Part shown: one piece after another, positions 1 through 64,000 of the stretch
Numbering within the stretch: the stretch's first letter is position 1
Layout: every line of letters begins with the position of its first letter
NCBI GenBank assembly: GCA_944472155.2
Contig: OX235271.1
Location: 80,832,256-80,896,255, forward strand
Reading direction: 5' to 3'
From: Trichobilharzia szidati
Taxonomy: Eukaryota; Platyhelminthes; Trematoda; Strigeidida; Schistosomatidae
DNA length: 64,000 bases
Notes under the pieces: model-generated
The model's database searches: none
Told to the model about the DNA's origin: nothing
Seen by the model: the letters and a program-made list of their open reading frames with translations, nothing else
Program-made: the position numbers and the translations under genes

Positions 1-58
1 CGCTTAAACGCTTAACTTTCAACCAGTGGATGACGGGAGTCAACCTACGCGCTTCACA

Positions 59-513
59 ACTAATCCTTACAAAAATCAACTATTGAAAATTAATCTGATG
101 CTCGCTAGTGACTTGCTACAGGACGGACGGAGTTTCCTGTAGTTCTAGTGAGAAGCCGTGACCAGTGAGGTCCACCCAGACGTCAAGTGCGAGGATGAAT
201 ATCCCACCTACGACAATGGTTGGAGTCGCGCTAAATCACGAATTGGTAGAAGTTAGAATTCATGGGCTGGCCATTGAATCGGATCCCAGTGGCTGAATGG
301 TATACGAGCTCGCTAGCCTTGCAACCGGTAGGTCCTGGGTTCGAACCCTGTTGGTGGGTGCTTACTGCCGATGATTCCCAAACTAGGATGAAACAGCAGC
401 TGTCCAGTACCCCTTGCTGATTTTCAATGGTTCTCTCACTGATATCGATCAGTGGTCAACTCATCAAAACAAAAATAAATCTAATCCTTACAAACTAACT
501 ATTGAAAATTAAT
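59..513 (+). mobile_element. Sm-alpha-like tRNA-headed retroposon with degenerate hammerhead, more than one unit long
   Basis: The copy has an A-box-like stretch near 290 (tggctgaatgg), a B box near 339 (ggttcgaaccc) and a hammerhead-like segment at about 372-410 (GATGA, stem II around cccaaactagga, then GAAAC). The ribozyme core reads CCGATGA, not CUGANGA, so it is probably inactive. A stretch of about 33 bases beginning taatccttac occurs at both ends (61 and 482), so the copy contains slightly more than one ~420-bp unit. The family resembles the Schistosoma Sm-alpha retroposons. Confidence 0.8.
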
Positions 514-1084
514 GAGATTTAAACAATAAGATAGAGTATCACTAACCCTCAAACACACGTCATTGACCTAACTGAATGGATAAGCAGCAAGTTAGTTGTT
601 GACTGACATTCCATTTGCATGTTAATTATACACAGAGGCTAAGAATCACACTTATTGTATGACAGTTTATATCAGTATCCAGTTACTCAGGTTGAAATAG
701 GCAAAGCAAGACTTAAAGTTAAAACCTCTATTTGGATGAAAGTCAACTGAACTACGTTAAAGAATAGAGATCCTTCAGTGGGGACGGACGGACGGATGCA
801 TTAATGACTTTGGGAAGAGCAATTCTGCTCAAAAGCAAATTCGAGTCCTTAACACAAGTCTAACCGTATTCATTCGCTAACCTAACCTGAGATGAACTGG
901 ATATCCCGTTATTTAACACTTATTATTTCATGCTATTTACCTACTTTCACTAACTTACACAGTTTGAGTGTCTCAAGTTCATTGGTGAGTTCTTTTTTCT
1001 CCCTAGATCATTATACTCTGGTTTGCAGCCAAGTAAGTAACACTAGGCCAATGAGTTGTATATTTCCACAATATTACTTGTAAC

Positions 1085-1400
1085 CAGTAGGGTGCAGTAG
1101 GTCGGGTGTGAGGACAAATACTCGCCGAAGACATTGGCTAGGGGTCGCGCTATGTCGCGAATTGGCAGAAGTTAGAATTCATGGGCCATTGGATCGGGTC
1201 CCAGTGGCTTAATGGTCTACGAGCTCGCCTTGTAACCAGAAGGTCCTGGGTTCGAATCCCGGTGGGTACGTACTGCTGAAGAGTCCCAAACTAGGCTGAC
1301 GAAACAGCTGTCCAGTACTCCCAGGTTTTCCAATGGTTCTCTAACTAATGTCAGCTCATGATGAAAATCCTGTAACCAATCAAATCCCTACAAACCAACA
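1085..1400 (+). mobile_element. Sm-alpha-like retroposon with well-preserved hammerhead
   Basis: It shows the same order as the copy near the window start: leader, A-box-like cagtggcttaatgg near 1201, B box ggttcgaatccc near 1249, hammerhead at 1270-1318, then a tail with the family signature cagctcatgatgaaaatcc. The first part of the unit is missing. This is the best-preserved ribozyme-bearing copy in the window. Confidence 0.85.
1270..1318 (+). ncRNA. type I hammerhead ribozyme
   Basis: The parts fit the hammerhead consensus. Stem I GTACTG (1270-1275) pairs perfectly with CAGTAC (1313-1318). The core CTGAAGA (1276-1282) matches CUGANGA. Stem II is GTCC.../...GAC with a small bulge, followed by GAA (1301-1303). 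Stem III is the self-complementary ACAGCTGT (1304-1311). Cleavage is predicted after C1312. Sm-alpha RNAs of schistosomes are known to carry such ribozymes. Stem III has no loop and would pair in a dimer or tandem transcript. Confidence 0.85.
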
Positions 1401-1837
1401 CTTGAATTCGCTAAGTGTCTTAAGATCATAAAATTTTACTTCTACCGAATATACTACATGGAAGGTGTTTATCCACTTAGTAACAAATTAACAGCGGATA
1501 GGAAATTTTATAACATGTACCCAAATGCATCATCGAAAAAAATGTGAAATATATATATATATATTAAGTAATAAATTATTTAACAGTTATGGTTTATTTA
1601 TATCTAACAAATCAATAAAAGGAAAGATGGTTCAGTTTATGCACTAACTGCATAGATAAACACGAAGGTATAGCTCGCATTTCCGATAATTGTGATTTAT
1701 ATTCATTGTCCAATCTTGATTCACACTTTTTTATTGAAATTTAATGACATTATCTAATTAATAAACAAACCAACTAATTAAGTTTAATAATAATTGCATA
1801 TAATTTTCAAGTATTGGTTTTGTAGAGATTTTATTTG

Positions 1838-2040
1838 ATTGGTTGATTGGAGGATTTCATCATGAGCTGATATCAGTTAGAGAATCATTGGAAAACCAAC
1901 CTGGGAGTACTGGACAGCTGTTTCGTCAGCCTAGTTCGGAACTCTTCACAGTACGCACCCTCATCACAGGGTTCAAACCCAGGGCCTTCTGGTTACAAGG
2001 CAAGCTAGCTCGTGGACCATTAAGTCACTGGGACCTGATC
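1838..2040 (-). mobile_element. Sm-alpha-like retroposon, minus-strand half of a head-to-head pair
   Basis: Read on the minus strand it has a tRNA-like head (complement of ccattaagtcactggg), a B box (complement of gggttcaaaccc) and a hammerhead region at about 1905-1952. The core lacks one base next to stem I, so activity is doubtful. It abuts a plus-strand copy of the same family at about 2040. Confidence 0.75.
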
Positions 2041-2212
2041 TACAAGCTCGCCATGTAACCATAAGGTCCTGGATTCGAACATCACAGTGAAGATGCGTAC
2101 TGATGAGGAGTCCCCTACTAGGATGAGACAGCTGTCCAGTACTCCCAGGTTTTCCAATGGTTCTCTAATTGATATCAGCTCATGATGAAATCCTCCAACT
2201 AATTGGATAGAA
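2041..2212 (+). mobile_element. Sm-alpha-like retroposon, plus-strand half of a head-to-head pair
   Basis: It starts inside the tRNA-like head (acaagctcgcc...ggattcgaac), continues through a hammerhead-like stretch at 2096-2145 and ends with the family tail cagctcatgatgaaatcc. The core reads CTGATGAGGAGTCCC with extra bases at the start of stem II, so folding is altered. Together with the minus-strand half it forms a divergent composite. Confidence 0.75.
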
Positions 2213-2700
2213 GTATTTTGGTTGTCTAACTACATTTTGTACAGAATATATGTATGTTTCAAGGAGTATAACGCTAAAGTGAGAAGTGAAAAACACAAAA
2301 TGAATACTAAATATATCTTAAATTATATTATATAGTATGGTCAAGATACAAAAATGCGGAAAGATTCTAATCCCCTGGAACTAGTACAACATAAAGTTGT
2401 CTTTCTTTTAATTTCTTGCGTTCTGAGGCTAGACATATTGGCTTGAAGGTGTGAAGTTTCAGTAGCAATGGAGTAAATATGCCTCATGCACAACGCCCCC
2501 CCATCTTATACAGGGTTATCACCAATTAGTAAGCTAGATAAGATTTAGGAGTGAATCGATCGAGAATGGGACCTGGACTTCCCATGGGTCTGGTGAACAT
2601 TCCTACCAGTGAACCACCGACAAACACGACCTGAAGTTGACAATCAATGATTATTTTTTCACCCTCAACAAACGTAGTAATAATTAGACATTTTGAAATT

Positions 2701-3230
2701 AATTTTCTATAGTTTGGTTTGTAAGGGTTAGTTCTGTTTTAACGAGTTGATCACGGATTGATATCAGTGAGAGAACCATTGAAAACCAGCAATGGAGTAC
2801 TGGACAGCTGCTGTTTCATCCTAGTTTGGGAATCATCGGGAGTACGCACCCACCACCAGGATTCGAACCCACGACCTTCCGGTTACAAGACAAGCTCGTA
2901 TACCATTCAGCCACTGGGACCCGATTCAATGGCCAACACATGAATTCTATCTACTACCAATTCATGATTTAGCGCGACTCCAACCATCGTCGTAGGTCGG
3001 ACATCCATCCACACATGTGACATCTAATTGGACCTCACTGGTCACGACTTCTCACTAGAACTCCAGGAAACTCCTTCCTGTAGCAAGTCACTAGTGAGCA
3101 TCATATTAATTTTCTATAGTTTGGTTTGTAAGGGTTAGTTATGTTTTTACGAGTTTGGCCACGGATTGATATCAGTTAGAGGGAGTACTAGACAGCTGCT
3201 GTTTCATCCTATTTTGAAATTATTAAACTG
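2701..3230 (-). mobile_element. Sm-alpha-like retroposon, about 1.3 tandem units
   Basis: On the minus strand this contains a leader (complement of ggtcacgacttctcacta), A and B boxes and a degenerate hammerhead. The module beginning aattttctatagtttgg recurs at 2701 and 3108, a period of 407 bp. The second unit is truncated inside its ribozyme at about 3225. The tandem structure fits retrotransposition of a multimeric or circular RNA. Confidence 0.8.
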
Positions 3231-3814
3231 AGTACTCCTAACTGGTATTTTTAAGTGAATTAAACCTTTCGAGTGAGTCAGTCAACTGTAAATGTCATCT
3301 ATGCTTCATCAAATTAAATAGAATATTTCAGTAAAAGTCTTTGGCCTTGAGACAGATAAACTTTATCTTCACTTCTCTTATACATTATTAGTTCAGAAGC
3401 AGTAATTTTGTAAGTTATATCATAATCATCATTTCATTGACTAAAATCTTGGCACTATATATCAAGACTAAAAAAAACTGTTTTTCAGCCAACTAGTTAT
3501 TTTTCTATTGGCAACAATGAAGGTATAAATTAAAGTTTACCTACCTACCTAGTGTTAACATGTATACACTTTCATTTACATGATTCTTTAATCTAATATC
3601 GTTGTAAGTAAGCTATGCAATTCATGATTATTATTATTATTATTATTACTTTGTGAACAGCTACGTTAACTTTAAGTCACTTTTTTTTGAGGAAATTATG
3701 TATGAAAAGGCGCATAAATTAATAATTAAACCATCTAGTTTCCAAGTTTTGCTATCCAGGGGTATAAATTGATTTCACGTTTAATCAAATAACTGAATTC
3801 AGTTAAGAAACTGT

Positions 3815-4085
3815 TAAGAGCCAGGAAGGATTAGACTGATATTTCGTCCTAATTTGAGACTTTTCATGAGTCCATACACATGATTCCGCTGAGAATCGAA
3901 CCTAGGTTACGAGGCTAGCACATGGACCATTCACATACTGGGACACAATCCCATGGCCCATGAATGCTTAACTTCTACCGATTTGAGATATACAACGTGA
4001 GTATGTTCCCTTACACCCACGTGCCTTTTGAGTCCTCTCTGGTTTTCTAATTGAAGTCGGTTCATGATCAAACCAGGAGTAAACC
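3815..4085 (-). mobile_element. old, divergent Sm-alpha-like copy
   Basis: The order of recognisable pieces on the minus strand is the family order (hammerhead remnant near 3840-3870, B-box remnant around gaatcgaacctagg, A-box remnant near ccattcacatactggg). Each piece carries many substitutions, which indicates an old insertion. Confidence 0.6.
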
Positions 4086-4364
4086 ATCTATGGCAGCCTT
4101 AGTTTGGTATTCTGATACTGATGAAACCAAACTCAGATTTAGATTATACTAAGATTTGCATCGACAACCTCTAAGTCATGAGTTGCAAAATACAGTTACT
4201 GGTAAAATTTTAAATTAATGAAAGGTTAATCCATTCGCTATCGTCATCCTTATTGACAGTTTCAGTAAGACATTAAAGTCAGCTAATCGAGCATACATTT
4301 GATCATTTAATAAATATTAGTTGAAAATCCACTAAGAAATCAAACTACGTTTCATAATCATCTG

Positions 4365-4890
4365 ACTGATTGAGGTTCAATGCAGAACTCAGAATGGAAG
4401 TGCACCAGTTCAAGTGGAAACACTCTATGAAGAACACAAAGGTAGTGAAAAGAAAAAGTAAGAGAAGTACAAAAGAACTATGATGAGCAGAAATATAAAA
4501 GGGAGAAGAATTAGTAATATGGGAAAAAAATATGAAGATTCAGTAGATCTGCCAGATTACGTAGAATAAATGCATCTGCTGGCTGCACCACACTGAGAAC
4601 GGTTTTGAGTCATATCATCAATAGCCTCAATGTATTGGTTATTAGGATCACGAGGATCCCAACTAGACAGTCTGCATCTTTCTACATGGCTTAAACTAAC
4701 TGTTAGAGACTGCCCCTAGGTTTTGATTTGACCACCATGAAAACTTTTCTCATCGACAACGGCGATGACTCGGAATGCGCAACACATATCCCAGCCATCT
4801 GAATCAACGTAGTTCCACAACACCATCGGTTAGCTTCCTTTTCCTTGCCTAGTACTCCAAGCCTAACATCGATATTATTCACCACATATT
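4365..4890 (-). pseudogene. RTE-like LINE family 2, 3' fragment
   Basis: The stretch aligns by eye with other family-2 copies in the window: the 3' UTR signature (ttcaa...cagaactc...ttcaagt) lies at 4375-4425, and further right the complement of the LRWLGHVLRMP-type C-terminal region. All frames are broken. It is followed directly by a Penelope-like fragment at 4,897. Confidence 0.65.
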
Positions 4891-4896
4891 ATATCT

Positions 4897-5809
4897 TTTT
4901 GATGTGATTGTGTTCTCTGAGCTGGACAGTTAATTTGCGGGATTTTCTCGGATTCCTCTTCTCTTGTGAAATCGATGTCGTTGAAGACGTTGTTTATTAA
5001 GTTGTGAGTTTTATCTAACTCGTTTCTTTTCACTATTACAAATGTGTCGTCCACGTAACGTATCCAAATCTTGGGTTTGATCTTTGGTAAGATTATGTTT
5101 TCGAGTCTTTGCATCACTCACTGCTTCTGCAATCAAACCTGATATTGGTGATCCCATGGGTGTTCCTTTGACTTGTTCATATATTTGACCGTTGATTTGG
5201 AACTCCAACATATAACCTATCCAAAGAATTATACAGAAAACTGAAACACCTAACGAAATCTTGTGATCACTGCATCAACTCTGCTATCCAATTTCTAGAG
5301 AAAATCAAAGGCATCCAAATAGATGAACAAGAAATAATCATATCCTTCGACGTCACAGCCTTATATACCCCCAATCGGACAAAAACTAGCAAACGAGACC
5401 ATGGAACAATTACTCAGCAACGACGAACACCTCCCACAACAATCAAAAATGTAACACACAAGCTGGATGGAATGCATGGATGGACTTATGCGTAACAACG
5501 TACTTCCAATTCAACGGTCAAATATATGAACAAGTCAAAGGAACACCCATGGGATCACCAATATCAGGTTTGATTGCAGAAGCAGTGAGTGATGCAAAGA
5601 CTCGAAAACATAATCTTACCAAAGATCAAACCCAAGATTTGGATACGTTACGTGGACGACACATTTGTAATAGTGAAAAGAAACGAGTTAGATAAAACTC
5701 ACAACTTAATAAACAACGTCTTCAACGACATCGATTTCACAAGAGAAGAGGAATCCGAGAAAATCCCGCAAATTAACTATCCAGCTCAGAGAACACAACC
5801 ACATCAAAA
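4897..5809 (+). mobile_element. Penelope-like element family 1, RT fragment with inverted partial copy
   Basis: The plus strand from 5204 encodes reverse transcriptase pieces of the Penelope type: IISFDVTALYTP near 5340, then EQVKGTPMGSPISGL, then IRYVDDTFVIVKRNELD with the catalytic YVDD. Frames shift at about 5450 and 5590. The last part (5503-5809) is repeated inverted at 4897-5203, giving a hairpin with 307-bp arms around 299 bp of upstream RT sequence. The GIY-YIG domain is deleted. The 3' end (cagctcagagaac...catccacctgagct) is shared with the copy at 30.3-32.2 kb. Confidence 0.85.
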
Positions 5810-5814
5810 TCATC

Positions 5815-6880
5815 CACCTGAGCTAGGAATCTTCTCCATCATATCTACATATTATATCATCATTTATCATATTATCATCCACTTACAAAAGGATATGCTA
5901 ATTTAATTCTTTAATTTATCAAGTCAAGCAGAAGAATACAGTAAAGAAAAGAATTTTTAGATTTTGTCTCTGATAGTAATAGTAATAATTTGCTATAATA
6001 TAAGTAGTAATTACTATTTTTTTTACTTTCTTCTGTCTTTTTTTCGTCAGGCAACAAAACACACTGCGAAGACATAATTAGACAAAACAAAGAAATATAT
6101 GATGAAAGACATTATTATTACTATTATCATTATTATTATTATTTGTGGTATGTTTGTAGACTTTTGTTAGAGGATGAAATGAAACAATAAAAGTATTAAT
6201 AATAATAATAATAACAATAATCATGTATCAAACAAATATTTCTAATTTGATTCTAGTCTTCTGTAGCAGTAATAATAATAATAGTAATAAACACATTAGA
6301 CAAATTATTTTGTCAACAACGTATGACGTTGCTGCTGCTGCTACTGCTGCTGATGATGATGATGGGGATTATACAGCCACAAGGCAGAATGTAATTAAGG
6401 AAAAATGTCTCAATCGCATGAAAACATGCGCCATAATTTGGATGAGTGTGTGTGTCTGTGTGTTAGTGAAGGAGTAGTCACAGTTGGATTAAGTAGAGGA
6501 TCACATGTACACACACACATACACGCACACACACACACACACAAACACAAGAGAGTTTCTTACGAAAACTCTAAAATTGAGAAAGTGTTTTTTTGCTTGT
6601 ATGGAATTGTTATAAATCGATGGAATATATACATAGCATTGCTGAACAATACATGAGATTTAATACGACAGTCAAATTACCATGGATTTGATATAAGTCA
6701 GACTGTTTGTTTGAAGGGAAAGTTGACAGTTTACATACCAGAAAACATTCAGCTGAAAGAGCTTAGTCGGTTAAGGTTACATAATTTTAAATAGAAAATT
6801 GGTTAAAACGAGAAAAACGAAAAACTTTCTAGGGGCAATGGATCCACAGCATTCCTTGAGGTTTTGTGTCGAGTGCTGGG
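5815..6880. repeat. AT-rich spacer with simple repeats
   Basis: No gene is recognised. The stretch contains ATT/AAT runs (6110-6140, 6195-6215), a trinucleotide-rich tract at 6325-6365 (GCT, then GAT) and a CA/CACG repeat at 6506-6545. Short open frames here encode only repeat-derived sequence. Confidence 0.7.
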
Positions 6881-6889
6881 TAAGGCGCG

Positions 6890-7815
6890 TGAATCAATAG
6901 AAGATATGGAGTGAAGTGGTAGAGCACACTGACTACTTCACTTATTTGGGGAGTTGCATCAGTCAGTGCCAATGGATTGATCGCTGACGAAACTCAGCAC
7001 GGATCCAGAAGGCTCGTCTGACATATGCCAGTTTACACCATCTCTGGTGTAGACGTGATATCCGACTGGCTGTTGACCAAAGGGCGTGTGTATTGCTCAG
7101 CGGCACTTTGGTCCATCCTCCTCTATAACTGGCTATGAGACCTGGCCATTGAGAGTGGAAGACATGAAAAGGCTAGATGTCTTTGATCATAAGAGTCTGT
7201 GTCCTATCTCTCGTGTTAGGTGGTATAGCAAAATGAGTAATATTGAGGTTAGGCGTCTAGTGTTAGTTAAAGAGGGGAAATCAATAAATGAGGCTATGAA
7301 GTTACACTGATTGAGGTGGTTAAGACATGTGTTATGCATGCCTGTCTATCCATCGCCTTCCTCAACTGGCAGTGTCCGCTAACTGACATGGGATCAGCTT
7401 GGAAAAGACCCAGCTAGCAGTGGTCAAACCAAAACATGGCTTCATCAATCAATGAAATCCAAGACAGTTAGTTTAAGCCAGCCAGTCACATAGGAAGGTG
7501 TAAACTCCCTTGTTGGGTTCTTCAGGATGGTAAAAACCAATGGCTGGAGTCAAGAGGGTGATATAGTTGAAAATCGTTCTCAGTGGTTGGCGCAGATGCA
7601 TCCACTCCTTGTGATTTATAATAATTTATAATATCCAATAAAACTGTTGTTCTTCCACATTACTACTCTTTTTGCCTAATATTTCTGTTTATTATCTCTC
7701 TCGCTCTTTTGAATCTCTCTTTACTCTCTTCTCTTGCTTTGTATGCCAGATGAAGAGAGTATGGCAACTTGAATCGTTGCACATCTGCGCAAAATTCCAT
7801 GTTGAAACCAGTCAG
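6890..7815 (+). pseudogene. RTE-like LINE family 2, 3' third
   Basis: The fragment covers the region after the RT domain: the DYFTYLGSCISQCQ-like strand (near 6930), SNIEVRRLVLVKEG (near 7235) and the 3' UTR up to the end signature near 7785-7815. Stops and frameshifts break it (for example tga near 7307). The longest open piece is 7086-7310. It is 5' truncated, as is usual for LINE copies. The 3' end runs into short CAGT-type repeats, as RTE elements often do. Confidence 0.75.
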
Positions 7816-7877
7816 TTAGTTGCTTAAAAGTAGCATTTTATTCCTCCCTAGAATTATGTTACTCAGCTTTACGGTGT

Positions 7878-8350
7878 TATTATTATTATTATTCCCTTGG
7901 GTCCAAAGTGAAATATTCCCATTTTACACTGTGTTCTCTGAAGTATTTCTTTTACGTGGCTCTATGACTGCCCATTCGCTTCCATTTCATCTCCTTTTAA
8001 CACGGTTTCTCTCATGTCACCATCGGACCCACGAAGCCCAACTCATCGTTTGCCATTTGGATTCTATTCGAAGACATGCAGGATGATGTCATTTAATGGT
8101 CTTCTAGGCGTGTCCAATTCACTCCACTCCGCATTTCCATCTGCATCCTTGTAAGGCGATAGAATCTTGATTGGTTCAGTGTCCCAGTTCCTTGTTGCTA
8201 ATTGTTCCTGACCATCTAATCTTCAGTATTATTAAGCGAAGGCAACTGTTAATAAAAGTCTAAAGTCTGTTGGAAATGCTTTTCATGACACTGTCGTCAA
8301 GTCTCTGAACCATATTTGGCAGCACTAACTTGACATTAATGCTGAAAAAT
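7878..8350 (-). pseudogene. SR2-like RTE LINE (family 1), 3' fragment
   Basis: On the minus strand this is a decayed copy of the RTE C-terminal region (WRWIGH...LRR...NPKG-like pieces). Its 3' end is an AAT repeat, seen as ATT at 7878-7893 on the plus strand. No long frame is intact. Confidence 0.65.
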
Positions 8351-8451
8351 TCGAATTCTATTCCTTATGCTAAGCACAGTAGATTTTCATACTGGTTTCG
8401 GAGTAACAGTTTACAACAACCTTCAATTTATGTTTATCAGTTGTGTCTGAA

Positions 8452-8657
8452 GTGCGTCGGTGGCACAGCGGTAGAATGCTACCAACCAGGCCTCACATGG
8501 TCTAGGGTTCGATCTCCGGCCGATGCACTCCTGCTTTACCTCGCTAAGCCAGTAATAAAACTGGTTGGGATAGGTGAGGCTAGCAACCGAAACTTCAAAG
8601 CTCTTACCTGAAGCCCTATGTTCCACTGGGAACGTAAGGGAATAATAATATAAAAAA
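8452..8657 (+). mobile_element. tRNA-headed SINE, type A (RTE-type tail), with 11-bp TSD
   Basis: The SINE has a head with pol III boxes (tcggtggcacagcggtag and agggttcgatctcc), a body and a 3' end reading cctgaagccctatgttccac then an AAT repeat. That end is the same as the 3' end of the SR2-like RTE copies in this window. Perfect 11-bp target duplications (ttgtgtctgaa) lie at 8441-8451 and 8658-8668. Confidence 0.9.
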
Positions 8658-8669
8658 TTGTGTCTGAAA

Positions 8670-9364
8670 GCTATGATGCATTAGATTCTGTCGCTTGATA
8701 GTTTATAAAAATTCACCTTCACAACAAGTAGACTTTTAAGGGGAATACAAAAACTCTAATCTACCTACACCAAAGAGTATGGGTAGAAAAATATAACTTT
8801 TATTTTTTATCAATACATTGTAGACAATAGGTGTGGTTTATATTTTGTGACATGTATAATTCCAATTCATGTGGTTGTTGCTGGGCGACAACAATTCTAA
8901 GTGGGGGTTGTGTTTTTTCTTCTTCCACACACCATTGTATTTATTTCTTTACTTCATTGAATTCAACAATAACAACAACAAAAAATATCTTATACACATG
9001 TTGATTTCAACCCATAAAATGATAGGAATCGAATATAATTCACCATTGTGATATAGTGTAGTATAAAAGATTTGGGACTATGGATTTGATGAAGAAAAAA
9101 TAACAAAATTTGAAAAAAAGGTTGCTACCATAGATTTATTTTATATATATAAATTTCTATAATATTATATAATCTATTCATCTACATATGAAATTCACTT
9201 TTTATTAAACCACTTCAAAACAAAGGCAATCCTTTAAATTACTAGTATATTTATTGCAATGTGTTAAAATCCCTACAACTGAATTTGCTTACAAACATCA
9301 TAATATTTAATGTTAAGTTAAAATCTATGGAAATGCGGACTAATAATTCCTATTTCAACATAGA
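8670..9364. other. AT-rich stretch without recognised genes
   Basis: Only AT-rich sequence and short poly-T/poly-A runs are seen. The 60-residue open frame at 8869-9051 has low-complexity composition and no family signature. Confidence 0.5.
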
Positions 9365-9900
9365 TTTTCGCCACGAACCAACATCAGATAGGAAATCATT
9401 GAAGACCAAGGAACATTGGACATATTAGGTTGTCCTAGCTTGGGACTCTTCCGTAAAGTCTACCTATGACCCAGGCAAGTGCGTCGGTGGCATAGCGGTT
9501 AGGACGCTTGCCGACCATGCACATGGTCCAGGGTTCGATCCCCGGCCGACGCACTCCTTTACCTCACTAAGCCAGAAATAAAAGCTGGTAAAGAGGAAAA
9601 GTTGGGCATGAGGCTAGCAACCTCATCCTGTCAAAATAAACACTGCCACAGGAACTTCAAGCCTCTAGCCTGAAGCCCTATGTTCCACTAGGGAAAGTGA
9701 AGGAAAAAAAGTGACCCAGGACTTTAAGGTTACAAGACAAACTCATTGACCATTCATGATATACCATTGGACTCCATCCTAATGATTGGAGTGGTCCGCA
9801 AACACGCCATGTAATCTGAAGGCCCTGAGTTCGACCCCTAGTGGAGTTATAAGTATCTACTGATGAAGAGTCCCAATCAAGGACGAAATGAAGTCATTAA
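9365..9900. mobile_element. Sm-alpha-like composite, minus then plus, interrupted by a SINE
   Basis: A minus-strand copy runs from 9365 to 9475 and continues at 9712-9780 after the SINE. A plus-strand copy from about 9780 to 9900 follows, with a B box near 9826 and a degenerate ribozyme (ctgatgaagagtccc...ggacgaaat) at 9863-9890. The head-to-head layout matches other composites in the window. Confidence 0.7.
9476..9711 (+). mobile_element. tRNA-headed SINE, type A, nested in an Sm-alpha copy, 9-bp TSD
   Basis: The insertion splits an Sm-alpha-like copy and is bounded by perfect 9-bp duplications (tgacccagg at 9467-9475 and 9712-9720). The head has A box ggtggcatagcggttagg and B box agggttcgatcccc. 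The 3' part (cctgaagccctatgttccac) matches the RTE tail. The duplication dates the SINE as younger than the host copy. Confidence 0.92.
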
Positions 9901-10580
9901 TTCATAAAGTCAGTTAGTCATTAAACCTGACTTCATTAATTATTATGATGTTTGCTTTTCTAACTACTCTTGACTCTTCTCAAAATCATATTTCAGCTAA
10001 CTTTGAAACCAAGGCAATGGTTTGTCGAAACCAAAACTTATAAACACCCCCCGAGAACCTACAGTCAGTCAGGCACAAAAATATATTCGATAGGTCTAGA
10101 TTTTAGACAGTATTACAGAGTTAAGCTATTATTCTTGAATGGCTTTGACTGACCATTGATATTCAAGTAGATATTGTTAGTTACCTTAAACCAATTAGCA
10201 TTGGGCTATTCTCTGTAGTAAAAATAGAAAATATAAGCAAAACTATAAGCAAAGAGAATGACAAAAAGTTAAAATTGAGAGACAGTCAAGCCCATCAAAA
10301 GTATGCAAAAAAACTGCAAGTGATTTGAAGAAATTCAAGTAACAGAGATTTGCATTTTTATCCAGTAATTACTATCATCTCATGAGAACCAATCTATAAA
10401 TATGATGTAACTACAAACCAATGGATATATATATATATATATATATATCATAGATGTACTAATGGAATCCACCATAACTGACTTTAGCGACTTAGAAATT
10501 GACTCGTTACAAGGGTACAATCTTACCGACTAAGACCATGAGACCACCTAGATAAAGACGCTGAGAAATGCAGAATCTTT
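9900..10580. other. AT-rich stretch with a TA microsatellite
   Basis: No gene is recognised. A (TA)n run lies at about 10427-10449. The open frame 9970-10152 has no family resemblance. Confidence 0.5.
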
Positions 10581-11680
10581 TGAACAGCTTGATCAGAATT
10601 CTTTAGATATTTGACAAGCGATTCGCTCCTATCAAATGTAAGATGATACGACAGGATTGGAGTATACCTACTGTTAGTCTAAAGATAAGAAGTGTAGTAA
10701 TGTTGACCATGTTGACCACTTCACTTATTTGAGTGGTTTTAACAGCCCTTAATGGACTGATTATTGTCAAAATCTCAGCATTGGATACAAAAGGCTGTTG
10801 TGGCAACGCGCCAACTTACGTCATCTCTGGCGTAGACATGGCATCCAGCTATCTATCAAAGGACGTATGTCAGTCTTATATCCCCCAGTGTACTTCAAAT
10901 AGTATATACAAATCACTGTATGTAGGGTATTCAGGCGAAGAGTTCTGCTGAAGTTTGATGAATTCATTAAAACCTATTGTATTGCCCTTTTTGCTTTTTA
11001 ATAAAGGGCATATACATAGGGCCAGGTAAGATCAGCAACAGGGATCTTTGGGAGCGAACCAACCAGGAACCGATTGTGAAACAAATAGGCAGGAAGAAAT
11101 GGAGATGGATTGGCCATACTCTGAGGAAACCATCAAGTGACATCACTAGACAAGCCCTTGAGTGGAACCCGAAAGGGAAGCGGCGAGTTGGTCGTCAGTG
11201 CGAGGGTGGGTGACTTGCAGGAGATCATGTGAAGAGGAGATGAAAACGTGTGGGCAGACATGGAGACAGGTGAAGACTCTAGCAGAGAACAGAACGCAAT
11301 GGAGACGCACGGCTGAAGCCCTATGTTCCTGTAGGAATTAAAGGATACAATAATAATAATATACATAGCAGTTCCTCATGTCCTTCTTTATGTTTGCAAG
11401 ACATAGTCGTTGAGAGTAGAAAGTTTGAAGAGAATAGTTATCTTTGACCACACATTTCTGCGTTCTGTCTCCTGAGTGAAATGTCATAATATAATGAGTA
11501 ATATTGAGCTTAGACGTAGAGGTTTAAGTAAAGAAAGGAAGTGAATCTATGAGATTATGAATCTGAATCGACTGAAATTACTAGGACACGTGTTGCTCAT
11601 GTCGAACCATCATTTTCCTCGTCAAGCAGCGTTAGCTAGAAAAGAGTTAAGGATGGTTAAATCACAATGTGGCATGAATC
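10580..11680 (+). pseudogene. RTE-like LINE family 2 copy interrupted by other sequence
   Basis: The 10,590-10,900 stretch matches the family-2 RT-distal region (complementary matches at 12,380-12,640), and the match resumes at 11,356-11,680 with the following part of the same element (complement of the stretch near 12,000-12,330). The intervening ~450 bp includes an SR2-like RTE 3' end at about 11,020-11,355. This looks like a nested insertion in an old LINE. All frames are broken. Confidence 0.6.
11020..11355 (+). pseudogene. SR2-like RTE LINE (family 1), 3' end nested in a family-2 LINE
   Basis: The open frame at 10,977-11,213 encodes the C-terminal RTE signature ([17 protein letters not shown], then [10 protein letters not shown]), then is frameshifted near 11,200. 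The copy ends with the family tail (gaagccctatgttcctg) and an AAT repeat at 11,349-11,360. Confidence 0.8.
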
Positions 11681-12920
11681 TATGTCTGTCTGTCTGTTTT
11701 CAACATAGAACTTTGCACCGGTGTGCAGCAGTTCAAGTCGCCACACTCCCTCCTTGTAGCACACAAAGCAGGAGAAGAAAGTGGAAGAAACAGAGGTGTG
11801 AGACAAAGGAATAGTAATAACAAAGAACAATATAATTTCATTGGAAATCATAAGTTACAAGGAGTGGATGCATCTGCACCAGCCATTGAGAAAGATTTTC
11901 AGCCATGTCACCCCTTGCCTCCAGCCATTGGTTTTTACCATCCGGAAGAACCCAACCATGAAGTCTACACCTTCCTACGTGGCTTAGACTAACTGTTGTA
12001 GAATTCATTGACTGATGAAGCCATGTTTTGGTTTGACCGCCGCTAGCTCTTTTCCAGACTGACCCTATGTCAGCCAACATTGCCCGTCGAGGAAGGCGAT
12101 GACTAGGCATGCGTAACACATGTCCTAACCATCTCAGTCGATGTAGCTTCACAGCCTCATTTATTGATTTCCCCTCTTTAACTAACACTAGACGCCTAAC
12201 CTCAATATTACTCACTTTGTTACACCACCTAACACGAGAGATAGGACGCAGACCCCTATGATCAAACACATCTAGCCTTTTCATGTCTTCCACTCTCAAT
12301 GGCCAGGTCTCACAGCCAGTTATAAAAGAGGATGGAGCGAACTGCCGCTGAGCAGCACACACGTCCTTCGGTCAACAGCCAGCCGGATATCACGTCTACG
12401 CCAGAGACGGCGTTAACTGGCATATGCGAAACTAGCCCTCTGTATTCGTACTGAGATTTCGTCAGAGATCAACCCGTTGGCATTGGCTGATGGTACTTCC
12501 CAAGTAAGTGAAGCGGTCAACGTGCACTACCACTTCACTTCCTATTTCTAATCTAGGGGTCGGCGTAGTCCAATCCTGCAACATCAACTTACATTTTACA
12601 GGGGCGAATCGCATGCCAAACATACGAAGATTGCTGCTCAAGGTGTTCAGAAGACTCTGCATTTTGTCAGCCTCCTCGCCTAGAAGGACTATATCATCCA
12701 CATATTCTAAGTCAATAAGATTATTCCCGGGTAGCAAGTCAATCCCTGAGTCTCTGAAATGAGTAAGGGTTAAATCCATTAGTACATCTACGATGAAATT
12801 GAATAGAAATGGGGATAATGGGCATCCCTGATGGACACCACTAGTCATCACCAATTCAGATGACAACTCGCCGTAAGCCCTCACCTGGGTGGCTGCATGA
12901 GTTCGAGTCGAGTGCCTTGA
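11681..12920 (-). pseudogene. RTE-like LINE family 2, RT palm to 3' end
   Basis: This is the best family-2 copy. The upstream frame (12,462-12,884) contains RT motifs: GVHQGCPLSPFLFN (motif B region) and LEYVDDIVLLGEEADK (YVDD catalytic box), ending with FTYLGSTISQ. The downstream frame (11,838-12,362) encodes SNIEVRRLVLVKEG, RLRWLGHVLRMP and GGQTKTWLHQS. A gap in the frame at 12,363-12,461 separates them. The 3' UTR ends at 11,681 in a short CAGA-type repeat. The palm motifs place it with RTE-type LINEs; it is not autonomous because the endonuclease part is absent. Confidence 0.85.
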
Positions 12921-12984
12921 TCAATGCAATGTATTTTCTCGGCATTCCCTTTACAGCCAATCATCACCAGAGAACCTCTCGGTC

Positions 12985-13130
12985 GACAGGATCGATGAAG
13001 TCTTTGACTGTTGATTTGAGCCAGCCACCTAGGGAAGTGTAGACTGTCTAGTTGAAATTCACAGACTGCTAAGAACCAATCGATTGAGACTATTGATGAT
13101 ATGCCTGAAAACCATTCTCAATGGCAAAGA
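12985..13130 (+). pseudogene. small RTE family-2 3' fragment
   Basis: The piece resembles 7,455-7,590 (tgatttgagccagccacctagggaagtgtag... to ccattctcaatgg). It is a short, broken remnant in opposite orientation to its left neighbour. Confidence 0.55.
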
Positions 13131-13184
13131 GACGTTCACTCTTTCTTTTCAATCTCCCAAATCCATTTAAATCCTCATATTTTC

Positions 13185-13345
13185 TGTGCGTCGGTGGCAC
13201 AGCGGTTAGAACTCTCGCCGACCATGCACAAAGTCCAGGGTTCGATCCCCTGCCAACGCACACGCAATATCATTGGTCGGCCTGCAAAATTTGGGCTACC
13301 GATATCACATGCTGAAAATTCCATACTTGTACCAAAAATAAATAT
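13185..13345 (+). mobile_element. tRNA-headed SINE, type B (different tail)
   Basis: The head is nearly that of the type A SINE (tcggtggcacagcggttag and agggttcgatcccc), but the body then reads cgatatcacatgctgaaaattcc and lacks the RTE tail. This defines a second SINE family or subfamily with a shared head. Confidence 0.8.
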
Positions 13346-13564
13346 TACTATTCTTTCTCCCGTTCCTCTGAATCTTTTTTTTCTTCTATCTCTTCTCTAC
13401 TTTTCTGGGCTACATGGAGTGTGGCATATAAGTGTACAGATTAAATTCTGATCTCACCTATTGACATCATTAGAGCCTAAGTGAATATCATCACCCTATC
13501 TACGGAAAAGAAGGTGTGACCACCTATTACTGATGCCTACAAAGGTTTGTATCTATAGTTGCTG

Positions 13565-13566
<2 letters not shown>

Positions 13567-13611
<45 letters not shown>
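13567..13611. repeat. (TA)n microsatellite
   Basis: An uninterrupted run of about 22 TA units, the longest in the window. Confidence 0.95.
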
Positions 13612-13613
<2 letters not shown>

Positions 13614-13649
13614 TCACTAATGATATAATTAACAAGAACAATATTTTTT

Positions 13650-14092
13650 TACTGGATCAGAGACTTGGCGTGTCACAAAGAGCACCTCAAACAAGCTACA
13701 GACCTTCAATAACAGATGTCTTCGCTCAATACTCAAGATCAGATGGCCGGAAAGGATCAGCAACAAAGATCTCTGGGAGCGAACCAACCAGGAACCGATT
13801 GTGAAACAAATAGGCAGGAAGAAATGGAGATGGATTGGCCACACTCTGAGGAAACCAGCAAGTGACATCACTAGACAAGCCCTCGAGTGGAACCCGAAAG
13901 GGAAGCGACGAGTTGGTTGTCCAAGGGTGACCTGGAGGAGATCATGTGAAGAAGAATTGGAAGCGTATGGGCAGACTTGGAGCCAGGTGAAAACTCTAGC
14001 AGAGAACCGAACGCAATGGAGACGCATGGCTGAAGCCCTATGTTCCTCTAGGAACTAAAGGAAATAATAATAATATAATAATAATATATTTT
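13650..14092 (+). pseudogene. SR2-like RTE LINE (family 1), 3' end with intact C-terminal frame
   Basis: The open frame 13,801-14,058 encodes the RTE C-terminus without breaks: [38 protein letters not shown] and ENRTQWRRMAEALC. The upstream part (13,655-13,790) holds the preceding segment (gcaacaaagatctctggga). The copy ends in an AAT repeat. The RT and endonuclease regions are lost by 5' truncation. Confidence 0.85.
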
Positions 14093-14094
14093 TT

Positions 14095-15704
14095 TACTGT
14101 TACCCTGCATATTATTTCTGAATAAATACAACCAAAATCAGACAGAATAATCATATTTTTAAGACGGTTCAAGATGCAGGTAAAAAAAGAAAAGAAAATT
14201 AATTACGAGAAGTATATATATATGCACATATGCACACACATAACTACTTGTAGAAGCATGTACCTACACACACACGCACGCACGCACAAACCTGCCCACA
14301 CAAATATACACACATACATATATGCGGTAAAAAAAATAATTATTTCATGCACTGTGTCCATTTACGCCTTCTTTTTCTTACCAAAAAAAACCAACCAACT
14401 AACAAACTAACTACCAAGCTACACACCCAATCCATACACGTTACTCGATTATACGCATGCATATATATACATCATCATACATGATATTTTCACAGATAAA
14501 AGTACAATCACAGTACCACTTTTGCTGGAATATACCTAGTAGTCGTGATAGTAGTCACAAATAATAATAATAATAAATTTTCACAAATATTATTATTCAG
14601 TCAAAGTTGATATTTAAAAAAATATGAAGAAGAAGAAAAAAGAAAGAAAAAGGGAAACAGGCTGTCAAAAAATTCCTTTGACTTCTTCCTATCTTTTATC
14701 TGTGTGTGTAGTGTGTAAAAGTTCACTGGGGTTTTTTTTCCTACCAAAGTTTGTTATTTTTACCGTTTCTTACTTTCTTATTTCTAGAACAACAGCTGAC
14801 TGATAAAAAGGGGAATGAATGGTGTTCAGCACTTATATCATATGGTATACATCTAAGCTACACACACGCACATAGTACAACAACATGGGGTAGGTAGTAC
14901 AACAGGAGATTGTAGAAATCAACAATGATTACAACACACTTCATCTTTTAAAACCAAAATAAATTATTAAAAAAAGCGAAGATATTTCAAGCCAAACGAC
15001 TAGAGATAGCCCCCTCTTGATTGATATTTCATTTTCAAATAAAAAAATCAACTATTGGACATATGATGGTGTAATAAAGTCCTTCTTAAAACAATAATAA
15101 TAACATGTATGTGTACTTAAGTCGAATATCTATAGTTAGTCAGTTATTAGAATTCACTGTTGGATGGATTTGATTTCTCATGTATTATGTCAGGAATGAT
15201 GACATCAGTCAATTGATCACATTCACTTTTGGTCTAGGCGGTCGACCGATCAACCGGTGGGTCACAGGAGTTAGAACCCCACCCCACCTGCTAAAATTTT
15301 GAGCATTTAGGTGATATCACTAGCTCTGTCTCTCTATCTCTTACACACACACACATCCACATTGCCAATTGCATGGGATTGGAAGGGGTTGTTCAGTAAG
15401 TACTGCTGCTCAAACTGTAGTAGGCTGACTGGGATTCGAACGTGGGACCGAAGAAATGAAAACCAACTTAGTAAACTTATGAAACTGAAGTTTACAGTCC
15501 TCTTTTGAGGCTAATATATAACTCATACTATGAATCAGATTGTCTAAATTCACCCAACGAATATACAAAAAATAATCTCGCTGTTGTCAGGATATGAGAA
15601 AGAAAAGAACAAGAAGCCCAGGAAAAAAGAAAGATAACTTTTCAGTGATTTTCATCTTCAAAAGTTCTACAGTCTCATTTTCATATATAAGTTTATTACT
15701 AATA
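14095..15704. other. AT-rich stretch with CA repeats, no recognised gene
   Basis: CA/CACG-rich repeats lie at 14,230-14,310 and 15,342-15,358, with several A-rich runs. A B-box-like motif (complement of gggattcgaacgtggg near 15,431) could be a SINE remnant. No protein family is recognised. Confidence 0.5.
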
Positions 15705-16450
15705 TTATTGTCTCCTTTAGTTCCTAGAGGAACATAGGGCTTCAGCCACACGTCTCCATTGCGTTCGGTTGTCTGCCAACATTTTCACCTGGATCGACGT
15801 CTGCCCACATGCTTTCATCTCCTCTTCGCATGACCTCCCCTATGTCACCCTCGCACTGATGACCAACTCGCCGCTTCCCATTCGGTCGGGTTCCACTCGA
15901 GCGATGGCCTGGAGTGTGATGTCACTCACTTGATGGTTTGTTTTCTCAGAGTATAACCAATCCACCTCCATTTCTTCCTGCATATTTGTTGCACAATCGG
16001 TTCCTGGTTGGTTCGCTCCCAGAGATCCCCCACTATTGCTGATCTTTTCTGGCCATCTCATCTTGATTGGTACTGAGCTAAGACAGCTGTTGATGAAAGT
16101 CTGTAGTTTTTTGGAAGTACCCTTCGTGACGCACAGTGCAAGTCTCTGATCCGTACGGAGTAGCACTGACTTCACACATTGGAGTTGAAAATCCGGACCT
16201 TATGTTTGATGCTGAGTGCTGTTGACCTCCACACAGACTTGAGAGTAATGAAAGCTTACCTTGCTTTCCCGATCCTTGCTTTGATATCCTCATCAGTCCC
16301 ATCTGTAGTTGAAACGATGCTTCCCAGTTAGGTAGGTAAAGGAGGTTGCTTCTTTCAAATTTCTCCCATTTATGCCGATTGTTGTCTGTAGTTTTTGTTG
16401 CTGTTGACCAGGAATCACATAAGTTTAGTCAACCTTCATTACGATGTTAA
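15705..16450 (-). pseudogene. SR2-like RTE LINE (family 1), 3' part
   Basis: From its 3' tail at 15,705 (complement of gaagccctatgttcctctaggaac) it runs on the minus strand through the WRWIGH-type region (near 15,960) to the YGSETCTVRHEG strand (near 16,160) and the T-Y-L-G region (near 16,340). Several frameshifts disrupt it. Confidence 0.75.
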
Positions 16451-16479
16451 CTAAGTGAACAATTTGTGTATACAAATGC

Positions 16480-17277
16480 GATTGTACAGCTTTTGAGGAT
16501 GAAATCGCCAAAAGAAGGACGTCTTGTTTTGCCGAGTTTCTTAATCGTTTCTCTCAGAATCTCAATCTGACACTTTGATTACATTTCTTAAAAGACGGAA
16601 TTCATTTCAAAACTTGTCAATACATCAAATTTATAAGCAAGATGCAAATCATTCACAGAACAAACTTAGCAAACTACTTTATTGATCTAAGACATTTTAT
16701 GCCAATACAGTTAAATTGCTGTAGATGGTGAAAAAAACCAAAACGAATGAAACGTTTGCCACCTCTAACATCAAATAATAAAATGATACCGTCACTTTAA
16801 TATATCCATAAAAAAACATTATTCACGATTTCCATATAGTGTAGTGTTTGTGTGTGTGTGTGTGTAGTGGAGTGTGGGTTATTTTAACTCAATGATCACG
16901 TCTTGCCAAACCCAAATAATTAAGCTTATTTATAAATGACCTAGGTGGTAAAACAAAAACGTTGTATACAAACTTATAACTTGTGTACCGGCTGGTCAAT
17001 TGACTTTATATGTGTGTGCTATTGTTTACTTTTCTTTTTAAATAGAACATTCACATACACTTGAACGAAATGGAAGTAATCGGAAGTCATTGGAAAAAAA
17101 CAACAATTACATGATATTATAGTAGACATTATAAGCACTTCTGATATTGCTTGGATTTTTTTTGGGGGGGGGGCTTATTATTCCCCTTGATCAACACAAT
17201 AAAAGAGAAGAAAGAGCGAATCGATAGAAGTAGGATATACTAACAGGATTTTTAGTGACAAACGATTGCTAGATATT
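16480..17277. other. no recognised content; short TG repeat
   Basis: AT-rich sequence with a TG repeat near 16,848-16,864 and a G run at 17,163-17,172. Nothing is recognised. Confidence 0.5.
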
Positions 17278-17424
17278 GTCATAGACCAACATTAGTTAGA
17301 GAGATTATTGAAAACCAGGGAGCATTTGACCGCTGTTTCACATCCTGTGTTTGGACTCTTTATCCCCGTTTCCTATAGGTTATGAGACTCTTCAGCTACT
17401 TGGGTCGGAATCCAAAGCCTCAGG
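17278..17424 (-). mobile_element. Sm-alpha-like fragment, minus strand
   Basis: The family pattern (accaacattagttagagag, accaggga, ctgtttcacatcc, gactctt) is visible, with a B-box remnant near 17,404. The copy ends where a GC-rich repeat begins. Confidence 0.6.
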
Positions 17425-17975
17425 ATGATCGCGGGTGGGTGCCTTGCGCTGCGGGTTGGCCACCCCTCCGCACACATCTTGAAATGCTCCCGTATGACCG
17501 GGCGTCTTACATAGCCTCTCCTGAGGAAGTCCTACTCACTGCCTTCACGTGGCGGAGGTGAGAGGGCGAAGGCGAATGCCCGGCGCTCTTCACAGGGTTG
17601 ACTGTCCATCGGATGACAGTCTAGGGGAGATGGCTAAACCCTGATTTCAAACCTCCAACGACTGGCGTATGAAGCTCACTGGAGCTCACCGGAAGACGTA
17701 TGGACAAAGGGCTTGTTGGATGTCCTGGATGTCTGGTCCCATTCAAAAAGGCGTATGAACCGAACTCCGGTCACCGGCTGCCAAAGGATAGTGGACTCCC
17801 TACTCCACTCCTACTGCCTTGTAGGTCACACTTGGTTGTGTAAAGGCTAGAGCTGCACTCTCAAACAAAAGGCCGAGCGATTCTGGGGACATCACTCGTA
17901 CCAAATTCCCATGAAATTTCATGAACTCTTGTTCATGAAGCCGGCTCATCCTCCCGTAGGAGATAGCCGAAGTAA
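17425..17975 (+). repeat. GC-rich repeat of unknown family
   Basis: This 550-bp block is far more GC-rich than its surroundings and has no long open frame. It ends in ggagatagccgaagtaaagtaaa, resembling the short-tandem-repeat 3' ends of RTE-mobilised elements. I do not recognise the family; it could be a LINE 5' region or a SINE. Confidence 0.5.
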
Positions 17976-18399
17976 AGTAAAAAAAAGTCGGAATTCAATG
18001 ATCAGTTAATCCTGACTTTATCAACTCGTAGTGTAGCGCTACCCTCTTGTGGTGTTATGCAGATTGATGGGAAGCGGCCGAAATTCAAGTCAGCATTTTA
18101 AGTCAATGGCTGCAGGGCTGAGTGTCTATTCCTAAAGCCTGGATACAGTCATTGGACAACTTTCCATCCCAGCGTTTGTTTATCCTTGGGTTAGTCGCCA
18201 ACCAATCAGAGCAGTTCATTGTCCACTGGCCTAGCCAACTTTTAATGTGATTAAAAATGTAAAAATATGATGCGTTTTTCTTTAATAAATATAGTCTATT
18301 CCCAATTCTCTAATCTTCTGTTGTTACATACTCATTAATGCCTTCGATAAGAATCCATTTAACTCTGACATGGTGGACCCCTCTGATCACTCTGAGAAT

Positions 18400-18865
18400 T
18401 ATTCATAACCATGTCAGTTCTTCTTTACGGGTCAGAAACTTGGTGAGTCACAAAGAATATTTCTAACAGCTTGTTGCAGACCTTCATCAACAACTGTCTT
18501 TGCTCAATACTACTCAAGATCAAATGGCCGGAAAGAATCACCAACATGAAACTATGTGAACAAACAAAACAAGAACCAATCGCCCAACAAATATGCAGGA
18601 GAAAGTGGAGATGGATTGGACACTCGCTGAGGAGGCCGCTGAGTGACATCGCGCGTCAGGCCAGTGCTCGAGTGGAACCCAAAGGGGAAGCGGCGAGTGG
18701 GACGTCCAAGGGTGACAGGGAGGAGATCGTGTGAAAAGGAGTCAAAACAGTGTGGACTAACATGGACGCAAGTGAAAAGTACAGCACAAGACAGAAGCAA
18801 GTGGAGACGTGCAGTTGAAGCCCTATGTTCCACTAGGAACCCAAGGGAACAATAATAATAATAAA
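18400..18865 (+). pseudogene. SR2-like RTE LINE (family 1), 3' end
   Basis: Two overlapping open frames cover the RTE C-terminus: RRKWRWIGHSLRRPLSDIAR (18,471-18,734) and then [19 protein letters not shown] (18,643-18,855), separated by a one-base frameshift near 18,660. The tail is gaagccctatgttccactagg followed by an AAT repeat. Confidence 0.8.
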
Positions 18866-19435
18866 TATTTATATGTCATACTGAAGACACATAGTCGCTT
18901 TTGGAAACGATGGAGTTTAGGTGATGTTAATTTGTGTTACTATATTCCTTTCAATTGGGTGGCTTAATCGAGACGTTTTCACTCTCTATCTAGGTCACAT
19001 CCTAAATGCTAACTTCACAACAATATAAAAAACACTTCTCTAAATATTAAGAATGAACTGCTCACAGCTCTTAGTGAAATGACTCAAAAGCATTACTCAA
19101 CAATGCAGGGAAATTCTCTTTCTTTTTTATCTCCAACACTCTGGGCACTTTCACTGCTCTTCATTAAATGATTTCCTCAGTTATTCCCCCGCTCTGAATC
19201 CTAGATATCCTTCTATATATCTCATAAATGATGAGTCACACTTCCTGTGTCAGCAGTCTAGCATGAAGTAGGCGAAGGAATTTGAATCCACGGTCAATCG
19301 ACTGAGAGTTAATTCCAAAAGACCAAAAAAGCTTGATTTTCACTTACTAGGTTACAATCCGCAAATACACACACACACAATTTATGAGTACTAACAATAT
19401 CACTTTGTTGCATATATCAAAGTAAATGAGTTTAA

Positions 19436-20281
19436 CATGACTAGTTGAGTTTTCAATATAGAACTTCCCATTAAAGTACAACATTTCAAGTTGCTATAAT
19501 CTATATAGCACACAAACGTAGAGAAAAATCAAAAGTTAAGAAGAAACATACATAATAAACGAAAATGTACAGGAGAAAAAGGGTAAATGGAAAATATTGA
19601 AGAATTGATGGTTCTGGGAGGTGACGAAGAGTAAATGCATCTGCACCACTGAAAACGACTTCAAGCCATAGCATCAGCCATTGGTTTTTAGAGCCATGTA
19701 GTCTACACCACCAACAGTCAAGGAACTCATGCATTGATACCAAACTTTGATTAGACCACCCGTAACTGTTTTCCAACCCAATCGTACATCGTCTAACATT
19801 ACTCCATCAGTAGGGAGAGTGTGTGGCACATATCCTAGCCATCTGAATCAATGCAGCTTCACAAACCTCATAGAATGATTTCCCCTCCTTAACCCATACT
19901 CTACGCCTAACTTCAGAATATTATTCACCATAATATAACACTTAACACGGCAGATAGAACGTAACCACCTACGGTCAACGACAGGTTCCTCTTCAAGCCT
20001 TCCACTCTCAACACCTACGTCTCACAGTCATAAAGAAGTATAGAACGAACTGTTGCGATGCGCAGTGCATCCTTTCCTCGATAGATAGCCAGATATCACA
20101 TTTACACAAAAGACAATGTAACTTGGCAGATCTCACGCGAGATTTTGTTGTATCCATGCTGAGATTTCGTCACCAATCAGTTAATTGAAGCTGATGCGAC
20201 TTCTGAAACAAGTGAAATGATCAACACGCTCAACCAGTTCACTTCATGTGTTTGATTTAACATGGTCTTAGCTTAGTAGTT
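19436..20281 (-). pseudogene. RTE-like LINE family 2, 3' part
   Basis: The minus strand carries the family-2 C-terminal region and 3' UTR (cctacg..caccaacagtc, ccattggtttttagagcc on the plus strand). Every frame is broken. A type A SINE has inserted at its 5' side (20,282). Confidence 0.65.
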
Positions 20282-20515
20282 GGGCATCGGTGGCACAGCC
20301 ATAGAATGCTCGCCAACCACGCCTCACGTGGTTCGGGGTTCGATCCTCGGCCGATGCACTCCTTCTTTACCTCCCTTGGGCAGTAATAAAACTGGTAAAG
20401 AGGGAAGGTTGAGCATGAGGCTAGCAATCGCACGGCGTAAAAACAAACACCACTGCTACCAAAACTTCAAGCCTCTAGCTTGAAGCCCAATGTTTCACTG
20501 GGAACGTAAAGGGAT
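20282..20515 (+). mobile_element. tRNA-headed SINE, type A, with 12-bp imperfect TSD
   Basis: Head (catcggtggcacagccatag, B box ggggttcgatcctc), body and RTE-like 3' end (cttgaagcccaatgtttcac) are present. The flanks agcttagtagtt (20,270-20,281) and agcttagtggtt (20,516-20,527) differ at one base. Confidence 0.87.
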
Positions 20516-20689
20516 AGCTTAGTGGTTACACCAGACAGAAAGAACATGATAATATATTTAATTTAAAATAATCTTCAAATAAAAGTATTCTTTAAATGAA
20601 CACGCATAAACATACACTAGGCTAAATAGTTATTACCGCCAAAACAAATGCACAAGGCTAACTTTAACTAATATATTTGTACATTGAAG

Positions 20690-21545
20690 TTTCTGTAGCA
20701 ATTTGGTTAAGAACCTAGAAGACCTGGATTTCGCGGAAGACTTATGTTTGATGTCACACAAAATCGGAGACTTACAAGCGAAAACCGATAAACTGGTCGG
20801 AGAAGCAGCAAGAAAAACAGGAACCCAGGTGAACATAGACAAGACGGAGGTTATGAAAATAACCAACCAACCAACAACAGCAGCAGCAACATCCAGCGCC
20901 AATCACCACCAACGGAAGGGATTTGAAAGAGGTTACTTCATTCACTTATCTAGGGAGCATTGTCTCAACTACACGAGGAACGGACGAGGATGTCAAATCG
21001 AGAATCGGGAAGGCGAGAAACACATTCATCAACCTGAAACCAATCTGGAAATTCTTCGTCACTCAGCATCAACAACAAAATACGGATTTTCAATACAAAC
21101 GTCAAGTCAGTTTTGCTATACGGATCAGAAACTTGGCGGGTCACCAAGAATATTTCCAACAGCCTGTTGCAGCTGTCTTCGCTCTATACTGAAGATCAGA
21201 TGGCCGGAAAGAGTCACCAACAGGAAACTATGGGAACAAACAAAACAAGAACCAATCGCCCAACAAATATGCAGGAGAAAGTGGAGATGGATTGGGCACT
21301 CGTTGAGGAGGCCGCTGGGTGACATCGCGCGTCAGGCCATCGCTCGAGTGTAACCCAAAAGGGAAGCGGCGAGTGGGACGTTCAAGGGTGACATGGAGGA
21401 GATCGTGTGAAGAGGAAATGAAACAGTATGGATTAGCATGGCTACAGGTGAAATGTACAGCAGAAGACAGAAGGAAGTGGAGGCGTGTATTTGAAGCCCT
21501 ATGTTCCACTAGGAACACAAGGGAACAATAATAATAATAATAAAC
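20690..21545 (+). pseudogene. SR2-like RTE LINE (family 1), end of RT domain to 3' end
   Basis: This is the longest family-1 copy. It starts in the RT palm (LEDLDFAEDLCLMSH, an altered form of the catalytic FADD box), then VNIDKTEVMKITN, a T-Y-L-G strand in another frame (20,923-21,192) and the YGSETWRVTKN strand (21,113-21,322). It ends with RRKWRWIGHSLRRPLGDIAR and [17 protein letters not shown]. Each segment sits in a different frame, so several indels have occurred. An AAT repeat ends it. Confidence 0.85.
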
Positions 21546-22394
21546 TTTGACTAAACTCAATCTCTACAGCTCATTTTATTCACCTTAACACTGAGTCATT
21601 ATATCATAAATGAGTGATTTAAATTTTTGAAAATTCAGCCAGTTAGCAATAGCAGAACTGAAAGATACAACCTGACATAAGTCACAACGGTACATACAGA
21701 CGGAAGTCAACTAAGCGCGAACTGAAAATAACACTAATAATTTATGTATTTCCCAACCAAGTTCACTTTTAACAGTTTGAAAAAATTTGGGCATTGGGTA
21801 TATGATATACATTATTCATTAAAAGATTTTGTATTTCCCAATGAATGGAAAACAAAACGATATTGTTTTTACTTACGTTTCCCTCTTTAAAGCTGTTAAT
21901 TACTTTGTCAAAGTATTATTAAACCAGAATTTACAAAATCCACTCAGCTTAATCATCGTTCCTTAGCATGGGATAACTTTTGCGTTATCAAGTTGGCCAA
22001 TTGGTAAAGATAACAAAGCCAAGTATAGATTGTTGGATTTGATAAGCGCATAAAATTATAAAAGCAGCATGTGTTTACAAAATGAAATTGCTAATCACAT
22101 TCGTGTTGCTTTTGTTATCGCATGGGGGATGGGGGTGTTGTAACCAAATCAAGTTCTGTTTTAGTTCATGATTCCTAATCAGACAATTTGAATTCCATTT
22201 GATATGGAGTGCTTCTGACATTAGACATTTTATATCATATACAATAGCAAGTGGTACATTTTAACCATCCTGTAGATCTGAAGGTTAAATTTCTGTGTGT
22301 ATAAATCAAATAAACACTTAACCCCTATATATATTTGTGCTATTTCAATCTACCCTTCACTTTAACCTTTACTTCAAACAAAAATGAACTTTTA
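21546..22394. other. AT-rich stretch without recognised genes
   Basis: Nothing is recognised beyond short homopolymers. Confidence 0.5.
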
Positions 22395-22640
22395 TCCATT
22401 GGTTTTTAGTGTATCAAGAACCCCAACCAGGTAGTATACACTTTCCTACACAATTGAAGCCTGCATACGTAGACTTCAAGGATTGATGCCATGTTTATAT
22501 TTGACCATCCCTAACCCTTTTCCAACCGAATCCTAACATTGCTCATCGAGAGAGGCAATGACTTGGAATAAGTAGCAGGTGTCTTAGCCATCACAATCGA
22601 TGCAGTTCAACAACCTCAATAATTGAAGGCTACATTTCTC
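22395..22640 (-). pseudogene. RTE-like LINE family 2, short remnant
   Basis: The plus strand shows the family-2 complement (ccattggtttttagtg, ggtagtatacactttcctac, ggcaatgacttggaata). It is strongly decayed. Confidence 0.55.
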
Positions 22641-23699
22641 TGTGTATGATTCAAATAAACACTTAACTCTTAAAAACTGGTACTATTCCACTCCCGCAAT
22701 TACTTTAGTCAATTCTCCCAACGTCATCCAGTTCTAGCTAACATAGAGTGCTACTCTCTACTAGATAATGGAGTAGTCTGTATCACAGAGAATCAACAAA
22801 TTTCAAAGATTTCCTCTCTCGGAGGCGTCAGTGCCTAAGATACGAAGGGAAACTCAGATGTCGTCTTCGAATCAAACTTATCGATTTTACATACAAAAAG
22901 CAACAACAACAACAACAAAATTGAGTGAGAGTAGACACACACAATATTTTTTGTTTTTGTTTTTTCTTCCTCCTCCCCTCCCCACCATACTATACTCAAC
23001 CAAATTAGTCTATCATTTAAACAGATCTATAAACATTCTGGAATAAGATTATGAACCAATCGGATTAACCATAACTAAACACAATTATGAATCTGATTGG
23101 TCAATTGCTTTCGATCACATGACACACACAAATGTATATACAAAATTTCGGTAATCAATTGTGAATGGAAGTAGTTATTATTACATTCAAACAAATAAAC
23201 AAACTTTAAAAAAAGTGTTGTAAACAAAAATAACATTATACATATTTAAAAGTTTTTAAACGTTAAATTTTAGAATTAAACTGAATATTCTCCCATAGAG
23301 AGATATGAATATTACAATATGTAGCGGTACGTCAAGTGAAAAATGCGTGACTAAGGGATAGGAAGATATATTATAACACATACAAAAAAGGTTAACATAA
23401 AGTAACATTTAAAAGTAAATCTAATTAGTGTTAGCAAATCAATGAGTCCTAGACAGATAAGCACTTGATCTGTATTTCCTGTTGATTGATTTTTTACTGT
23501 AGTATCGAAAATGCTAGGTCTCTGTTGTGATATGTCCACTCCTAGTGTAACAGTAGACGAATAAGACTTGGTCAAATTATCTTCAACGCACCACTTGCAC
23601 AGATCTTACGTGTTGTGTTACTTCTGACCTTCCTTTATATTGTGTTTTTTTGTGTTCCTTTCATGGCTCCCAAGTATCTCTACAAAGCTGTATTATCAT
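22641..23699. other. AT-rich stretch without recognised genes
   Basis: A CAACAA run lies near 22,900-22,918. The open frames 22,831-23,046 and 23,351-23,575 (minus) show no family signature. Confidence 0.45.
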
Positions 23700-24760
23700 C
23701 TGCCTCCTCTGACATCAAATCTATTTCCCTGCTATTTGATTTTGTTTTATGCCGATGAATGTCTCTTTATATACTACTGATAAATCCTATCAGTAATACA
23801 CGCCACACTATTAAACTCGAGAAGAGCCAAGCACAAACCTATCCTCACTAAAAAATTTTGGAATAACGGCTTCTGATATTATATTCTCTGATAATATCCT
23901 TATAGGTGTATATTACCGTTTAATATGTGCATACTCTACCTGGTAACTGCGTAATACTTCATAAACTTCAAACATTTATTCCCCTTTATGAATCTGAACC
24001 ACATGAATATTTCAAATAAATTCATGGCGTCATTTGATGTAACCTCCTTGTTCACAAGGATCCTAATCAATCAAACTATTGAGACCTTTTGTCAGCAGTC
24101 GGATCTCCTCCCACTCCCAGAGTCAGAATTCAAAAGCCTACTGTTAATGTGTACCATGGATGTACAGTGCCAGTTTGACAACACTCTTTACCGCCAATAG
24201 ATGGTATAAGCATGGGAAGTCCACTTAGCCCTGTTTTAGCAGATATCTTCATGTTCTTCCTTGAGAAAACAAAGTTGAAGCACGTAATCGATGAAACAAC
24301 TTCCTATTGTCGATATGTCGATGATACATTTGTAGTGTACAACAATGAAAGTCATACTTCCTACTTAATCGGATATAGAAATAATAAATTAACTATCGAA
24401 TACGAAAATAATGGAAAGTTCCATTTCCTCGACATTGCCATTCAACGCCTATGAGATGTTAGTTTCCAAAAGTCAACTTACCGAAAGCCCAAATGGAATC
24501 GACAATACCTACATTTTAACAGTTTTTGTCCAAATAGCTTTAAACGAGCACTAGTCAAGACTCTATACTACTATAGAGCTAGTAGAATATGCTCTACAGA
24601 GAAATTAGAGGAAGAATTCATGTTTTTCGAAATGATGTTGAAAAGCAACGGTTACCCTCAAAGGTTCATTAACAAGTACGGAAGATCTGAAGGCTCAAAT
24701 GTCAAACAAATCACAGTGCGAAAAAAGCCCATCTCCATTCAGCTTGATTTTTAAGATGAA
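23700..24760 (+). pseudogene. Penelope-like element family 2, RT fragment
   Basis: The frame at 23,988-24,200 encodes MASFDVTSLFTRILINQTIE, the RT motif-A region typical of Penelope-like elements. A one-base deletion near 24,198 shifts the frame, which resumes with ISMGSPLSPVLADIFM (motif B) and YCRYVDDTFVVYNN (catalytic YVDD) up to 24,454. The homologous frame then runs on in pieces to about 24,750 (FQKSTYRKPKWNRQY, EEFMFFEMMLKSNGYP). The GIY-YIG domain is absent. The first 130 bp match the hairpin module at 36.2-36.4 kb. Confidence 0.85.
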
Positions 24761-24769
24761 AATATTACA

Positions 24770-24975
24770 GCCTTCCAGTTACAAGGTAAGCTCGCAGACA
24801 ATTTAGCCACTGATACCCTACTCAGTGACCCATGAATTCTAACTTCTACCAATTTGTGATTTCAGCACATCCACCAGCCAATCTCATCGGTGAGTATTTG
24901 TCATCACCCCTAATGGAGTGGACCACAGTGATCACGACTTCTCACTAAAACTCCAGGCATACTAACTAGATCGCA
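24770..24975 (-). mobile_element. Sm-alpha-like partial copy
   Basis: On the minus strand the leader (complement of atcacgacttctcactaaaactccagg) and the tRNA-like head (complement of acaatttagccactg) are visible. The ribozyme part is missing. Confidence 0.65.
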
Positions 24976-24986
24976 CAGGTCTATAT

Positions 24987-25217
24987 TTTCTTTTCCTTCA
25001 CGTTCCCCAGTGGAACATAGGGCTTCAAGCTAGTGGCTTGAAGTTTCTGTAGCAGTGTTTATTTTACAGGATGGGGTTGCTAGCCTCATGCCCAACCTTT
25101 CCTCTTCACCAGCATTATTTCTGGCTTAACGAGGTAAAGGAGTGCGTCGGCCGGTGATCGAACCCCGGGCCATGTGCATGGTTGGCGAGCGTCCTAACCG
25201 CTATGCCACCGACGCGG
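24987..25217 (-). mobile_element. tRNA-headed SINE, type A, minus strand, with TSD
   Basis: Complement of the type A SINE: RTE-like 3' end at the left (gttccccagtggaacatagg), B box complement (gatcgaacccc) and A box complement (taaccgctatgccaccg) at the right. Flanks caggtctatat (24,976-24,986) and cagatctatat (25,218-25,228) are a likely 11-bp duplication with one mismatch. Confidence 0.87.
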
Positions 25218-25229
25218 CAGATCTATATA

Positions 25230-26350
25230 GCAAGATAATTTATAAAATAAAAAGAACTTCAAATACAGTTGTCTACTCGATCGAAGATGTGTAAATGAAG
25301 ACAATAAGAAGAAATATTAACAGTATACTTCATCATGGGTTGGTGGGCACAGAACGAGTCGATTCACTGTGAAACTATAGTCATCCGTCAGTACACTTAG
25401 AAAAATCCATAAAAAAAAGAATATTATACCTTCTTTTTACTTGATTTTTAAAACAGATACCTAACCGAACAGCTTTATGACTTTCACATATGGATCCGTG
25501 TATGTGAAAAACCAAGTTAAAACATTTTCAAAAAAAAATAAATAACTTTTATCTAACCTTATTATTTTAACATCAAAAAATTTTTAATGTGATTATGATT
25601 ATGATTATTATTATTTTATTTTGAAGACGACCAAAAGATTGTTTAAACGTTAATTCTTATTTTTCGTTCTTCGCTTTTCAGAAACACTTTGGAATTTATA
25701 GATTCGTTGACTATGAAGAATAATACAATCATTGTTAAAACTAAAACTTGGCCTTAAAAATAATAATAATAAATGTAAATAAATACTTTGATCCAACGTC
25801 ACGCGCTAACTATTATACAACTAACTAGGTGAAGAATTACGATTACATTTTTTTATGAATAATAAATTCTAGTGAAAAACGTGATTGACCTCAAGACATA
25901 CAAATGTATTACCACGGTGGTATAAGACTATGTATCTACACAGATAGTTGGGGAGATTGGGATTTAGGTCGTTTCGTCAAGTTTGATTAGCCATCTTGAT
26001 AGTTTATTGTTTGAATCCAGTTATCCGGAATAAATATTTCATGTACTAAACTGCGTGATGAAACCTACTGAAATTTTTGAATTCAATGAATCTTTTATTA
26101 TTTTTTCCCAAACTTGTATCCTGGGTGCAAATGTCTTCTGGTAGTTTCATGATTACTACAAATAAAAACGCTCACTTATTTACTATCGCAATATTTACCA
26201 ATTGGTTACTTTCCTAGAAATAATAAACAATCACTTAATTCAATTTTATATTTTCCCGTCGATTGATGATTGGACGGAGGTGCTCGATCTCAGGTTGAAA
26301 TGTCGGCTTCTTGTGCAGACGCTTCGACGATGTCTGGGTATATAATTAGA
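25230..26350. other. AT-rich stretch without recognised genes
   Basis: The stretch contains ATT-type repeats near 25,590-25,620 and 25,760. Nothing else is recognised. Confidence 0.5.
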
Positions 26351-26355
26351 AGTTA

Positions 26356-26656
26356 ATTGGTGGATGGCGACTAGCAGTGGAATCCAGGTACATTCAGATG
26401 ACGAGCGTCGGTGGCACAGTGGTTGGGACTCTCGCCAACCATGCACATGGTCCGGGGTTCGATCCCCTGCCGGCGCACACCCGATATCTATGGTATGCCT
26501 GAATTTGGGCAACCGATATCCATGCTGAAAATTCCACACTTGTACTGAAAATACAGTGTGGAAATCAAGCTGTAAATCAAAAAAAAAAAAAAAAAAAAAA
26601 AAAATAGGAAGAAACACGCATCCTGGATTCCATTGCTAGTCACCATCCACCAATTA
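26356..26656. repeat. 36-bp inverted repeat enclosing a type B SINE
   Basis: The left arm, about 26,356-26,391 (aattggtggatggcgactag...), is complementary to the right arm at 26,621-26,656 (ending gctagtcaccatccaccaat) with two mismatches seen. The SINE with its poly-A tail occupies the loop. No target duplication of the usual direct type is obvious. Confidence 0.7.
26404..26605 (+). mobile_element. tRNA-headed SINE, type B, with poly-A tail
   Basis: The head (cgtcggtggcacagtggttg, B box ggggttcgatcccc) is followed by the type B body (cgatatccatgctgaaaattcc) and ends in a 25-base A run. The long uninterrupted A tail suggests a fairly recent insertion. Confidence 0.85.
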
Positions 26657-26699
26657 TGTTCTAATAAACAATCACAATGAGAAGAACGAGGGTCACTGA

Positions 26700-26850
26700 A
26701 TTCCGACCTAAATGATTGAAGTGTCAACAAGATTACTCTCGTAATCTGAAGGTCCTGGGTTTAATCCCTGGTGGGAGGGTGGTTGTGCAATGCTGAAGAC
26801 TCAGAATACAACGAAACAGCTGTCCAATGACGTCTGGTTTCCAGTGTTAT
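26700..26850 (+). mobile_element. Sm-alpha-like fragment
   Basis: B-box remnant (gggtttaatccc) and a decayed hammerhead region (ctgaagactc...acgaaacagctgtcc) at 26,800-26,830. Stem II no longer pairs. Confidence 0.6.
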
Positions 26851-26861
26851 TTATTATTTAT

Positions 26862-27038
26862 TTTGATTACAGCTTAATGCCACACCGTATTTTCAGTACA
26901 AGTATGGAATTCTCAGCATGGATATCGGTAGCCAAAATTTTGCAGGCAGACCATAGATATCGGGTGTGCGTCGGCAGGAGATCGAACCCCGGACCATGTG
27001 CATGGTCGGCGAGAGTCCTAACCACTGTGCCACCGACA
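26862..27038 (-). mobile_element. tRNA-headed SINE, type B, minus strand
   Basis: Complement of the type B SINE: body (ggaattctcagcatggatatcg), B box complement (gagatcgaaccccgg) and A box complement (taaccactgtgccaccgac). Confidence 0.8.
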
Positions 27039-27039
27039 A

Positions 27040-27830
27040 AATCAATCGATTCAAAAAGAATCCAAATCCTTAGAAAAACCCATTATCTAAATAAGAACAT
27101 TGATGACTAGAGTAAAACCAATATGAAATATAAGTAAGTATATAAGTACATCTAATATAAAATGCATATTGAGATTAGGAAACGATGAGGTGTGAACGAC
27201 ACTCTCTACTAGGATAAAAAACAAAACAAGTGATCACACCGAGATTAAAGGTTATGCATAAAGTGTGTCTACACATCAAACAAACATCAAATCGATTCAC
27301 TTCTGTCTAGGTCAGAGATTTTAAAGTCATTACAAAATTATCATAAAGTATATCTACGCAAAATCAGTCTACACACTACACTATATATGTTAACCGTTAG
27401 CTTTTTCTTTTCCAGTGTGTACGATAGCCACTAAACTAAACTTTGATAAAAGTTTAATAAAAGCGTCGGGTAACCTTGACCGGTTATTGTGTGTATGTGT
27501 GTGTTGACCTTTGGCTAGATGAGACATGCACTTAATATGCATACATGAAGGTTATTACTATTACCAGTACTATTGACTAAAGCTTACACCATTTTAATAG
27601 TACGAAAAGGGTAAAAACAGAGAGAGAGCACACAAAAACCGGTTGGTTCAATAGATAGATAGACAGCCAGCCAGACAGGTTGACCTGTAACAAAACACAA
27701 TGAGACATGAATACCAGACAGTGGTCATCATTGGTAATAAAAAAACCCTAAGGTTAAAGAAGAAATAAAAGAAGAAACTTGAAGGAAAACGAACTGATTA
27801 TTGAATAACCTTTTTTTACTGTTTAGACAG
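27040..27830. other. AT-rich stretch without recognised genes
   Basis: Only short TG and GATA-like repeats near 27,490 and 27,650 are visible. Confidence 0.5.
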
Positions 27831-27831
27831 T

Positions 27832-28035
27832 ACATCGGTTGTTCATCGGTTGAATACTCACCAACCAGACATGTGATCTTGGGTTTGATCCCCAGACGAC
27901 ATACTCCCGGTTAAGAGGTAAGGTTGGATGTATCACACTAGCATCTCCACCCCGTCAAAATAAGACATTCCTAATGAGACTTCAAAGATGAGACTTGAAA
28001 CAGTATATTCCACTCGGAACACAAAAAAGAATAAA
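27832..28035 (+). mobile_element. old, degenerate type A SINE
   Basis: B box (tgggtttgatcccc) and a decayed RTE-like end (gaaacagtatattccactcgg) keep the type A order. Many substitutions. Confidence 0.6.
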
Positions 28036-28044
28036 ATGAAAATA

Positions 28045-28205
28045 AATATCACTGCGGGGGATCATTAAGCACCAGGGAACACTGGACAGTTGTTTCGTCC
28101 TAGTTTAGGACTAATCAGCAATGCGCTCCCATGACCCCCTTGGGGGTCGAATCTGAGACCTTACGGTGACGAGGCCAATTCTCGTTAGTCATTCAGCCAC
28201 TTGAT
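28045..28205 (-). mobile_element. Sm-alpha-like copy with decayed hammerhead
   Basis: On the minus strand the ribozyme region keeps the stem II pair (GTCC...GGAC) and GAAAC, but the core reads CTGATTA, with the conserved G changed. B-box complement (gtcgaatctgagacc) and A-box complement lie to the right. Confidence 0.65.
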
Positions 28206-28602
28206 ATTGACATACATTCAAATTAATCCCTACCAAAAACCCATAATTCAAAATATGTACATTTATCAATTCAACTGCATCTGCGGTGACATTTATATTG
28301 GGCGTACTACTAGACAGCTTAGCCAACGTTTTAGTGAACATCTCCCATCGTGGTTTGGCAAAGGACAGACAAAAACAATTCGTAGCTCAATTTTGTCACA
28401 CTTAATTGATAGTGGTGATGTAATCGAGAAAACGAAAGCCTTCAAAGTAATTCATCGGATCCCACCGAATCTTTCCAATAGACTTCATATTCGTTTACTG
28501 CACATAGCTGAGGCAATAGGCATTCGAACTATTAAACCTAAATTATGTATTCAAAAAAAGTTCGTACAGCCTTTATCCCTCTCTTGGCCTATTAAGACAT
28601 AA
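28201..28602 (+). pseudogene. Penelope-like element family 2, GIY-YIG endonuclease domain
   Basis: The frame encodes a GIY-YIG-type nuclease domain: IYQFNCICGDIYIGRTTRQL (IY and YIG halves plus the conserved Arg), then RFSEHLPSWF. In Penelope-like elements this domain follows the RT. No RT precedes it here, so it is a 5'-truncated copy, related by type to the RT fragment at 23.9-24.8 kb. The apparent start lies in the flanking Sm-alpha copy and is not a real start codon context. Confidence 0.75.
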
Positions 28603-28604
28603 CC

Positions 28605-29450
28605 AACTAATAACTTCTACACCACCCTTTGTTTGTATTTTCATCCCCTTTCTTATCATCCCTTAATCTTATCTTCATTATAAACGTGTCTCGTTTACTT
28701 CCCTTACAATGTAACATTACTCAATCGGTTCATTTGTTTTTACTAGCCTTTATCGACTACTTCCACCTGAATAGCTGTTTGTTTAATCATGCTGTTTTTC
28801 ATTATTCGTGTTATCACAGATCGCCTCACTTTTTCATCCTTATTATTGATAAGACCATTTCTATTATTACTATTATTATTACTATTATCATTACTACTAT
28901 TATGACTAATTGCACAATTTATATTCACCATCGTATTATCCTATAGACAAAACACTATGATTGGTTTATATTTGAATTTTTATTTGTAAACTTATATATA
29001 TTAGAGTTAAGCCTGATGAGATCTAATTGAAAACAATATTGTTCGCTTAAATGTGTTGTTCTATATTTATAAGTGTTTATTTCTTCTGAGCTATCAGGAT
29101 TTGTATCAATATTGGCGATAATATCAACTATTAAAAACAGCAGTAATATTTAAAAAAAAATTAACATTCGAATTCATCATTTACAAATTTCACTGTTCCA
29201 ACGGAAAAAGAAAAAATATGCATTCAAGCCACAATATGTGTCCTAGTTAATCAATCAAGAAGGCAAGCGAAACTGCAGAATGGTACGTACTATATCTTAC
29301 ATCTATTATGAGTGATTGATTGAGTTCCAACATAGAATTTTACACAGAATTACAGTAGTTCAGGCTGTTAAAATCTCTAAAATCTTTTATTGAATTACTG
29401 AATTATTGACATACGTTATCTTTTAAAACTCCTTAATTTTGGAGCAGTTT
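28605..29450. other. AT-rich stretch; small LINE family-2 3' UTR remnant
   Basis: Mostly unrecognised, with ATT-type repeats near 28,860-28,900. Positions 29,310-29,375 resemble the family-2 3' UTR on the minus strand (gagttccaacatagaat...cagtagttcagg). Confidence 0.5.
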
Positions 29451-29940
29451 GGTTTGTAAGGACTAGAAACAGCTGTCCAGTACTCCCTGCAGGTTTTCCA
29501 ATGGTTCTCTAACTAATGTCAGCTCATGATGAAATCCTCCAACCAATCAAACAAAAACATTCACACTAAACCAATACTTGAAAAGGATTAGATTTGTTTA
29601 TACGAGTTTGACCACGGATTGATATCAGTTAGAGAACCATTGCAAACCAGGGAGAACTGGACAGCTGTTTCATTCTAGTTTGGGAATCATCGGCAGTACG
29701 CACCCACTAGGGTTTGAATCCAGGATGAAGTTAGAATTCCTGGGCCACTGAATCGGGCACCAGTGACTGAATGGTATACGAGCCAGCTTGTCTTGTAACC
29801 GGAAGGTCCTGGGTTCGGACCCTGGTGGTGGGTGCGTAGTGCCGATGATTCACAAACTAGGATAAAACAGCTGTCCAGTACTCCCTGCAGGCTTTCCAAT
29901 GGTTCTCTAACTCATGTCAACTCGTAACGAAACCTTTGTC
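29450..29940. mobile_element. Sm-alpha-like cluster: plus tail, minus copy, plus copy
   Basis: A plus-strand 3' half occupies 29,450-29,580. A minus copy occupies 29,590-29,728 with a ribozyme complement (ggacagctgtttcattctag). A plus copy at 29,729-29,940 has A box agtgactgaatgg, B box gggttcggaccc and a ribozyme with core CCGATGA. The last two are head-to-head. Confidence 0.75.
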
Positions 29941-30345
29941 TCCGATGAATATCTTCAATGAAACCTGGTATCTTTCAATCTATTTTAAAATATTTATATA
30001 GGTATACACCACTTCCATATTATACCTATATAAGATTAAGTCAATTCATGGGATTAGCAATGAAAGACAAATGGAAATAGTCAGAAAATATATAAGATAA
30101 GTGGTAACAATAACGTGAAGATCAGACATGATGAACTCAATAAAAGATAATCTGATGTACTCTTGCTATAGTTACCTTTCAGTAACTGGATCTTTTATCC
30201 AGATTACGGATTAATGCTTACCTTCACTTATAAAGGTTTGACTAGTAATTTGACTGTAACAAATGTGGCTTACAGTCTAACATATAGGTAATAGCGGGGG
30301 GTGGGGGTGGTTGTCTACAATACATACCAGCTGGAAAATAATCGT
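29941..30345. other. no recognised content
   Basis: AT-rich sequence with a G-rich run near 30,294-30,310. Nothing is recognised. Confidence 0.5.
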
Positions 30346-30534
30346 TTTACAATTAAAAGCGTTCTCTGAGCTGGTTGGTTTAATCGCGAAGCTTTCGTCG
30401 TCCTTCCGGACAACATCTTCAGCGCCATATTTAGCACGAAGTGAAATGATTTAAATTTCCTCATGCGTGATGTAATTGCGTCTCCTGGTTACTATCTTCA
30501 CATATGTATTGACCACTTTCTATTGACTAGGATT

Positions 30535-31038
30535 TTAAACTTTTTGGTCACCTGATTTACTTTTTATTAATTGGTATACTTCATCTATATTAACGTGTTT
30601 GTTAATCGCATTTTCGCTTGAGTACCAGGCCTCTAGGAATTCTCTGGCACTTTTCGTGTTTCCTCTGTTTAAGATTTTGACATGATCCCAATCAAACTGA
30701 TGACCATAGTTGTCTGCATGCATTGATACTAAAGAATTCATATCATGTCTTTTCACGGCTGATTTATGTTCTTGGATTCTGATTCGAAGGGGACGCCCAC
30801 TTTGGCCGATATAATGCTTGTTACAGTTCATACAATTTATTTTGTAGATGGTATTAATTTTATCCCCTTTTTCTGTTGGATCTTTCGGTTTGCATAATAT
30901 CGAATTAAGCGATTTGACTGGCTTGTGTGCTATATCTATATCAAACGGTTTCAGTACTCTAGCTGTTATTTCAGAGATGTTGCTCATACCGTTTGTAGGT
31001 ACTTTTCTTCCATTCTTTTCAGCTCTGGAGTGCTGCAA
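30535..31038 (-). pseudogene. Penelope-like GIY-YIG endonuclease domain (minus arm)
   Basis: The frame encodes INTIYKINCMNCNKHYIGQS (IY...YIG) followed by GRPLRIRIQEHKSAVKR with the conserved Arg and Glu/His region. The domain runs from about residue 60 to 150 of 167. In these elements it nicks target DNA for priming. The first 18 residues come from an out-of-frame reading of the RT end, so the RT and endonuclease are in different frames at the junction (30,987). Hence this copy is not expected to make a full RT-EN protein. Confidence 0.85.
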
Positions 31039-31550
31039 TGTGTCTGAACTCTTTTAAACAATGTCTGCACACAGTTTCGTTTGTGAGTAACTGGATTATT
31101 GCTAGTATAGTTGAGTATTTGATCTGTGTGCGTTGATTTTCTATAAACTTGTGTCTCTAAATCTCCTGTGTTGGTTCTCCTGATTAAGACATCTAAAAAT
31201 GGGATTTTGTTATCTAATTCTTCTTCTCTCGTGAATTTGATGTCTTCAAATATGTTGTTTATTAATTTGTGAGTATATTCTAAATCATTTCTCTTAATTA
31301 TTACAAATGTATCATCAACGTAACGTATCCAGATTTTCGGTTTAATTATAGGTAGAGCTATTAATTCTAATCTTTGCATAACGGCTTCGGCTATTAATCC
31401 TGATATGGGCGATCCCATTGGTGTTCCTTTTATTTGTTCATATATTTGAGTATTGAACTGGAAGTATGTTGTAAGGCATAATTTTATGAGTTCTATCCAA
31501 GTTGATAATTGCGTTTTTGTGTTTTCATCACTATAGAGTAATTGTTGCAT
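30984..31550 (-). pseudogene. Penelope-like reverse transcriptase fragment
   Basis: The segment encodes QIYEQIKGTPMGSPISGLIA (motif B region), WIRYVDDTFVIIKRNDLE (catalytic YVDD), then KIPFLDVLIRR and TQVYRKSTHTDQIL, which are typical of the Penelope RT thumb side. The open frame runs to 31,688, but the part beyond 31,549 reads antisense through the inverted module and is not RT. The N-terminal RT motifs are missing. Confidence 0.88.
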
Positions 31551-32001
31551 GAGCAACATCTCTGAAATAACAGCTAGAGTACTGAAACCGTTTGATATAG
31601 ATATAGCACACAAGCCAGTCAAATCGCTTAATTCGATATTATGCAAACCGAAAGATCCAACAGAAAAAGGGGATAAAATTAATACCATCTACAAAATAAA
31701 TTGTATGAACTGTAACAAGCATTATATCGGCCAAAGTGGGCGTCCCCTTCGAATCAGAATCCAAGAACATAAATCAGCCGTGAAAAGACATGATATGAAT
31801 TCTTTAGTATCAATGCATGCAGACAACTATGGTCATCAGTTTGATTGGGATCATGTCAAAATCTTAAACAGAGGAAACACGAAAAGTGCCAGAGAATTCC
31901 TAGAGGCCTGGTACTCAAGCGAAAATGCGATTAACAAACACGTTAATATAGATGAAGTATACCAATTAATAAAAAGTAAATCAGGTGACCAAAAAGTTTA
32001 A
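31549..32001 (+). pseudogene. Penelope-like GIY-YIG endonuclease domain (plus arm)
   Basis: From residue 1 this encodes the same product as the minus arm from its MSNISEITAR start. No RT lies upstream on this strand, so it is an isolated duplicated module. Confidence 0.85.
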
Positions 32002-32094
32002 AATCCTAGTCAATAGAAAGTGGTCAATACATATGTGAAGATAGTAACCAGGAGACGCAATTACATCACGCATGAGGAAATTTAAATCATTTCA

Positions 32095-32150
32095 CTTCGT
32101 GCTAAATATGGCGCTGAAGATGTTGTCCGGAAGGACGACGAAAGCTTCGC
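32095..32150 (+). ncRNA. possible minimal hammerhead in the Penelope 3' module (also on the minus arm near 30,390-30,440)
   Basis: The stretch reads core CTGAAGA, an eight-base stem II (GTTGTCC pairs with GGACGAC around GGAA) and GAAA, followed by the short self-complementary AGCT as stem III and CGC, which can pair with GCG before the core. Penelope-like elements are known to carry hammerheads with very short stem III. There is one extra T between core and stem II, so the call is tentative. Confidence 0.45.
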
Positions 32151-32434
32151 GATTAAACCAACCAGCTCAGAGAACGCTTTTAATTGTAAATCATCCACCT
32201 GAGCTACAAATCTTCTCTATTATTTCAAATAATCGTTTTGTTTGTCGTTATTTTAGACCTTTGCATAGCATATGTTATCAAAAGATAGAACCAAAAACTA
32301 TGCACATAAGTTGTGGTCACTGCTTTTTAGCCAGTTAACACACCAGTTTTATTCACAAAGGAGAGCTGTAAACAAATTGGTGAAAACTATTGTTTATTTA
32401 TGCTTGTGCAGGCTTAAATAACCAGAACACTGAC

Positions 32435-33590
32435 TGACTGGTTTCAACGTAGAACTTTGCACAGATGTGCAGCACTTCGAGTTGCCACACTTCACTTAGC
32501 ACAAAAAGCAAGAGAATAAAGTAAAAATAAATGCAGAAGAGATACAATAAATACAGATATAAGGCAAAAGAATAGTAATGTGGAAGAACAAGAGAGTTTT
32601 ATTGGATATTTTAAAACACAAGGAGTGGATGCATCTGCGCCAACCACTGAGAACGATTTTCAACTATATCACCCCTTGCCTCCGTCCATTGGTTTTTACC
32701 ATCCTGAACACCTCAACCAGGAAGTCTACACCTCCCTATGTGACTGGCTGGGTTAAACTAACTATCGTGGATTTAATTGATTGACCACCACCAACTAACT
32801 CTTTTCCAACCTATCCCCATGTCAATCGGCTGACACTGCCAGTCGAGGAAGGCGATGGATAGACAGGCATGCGTAACACATGTCTTAACCACCTCAATCG
32901 ATGTAACATCACAGCCTCACTTATTGGTTTCCCCTCTTCAACTAACACTAGACGCCTAACCTCAATATTACTCATCCTATTATACCACCTCACACGAGAG
33001 ATAGGACGTAGACCCCTATGATCAAAGACAACTAGCCAGGCTTTTCATGTCTTCCACTCTCAATGGTCAGGTCTCACAGCCAGTTATAAAGGAGGACGGA
33101 GCGAACTGCCGCTGAGCAGTACACACGCCATTTGGTCAACAGCCAGTCGGATATCACGTCTACGCTAGAGACAGCGTAAACGGGCATATGTCAAACGAGC
33201 TTTCTGGATCCGTGCTGAGTTTCGTCAGCGATCAATCCACTGGCACTGACTGATGCAACTCCCCAAATAAGTGAAGTAGTCAGTGCGCTGTACCACTCCA
33301 CTCCCTATCTTCAACCGAGGAGACAATGTGGTTCAGTTTTGTTGCATCATCTTACATTTGGCAGGAGCAAATCGTATGCCCAACATCCGAAGATTGTTTC
33401 CTGTCAAGGTGTTCAGAAGACTCTGCTCTATTTTGTCAGCGTCCTCAACTAGGAGGACTATATCATCTGAATATTCTAAGTCAACGAGATTATTCTCTGA
33501 TGGCGACAAATCAATCCCTGAGTTGCTGAAGTCAGTTAGGGTTAATTCCATTGGTATATCCATGATGAAGGACAGTGTATGAACTGATAA
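32435..33590 (-). pseudogene. RTE-like LINE family 2, RT palm to 3' end
   Basis: The minus-strand frame 33,333-33,563 encodes LVDLEYSDDIVLLVEDADK (catalytic box changed to YSDD) and LRMLGIRFAPAKCK. Downstream the frame 32,811-32,993 encodes SNIEVRRLVLVEEGKPISEA and LRWLRHVLRMP. The 3' UTR runs to 32,435 and ends in CAGT-type repeats. Several indels separate the frames. Confidence 0.8.
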
Positions 33591-34559
33591 TATTACCTAC
33601 TGGTGCGAGCTGAAATAGCTAGGCAGGTCTCGAACCCGTAGCCCACCCACCCACCAGCTGAAAACCGAGTGCCAATAAACCATGGAAAACCAAAAACAAA
33701 ACAATTGCTAGCACAATAGTGGATAAACTTAAGCGCTCTTGTTTAACCAAAACAAAAACCTTACGAAGAGGAATATAAAGGTGAATTGAAAAAGTGTTAA
33801 AAAAAGAAATGATGAATACAGTGTCATGATTACGATCCATTTCGGGTCACATCAAACATCAACTTCAATAACTTGTTGCGTGTAAGCCAAAGAAAGTCTA
33901 CACACTTTCATAGAGTTCACAGATTTATCTTATATCCTGAATCAATCAGATTACCTCAGCTAGTACAATATGCCACAGATTGATTAGAAAACCAAATACC
34001 ACAAAGACTGCCAACTGATCAGCTGATTATTTCTCGTTTGTAAAAAAAAGACTCTGTTAGCCACCCTAACCCCCCCCCTCAAGAAAAAACTGCTCAAATG
34101 ACCAGTGCAATGAGTACACTCCTCAAAAAATATGCATATATATACACAGAGAAGGTTAAAACGAAATGAACAGTAATGAGTATAGAACTGAAAAATAATT
34201 TAACATTATATCTGACCACTACTTCAAGGTTATCTATTACGATGAAAAGTAATATGCCTGTCAAAGAAACAGCCGACATATTAAAATGAAACCGCTAAGA
34301 TTAAAAACTGAACGATGTGAACTTTCTTAGAGTAGAAAATTGTACATCAAGATTACTAGAAATAGCTATTTTACTTTTTACTATAATTATTATAATAGAT
34401 AAGACGATACTTTTATTGTGTATTAGGTCAGTGTATTTGATTCAATAAACACTGGCAGTAAAATATATGTAGTTCTAAACCGCTTCCGTTCCTTTTCTTT
34501 TTTAAAAAATTATGATTGTTAGTTATTATTTGTTTGTTGTTTTATCAAAGATAAGATTT
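33591..34559. other. AT-rich stretch; isolated B-box-like motif
   Basis: A complement of a B box (ggtctcgaacccgta near 33,628) may mark a SINE remnant. Otherwise nothing is recognised. Confidence 0.45.
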
Positions 34560-35165
34560 TAAGTGAACATAGAGAAGACAGAGGTGATGAAAATAACCAA
34601 TAACAACAAGCACCAGCCACTATCACGGAAGGAGTATGAAAGAGGTTACCACTTACACCTATTTAGGCAGCAGCAACTACAGGTACGCCCACGGATGAGG
34701 ATGTCAAAGGCAGAATTGGAAAGGCAACACAGACCTTCATCACTTGAAAATCAGACTGGAAATCTTCTGTACTCAGCGTTAACAACAAATTTCGGATTTT
34801 CAACACCAATGTCAGTCAATCAATTCTTCTATATGACTCAGAAACTTGGCCAGCATATCACGAAAACCATTTCCAACAAACAGCTGTAGAACCTAATCCC
34901 TGACAAATATACAAAAGGAAATGGAGGTGGATTGGACATAATTTGAGGAGACTGTTTGTGACATAACACGCCGCTCAAGTGGAACCCGAATGGGTAACGA
35001 CAGGTTGGGTGTCCGAGGGTGACATGGAAGAGATCGTGTGAGGAGGAGATGAAAGCTTATATGGGCAATCATGGGACTAGCTAAATATAACTGCAGAGAA
35101 TAGGACAAAACGAAGATGTGCTGTTGTAGTCCTATGTTCCACCCGGAAACCAAGGGAATAATAAT
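34560..35165 (+). pseudogene. SR2-like RTE LINE (family 1), decayed 3' part
   Basis: It begins with VNIEKTEVMKITN (RT palm end), continues through broken frames to the WRWIGH region (near 34,920) and the tail (ctatgttccacccgg) at 35,135. Many indels. Confidence 0.75.
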
Positions 35166-35477
35166 AGCTACTATTGTTTGATTTACTATGAGTGAGGAAG
35201 AAACTGAATATTGAGCAACTGAAATCAACAAATAATACTACAGTTCCATACCCAAGAAGTAGTGATTGGAATTCAACAGTTTTTATAGGACAAATCTCTA
35301 ATGTTTCAAGTTGTACATTTCGACTCAAGTATTGCAGATATTGCCTTGCTACTGACAGTGCAGAAGCACCTATACGTGTATTGGAAAGTTTGGCGAGGTA
35401 GGACTGAATTAAGGACTTCATTATTTGCAGTTAACGAGTTCCAACTCTTAGTTACCTCCTCCAAAAACTGGGTTGTA

Positions 35478-36000
35478 ATCGACTGACTGATTGAGTTTCA
35501 ACACAGAAGTGCGGCACTCGTACAAAGGTAAAGGGAAGAGTAAACTTAAAGGAACTATAGTGAAAATACATGTACCGAATAAAGAACAGTAAAATGGATG
35601 AACATGAGAATTTAATGGATCTGCGAGATTACAAAGAGTAAACACATTTGCACCATTGTGAATATTTTGAATACGTACCACCAACAGTCTCTAGGTAGAG
35701 TTTTATACAATCCTAAGGATCCCAATCAGGCAGTTTACTATGTCCCTACGTGACCCAAACCAACTGTCAAAAACTTCAAGGATTGATACCGCCCCTAACT
35801 GCAACCTGATTCTACGTCGGTTGTCATTGCTCATCCAGGAAATCAGTGACTCAGCACGCGTAACATGTACCCTAGCCATCTCAACTGATGTAGGTTTTCA
35901 CAACCCTATAGATTGCCTTCCTTCCCTTAACTAAAAATCTACGCCTAACTACATTATTACTGACAATGTTTTACCACTTAACAATGGAGATAGTAAAATA
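35478..36000 (-). pseudogene. RTE-like LINE family 2, decayed 3' part
   Basis: The plus strand shows the complement of the 3' UTR (gagtttcaacacagaag) at 35,492 and of the C-terminal region (ctcaactgatgtagg) near 35,880. No frame is intact. Confidence 0.6.
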
Positions 36001-36229
36001 AGCTACCGAACACCAGTTATTAACTCTATTTTATCTAGTAAAATTCAAACGTGACTGAGGAGGCTATTGCATTGGAATAAGTCTTTGAAAAGCCTCCAGT
36101 AGTAGCGCTAAAAATATGTGAGAAGAAGAATATGTACTAACTCAAAAGCTAAGCTTTTAAGTCTTTCCTTTCTACAACGCGAAAAAAAGAGCCGAGAACT
36201 TCAGTCATTCATGAGCAAATACTTTACAA

Positions 36230-36430
36230 CGCTTACATCCCAAGGCAGTAATGTGGCAATTACTATTGATAAGATTTATCAGTAGTATATAAAGAGACAT
36301 CCATCGGCATAAAAATATCAAATAGCAGGGAAATACATTTGATGTTTTTATGTCCATGGACGTATCTTTATATACTACTGATAAATCTTATCAGTAGCAC
36401 TCGCCACAGTACGATTTCAGGTGTTAACCT
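36230..36430. repeat. hairpin module, likely Penelope family 2 terminal sequence
   Basis: Arms of 53 bp (36,263-36,315 and 36,345-36,397) are inverted copies around a 29-base loop, with a few mismatches. The left arm and flank also match, on the other strand, positions 23,700-23,830, which sit directly upstream of the family-2 Penelope RT. This links the hairpin to that family. A MITE is the alternative. Confidence 0.6.
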
Positions 36431-37309
36431 CAGAGTAAATGTTTTGAAACTAACTTCTCCTGCATGGAAGAAACCAAACAAGCAGACAGTTTGACCCATG
36501 TAAGTGAAATATGTACTTACGACAAGCATGACTGATTACCACAAGGTAACGAATACTACCAAAGACAAAATGTCATGATTAAATGGATGTTAATACCAAC
36601 TCATAAACAAAAAGGAGTTCAATAGGCAGAAAACATTGTCAGTAGAAATACAGTTCTCATGATGTGTATATAATGATAAGAGTATGTCATTAACAGCACA
36701 AGAAGACCTAGTTGACTATCAGGGGCACCTTTTAGAACTAATAAACACCTTCCATAATAACACTAGCCAAAATTTACAACCACATAGCTCTTATTCTTAA
36801 CGGTAACTAAAATATTCACCTACAAAACAAACAGAACGTTTTGAAAGCATTAGGATATCAATAGTTCAAAATGATTATTAAGTCACACGATCAGGCTAGA
36901 AGTACATAACTTCTTACAAGATGTCTAGTCATGTATCTATAAACCAATGTTTATTAAAAATTAACCCAAATGATTGCTTTTTAAGAGTGACACAATTTCA
37001 GTCTAAAAATACTTAGGACTGAATTGGGTACTTTGGGTTATTGATATCAGACTTTGATTTACTTTCTACTACTCAAACTAAGATGGAGGAGGATTTTCGT
37101 AATTTAAAACTTATCAATGAAAAGTAGGGGGTTTACACTACTGTAATAAATGATATTTCACTGTATAAGTTGTCTAAAAGAAAATACCACCAAAAACGTT
37201 TCAGTGAAATTATCCACCCTAGAAATAAAACTTATTTCTGCATGTTACTCTTTGGTTCAGACATAATTTTCTTTAAATCTTTGAAAAGTAAAATAACTTT
37301 AAATCTGAC
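36431..37309. other. no recognised content
   Basis: AT-rich sequence without a recognisable gene or repeat. Confidence 0.5.
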
Positions 37310-37645
37310 CACGGGTTAACATCAGTTGGAGAACCACCGAAAAGCAGGGAGTTCTGGACAGCTGTTTCGTCCTAGTTTGCGACTCATCGGCAGTACACGC
37401 CCATCGGGGTTCGAACCCAGGAGTTTTCAGTTAGAAGGAAAAAACTCATAGACCATTCACCCACTGGGACCTGACTCAATGGTCCATGAATTCTAACTTC
37501 TACCAATTCATGATTTTAGCGCGACCATGGACCATTGAGTCGAGTCCCAGCGGCTGAATGGTCTGCGAGTTTGCCTTGTAACCGGAAGGTTCTAGGTTCG
37601 AACCACTGTGGGTGTGTACCACCGATGAGTCTTTGCAGACTTTGT
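37310..37645. mobile_element. Sm-alpha-like head-to-head pair
   Basis: A minus copy (37,310-37,530) has a near-complete hammerhead complement at 37,352-37,396 and a B-box complement (ggggttcgaaccc). A plus copy follows to 37,645 with A box cagcggctgaatgg and B box aggttcgaaccac, and is truncated in its ribozyme. The minus ribozyme keeps a good GTC.../...GAC stem II and GAAAC, but its core reads CCGATGA. Confidence 0.78.
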
Positions 37646-37782
37646 CTAACCTAAATACCTAATTGACTGGTCCATAAAATGAAGTGACCAAGATATGTAT
37701 ATATAACACTGACCACTTGATAAACAAAGATGCATTTCTAACAAAAATTAGGTATGATAAAAGTTATGAAATGTTTTTTTAC

Positions 37783-38143
37783 CGGATTTCAACTCCTCTG
37801 AAGAACTCTTCTGATAACAATCATGTGAATTAGAATTCATTGGTATATAAATCCCGTTTGTAGTATCACCAGTAATCATATTGTTATTGTTACTAATGGA
37901 GGATGTAACACCATATACTGAAATATTGTCTTGATCATTGGCTTGTAAATTTCCTGAGATAAGACAATCGCCAGATGGTGTACAATCCGACAGTAGTTCA
38001 GAAAGTAATGCACCTGGTTGTGTATCCAGACTATTTGAGAATGGATTAAAGGGTCGATCGACAGTTGACGACACAGAAATTCCACTCAAAGATGAGTCTA
38101 CAGCTGTTTGATTAAACATATTTGAATGATTAAAACTGATAAG
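37783..38143 (-). CDS. possible internal exon of an unknown host gene
   Basis: An open frame on the minus strand (37,748-38,119 from its first ATG) is bounded by plausible splice sites. A pyrimidine-rich stretch ending in AG precedes about 38,143, and a donor (CCG|GTAAAA) follows 37,783. The encoded segment is rich in Ser and Asn, with SISNNNNM and PFNPFSNSLDTQPG, and looks disordered. I recognise no domain. It is not similar to the mobile elements in the window. The exon status rests only on splice-like signals and composition. Confidence 0.4.
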
Positions 38144-40261
38144 AATGAATTTGCCAGAAATTCTTATAACGCCAATTCATTGACCCTATTTAAAAGATAA
38201 AAAAACCAATTCATATAAAGAAATATAAAACACGATTAGCTATAATTACTTGCTACGTGAAAAAAATAATAGAAATTGAAAAATAGACGTCCATCAGATA
38301 AATGACGTTCCTATAAATTGAGTGAGAGAATTATTAGACTGAGTGACGTATTACAATGAAACATCAACACAATAACGAAAGTATCTAGTGTATCTCAGTT
38401 AACAACTTAACTACCCATTCGCAGATATCTTTGATGTATGCATCTTATATATCATCCATCAAAACACTGGTCTCTAAAGTATAATGGGAACTAGATTCAT
38501 TAATACAGTTGCGAAGTCTCACACAACTTGTTTGTACGAACTCTACAGATAAAAAGACCAAGGTATTCGCGAATACTTTTAACAATTATACTTAAGTAAC
38601 GGTACAAGTTATCAAACTTGAATATTAGCATAAAACTCTAGTCGAACAGCAGGTATGTGTGGCTAACGGTTGGAGTTTACAACGTTGTTGTTTTGATACA
38701 AACTTGAAAGGATGTATGTATCCATTGTCAGCAACCCTACGGATGCAACATAATAGCAAAGAATGTCTTCAATAGTACGGTCAACCATAAATCAATGCTT
38801 TTTCATCAGTTGTCTATCACTAATATTATAATGTAATGTTTGACAAGAACTAGCTAGATTCAAAAAAAGACTCCTCCATATATATTTTTCCGAAGGATTT
38901 ATTACCATGATATCTTGGCTAGAGTTTGTTTACACTTCATGAAACTTAAACAAAATGCAAATGAGAAGTTGGTACACTTTATATGACAATCGTGTGAAGC
39001 ACCTGGAAATGGAAATACAGGGTACAGTAAAAATACCAGCTTGTAATCGATTTCAACACTGTAATTTCCTGCCAACCTGGTAACTACGATTTTAATGTGA
39101 CTAATCTAATCACAAACTCAATGACACATTTGCACCAAAGTAAGAAAATTGTTCGGAATATGCATGTAAGAAATGTATATACTACTTAGGACAGTTCCTT
39201 AGGACAATATCACAGGCGCTCTTGTACCTCAGAATTATACCATACCAAGTACCATAGCATAAAATAAGTAAGCCCTTTCTCAAAAGGTAATAGCAGTTTT
39301 TAATAGAAAGCACTGAGTACTCAATTTGGACGTTTTGATAAGTACCACACTAACAATACATGTAAGTTAACCTAATTTTGAAAACACAACTAAAGGTGGA
39401 AATCTAGGTGTTTAAGTACTTAAAATTTCTTTTGAAACCTGGTCGTTTTAGGTATACGACATTCCAATCAGTTGTAGAAGCTGACATTTTGGTGTGCTAC
39501 TCAAATTTGGCCTAGTTTTGAGTTGCTACAGAAGTCAAAGGGAATTCTGAGGAGTCTAATTACACAAAGCTTTTCAAGAAGTTTTAGATTTTTCGAAAAA
39601 AGGAAAGACAGCTCACTAGGACCGCTTTGTTGACCATATATTGATTCATTAAGAAGTCGCAGAATTATGGCTATCTAGAGAGAATAACAATGTAAACCCA
39701 CAAATCTACTTAGACATAAAATAAAACTTCATAAGAACACCAAAATAACTGTGAATCAACAAAACCACAAGTTACGATTTAAACACTACTACTAATTTAC
39801 TGACTTTTCAAGTCAAAAAGACAACGGTTATAGCTAGTATGCTTAAAATCTAATTACTAGAATGGCACCAAGATTTAACCTCATTGTTGGAAAACTGTCT
39901 CTCTTTATACCACAATATGCTCCAGTTATCATTTGGTGACCTGATGATAGATACTGAAAACACCTAGCCCTGGGAAAACACTAATGTAATACAACATAGC
40001 TCATCCGTAACCCTTCATCATCAATAAGAACTACACGTTATTCAGTCTTCAAAATTTCTGAGGGTCCCTACATTCCTAAACTCTTATTTGGTTCATCTAT
40101 TTATATTTACGTTCAAATTCCGCCATTACAATATCAATATATTGTTTATTAGTGCTTTGGTGAGATAAGATAAAACAACCTTGTTGGTTCATTTATATGC
40201 TTAAGAAACTTGTTTTCACCGAATTACCCCAAACTACTGTACTCTATAATTAGACAGTGGC
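38144..40261. other. AT-rich unique-looking stretch, perhaps intronic
   Basis: No repeat family or long frame is recognised. It could be intron or upstream sequence of the gene that owns the possible exon at 37,783-38,143. Confidence 0.4.
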
Positions 40262-40909
40262 GGTTTCGAAGGTTTGAGCCATGTTTGTCTGATAGATTTT
40301 GTTCAATAGAACAATAATCTTGTAGTCCTTCAAAACTCTGCCATCAATATAATTATATTTGGAGACATTTGATTTAGTCTTGGATTTGGTCAGTCGCAAT
40401 TGGGACCGTTTGGCTTATTTTGAATTCGCTTGAGTCCTTTCAGAACAATTTGGTTTTATTCCTGTTTGGGTGAAGAATACAAGTCTGTATATTCAAGGGA
40501 TATTCGTGCGGCGCTTGTAACAATGCAGTCATCCGCGATGATATGAATACATTATAGAAACCTCAAAACGTAAAATAACACCGCCAATGAACTCTGGTCA
40601 CTTGAAAATTACGTTGACAATAATGTGTTTAAAGAATTGAGGGCAGAAGGTAGAAGCGTTAGGCATAAACAGGCTTGATAAACTTTCCTCACTAGTTTTC
40701 TCCACCGATTAGCCTACCGGCTCTTGGCTCCGGTAATGCGACACTCATTTGAATTTTCCAGATTATACATATCTCTATAAAACGTAGCAACCAGCAAATC
40801 CAAAATCCTGTTTATGGACAACTTATTTCCAAATTAGTAACTTCAAAATTAATGATTAACTATCAACACTTTATTCACATTTCAAACAAGTACAGAGAAA
40901 GAGAAACTC

Positions 40910-41320
40910 ATGAGCATTGAAAATGCAATACCTCATGAAATATCTACAGTATGCACGTGGAAAGAACTTTCCATTCCTACGCAAACGAGTAATTCATACA
41001 ATCTAAAAATTTCACAGTGTTGTGACATCATAAGAGCAGAAACAGAAAAATATTTAATTGATAAGACCTTCGAAATCTCCATGACTGCAGCATTCATATT
41101 CGGAAACCTAGTCAAAAGGCGAATTCTACCTACAGAACTCAAATATCCACAAGTCCTTTACATCAACACTTTGCTGAGCAGAAAGGTTTCGTGGTTAAAA
41201 GTCTCAGTATTAGATATTTTGGAAAGGTCTCAAGGGGTAAAAGCAGTAGTGTTGTTTCTCGGTGTCCCATGCAGGTTTCGTATAAGCCAATTTAGGTGGA
41301 ACCGGAACTTCCGTTCATAG
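40910..41320 (+). CDS. open frame of unknown function in the left arm
   Basis: A 136-residue frame with no recognised domain. Its mirror in the right arm (53,509-53,904, minus) is also open, for 131 residues. In the compared stretch I count about five amino-acid-changing and five silent differences. That is fewer changes than neutral drift predicts, but the numbers are tiny. No start context or splice signals support it further. Confidence 0.3.
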   Translation: MSIENAIPHEISTVCTWKELSIPTQTSNSYNLKISQCCDIIRAETEKYLIDKTFEISMTAAFIFGNLVKRRILPTELKYPQVLYINTLLSRKVSWLKVSVLDILERSQGVKAVVLFLGVPCRFRISQFRWNRNFRS

Positions 41321-41628
41321 ACTTGTTCTCTGGATGAGTCTTATTATCTTTAAATGGCAATGGTCGTTCAAAACAATTCAGTAAACGCTTGTATGAGTCG
41401 TGTGTGTCCCTTTTACAGTACCCCCACTTGTTAGCCTATTAATATTTATCAAATCTTATCTGCCTGAATTAAAGATTGCAGCAGGGATGAATAGACGTTG
41501 AAAAATAAGTATAAGCTTGTACTAGTGTGACCTTCTATGGGAGTCAGTAGTTTCAAGAGCTTTTGGTTTCTATTAAATCGTTGCATACTTCACGAGTGTG
41601 TCATATAGGGCTTAACATAATTACTTAC

Positions 41629-41718
41629 CCCGTGAACATATTAAAATTAGGATTACCAGTATCCGCGGCAAATGCAGCTAAACTGTTAAAATTACTCACC
41701 GAAAACTAAGGTCTTCGT
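41629..41718 (-). CDS. two candidate mini-exons of a host gene (left arm)
   Basis: On the minus strand a 19-nt segment (41,718-41,700) is preceded by a tgcag acceptor and followed by a GTGAGT donor. A 54-nt segment (41,682-41,629) follows, with acceptor ttttaacag and donor GTAAGT. Spliced together they stay open in one frame, coding EDLSF-R then LAAFAADTGNPNFNMFTG. Very short exons are common in schistosome genes. The protein is not recognised. Confidence 0.4.
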
Positions 41719-42239
41719 CTGCACAATGAGTGGCTATTAGCCATTATCTTGTGGATTTCTTAGGAGACAATGACGATAAATTATAATCACAGCAGTAATA
41801 AGTACATTTTTTCAGACCCGTAACGACCCAGATTAAAAACCCGCCGACTTTACAGATACTGGTACAATTCCCAATCCAGACTTTCCCACATTTCCTGCAG
41901 TTACAGAAGACTTAGTGCTTGTGTTGTGTCCTCTTATAAACTACCTCTGATCTTATATTACCCTATCTAATCATTAACCCAAATAACTAGACAATCAGCT
42001 ACAACTTTAATCACTCGGTGGAAGAATCAATGCTCCATGGTTAGTGGTATCCACTTTCGAGCTGCAGGAAAGATATTTGGTTGAAGATAGGAATGCAGCT
42101 TGCATGATTTTCTCTGGGCTTTCATATAAGTTAGTGTGCATTCTACTACCAAGATTGGTGACATCAACACTAACTTCATTGAAAGTGGGACATATTTACT
42201 AGTTACACTCGTATTTAGGCAGTCTCATATTTACTATTA

Positions 42240-43440
42240 TTTTTCCCTTGCGGTGCGAGTGGAACATAGGGCCCCAACAACACATCTCCACTTTCTTCTA
42301 TTTTCTACCGTCATCTTCAGCTGAGTCCACAATTGCCCATAATCTCTCATCTTCTATTTGGACGATCTCCTCCAAGTCACCCTCAGAAGACCCATCCGTC
42401 GCTTCTCATTCGGATTCCACTCGAGCAATGGCCTGCACTGCGTGTGATGTCATCCGACGGCCTCTTCAATGTATGCCCGATCTACCTCCATTTTCTCCCA
42501 CATATTTGTTGAGCGATCGGCTCTTGGTTGGTTTGTTGCCAGAGTTTCTTGTTACTTATTCTTTTCGACCATTTCATCTTCGGTATGGAGCGAAAGCAGC
42601 AGTTGATAAAAATCTGCCACCTGTTGGAAATCCTCTCCAATCTTACTTGCTTCGTTCGGAATTTTCTGTTTTTAGAGGAAGGGGGTAGATTTTTTCGCAT
42701 AAAATTTATGGGGCCAAACGGACTTTAATGCTCATCATAGTGTTGCAGTGGTTGGGCAGTAAATTGGTAGCTGCCTCAACATTACGCAGTGCCGCAAACA
42801 CTTATAAACACCACTCGAGAACTATATAATCATGCCACATACCAGGTAATTCGCAAAGTTAGTTTCACCGGAGCGTTCGAAATGAAGGTAAGAGTAATAC
42901 AAAGCTGCCTACTACCGCCAATGATCTTCCTGCGGACTGGATCATCTTACAGACCACGGGAAGTGAGAGGATGGACATGAATTAGACTGAGGAAAAAGTC
43001 CTAGAAGACCTGGATTTCGTATAAGATTTATATCTCATGTGGCGTAAACTCAAGGATATGCAAGATCAAACAAATAAGTCGGTAAAAGGGGCAGGGAAGA
43101 TTGGACTTCAGGTGAACATAGAGAATACAAGACAACAAACACCAATAACCATCAGTGAGATGAATCTGAATGAAGCCACCTCTTCACCCGCTTTACCGGA
43201 CAGCATCGATTCAATTACAGCCGGAACAGATGAGGAAGTCAAAGCCAGCCAGGATCGGGGATGCAAGGTATTGCCGCAAAAGCAGTGTGAAGATCTACAG
43301 CACTTGGCAGGAGGGAAAGTTCTGAATTTTTAATAAGAACGTCATGCCAGCACTTCTATTTGGCTCAGATATTTGATTTATGAGTCGTGGAAAGCGTTTC
43401 CAACAGCCTGTTGCGGTGATTTACTTCTAGTAGGATAGCC
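42240..43440. pseudogene. SR2-like RTE LINE with 5' inversion (left arm)
   Basis: The 3' segment lies on the minus strand (tail at 42,240, through the WRWI-type region to about 42,700). The preceding RT segment lies inverted on the plus strand (42,790-43,440), with RT-end sequence LMWRKLKDMQDQTNKSVKG and GLQVNIENT. The two meet near the same element position (fttccaacag-like sequence at both). This is the twin-priming pattern known for LINE insertions. Confidence 0.8.
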
Positions 43441-46400
43441 ACTGTCCCAATTCGCTGAGTGATAACCCAATCTGCATTGCTATGGCAGTACAAGCGTTCA
43501 TAAATCACCACACAAAGGTTGGTTTATCCCTATGAAAGCGCACACTATCACTCGCCCAGTCGAAAGCTCAACATATGGGAGTTGTAAGGTCTGAAGTTGA
43601 GAGTTAATTTTGTGATATCATGGTTGGGTGTTTTGGAAATTACTCCACCACAAGATGTACCATCTGGTACTACGCACTGACTACAACACTCCAAGAAACA
43701 CGAATCGGTCAACCACTTCATTGTAGGGACTTTACACTTATTATGGGACGCAAACACCCGAACAGACGTTGGAGTTTTGTGGTGAGAGGCGCACCCATGC
43801 GTATATTTACCAAGTGTCTGCTTACGCTTGAGATCGATTTTCCGATGCGCTTATACGCTACAGGCTCGCTAATACGGTGGTACTGCACAACCTTTTATCG
43901 ACAAAGGCGTCTACTTTTATTTCTCTTGCACTGGCTATGATGTTAATTGAGCAAGGTCTCAGGTACACTTCCAATCATGCTTGGCTTTTTTCTTAGTAGT
44001 TAGAATCATGTGTCTATTCGTATCTCTATTCGTCTCGTACTAATATCTTGCTGTCTGCAAGAGGCCTAACAGCTGCATTTGACGAAAAACTCATCTTGAA
44101 TCAGAGAGGCTTTCGGTTATATAATTGTTAAGAGATACCGATGAATAATGTCTATACTTCGTAATAGCTCGTTTTTATTTGACAGCACAACAGATGCTTC
44201 TGTGTTAAATTACTTTTGATATCATTGGGACATAAAAGTTGACTCTATGTAACTTGGGGAGGTCTTGTACACCACGCAGGAGAATTCAGTGGCTTGATCG
44301 AATTGAACTTGGTTTCTTCGCAACCTTTCTTACACTCCGAATGAGACACTAAACCCTAATCGTTGAAGTGAATGCTTGGTTTTTTGGTGTAGTATCTTAG
44401 ATTTGTATTACGTTTGCTACGCTTCCTACCTATCGTTTGTGAAGTCTGTTTGGTTTCATTTCTGCAAGGATATTAACATCGTTTATTTTTACTAATGCTG
44501 TTGGAAGTTTTAACGAGAGATTTTCTTTGCTAATGACGAATGGATACTTCAGCTGATGTTGTCATGTGCAATATATCGTTGATGTCAGTGAACTTTTGAC
44601 TTCCATGTTGAAAATATTGGGAAATGTTTTATGACTGTTATACCCAACGCAGGAAATTGGCGTCGGTTCACACCATGTTAGCAGACAATGTGTAGAACAA
44701 ATTTTAGTTTATTAGCTTTAACGCTGTTGATGTTGGTGAAGTTTGAATGAGCGATAATTGATTGGACACTAGTACTAAGTGTGGTGTGTTTAGTCCTTTC
44801 TTTGGTGCAGACTGAATTCAATCAGTCAGGTCTGCAACGTGACCACCATTCTTGGTAGCTCGCCACATTGCAAACATGACTAATGGAACCTCAGATGGCA
44901 CATGACTCTCTTCAAGCTTGAAGATACGCCTTGCTGACTGGTGAGTGCCAACTAGCACGAAACCCGGCTCCAAGGCTTCCTGACGATTGCCTCCAACCAT
45001 CTGATATTATCAAATCAATGAGCGATAGTTGGTTTCTTTACTGGACCATATCCGCTTTTTCGAGACAGGCAACGATGGTGGTCGTAGTCTAGCTGTTTGC
45101 AGCTTGACAAAAGACTACAACAAAACGATCAGAATTATTGTTGTGAGTTAAATGGATGTTTATTCATAGACTTCGTGCCGTAGTAACCCTACAGCGCTGG
45201 TTTATTGCCATTGGGAAAATTAACAACCGTTGAACTGCCAGTCCATCTTCTGATATTCCTGAGTCAATTACTGCACATAGTACCCTGAGTTGCAGGGATT
45301 AGTCTTTTGGCAGCAGCGCGAGCTTCAAGTTCTTTAAGCTGATGGCCTCTAAAGCTGGCACCTTTACAGTCCCTTTTCCTGTGTAGTACTTAACGAATGT
45401 ATTTCGCAACGTTGGGACTAATTTCATGCCTATAGTTTTTTAGCCTGCTGCTTTTCTTTTGACATGAGGTAAAAGCCAAACAGCTCAGCAGGGATAAAAA
45501 TCTTATAAATGAGGCTTTTCATAGTTTCTGTCCTCGAAAAATTTAATGATGGGTTATTCCTAAAAGTGCTTCATCTGCTATCTGGGTTGATTTTGACATA
45601 CCTCTCGCGTTATTATTCATACCTTCGAAAGCCAACACGGCGTCAACCTATCATAACCAGTCTCTCGTCTTTAAAAAAATGTAAAAACTAACGTATATTA
45701 CGTAGTGGTTTTTAAAATGTGACCTGCCAAATCTTCTCTGTAAAGGTAGAAGAGTCACTTCCAATATAACCAAAGTGCTGCATTGTCGTATTGCTCGTAA
45801 ACTGAATAAAACTTATTAGCATGCCAAATAAATTAGTGTAAATTATTTATCAACCCTTAATTTACAATTACAAATCTTCCCTATTATTTCAACCCTTAAT
45901 TTAGTTTTCGAAGCTCCTGAACCCAATTTTCAAGCTTTGAATTACACTGGGCAGTGTAAGACAAGAGAACTTATCCTTTTTTTCAGGAATAAAACAGTAA
46001 CAACACTTTTCGTAATATAAAACTCCGAGAATTCTTCATTACCAGTAAATGCGTTGCTAAAATTGAAGATATGATTACTAAATAGTGACTCACTTCGCCA
46101 CACTTTCCTTACCGGATGGTTTGATACAGCCATTCAGCCTGCACTCTTTCATGGCAGAACGTAAGAAGCATAATACGCCAGTTTCTCCACATGCTTTTGT
46201 AAACCTCTCCTGCCAACATACGACCAATTCACAACCAAAGAAATAATTATTCTACTGAACATTAGGGAATCGACTTCTAAATTTTTCCTTTATCTATACA
46301 CCTTTAACGACGATGGTTTGAAGCCATTTTCTGCCGAGCGCCGCATCGATTTGCCCTGAGGTTTAGCCCAATTAACTGCTAAAAGCAGTTCGAGTAAACC

Positions 46401-46453
46401 ACTTCAGTTTTGTTACAGTAACTGCTTAAATACTCAGTTATTCACACCCTAAT
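43441..46453. other. inner part of left arm, content mostly unrecognised
   Basis: Several 60-106-residue frames exist (for example 43,620-43,940 plus, 44,818-45,000 minus). None matches a known family. The frame at 44,818-45,000 (mirror 49,814-49,996) follows an acceptor-like atatcag and reads like protein (FVLVGTHQSARRIFKLEE). Because the arms are nearly identical here, conservation between them is no evidence for coding. Confidence 0.4.
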
Positions 46454-47301
46454 CCAGATTCATATCCACTTATTTATAATCCCAGAATCGGTTTCAGCAA
46501 ACTTTTACCGAAGCTCCGAAACAATCAAAGTACACCTTTGCACAAGTCTTCCACTATCATCCTCGTTTCTATCCTTTTTTCTCTTCACTATATCCTACAG
46601 ACTTTCACGCATTGAAATTCTCCATTACAAATTGCAATCTCTTTTGAAAGGCTAGTGGAACGCACACACCACTAAGTCAGAATAGCTACGGTGTTGCATG
46701 CGAGTTTTCGCTATCAAATGGATTTTCCAGATATTTCCGTACCAAATATCCCCTTCAGCTCACTGGCTGATCCACATGGCTGAAGTGCTATCCGCATTAT
46801 ACGCGATCATGGCGAAAAAACTTCAGCATTCATACACTCGTAATGCCGAATGGTGTAGAAAAGTGCCTGTCAGTCACATAAACTCCAACATTTATATAAC
46901 AAGCAAGTTCAAACAGTCCCTGTTACTATATGAACTCCTTATTTCACAAAAAAGTCAGAATTCACTATTATCATCTGTTCAGGTTAATGCTGTAAGTCTG
47001 AACTGCGCCGAAATAACAAAGCGGGATTTTTAAGTGTATGAAGAATACAACATAACTTGCTGAAGTCTTAAAGTGCACTGAGCAGATTTACACGTGTGAA
47101 ATTATGATGGTAATAGGAACTCACTTAAAACATGTATGTTATTACGAAACATGACGATTGGTATTATTTTCAATGAAAAGTACTTTTGAATTAAAAATCT
47201 CAATTTTCAACCATCAAATCACATTTCTGAACTAACAATATTTTACCAGTATAAATGCGAAAATGGACAATCACCTTTAGGAATGAATAGTAACCGTATT
47301 G
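46454..47301. other. unique part of the palindrome centre
   Basis: These 848 bp occur once in the window. The frame 46,698-47,033 (111 residues) has no recognised domain. Confidence 0.6.
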
Positions 47302-48360
47302 CAAATCTAAGATACTACACCAAAAAACCAAGCATTCACTTCAACGATTAGGGTTTAGTGTCTCATTCGGAGTGTAAGAAAGGTTGCGAAGAAACCAAGT
47401 TCAATTCGATCAAGCCACTGAATTCTCCTGCGTGGTGTACAAGACCTCCCCAAGTTACATAGAGTCAACTTTTATGTCCCAATGATATCAAAAGTAATTT
47501 AACACAGAAGCATCTGTTGTGCTGTCAAATAAAAACGAGCTATTACGAAGTATAGACATTATTCATCGGTATCTCTTAACAATTATATAACCGAAAGCCT
47601 CTCTGATTCAAGATGAGTTTTTCGTCAAATGCAGCTGTTAGGCCTCTTGCAGACAGCAAGATATTAGTACGAGACGAATAGAGATACGAATAGACACATG
47701 ATTCTAACTACTAAGAAAAAAGCCAAGCATGATTGGAAGTGTACCTGAGACCTTGCTCAATTAACATCATAGCCAGTGCAAGAGAAATAAAAGTAGACGC
47801 CTTTGTCGATAAAAGGTTGTGCAGTACCACCGTATTAGCGAGCCTGTAGCGTATAAGCGCATCGGAAAATCGATCTCAAGCGTAAGCAGACACTTGGTAA
47901 ATATACGCATGGGTGCGCCTCTCACCACAAAACTCCAACGTCTGTTCGGGTGTTTGCGTCCCATAATAAGTGTAAAGTCCCTACAATGAAGTGGTTGACC
48001 GATTCGTGTTTCTTGGAGTGTTGTAGTCAGTGCGTAGTACCAGATGGTACATCTTGTGGTGGAGTAATTTCCAAAACACCCAACCATGATATCACAAAAT
48101 TAACTCTCAACTTCAGACCTTACAACTCCCATATGTTGAGCTTTCGACTGGGCGAGTGATAGTGTGCGCTTTCATAGGGATAAACCAACCTTTGTGTGGT
48201 GATTTATGAACGCTTGTACTGCCATAGCAATGCAGATTGGGTTATCACTCAGCGAATTGGGACAGTGGCTATCCTACTAGAAGTAAATCACCGCAACAGG
48301 CTGTTGGAAACGCATTCCACGACTCATAAATCAAATATCTGAGCCAAATAGAAGTGCTGG
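47302..48360. repeat. third copy of an arm segment inside the palindrome centre
   Basis: This 1,059-bp block is the reverse complement of 43,347-44,405 (sum 91,707) and a direct repeat of 50,409-51,467. At one site that differs between the arms (gtggaa[a/t]gcgtttcc) it carries the right-arm base. Its right edge shares the 4 bases CTGG with the arm edge. Confidence 0.95.
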
Positions 48361-51300
48361 ATTAGGGTGTGAATAACTGAGTATTTAAGCAGTTACTGTA
48401 ACAAAACTGAAGTGGTTTACTCGAACTGCTTTTAGCAGTTAATTGGGCTAAACCTCAGGGCAAATCGATGCGGCGCTCGGCAGAAAATGGCTTCAAACCA
48501 TCGTCGTTAAAGGTGTATAGATAAAGGAAAAATTTAGAAGTCGATTCCCTAATGTTCAGTAGAATAATTATTTCTTTGGTTGTGAATTGGTCGTATGTTG
48601 GCAGGAGAGGTTTACAAAAGCATGTGGAGAAACTGGCGTATTATGCTTCTTACGTTCTGCCATGAAAGAGTGCAGGCTGAATGGCTGTATCAAACCATCC
48701 GGTAAGGAAAGTGTGGCGAAGTGAGTCACTATTTAGTAATCATATCTTCAATTTTAGCAACGCATTTACTGGTAATGAAGAATTCTCGGAGTTTTATATT
48801 ACGAAAAGTGTTGTTACTGTTTTATTCCTGAAAAAAAGGATAAGTTCTCTTGTCTTACACTGCCCAGTGTAATTCAAAGCTTGAAAATTGGGTTCAGGAG
48901 CTTCGAAAACTAAATTAAGGGTTGAAATAATAGGGAAGATTTGTAATTGTAAATTAAGGGTTGATAAATAATTTACACTAATTTATTTGGCATGCTAATA
49001 AGTTTTATTCAGTTTACGAGCAATACGACAATGCAGCACTTTGGTTATATTGGAAGTGACTCTTCTACCTTTACAGAGAAGATTTGGCAGGTCACATTTT
49101 AAAAACCACTACGTAATATACGTTAGTTTTTACATTTTTTTAAAGACGAGAGACTGGTTATGATAGGTTGACGCCGTGTTGGCTTTCGAAGGTATGAATA
49201 ATAACGCGAGAGGTATGTCAAAATCAACCCAGATAGCAGATGAAGCACTTTTAGGAATAACCCATCATTAAATTTTTCGAGGACAGAAACTATGAAAAGC
49301 CTCATTTATAAGATTTTTATCCCTGCTGAGCTGTTTGGCTTTTACCTCATGTCAAAAGAAAAGCAGCAGGCTAAAAAACTATAGGCATGAAATTAGTCCC
49401 AACGTTGCGAAATACATTCGTTAAGTACTACACAGGAAAAGGGACTGTAAAGGTGCCAGCTTTAGAGGCCATCAGCTTAAAGAACTTGAAGCTCGCGCTG
49501 CTGCCAAAAGACTAATCCCTGCAACTCAGGGTACTATGTGCAGTAATTGACTCAGGAATATCAGAAGATGGACTGGCAGTTCAACGGTTGTTAATTTTCC
49601 CAATGGCAATAAACCAGCGCTGTAGGGTTACTACGGCACGAAGTCTATGAATAAACATCCATTTAACTCACAACAATAATTCTGATCGTTTTGTTGTAGT
49701 CTTTTGTCAAGCTGCAAACAGCTAGACTACGACCACCATCGTTGCCTGTCTCGAAAAAGCGGATATGGTCCAGTAAAGAAACCAACTATCGCTCATTGAT
49801 TTGATAATATCAGATGGTTGGAGGCAATCGTCAGGAAGCCTTGGAGCCGGGTTTCGTGCTAGTTGGCACTCACCAGTCAGCAAGGCGTATCTTCAAGCTT
49901 GAAGAGAGTCATGTGCCATCTGAGGTTCCATTAGTCATGTTTGCAATGTGGCGAGCTACCAAGAATGGTGGTCACGTTGCAGACCTGACTGATTGAATTC
50001 AGTCTGCACCAAAGAAAGGACTAAACACACCACACTTAGTACTAGTGTCCAATCAATTATCGCTCATTCAAACTTCACCAACATCAACAGCGTTAAAGCT
50101 AATAAACTAAAATTTGTTCTACACATTGTCTGCTAACATGGTGTGAACCGACGCCAATTTCCTGCGTTGGGTATAACAGTCATAAAACATTTCCCAATAT
50201 TTTCAACATGGAAGTCAAAAGTTCACTGACATCAACGATATATTGCACATGACAACATCAGCTGAAGTATCCATTCGTCATTAGCAAAGAAAATCTCTCG
50301 TTAAAACTTCCAACAGCATTAGTAAAAATAAACGATGTTAATATCCTTGCAGAAATGAAACCAAACAGACTTCACAAACGATAGGTAGGAAGCGTAGCAA
50401 ACGTAATACAAATCTAAGATACTACACCAAAAAACCAAGCATTCACTTCAACGATTAGGGTTTAGTGTCTCATTCGGAGTGTAAGAAAGGTTGCGAAGAA
50501 ACCAAGTTCAATTCGATCAAGCCACTGAATTCTCCTGCGTGGTGTACAAGACCTCCCCAAGTTACATAGAGTCAACTTTTATGTCCCAATGATATCAAAA
50601 GTAATTTAACACAGAAGCATCTGTTGTGCTGTCAAATAAAAACGAGCTATTACGAAGTATAGACATTATTCATCGGTATCTCTTAACAATTATATAACCG
50701 AAAGCCTCTCTGATTCAAGATGAGTTTTTCGTCAAATGCAGCTGTTAGGCCTCTTGCAGACAGCAAGATATTAGTACGAGACGAATAGAGATACGAATAG
50801 ACACATGATTCTAACTACTAAGAAAAAAGCCAAGCATGATTGGAAGTGTACCTGAGACCTTGCTCAATTAACATCATAGCCAGTGCAAGAGAAATAAAAG
50901 TAGACGCCTTTGTCGATAAAAGGTTGTGCAGTACCACCGTATTAGCGAGCCTGTAGCGTATAAGCGCATCGGAAAATCGATCTCAAGCGTAAGCAGACAC
51001 TTGGTAAATATACGCATGGGTGCGCCTCTCACCACAAAACTCCAACGTCTGTTCGGGTGTTTGCGTCCCATAATAAGTGTAAAGTCCCTACAATGAAGTG
51101 GTTGACCGATTCGTGTTTCTTGGAGTGTTGTAGTCAGTGCGTAGTACCAGATGGTACATCTTGTGGTGGAGTAATTTCCAAAACACCCAACCATGATATC
51201 ACAAAATTAACTCTCAACTTCAGACCTTACAACTCCCATATGTTGAGCTTTCGACTGGGCGAGTGATAGTGTGCGCTTTCATAGGGATAAACCAACCTTT

Positions 51301-51373
51301 GTGTGGTGATTTATGAACGCTTGTACTGCCATAGCAATGCAGATTGGGTTATCACTCAGCGAATTGGGACAGT

Positions 51374-52574
51374 GGCTATCCTACTAGAAGTAAATCACCG
51401 CAACAGGCTGTTGGAAACGCATTCCACGACTCATAAATCAAATATCTGAGCCAAATAGAAGTGCTGGCATGACGTTCTTATTAAAAATTCAGAACTTTCC
51501 CTCCTGCCAAGTGCTGTAGATCTTCACACTGCTTTTGCGGCAATACCTTGCATCCCCGATCCTGGCTGGCTTTGACTTCCTCATCTGTTCCGGCTGTAAT
51601 TGAATCGATGCTGTCCGGTAAAGCGGGTGAAGAGGTGGCTTCATTCAGATTCATCTCACTGATGGTTATTGGTGTTTGTTGTCTTGTATTCTCTATGTTC
51701 ACCTGAAGTCCAATCTTCCCTGCCCCTTTTACCGACTTATTTGTTTGATCTTGCATATCCTTGAGTTTACGCCACATGAGATATAAATCTTATACGAAAT
51801 CCAGGTCTTCTAGGACTTTTTCCTCAGTCTAATTCATGTCCATCCTCTCACTTCCCGTGGTCTGTAAGATGATCCAGTCCGCAGGAAGATCATTGGCGGT
51901 AGTAGGCAGCTTTGTATTACTCTTACCTTCATTTCGAACGCTCCGGTGAAACTAACTTTGCGAATTACCTGGTATGTGGCATGATTATATAGTTCTCGAG
52001 TGGTGTTTATAAGTGTTTGCGGCACTGCGTAATGTTGAGGCAGCTACCAATTTACTGCCCAACCACTGCAACACTATGATGAGCATTAAAGTCCGTTTGG
52101 CCCCATAAATTTTATGCGAAAAAATCTACCCCCTTCCTCTAAAAACAGAAAATTCCGAACGAAGCAAGTAAGATTGGAGAGGATTTCCAACAGGTGGCAG
52201 ATTTTTATCAACTGCTGCCTTCGCTCCATACCGAAGATGAAATGGTCGAAAAGAATAAGTAACAAGAAACTCTGGCAACAAACCAACCAAGAGCCGATCG
52301 CTCAACAAATATGTGGGAGAAAATGGAGGTAGATCGGGCATACATTGAAGAGGCCGTCGGATGACATCACACGCAGTGCAGGCCATTGCTCGAGTGGAAT
52401 CCGAATGAGAAGCGACGGATGGGTCTTCTGAGGGTGACTTGGAGGAGATCGTCCAAATAGAAGATGAGAGATTATGGGCAATTGTGGACTCAGCTGAAGA
52501 TGACGGTAGAAAATAGAAGAAAGTGGAGATGTGTTGTTGGGGCCCTATGTTCCACTCGCACCGCAAGGGAAAAA
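51374..52574. pseudogene. SR2-like RTE LINE with 5' inversion (right arm)
   Basis: Mirror of 42,240-43,440. The 3' segment is on the plus strand (52,114-52,332 encodes NKKLWQQTNQEPIAQQICG) and the inverted RT segment is on the minus strand (51,481-51,777). It shares the breakpoints with the left arm, so the insertion predates the duplication or was copied by conversion. Confidence 0.8.
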
Positions 52575-53095
52575 TAATAGTAAATATGAGACTGCCTAAA
52601 TACGAGTGTAACTAGTAAATATGTCCCACTTTCAATGAAGTTAGTGTTGATGTCACCAATCTTGGTAGTAGAATGCACACTAACTTATATGAAAGCCCAG
52701 AGAAAATCATGCAAGCTGCATTCCTATCTTCAACCAAATATCTTTCCTGCAGCTCGAAAGTGGATACCACTAACCATGGAGCATTGATTCTTCCACCGAG
52801 TGATTAAAGTTGTAGCTGATTGTCTAGTTATTTGGGTTAATGATTAGATAGGGTAATATAAGATCAGAGGTAGTTTATAAGAGGACACAACACAAGCACT
52901 AAGTCTTCTGTAACTGCAGGAAATGTGGGAAAGTCTGGATTGGGAATTGTACCAGTATCTGTAAAGTCGGCGGGTTTTTAATCTGGGTCGTTACGGGTCT
53001 GAAAAAATGTACTTATTACTGCTGTGATTATAATTTATCGTCATTGTCTCCTAAGAAATCCACAAGATAATGGCTAATAGCCACTCATTGTGCAG

Positions 53096-53185
53096 ACGAA
53101 GACCTTAGTTTTCGGTGAGTAATTTTAACAGTTTAGCTGCATTTGCCGCGGATACTGATAATCCTAATTTTAATATGTTCACGGG
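53096..53185 (+). CDS. two candidate mini-exons of a host gene (right arm)
   Basis: Mirror of 41,629-41,718: exon 53,096-53,114 (19 nt) and exon 53,132-53,185 (54 nt), with the same splice signals kept. One base differs in the second exon, changing Gly to Asp (ADTG to ADTD); the frame stays open. Confidence 0.4.
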
Positions 53186-53508
53186 GTAAGTAATTATGTT
53201 AAGCCCTATATGACACACTCGTGAAGTATGCAACGATTTAATAGAAACCAAAAGCTCTTGAAACTACTGACTCCCATAGAAGGTCACACTAGTACAAGCT
53301 TATACTTATTTTTCAACGTCTATTCATCCCTGCTGCAATCTATAATTCAGGCAGATAAGATTTGATAAATATTAATAGGCTAACAAGTGGGGGTACTGTA
53401 AAAGGGACACACACGACTCATACAAGCGTTTACTGAATTGTTTTGAACGATCATTGTTATTTTAAGATAATAAGACTCATCCAGAGAACAAGTCTATGGG
53501 CGGAAGTT

Positions 53509-53904
53509 TCAGTTCCCCCTAAATTGGCTTATACGAAACCTGCATGGGACACCGAGAAACAACACTACTGCTTTTACCCCTTGAGACCTTTCCAAAATAT
53601 CTAATACTGAGACTTTTAACCACGAAACCTTTCTGCTCAGCAAAGTGTTGATGTAAAGGACTTGTGGATATTTGAGTTCTGTAGGTAGAATTCGCCTTTT
53701 GACTAGGTTTCCGAAGATGAATGCTGTAGTTATGGGGATTTCAAAAGTCTTATCAATTAAGTATTTTTCTGTTTCTGCTCTTATGATATCACAATACTGT
53801 GAAATTTTTAGATTGTATGAATTACTCGTTTGCGTAGGAATGGAAAGTTCTTTCCACGTGCATACTGTAGATATTTCATGAGGTATTGTATTTTCAATGC
53901 TCAC
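53509..53904 (-). CDS. open frame of unknown function in the right arm
   Basis: Mirror of 40,910-41,320; 131 residues with a different C-terminal end because of indels after SQFR. No domain is recognised. Confidence 0.3.
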   Translation of the reverse strand: MSIENTIPHEISTVCTWKELSIPTQTSNSYNLKISQYCDIIRAETEKYLIDKTFEIPITTAFIFGNLVKRRILPTELKYPQVLYINTLLSRKVSWLKVSVLDILERSQGVKAVVLFLGVPCRFRISQFRGN

Positions 53905-54561
53905 GAGTTTTTCTTTCTCTGTACTTGTTTGAAATGTGAATAAGGTGTTGACAGTTTATCATTGAGGGTTACTAATTTGGAAATAAGTTGTCCATAAACA
54001 GGATTTTGGATTTGCTGGTTGCTACGTTTAATAAAAATATGTAAAGTATGGAATATTCGAATTAGTGTCACGTCACCGGAGGCAATATACGGCAGGCGAA
54101 ACGGTGGACAAAACTAGTAAGGATATTTTATTCAGCCTGTTTATTTTCAACGCTTCTTACTTCTGCCGTCAATCTTTTTGTCCATGCGGATTTAAACACA
54201 TTATTGTCAATATAATTTTCAAGGTACAGTGTTCATTGCCGGTGTTATTTTACGATTTGAGGTTTCTATAATGTATTCATATCATCGCTGATGACTACAT
54301 TGTTACAAGCGCCGCACGAATATCCCTTGAATATACAGAATTACAGCCTTCACCCAAACAGGAATAAAACCAAATTGTTCTGAAAGGACTCAAGGGAATT
54401 CAAAACAAGCCAAATGGTCCCAATTGCGACTGACCAAATCCAAGACTAAATCAAATGTCTCCAAATATAATCATATTGATAACAGAGTTTTGAAGGAGTA
54501 CAAGATTATTGTTCTATTAAACAATATCTATCACACAAATATGGCACAATCCTTCGAAACC

Positions 54562-55025
54562 TGCAGTATTTTAGCAAATAAAGTCTATTATTCGAATCCA
54601 CGATTGCTTACATAATGATAATAATTTGCTTCATTCCAAAACAGTACTTGTGATACGGAATGGGACTCTCATCATTTTTACTACAGTATTGCATCCAGTT
54701 AGTACATTATCAATAAATAGAATTATACATAGATTAAGGAAATCTCAGTTCATTATTATAACAACATGTCGGTAGCAAAGCCAAAGATGAACAATGTTTG
54801 GAGGTGTTAGAAAAGTAGGTGCTATCATATTTACTGGCGTAAGCGAGAGAAAGAAACAGAGCAGCACATAACGGGAAAAATAGAGATCGCAAAGGAAAAG
54901 AAAGAAAGAAAATGTTGTACCTATAAATGATATGAGTTGGAAAGACGTGGTCCAGTTGTTCTACTAACTATTTAATAAGTTCCAGGTGTCACGCCTAATG
55001 CCTTCTTTATCGCACAGAACACGAG
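54562..55025. other. AT-rich stretch without recognised genes
   Basis: Purine-rich runs near 54,890-54,910. Nothing else is recognised. Confidence 0.5.
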
Positions 55026-55469
55026 CTAAGTAGGGTATGGTTGAGTTTTTGTACTTGCTGGTGCGAGCATATAGTTTTCTATAAAGGCTTCTGGTTTATG
55101 CCTGATGATAAGTTGTGAGTGAAGAGGGTGGTGTGAGTTAGATAAAATGGATTTGGCCCACTTTTCACATGAGTCCATGTGCCTGCCAACCAGAATATTA
55201 ACAAGGTGGTTGAGTGGCACGTTGCTTACCCTGCTGACAACCTTTAACATCCTGCATAATATGTTATAGTCTTTCTTAAGTAGCCCGGGAAAAACTAAGG
55301 GGGAACAATAGAGAATAATAGGCAGTATGCGAGAGTTAACGAATTGTAGGAGTAGGGGTTGGGTTATACCAGAATGTCTTAACTTCTTGATGTAGAAGGT
55401 AAGACGGAATATTTTCTTAGAAATCGCCAAGATATGAGACGACCACGAAAGATCGGCAGGAAAGATCAC
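55026..55469 (-). pseudogene. CR1/Jockey-type LINE, RT C-terminal fragment
   Basis: The 147-residue frame has the thumb and post-RT signature of CR1-like LINEs: DLSWSSHILAISKKIFRL, then RILPIILYCSPLVFPGLLKK. The palm motifs are missing upstream. The type differs from the two RTE-like families in the window and recalls SR1-like schistosome elements. The frame is intact to its stop at 55,026, so the fragment may be fairly young. Confidence 0.75.
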
Positions 55470-55664
55470 TTTATTCAGGAAATATATTAGTGTCCAGTTA
55501 GGCGCACCGATTTATTTAAGACAAATTGCAAAATTTTATATATATTAGAACTTCATTGTTTAAAATTGGAATCGTAGGACGTTACATACCAGTTTCTTCA
55601 GCTGTGGGATTTACATCCTCCCGTCTCTATATGATGTGGTGTAAATAACTGCCTTACCACTGAC

Positions 55665-56058
55665 TGTTAATCGCGATAGATAGATAGACTGTATGATAAA
55701 CAGCCAATCAATATTATGTGACCTTTTTTGTCGCGATTATTGGTCGATTTATTGTAACTCTCACCACGTGATGACCTTGAATGTTCTTTTTTGTCTGTCA
55801 CTTTACTTGTATATACATGTAATTAATTGACTGTTCATTTTGTCCGTACCTTCAATACTGTTCGGTACGTTTTTGTCCTATTTTTGTAATGACAATGGAT
55901 TTGTACATTTTTCTTGGTGTAATTGTATGGTTTATTTTATGTTTTAGAAACAGATAAAGTTAAAGTCAAGTTATTCTGTTTTAACTATTGCTAAGCCCAG
56001 ACTCTGTGTCGTCAGTATTGAGGGAGGACTAAATCTGTAGGACAAAAATAATCCTACA
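55665..56058 (+). repeat. 5' LTR of the BEL/Pao element
   Basis: 394 bp, beginning TGTTAATCGCGATAGATAGA and ending AATCCTACA. I see no difference from the 3' LTR. It should contain the promoter; no convincing TATA box or polyadenylation signal could be singled out by eye. Confidence 0.95.
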
Positions 56059-56108
56059 AAGTTTCGAACAGTATTACAGACGAAAGTTTCGAACAGCATG
56101 TCAGATGA
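56059..56108 (+). repeat. 25-bp tandem pair directly after the 5' LTR
   Basis: Two imperfect 25-bp units (56,059-56,083 and 56,084-56,108), each starting aagtttcgaacag. The primer binding site is expected here, but no TGG start of a standard tRNA primer site is visible. The second unit contains the ATG of the element's frame. Confidence 0.7.
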
Positions 56109-58371
56109 AAGTTATGAAACTATGCCGTCGTTAACTCCACAGTTAGAAAAAAGTAATGAAGCTGATTTCCCTGAAAGCAACGAGAATAAATCACGCTATA
56201 TGATAGAATTGGAGCTAGCGAAATTGCGCATAGTCCAAAAGGAGAAAGAAATGGAATTAGAAAGATTACGACAAGGTAGTCGCGAATGTTCTTGTCACAA
56301 TAAATCGCCTTACAAACCTTCTACTTCTCATAAAGTCTCTGTATCTCCTAATGATGAGTCCGCCAGAACCATATCTAAGTTTCTGGACATGCTTAAAGCA
56401 TATCAATATTTTAAGTGGAATGCCGATGAACTTGAGTGTTGGATCAATGAAAAATTGCAAACATATACAAATGAGAATTTTAAAGAACTCAGTAATCTTC
56501 AGCTGAAAAAACAGAAACATCAAGAGTTTGAGTTCGAAGTAACAGTTCATGCTGAAACACTCTTAGCTCTAGATTCTACGGGAGAAGAAATGATTGGTCA
56601 GGGACACTACGCAACAGATATTATCAAAAACCGTCTTGATGAATTGCATGCCCTATGGGAAAGGTTTATGGCTATTTTCAGAGAAAAATCACGTCTTATT
56701 AACCTAACGCTTAAATTTGTCCAGTTTTTACGCCAAGTTGACGAGATACTTTTCTGGATACGTGAAAAAGAAACTTACGTAACATCAGAGGATTTAGGTC
56801 AAGACTTGGAAGATGTTGAGATACTTCAAAAAGGGTTTAATAAGTTTACAAAAGATCTCGAGAATCAAGAAAGTCGTGCAGAAGACATCTATCGGAAGGT
56901 AGATGAACTTCTAGAAGAGAAATTTCCTGAGGATGCCCTAGTCATAGAAAAGTCCAGACAGGTCCGCGAAGCTCTAGAACGTCTGAAGGATCTGGTTAGA
57001 AAACGACAAGAAAAGCTCCTGGAAGCCTATGAGATACAGTGCTTCTTTAGAGACATAGATAGAGCTATATCGTGGGTGAATGAAAAGTCCATTCCTTTAT
57101 CCATTGAGGACTGTGGTCGTGATCTTGCCTCAATCCAAGCCTTGCAAATGAAGCACGAAGCATTAGAAAGGGGTTTGACTGCCCTAGATGAAAAGATTGT
57201 TCAACTTGGAGATGATGCTAAGGCGCTTGCACAGAAGCATCCTGATTCGCTAGACACTATACAAGGCAAGTATGACGCCCTAATTACTGCATGGGATAAG
57301 CTGAAAAGTCAGGCTGTAGATAGGAGAGGTAAACTGGAAGAGTCATTCAAGATGCATCGCTTTTTGGCTGACTGGAGAGACTTGAATATATGGATGAATA
57401 ACATGAAGACGTTAATATCGGCGGATGATTTGGCAAAGGATGTAGTTGGTGCTGAAGCCCAAGTAGAGCGACATAAGGAATACACCGCTGAGATAAATTC
57501 TCGAGCTGAAAGTTTCGATACATGCATGCAAGAAGGTCAGGCATTACTAAGTGTTGGCCATCCCTGTAATGGAGAAATAGCTGCTAAACTTTCCACCCTT
57601 GAAAGAGAGAGAGCCTCCTTGATGCAGTTGTGTGAGGAAAGACGTGAACAGCTAGAACAGTGTATGGGCCTTCAGTATTTTTACCGCGACGCTGAACAGT
57701 CGGAATCTTGGATTGGTAAGCAAGAGGCTCTCTTAGAAATAAATGATGTGGGAAACTCACTCGATTCTGTGGAAGCAATTATAAGGAAACATGAAGACTT
57801 CGAAAAGTCACTTTTAGCACAAGAAGAAAAGATGCGACAACTTGATGAATTCGCTGCAAAATTAATCGAGTCAAACCACTATGCGGTTTCACAGGTTCAT
57901 GAGATTCAGGAAGGTCTTCAAAGTAGACGAAATGCATTAAAGGAGAAAGCTCAGAACCGCCGTCAGCGTCTTGAAGATTTCCACCGTTACCAAATTTTCG
58001 ATAGAGATGCAGATGAAATGCAGTCATGGATATCAGGAAAACTTAAATATGCACTTGATGAAAGTTACAAAGACTCCACGAATTTGCAAACAAAGATGCA
58101 GAAGCACCAGAATTTCGAGGCAGAAATACAAGCGAACCAATCTCGCGTCAAAGATATTAAAAAGACAGGTCAGGATTTGTTAAATGCAAACCACTACAAC
58201 TCGCCAGAAATAAAAGTAAAGATTGAACAGTTGGATGAAACTTGGTCTCATCTCGTAAATGCCATGGGAGACAAGAAGAAAAATTTAGATCAAGCAAGTA
58301 GTCAACAACAGTTCGCTCGTAACGTAGATGTCAAGTTATGGTTGAATTATGTTGAAGCTCAGATAGCCTAA
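56098..58371 (+). CDS. BEL gag N-terminus fused to alpha-spectrin repeats 1-7 (first part of chimeric frame)
   Basis: Residues 1-98 are element-derived: an acidic start, then a charged coil (IELELAKLRIVQKEKEMELE) typical of BEL/Pao gag, then a Ser-rich linker. From about residue 99 the protein is alpha-spectrin: three-helix repeats start near residues 99, 204, 309, 415, 521, 627 and 732, each with the W-containing first helix (for example RDADEMQSWISGKL). Typical alpha-spectrin strings include KHEDFEKSLLAQEEK and GRDLASIQALQMKHEALER. Spectrin crosslinks actin under the membrane. Here the actin-distant N-terminal repeats are kept, while SH3, EF-hands and tetramer partners are missing. The frame stops at a TAA (58,369-58,371) within repeat 7, where a Ser codon is expected. 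Repeat 7 also lacks one codon near residue 743. No introns are present, so an mRNA was the source. Confidence 0.92.
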   Translation: MSDESYETMPSLTPQLEKSNEADFPESNENKSRYMIELELAKLRIVQKEKEMELERLRQGSRECSCHNKSPYKPSTSHKVSVSPNDESARTISKFLDMLKAYQYFKWNADELECWINEKLQTYTNENFKELSNLQLKKQKHQEFEFEVTVHAETLLALDSTGEEMIGQGHYATDIIKNRLDELHALWERFMAIFREKSRLINLTLKFVQFLRQVDEILFWIREKETYVTSEDLGQDLEDVEILQKGFNKFTKDLENQESRAEDIYRKVDELLEEKFPEDALVIEKSRQVREALERLKDLVRKRQEKLLEAYEIQCFFRDIDRAISWVNEKSIPLSIEDCGRDLASIQALQMKHEALERGLTALDEKIVQLGDDAKALAQKHPDSLDTIQGKYDALITAWDKLKSQAVDRRGKLEESFKMHRFLADWRDLNIWMNNMKTLISADDLAKDVVGAEAQVERHKEYTAEINSRAESFDTCMQEGQALLSVGHPCNGEIAAKLSTLERERASLMQLCEERREQLEQCMGLQYFYRDAEQSESWIGKQEALLEINDVGNSLDSVEAIIRKHEDFEKSLLAQEEKMRQLDEFAAKLIESNHYAVSQVHEIQEGLQSRRNALKEKAQNRRQRLEDFHRYQIFDRDADEMQSWISGKLKYALDESYKDSTNLQTKMQKHQNFEAEIQANQSRVKDIKKTGQDLLNANHYNSPEIKVKIEQLDETWSHLVNAMGDKKKNLDQASSQQQFARNVDVKLWLNYVEAQIA

Positions 58372-60162
58372 GAGGATGTCGGTCGTGATCTAAACGGTGT
58401 GATGAACGCACAAAAGCTGCACAACTTGCTTGAATCTGATGTAGCTACTCATCGTGAACGTATAGATACATTCAAAGTCCAGGCTGACACGCTTGCTGCA
58501 GAAAGTCATCTCGACGCTCCTATTATCCAAGAAGAACAAAGACAGTTAGCCCAACGTTACCATGACCTGCAAATCCCTCTAAGTCAACGTCGTGAGAAGT
58601 TAAGAGATGCCCTTCCCTCGGACACATCTTTGCAGCTTGAATATGGTGACTGTAGTGAGCTGATGAAGTTACTAGTCGATTGTTGTAAAGATTTTAAAGC
58701 ACATTCGCTTAACCAAATCGAATCAGAAATGTGGCATCAGTATGCTGAAAGCTTCACTATTGGCTCATTAGCCACTCACAAAGATGCCTTCAGGTTATGG
58801 GTTAAAGATAAGAACCCTGTTGTTGAAAACTATATTGGTTTTATCGAGTCATACCATGATCTATTTGACGTTCGTGCAAAGTTTGAGTCATTTGTCGCTG
58901 TTGTAAATAGGTCAGTGTCTAAAAAATTCCAACTACTTGTGAATAATGCTGAAAGGTTGTTAACAAATTTACCACGGCCTTCTACGTTTGAAAAAGTTAA
59001 TTTCTTACAGCCAGACTTTACTAGTTTGGATATAGTGACGTTTACAACTGCTGGAATTCCTGTTGGAACTAATATTTCTAACTATGATGATGTACGACAA
59101 GTTGATGGATTTAAAAATGTTTCTTTGGATAGTGTACTTAGTGTTCGTCTCGAGGATCCTAAACCAGAATTTCTACGTAATGAAGACAAACAAATGTACG
59201 TGGAACATGCTGAAAGTTCCTTTGTTTTACAAGTTGGACTTCATGAACTGACGGGATATGGTTCAGGTAAACTGTTTCGGCGTGATTGTTATGGAAAACG
59301 AAATTTCCACACGAAAACTACTGAATATGTCATAAATGGAGGTCCTATAAAAGGTTGGTGTGAACCAGGAGAAACGTATGACAACAAGTTTTCAAACCTT
59401 TCATCTGCAATAGACAAGTGTCAAGCTGAGTGCGTTGGAATTTATTTATCTGATTTACCTCTTGTTCTGGAGCAGTTCGGTCTGAATACCAACTGTGCTC
59501 AAGGCAATGCCCCAGATGCAGTCTATATTAATTGGTTGTTAATGTCTCCTTCAGCTGTAACTTCCATGGAGATTTATTCTCCAACAGAAAATGCTGATGA
59601 CATTGGATCATGGTTTCAAGCACATTATTGTGCTTGTTATGCGATTCTGCGAGTTTTTATTGAAGCTGACGATTCTATGGGACGTACACATAAAGTAGTC
59701 GGTGAGGACGATGCATCTGATTTGTGTATTTCCTTAGTTCCAAAAAGGCCTTTAACTGCGGCTCGTTCAGCAATTGGTGAATTCTTAAGAAAATTACAAT
59801 ATTACAAAGGTAAAGCGAATGCTATGTATGGATATGCTTTCTCCCAACACTATAGTCAACTACTTCCAAAATATTTAACTGATTTGCTCTGGCATAAATG
59901 GCTACGTGGATATCTTCTGATGCTGCAAACAAGATCTAAGTGGTTGGATATAAAGCACAACCTACAACCTGATGATCTCGTCTTAGTTAAGAGTGCTGAC
60001 ACACAGAGAGGTCTCTGGCGAAAGGCTATAGTTAAGCAGATGTACTATGACCAAGATGGCCACGTCAGGACACTGTGTTTGAAAACTTCAGCTCAAGAAG
60101 TGGAACAAGATATAAGAAGCGTACGAAAGGTCAACGTGGTGATCGTTCGCGGGGAGTGTTAA
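58372..60162 (+). CDS. rest of spectrin repeat 7, dipeptidyl peptidase III and BEL pol C-terminus (same frame after the stop)
   Basis: The frame continues directly after the TAA. Numbering from the GTG at 58,399, residues 1-70 finish spectrin repeat 7. From about 75 to 480 the sequence is dipeptidyl peptidase III (M49 zinc exopeptidase): YIGFIESYHDLF, FESFVAVVN, TSLDIVTFTTAGIPVGTNI. The zinc motif reads HELTGYGSGKLF at 282-293, so the second zinc His of HEXXGH is Tyr. The third ligand Glu (CQAECVG, residue 344) is kept. The enzyme is therefore probably inactive. DPP3's N-terminal part and extreme C-terminus are absent. From about residue 485 the protein is the BEL/Pao pol tail (DUF5641-like): LQTRSKW, PDDLVLVKS, RGLWRKAIV. 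The stop codon lies inside the 3' LTR. ATG 58,402 could restart translation, but no evidence shows that it does. Confidence 0.9.
   Translation, partial: EDVGRDLNGVMNAQKLHNLLESDVATHRERIDTFKVQADTLAAESHLDAPIIQEEQRQLAQRYHDLQIPLSQRREKLRDALPSDTSLQLEYGDCSELMKLLVDCCKDFKAHSLNQIESEMWHQYAESFTIGSLATHKDAFRLWVKDKNPVVENYIGFIESYHDLFDVRAKFESFVAVVNRSVSKKFQLLVNNAERLLTNLPRPSTFEKVNFLQPDFTSLDIVTFTTAGIPVGTNISNYDDVRQVDGFKNVSLDSVLSVRLEDPKPEFLRNEDKQMYVEHAESSFVLQVGLHELTGYGSGKLFRRDCYGKRNFHTKTTEYVINGGPIKGWCEPGETYDNKFSNLSSAIDKCQAECVGIYLSDLPLVLEQFGLNTNCAQGNAPDAVYINWLLMSPSAVTSMEIYSPTENADDIGSWFQAHYCACYAILRVFIEADDSMGRTHKVVGEDDASDLCISLVPKRPLTAARSAIGEFLRKLQYYKGKANAMYGYAFSQHYSQLLPKYLTDLLWHKWLRGYLLMLQTRSKWLDIKHNLQPDDLVLVKSADTQRGLWRKAIVKQMYYDQDGHVRTLCLKTSAQEVEQDIRSVRKVNVVIVRGEC
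60148..60156 (+). promoter_or_regulatory. polypurine tract before the 3' LTR
   Basis: The purine run ggggag (60,151-60,156, preceded by cgc) abuts the LTR start and would prime plus-strand synthesis. It also encodes the last residues of the pol tail. Confidence 0.7.
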
Positions 60163-60550
60163 TCGCGATAGATAGATAGACTGTATGATAAACAGCCAAT
60201 CAATATTATGTGACCTTTTTTGTCGCGATTATTGGTCGATTTATTGTAACTCTCACCACGTGATGACCTTGAATGTTCTTTTTTGTCTGTCACTTTACTT
60301 GTATATACATGTAATTAATTGACTGTTCATTTTGTCCGTACCTTCAATACTGTTCGGTACGTTTTTGTCCTATTTTTGTAATGACAATGGATTTGTACAT
60401 TTTTCTTGGTGTAATTGTATGGTTTATTTTATGTTTTAGAAACAGATAAAGTTAAAGTCAAGTTATTCTGTTTTAACTATTGCTAAGCCCAGACTCTGTG
60501 TCGTCAGTATTGAGGGAGGACTAAATCTGTAGGACAAAAATAATCCTACA
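60157..60550 (+). repeat. 3' LTR of the BEL/Pao element
   Basis: 394 bp, same as the 5' LTR by eye, followed directly by the CTGAC target duplication. Its first six bases supply the stop codon of the chimeric frame. Confidence 0.95.
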
Positions 60551-60555
60551 CTGAC

Positions 60556-62483
60556 CTTGTGTGCCAGTCCATTGAGTCATCCGATAGTTTATCCATAACT
60601 CAGGTTTAACAGAATAGGTGACCACACATAAATCTTGGGAGTTATTTGTAATCGAAATCAAATGGAAACGAGCTCAAAATCGTCCGAGCAGCATGAATAA
60701 CTGGTGTCCTAATACGTGTCTTTTGGAGGCATTCGTCTCCACTGTAAGCAGATGCTCTTTGTAGCCAATATAAATTTTTTCAGGAATCAGGCCATTAAAA
60801 CGCATAAGATTTCCTAAGGAAGTGTTGCGGTGCCAAGTTTTGACTTAACAGAATGTAAGTCCGCGCAAACACAGGTTGCTTTCATCTAAGCGTGCTTGAA
60901 AGAAAACATACCTTCCATGATGCATGTGTTGTAGAGAGGCCCTGCAGACAATTTAACATCGCGGTGGGGAGGCTTTATTCTGACGAAAGGGACGCTGCCA
61001 CAAATCATAAAATATAAACACAACAGGTAGAATATGTGTACACCTTATTAGTACGGACAAGTCAGGTCAGCCACTGATAAAGGTGGTGAAGAGAAGAGCA
61101 ACTGTAGCTAGAGAGATCATGTTTTTGCCTAAGGGCAGTACATTCATTCGATAAAAAAGAAGATAAAAACAATAAAATTCGAACTCATCATCCTTTCAGA
61201 GCAAGGGTTCAATAAGCACACTGCACGACTTTGAATTAGTCGTCACCATAGTATCCTGAAGGTCATCAAAGGCGGACGTTTTGGTGTGGAGAAGTTTGCG
61301 TATGATTTTGGATTGCTTACATACATAGAAGGCTTACTGTTACCTTGACAGTTCATACAGTCCTGACATTTTAAAAGGATATCTTCACTTTTCTCACCCT
61401 ACGAAGCGTCTTATATAGATATATCGTACTGTCACGTCAAATTATATAGTGGTCTTGGAAGTACATCACTTCAGTAGTTTTGTGGCGGAGATGGACTAGT
61501 TTGACCTGGAAAGTTCTTTACGTTTAGAAACACAGCTTTGAAGTCTACTTGGCGCAATGGATGACTTGACTAAACCAGCTGACTTCAAGTTTTCAGTAAG
61601 ATACATCAAAGTTTAATTTAGTTTCCAGGTTCAGGGTACTAGTATCAGAAACTATGGCACGCCATCCAAAGATATTTGTTCAGTCAATCGTCTTCCAAGG
61701 CATACTGATTCTCCCCTCCCTTACTATAGAACATCAATCAGTTTGGGACCGGTAAGTTATTTTCACATTTTATGTAATATTAATTATTGTGAAGTATCCA
61801 CCCAATGAATGAGGAGCTTTCCATCCCATCAAGTGTTTGTACAATCAGTTTTATAGCGTATGTTTGCTACGTGACTATGCATTTCCATAGTTTTCTCTCT
61901 AAAATCTAGAACACCACTTATAAATTTTATGGTTTTCCATTGTTATGTATCAATTCTGGCATTTCTAAAGCCATTATTTCCTCATGTTAGTTATCCCTGG
62001 TAGCAAACTTAATTTTCAAATGGTTGAGGAAGTAATTCTGTAGGGTCGTTAGCCTACTTCATTTTGTTTTAAAGCAAAGTTTATGGTCACCATAATCTAG
62101 TTCCTTTCGCTTTTATATTGCTTCACACAAAGAGAGTTGCTGTGATTTTCTGCTTGCTCTTTTTTATTTCTGACTTCTCATATTTGTTTCCTTCCATGTT
62201 AAACTAATTTTGCTTTGGTTGTGGTTTGAGACCCACTGCTATTCTATACTGTTAGTTGTAATAATTATATATATATATATATATATATACATACAATAAG
62301 TGGTAGTTATATTCGTTGGTTAATTATTGCTGGGAATCCGTCTGAAGCAGGGATTATTTTAATTCCAATGTGATTTATGCATTGGATTCCAGTTTTCTAT
62401 GGGTATGGATAACAAGGCTCTCGGTTACCTCAATAATTTTATTCACTAAAATTTAAAACTAGCTATAAAATACTGTAGAAAAC
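60556..62483. other. AT-rich stretch without recognised genes; TA repeat
   Basis: A (TA)n run lies at 62,265-62,288. No long frame or repeat family is recognised. Confidence 0.5.
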
Positions 62484-62552
62484 AGCGTGAAGTGTAGATG
62501 TGCTTATGAAGCACTATTTCACACATGGAACTCTAGGGGATAATAATGTAAT
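62484..62552 (+). pseudogene. tiny SR2-like RTE 3' tail
   Basis: The stretch (agatgtgcttatgaagcact...catggaactctagggg, then ataataat) is a decayed form of the family-1 3' end. Confidence 0.6.
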
Positions 62553-64000
62553 ATAAAGCGTTTATTCGAGCGGCTATTAGTAATGTAAATTCGAGTTGTA
62601 CACGTATCATCTCTGGAAAGTCAGACCAAACTACTGCTGCCACCTCTTGTTGATAAATGCCAAATCTTTGTTCGTATTCTTCTGGTTACTTTCGTCCAAA
62701 TAATATGGCCATCCATTTGCAATTGAACGCTTTATGGTAAGCCGCTCTCTTTACATTACGATATTTAGCATACACGTGCGTGCTTTTTAGTTTTAGTCTG
62801 TTGTTAGGTGTAATAAACTATTTGTTTGGTCGTTTAGAATATACCTGAATTGAGATGTATACGAATTTTCTCGCAAAGAAATACTTAACAGCTAAGTAAT
62901 TCTGTAGGGCCTACTTGTGTGGATTCCCTGGTTATTTTTTCCCACACCTTGTTCACCGTCCATTTAATTTTGGAGATTACTAAGGTTACCTCGAAACAAA
63001 CCTATCATTATTCTTTAAGTAGTAAGACTTTAATCATGAGCATATTAAATTCAGCTCTAGTTTTACTGTTTTTTGTACCAGTTATTAAATCTTGTTTTCT
63101 AATATTCAATTCAACTCAGTCCATTTATTTAAAAACATTATAAAAACAAAATCCCTGCATATAGGAAATCTTAGTGATAGTCCTAAGGCCTGCTCTATTG
63201 TTTTGTATTTTCAGGATTAGTTTTTATAACTGTTAAGTCAGTTGGAGTCTAAAATGACTGCATGAGTAGAACAGGAACACTGCAGTACAGAGTAACTTCA
63301 TGTTAAATTAGTTTGATTAACATAAAGCATAGTGATGCTTTTTTCTAGGATAAATGACTTTCCAAGCCTAATTTATTACTTACAGTCGCAGTAGGGTAAT
63401 TATACAACTTTCTGGTTTAATCGATATCTCGTTGTTGCTTTATTTCTTTCAATTTTATTAACGAAATCCTTCACGTATTCTAAATTACCGATACACTGGC
63501 TCTACTGCTTATGTTTGGTGTTAGTTTTGTGAAGAGAAACACAATGAATACAACTTATCCCTCCTTTATGTTTATTTACTTGTTTAATGTGTCACTTGTA
63601 TGATTTTACTTCTGTTTTCTTTGGAGTAGCTTTTACCTGTATAAACTGGAATTATTTAAGGCAGTGCTATAGGAAGTATAATTGATTTTTGTGGGTAACA
63701 GTGTGTAAAGTTCGTTCCACGATCTTATGTGGTGAATTCACTCAATTTGTTTTCTACCTTCCATCTGTTATAGGTCTTTATACAAAACCTATGGAATTTT
63801 TAGATTTTAGCTTAACCTTCACACGATAAAATTGACTTTGCATTTAACAAGAGAAGGATGTCAAATTAGTCTATGGACATGGAATTCTCATTGTGTTATG
63901 TGTCTAGTCAATCAAAACCAGAGGAGAGGCTAATTGATCTAGATAATGAACATAAAGTACTTTTAGGCGGTGGATAAAGTTTATGTAACGTTCCAAGAGA
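62553..64000. other. AT-rich stretch without recognised genes
   Basis: The 74-residue frame 62,919-63,143 is hydrophobic with no family signature and is probably chance. Confidence 0.5.

Follow-up and report, generated by a model that had tools for sequence, protein, structure and literature searches.

An LTR retrotransposon of Trichobilharzia that carries alpha-spectrin and dipeptidyl peptidase III coding sequence in a frame apparently kept open

Unrelated cellular coding sequence, namely that of alpha-spectrin and of dipeptidyl peptidase III (DPP3), sits inside the long terminal repeats (LTRs) of a retrotransposon of about 4.9 kb (positions 55665-60550; interior, 4,098 bp) in a 64,000-nucleotide stretch of Trichobilharzia szidati DNA, the whole of which is referred to below as the window. 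The chimera is mobile: the copy in the window has a target-site duplication and identical LTRs, and its spectrin/DPP3 join is also found in further copies of two species. We consider it likely that the host pieces were captured sequentially by template switching, that the element would be moved by an autonomous BEL/Pao relative, and that its copies would be mobile mainly while their reading frame is open.

Structure of the element

The features of the element, with the basis of each assignment in parentheses, were as follows.

55660..55664, no strand: left target-site duplication, CTGAC (sequence)
55665..56058, plus strand: 5' LTR, 394 bp, TG...CA ends, TGTTAA...CCTACA (394/394 identical to the 3' LTR)
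56058..56113, plus strand: leader directly 3' of the 5' LTR, 25-nt tandem repeat in 2.2 copies (sequence)
56098..56391, plus strand: gag-like N-terminal remnant, last residues KFLDM (likeness to T. regenti P0009; no Pfam match)
56392..56400, plus strand: join 1, gag-like/spectrin, residues KR common to the parents (protein alignment)
56401..58611, plus strand: alpha-spectrin repeats 1-7, host residues ~48-785 (Pfam, structure match, host alignment)
58369..58371, plus strand: in-frame stop TAA, the only one (sequence)
58606..58611, plus strand: join 2, spectrin/DPP3, residues DA common to the parents (protein alignment)
58606..59874, plus strand: DPP3 core, host residues ~225-647 (Pfam, structure match, alignments)
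59242..59259, plus strand: degenerate zinc motif, HELTGY for HELLGH (alignment)
59413..59430, plus strand: second metal motif, DKCQAE for EECRAE (alignment)
59875..60159, plus strand: DUF5641 (PF18701), probably from the C-terminal region of the integrase in a Pao-type polyprotein (Pfam)
60151..60156, plus strand: short polypurine run, GGGGAG, adjoining the 3' LTR (sequence)
60157..60550, plus strand: 3' LTR, 394 bp (sequence)
60551..60555, no strand: right target-site duplication, CTGAC (sequence)

The 5' and 3' LTRs showed no mismatch over 394 bp, and the 5-bp duplication CTGAC flanks the element on both sides, as had been noticed in a sequence-only reading of the window. Direct LTRs with TG...CA ends together with the target-site duplication identify it as an LTR retrotransposon, and the identity of the LTRs indicates that the insertion of the window copy is young. 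By sequence, no TGG-type primer binding site was seen near the end of the 5' LTR, only the 25-nt tandem repeat. Positions 56042-56075 are an inverted match (76%) of positions 55854-55887 within the LTR. With blastn and tblastn, no second copy of the element was found in the rest of the window, where all matches were of chance length (13-19 bases).

Reading frame and captured host sequences

The interior forms one frame (56098-60159; 1,354 codons) with the single in-frame TAA, and the stop codon that ends the frame (60160-60162) lies at the very beginning of the 3' LTR. Pfam assigned to it, in this order, spectrin repeats (407.9 bits), Peptidase_M49 (443.9 bits) and DUF5641 (64.8 bits), all far above chance, and the top solved-structure matches of the frame were alpha-spectrin and dipeptidyl peptidase 3. 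The spectrin cargo was 89.7% identical to residues 42-785 of the T. szidati host alpha-spectrin with one 1-residue gap, and the DPP3 cargo was 79.4% identical to residues 225-647 of T. regenti DPP3 with no gap, these two being the closest host proteins among the matches listed. Such near-gapless alignment indicates that the cargo is continuous coding sequence, and the Pfam and host alignments agree with the order of spectrin repeats 1-7 and then DPP3 that the sequence-only reading had given.

The gag-like start comprises ~98 residues and was recognised by its likeness to the T. regenti database protein P0009 (59.8% identity over 97 aa; window residues 19-115, slightly beyond the join), which diverges after KFLDM, where the window switches to spectrin. 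The cargo occupies the place where Cys-His boxes would lie; P0009 has a stretch that we take to be a degenerate Cys-His-like one. Neither the gag-like start nor the pre-RT piece described below gave a credible Pfam match. At the other end of the frame, the match of the tail to DUF5641 had an E value of 8.7e-18 in the whole frame and 1.7e-19 for the isolated piece. In a published Aedes entry, DUF5641 is recorded together with Pao and integrase (PMC13424557), and this co-listing supports the identity of the tail, which is likely the integrase end of a BEL/Pao element, in agreement with the earlier assignment. The predicted structure of the tail had a pLDDT of 52.9, too low for a fold search. Reverse transcriptase (RT), RNase H, protease and the integrase core were not found in the element with Pfam.

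Both ends of the enzyme are absent from the DPP3 cargo, the N-terminal one comprising 224 residues. In the host enzyme, the motifs HELLGH and EECRAE were present in 4/4 blood-fluke sequences; in the element, the second histidine of the zinc motif is replaced by Y or N in all six copies that cover it, and the pair EE by DK or NK in all five that cover that position. The altered positions are presumably zinc ligands, and the cargo peptidase looks dead. An active peptidase cargo was rejected on account of the altered zinc motifs and the missing enzyme parts.

A family of related copies

The single event that had been supposed from the window gives way to a family, as at least seven database proteins show all or part of the chimera (T. 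regenti, P0004, P0005, P0009, P0012 and P0024; T. szidati, P0007 and P0151). They came from protein searches in which 7,996 and 7,994 candidates were scored, with the best 120 of 831 and the best 120 of 624 listed; as predicted proteins, these relatives are enriched for open frames, and exon choices may hide sequence. P0151 (1,304 aa, without a stop) aligns end to end with the window copy at 92.2%, and its 90%-identity cluster has 13 member sequences, perhaps with duplicates between sources. P0009 consists of the gag-like start, pre-RT-like sequence, ~44 residues, DPP3 from its first methionine, and DUF5641, and is without spectrin; the stretch after its gag-like start is, we assume, gag/pre-RT sequence. 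P0012, in which spectrin is followed by the pre-RT piece and the DPP3 start that P0009 also has, is likely a recombinant of the spectrin-bearing and DPP3-only forms of the element. The in-frame stretch of ~44 residues before the DPP3 methionine, common to P0009 and P0012, may represent 5' untranslated sequence that is translated here, or the host gene may have an extended N-terminus. The Clonorchis DPP3 P0010 likewise has an N-terminal extension. No autonomous gag-pol parent was found by a protein search with the P0151 tail, which returned only P0151 and P0009 of 31 candidates (717-2,282 aa, sharing short words). Stronger conservation of this integrase-end tail was considered from the comparison of the window with P0151 (2/96 residues of the tail vs 94/1164 of the rest differ; p 0.027), and was dropped on the reverse trend against P0005 (40/95 vs 77/305) and P0007 (32/96 vs 36/226), the predicted ends of which may be mis-modelled.

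In the DPP3 tree, rooted at the midpoint between the schistosomes and the other flukes, 7/8 copies (all but P0024) formed a clade (100/100) inside the schistosomes, sister to the T. regenti host DPP3 (fork, 100/100) and with Heterobilharzia next outside (fork, 91/93). The window grouped with the T. szidati copies (100/99) and T. regenti P0005 with P0009 (100/98), and the placement of P0004 and P0012 was unsupported. The closest host proteins and this grouping make Trichobilharzia the likely source of the window, with T. szidati the nearest of the species seen. The host rows of the trees were seven DPP3 and seven spectrin sequences chosen from the listed matches, with the T. szidati host DPP3 absent; P0024 (DPP3 tree) and P0012 and P0024 (spectrin tree), of which only fragments align, were omitted, and the partial Fasciola DPP3 P0014 was used in the DPP3 alignment and not in the tree. 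One capture of DPP3 on the Trichobilharzia lineage is supported by this topology. It likely preceded the split of T. regenti and T. szidati and followed that of Heterobilharzia, unless the element crossed species. The spectrin tree leaves the placement of P0004 relative to the other copies unsupported, so that a single spectrin capture rests on the shared join.

Joins and the order of the captures

All three joins of the window copy (gag-like/spectrin, spectrin/DPP3 and DPP3/tail) are in frame. The window, P0151 and P0004 have an identical join 2, and 6/8 copies, the window included, have the DPP3/tail join. At the spectrin/pre-RT join of P0012, the parents have the residues DL in common, and a 2-residue parental overlap was thus present at 3/3 joins testable by protein (two of the window, one of P0012), the DPP3/tail join being excluded from this protein-level comparison for lack of parental pol. 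When the same proteins were joined at random, an overlap of at least two residues arose in 1.0-1.2% of the trials. The overlaps fit template switching at short similarities, such as has been described for LTR-mediated retrocopies (PMC5408686). They also fit microhomology-mediated DNA repair, which might have acted if processed pseudogenes of both genes had lain in or near a BEL/Pao copy and had later been joined by deletions; this course of events is improbable, however, as the joins are in frame and common to several copies and species, more independent events would be required, and inspection by eye alone showed neither a poly(A) tract nor an inner target-site duplication where the cargo begins and ends.

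Changes relative to the host that are common to the window and P0151 were more frequent in DPP3 (55/421) than in spectrin (42/742; p 2e-5), and the differences between the window and P0151 were similar in both parts (39/421 and 55/742; p 0.27). More shared change in DPP3 with equal later divergence is expected if DPP3 entered earlier. The direct order test of shared against tip changes was weaker (p 0.043); the hosts in the order test were T. regenti for DPP3 and T. szidati for spectrin, and their branches were short (0.0097 and 0.0011). The DPP3-only form of P0009 and the greater change in DPP3 together argue for two sequential captures. In the simplest reading, which we infer from these comparisons, DPP3 was most likely captured first and spectrin later. 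Of the earlier proposal that two template switches replaced nearly all of gag-pol, the near-total loss of gag-pol stands; the number of joins is three, and the captures were most likely separate in time.

Site constraint and the open frame

In total, the cargo differs from the host at 75/742 residues in spectrin and 87/421 in DPP3, and the amino-acid changes fall on conserved and variable sites almost alike. The changes common to the window and P0151 were at 27/218 host-invariant and 28/203 variable sites in DPP3, and at 23/466 and 19/276, respectively, in spectrin. Where six other hosts have an invariant residue, the window copy was changed at 38/195 sites in DPP3 and 43/471 in spectrin, vs 1/195 (T. 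regenti) and 5/471 in the nearest hosts. The spectrin cargo retains a mild site preference, since 46/271 of its variable sites were changed against the 43/471 invariant ones; the host spectrin itself differs at 23/271 of the variable sites.

These counts bear on the idea that the chimeric protein is useful, its gag-like part and spectrin repeats making up a Gag-like or scaffold protein that would co-assemble with helper particles. All three joins keep the phase, the uninterrupted 1,304-aa version exists in P0151, and in both of the above comparisons the invariant sites of spectrin are changed somewhat less often than the variable ones. However, the spectrin bias is small beside the differences of the host spectrin at the same variable sites, the DPP3 changes are equally frequent at both kinds of site, and the zinc motifs of DPP3 are altered. 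We regard a useful chimeric protein as unlikely.

Stops and frameshifts gave a different picture from the amino-acid changes. With kappa 2, 11.0 stops were expected (10.0-11.9 for kappa 4-1) and one was seen (P 2e-4), all 162 host differences having been charged to the element, which is a slight overcount. In the cargo, 38 frameshifts were expected and none was seen, the expectation being taken from old repeats of the window regarded as neutral (15 alignments, with 1,012 mismatches to 169 frame-shifting indels; they are not independent, as several share sequence); the error spectrum of the reverse transcriptase may be indel-poor, which could partly explain the low indel counts. Counting only the branch that leads to the window copy, the expectation was 13.6 frameshifts, and the sole length change between the window and P0151 was one codon. 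Note that the window copy is less exposed to the open-frame bias of the predicted proteins, yet was perhaps first noticed for its open frames.

An ordinary non-autonomous hitch-hiker, whose frame is open through luck and recent origin, would agree with the identical LTRs of a young insertion and with the almost unconstrained amino-acid changes. But the cargo lineage is not young, as judged from its total differences from the host, and the deficit of stops and frameshifts is as described above; passive carriage is thus doubtful, slightly more so than a useful protein. Near-unconstrained residues combined with few stops and frameshifts suggest instead that selection acts on the open frame and not on the protein sequence. 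Selection for the open frame itself appears to be the simplest account. That the peptidase motifs were broken while the frame stayed almost open goes beyond what had been read from the sequence at first. As for the stop in the window copy, either it arose after the insertion or it did not prevent the last move.

Proposed mechanism

Transcription of the element would start from the 5' LTR, and its RNA would be packaged by the Gag of a helper, reverse transcribed with occasional jumps between co-packaged RNAs and inserted by the helper's integrase; we infer that the enzymes for this mobilisation come from an autonomous BEL/Pao relative. Only the ends (the LTRs, the leader and perhaps the tail) would be needed in cis. 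The DPP3 mRNA would have been captured first, giving a P0009-type form with the gag-like start and the pre-RT region and without spectrin, and in a subsequent round the synthesis of the minus strand on an RNA of this form would have switched from DPP3 to an alpha-spectrin mRNA and then back to the gag-like region. Mobility would persist mainly while the frame stays open from the gag-like start to the tail, for a reason other than the function of the cargo protein. The reason is probably that translation reaching the 3' LTR keeps nonsense-mediated decay away from the genomic RNA, or that packaging is linked to such translation: if the frame is unbroken as far as the 3' LTR, only a short 3' untranslated end would remain, and the RNA would be spared from decay or be packaged in a translation-linked manner. 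A literature search on decay escape and translation-linked packaging found nothing specific. We tentatively suggest, as a reading with somewhat less than an even chance of being right, that host coding sequence acquired stepwise served as a frame filler that kept the RNA mobile whatever protein it encoded, and that by this means the family has spread to at least two species of fluke.

Relation to known elements

Multi-gene capture by an LTR element is already known from maize Bs1, an LTR element that, according to a review, transduced segments of three unrelated host genes with the formation of a chimeric gene (PMC13317346). As in this account of Bs1, the element described here shows transduction by an LTR element of several unrelated host genes. 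By description, it differs from the plant element in its animal host, in its likely BEL/Pao tail, in the absence of nearly all of gag-pol, in occurring in two species with the apparent intermediate P0009, and in keeping an open frame around a broken enzyme. For LTR-mediated retrocopies of animals, PMC5408686, citing Tan and coworkers, describes template switching at microsimilarities that an LTR-element RNA has with a cellular mRNA. Unlike the retrocopies described there, two unrelated genes are found here in one element that is now a mobile family. Sinbad, a Pao/BEL element of Schistosoma mansoni, has identical 386-bp LTRs, and recent activity and mobilisation in trans were suggested for it; it encodes gag, protease, RT, RNase H and integrase, and host genes are not described in the accessible part of that source (PMC554778). 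By description, the present element resembles Sinbad in the size of its LTRs and in its blood-fluke host.

No earlier description of the window element was found from titles and the beginnings of abstracts in the Trichobilharzia, Pao and gene-capture literature, subscription papers being mostly outside this scope. The view that two unrelated genes in one BEL/Pao element had not been described needs to be narrowed, since capture of several genes has the Bs1 precedent among LTR elements; new are the setting in an animal element, likely of BEL/Pao type, the near-total replacement of gag-pol and the open frame kept around a decayed protein.

The family keeps apparent successive stages of capture, namely DPP3 alone, DPP3 with spectrin, and a likely recombinant, and the order, the join preference and the fate of captured genes can be read from one lineage. 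Selection on an open frame can be separated here from selection on the encoded protein, which is seldom possible for non-autonomous elements. The family also points to a way in which fused host coding sequences may spread in animal genomes.

Other repeats in the window

A large palindrome (40262-46457 / 48357-54561) has 6.2-kb arms that are 98.2% identical, with ~1.9 kb between them, and its end lies ~1.1 kb left of the element; repeats of 1.08 kb at ~99% identity recur within it. The palindrome could be real or an assembly effect. Such a near-perfect palindrome adjoining the element on its left is a place prone to assembler error, and would be a ground for regarding the chimera as an artefact of assembly or annotation; with the spectrin/DPP3 and DPP3/tail joins found in T. 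szidati and T. regenti proteins alike, an artefact is scarcely credible. Elsewhere in the window, a perfect 642-bp inverted repeat (30346-30987 / 31549-32190) surrounds open reading frames, which we take to resemble a Penelope-like element with a GIY-YIG-like end.
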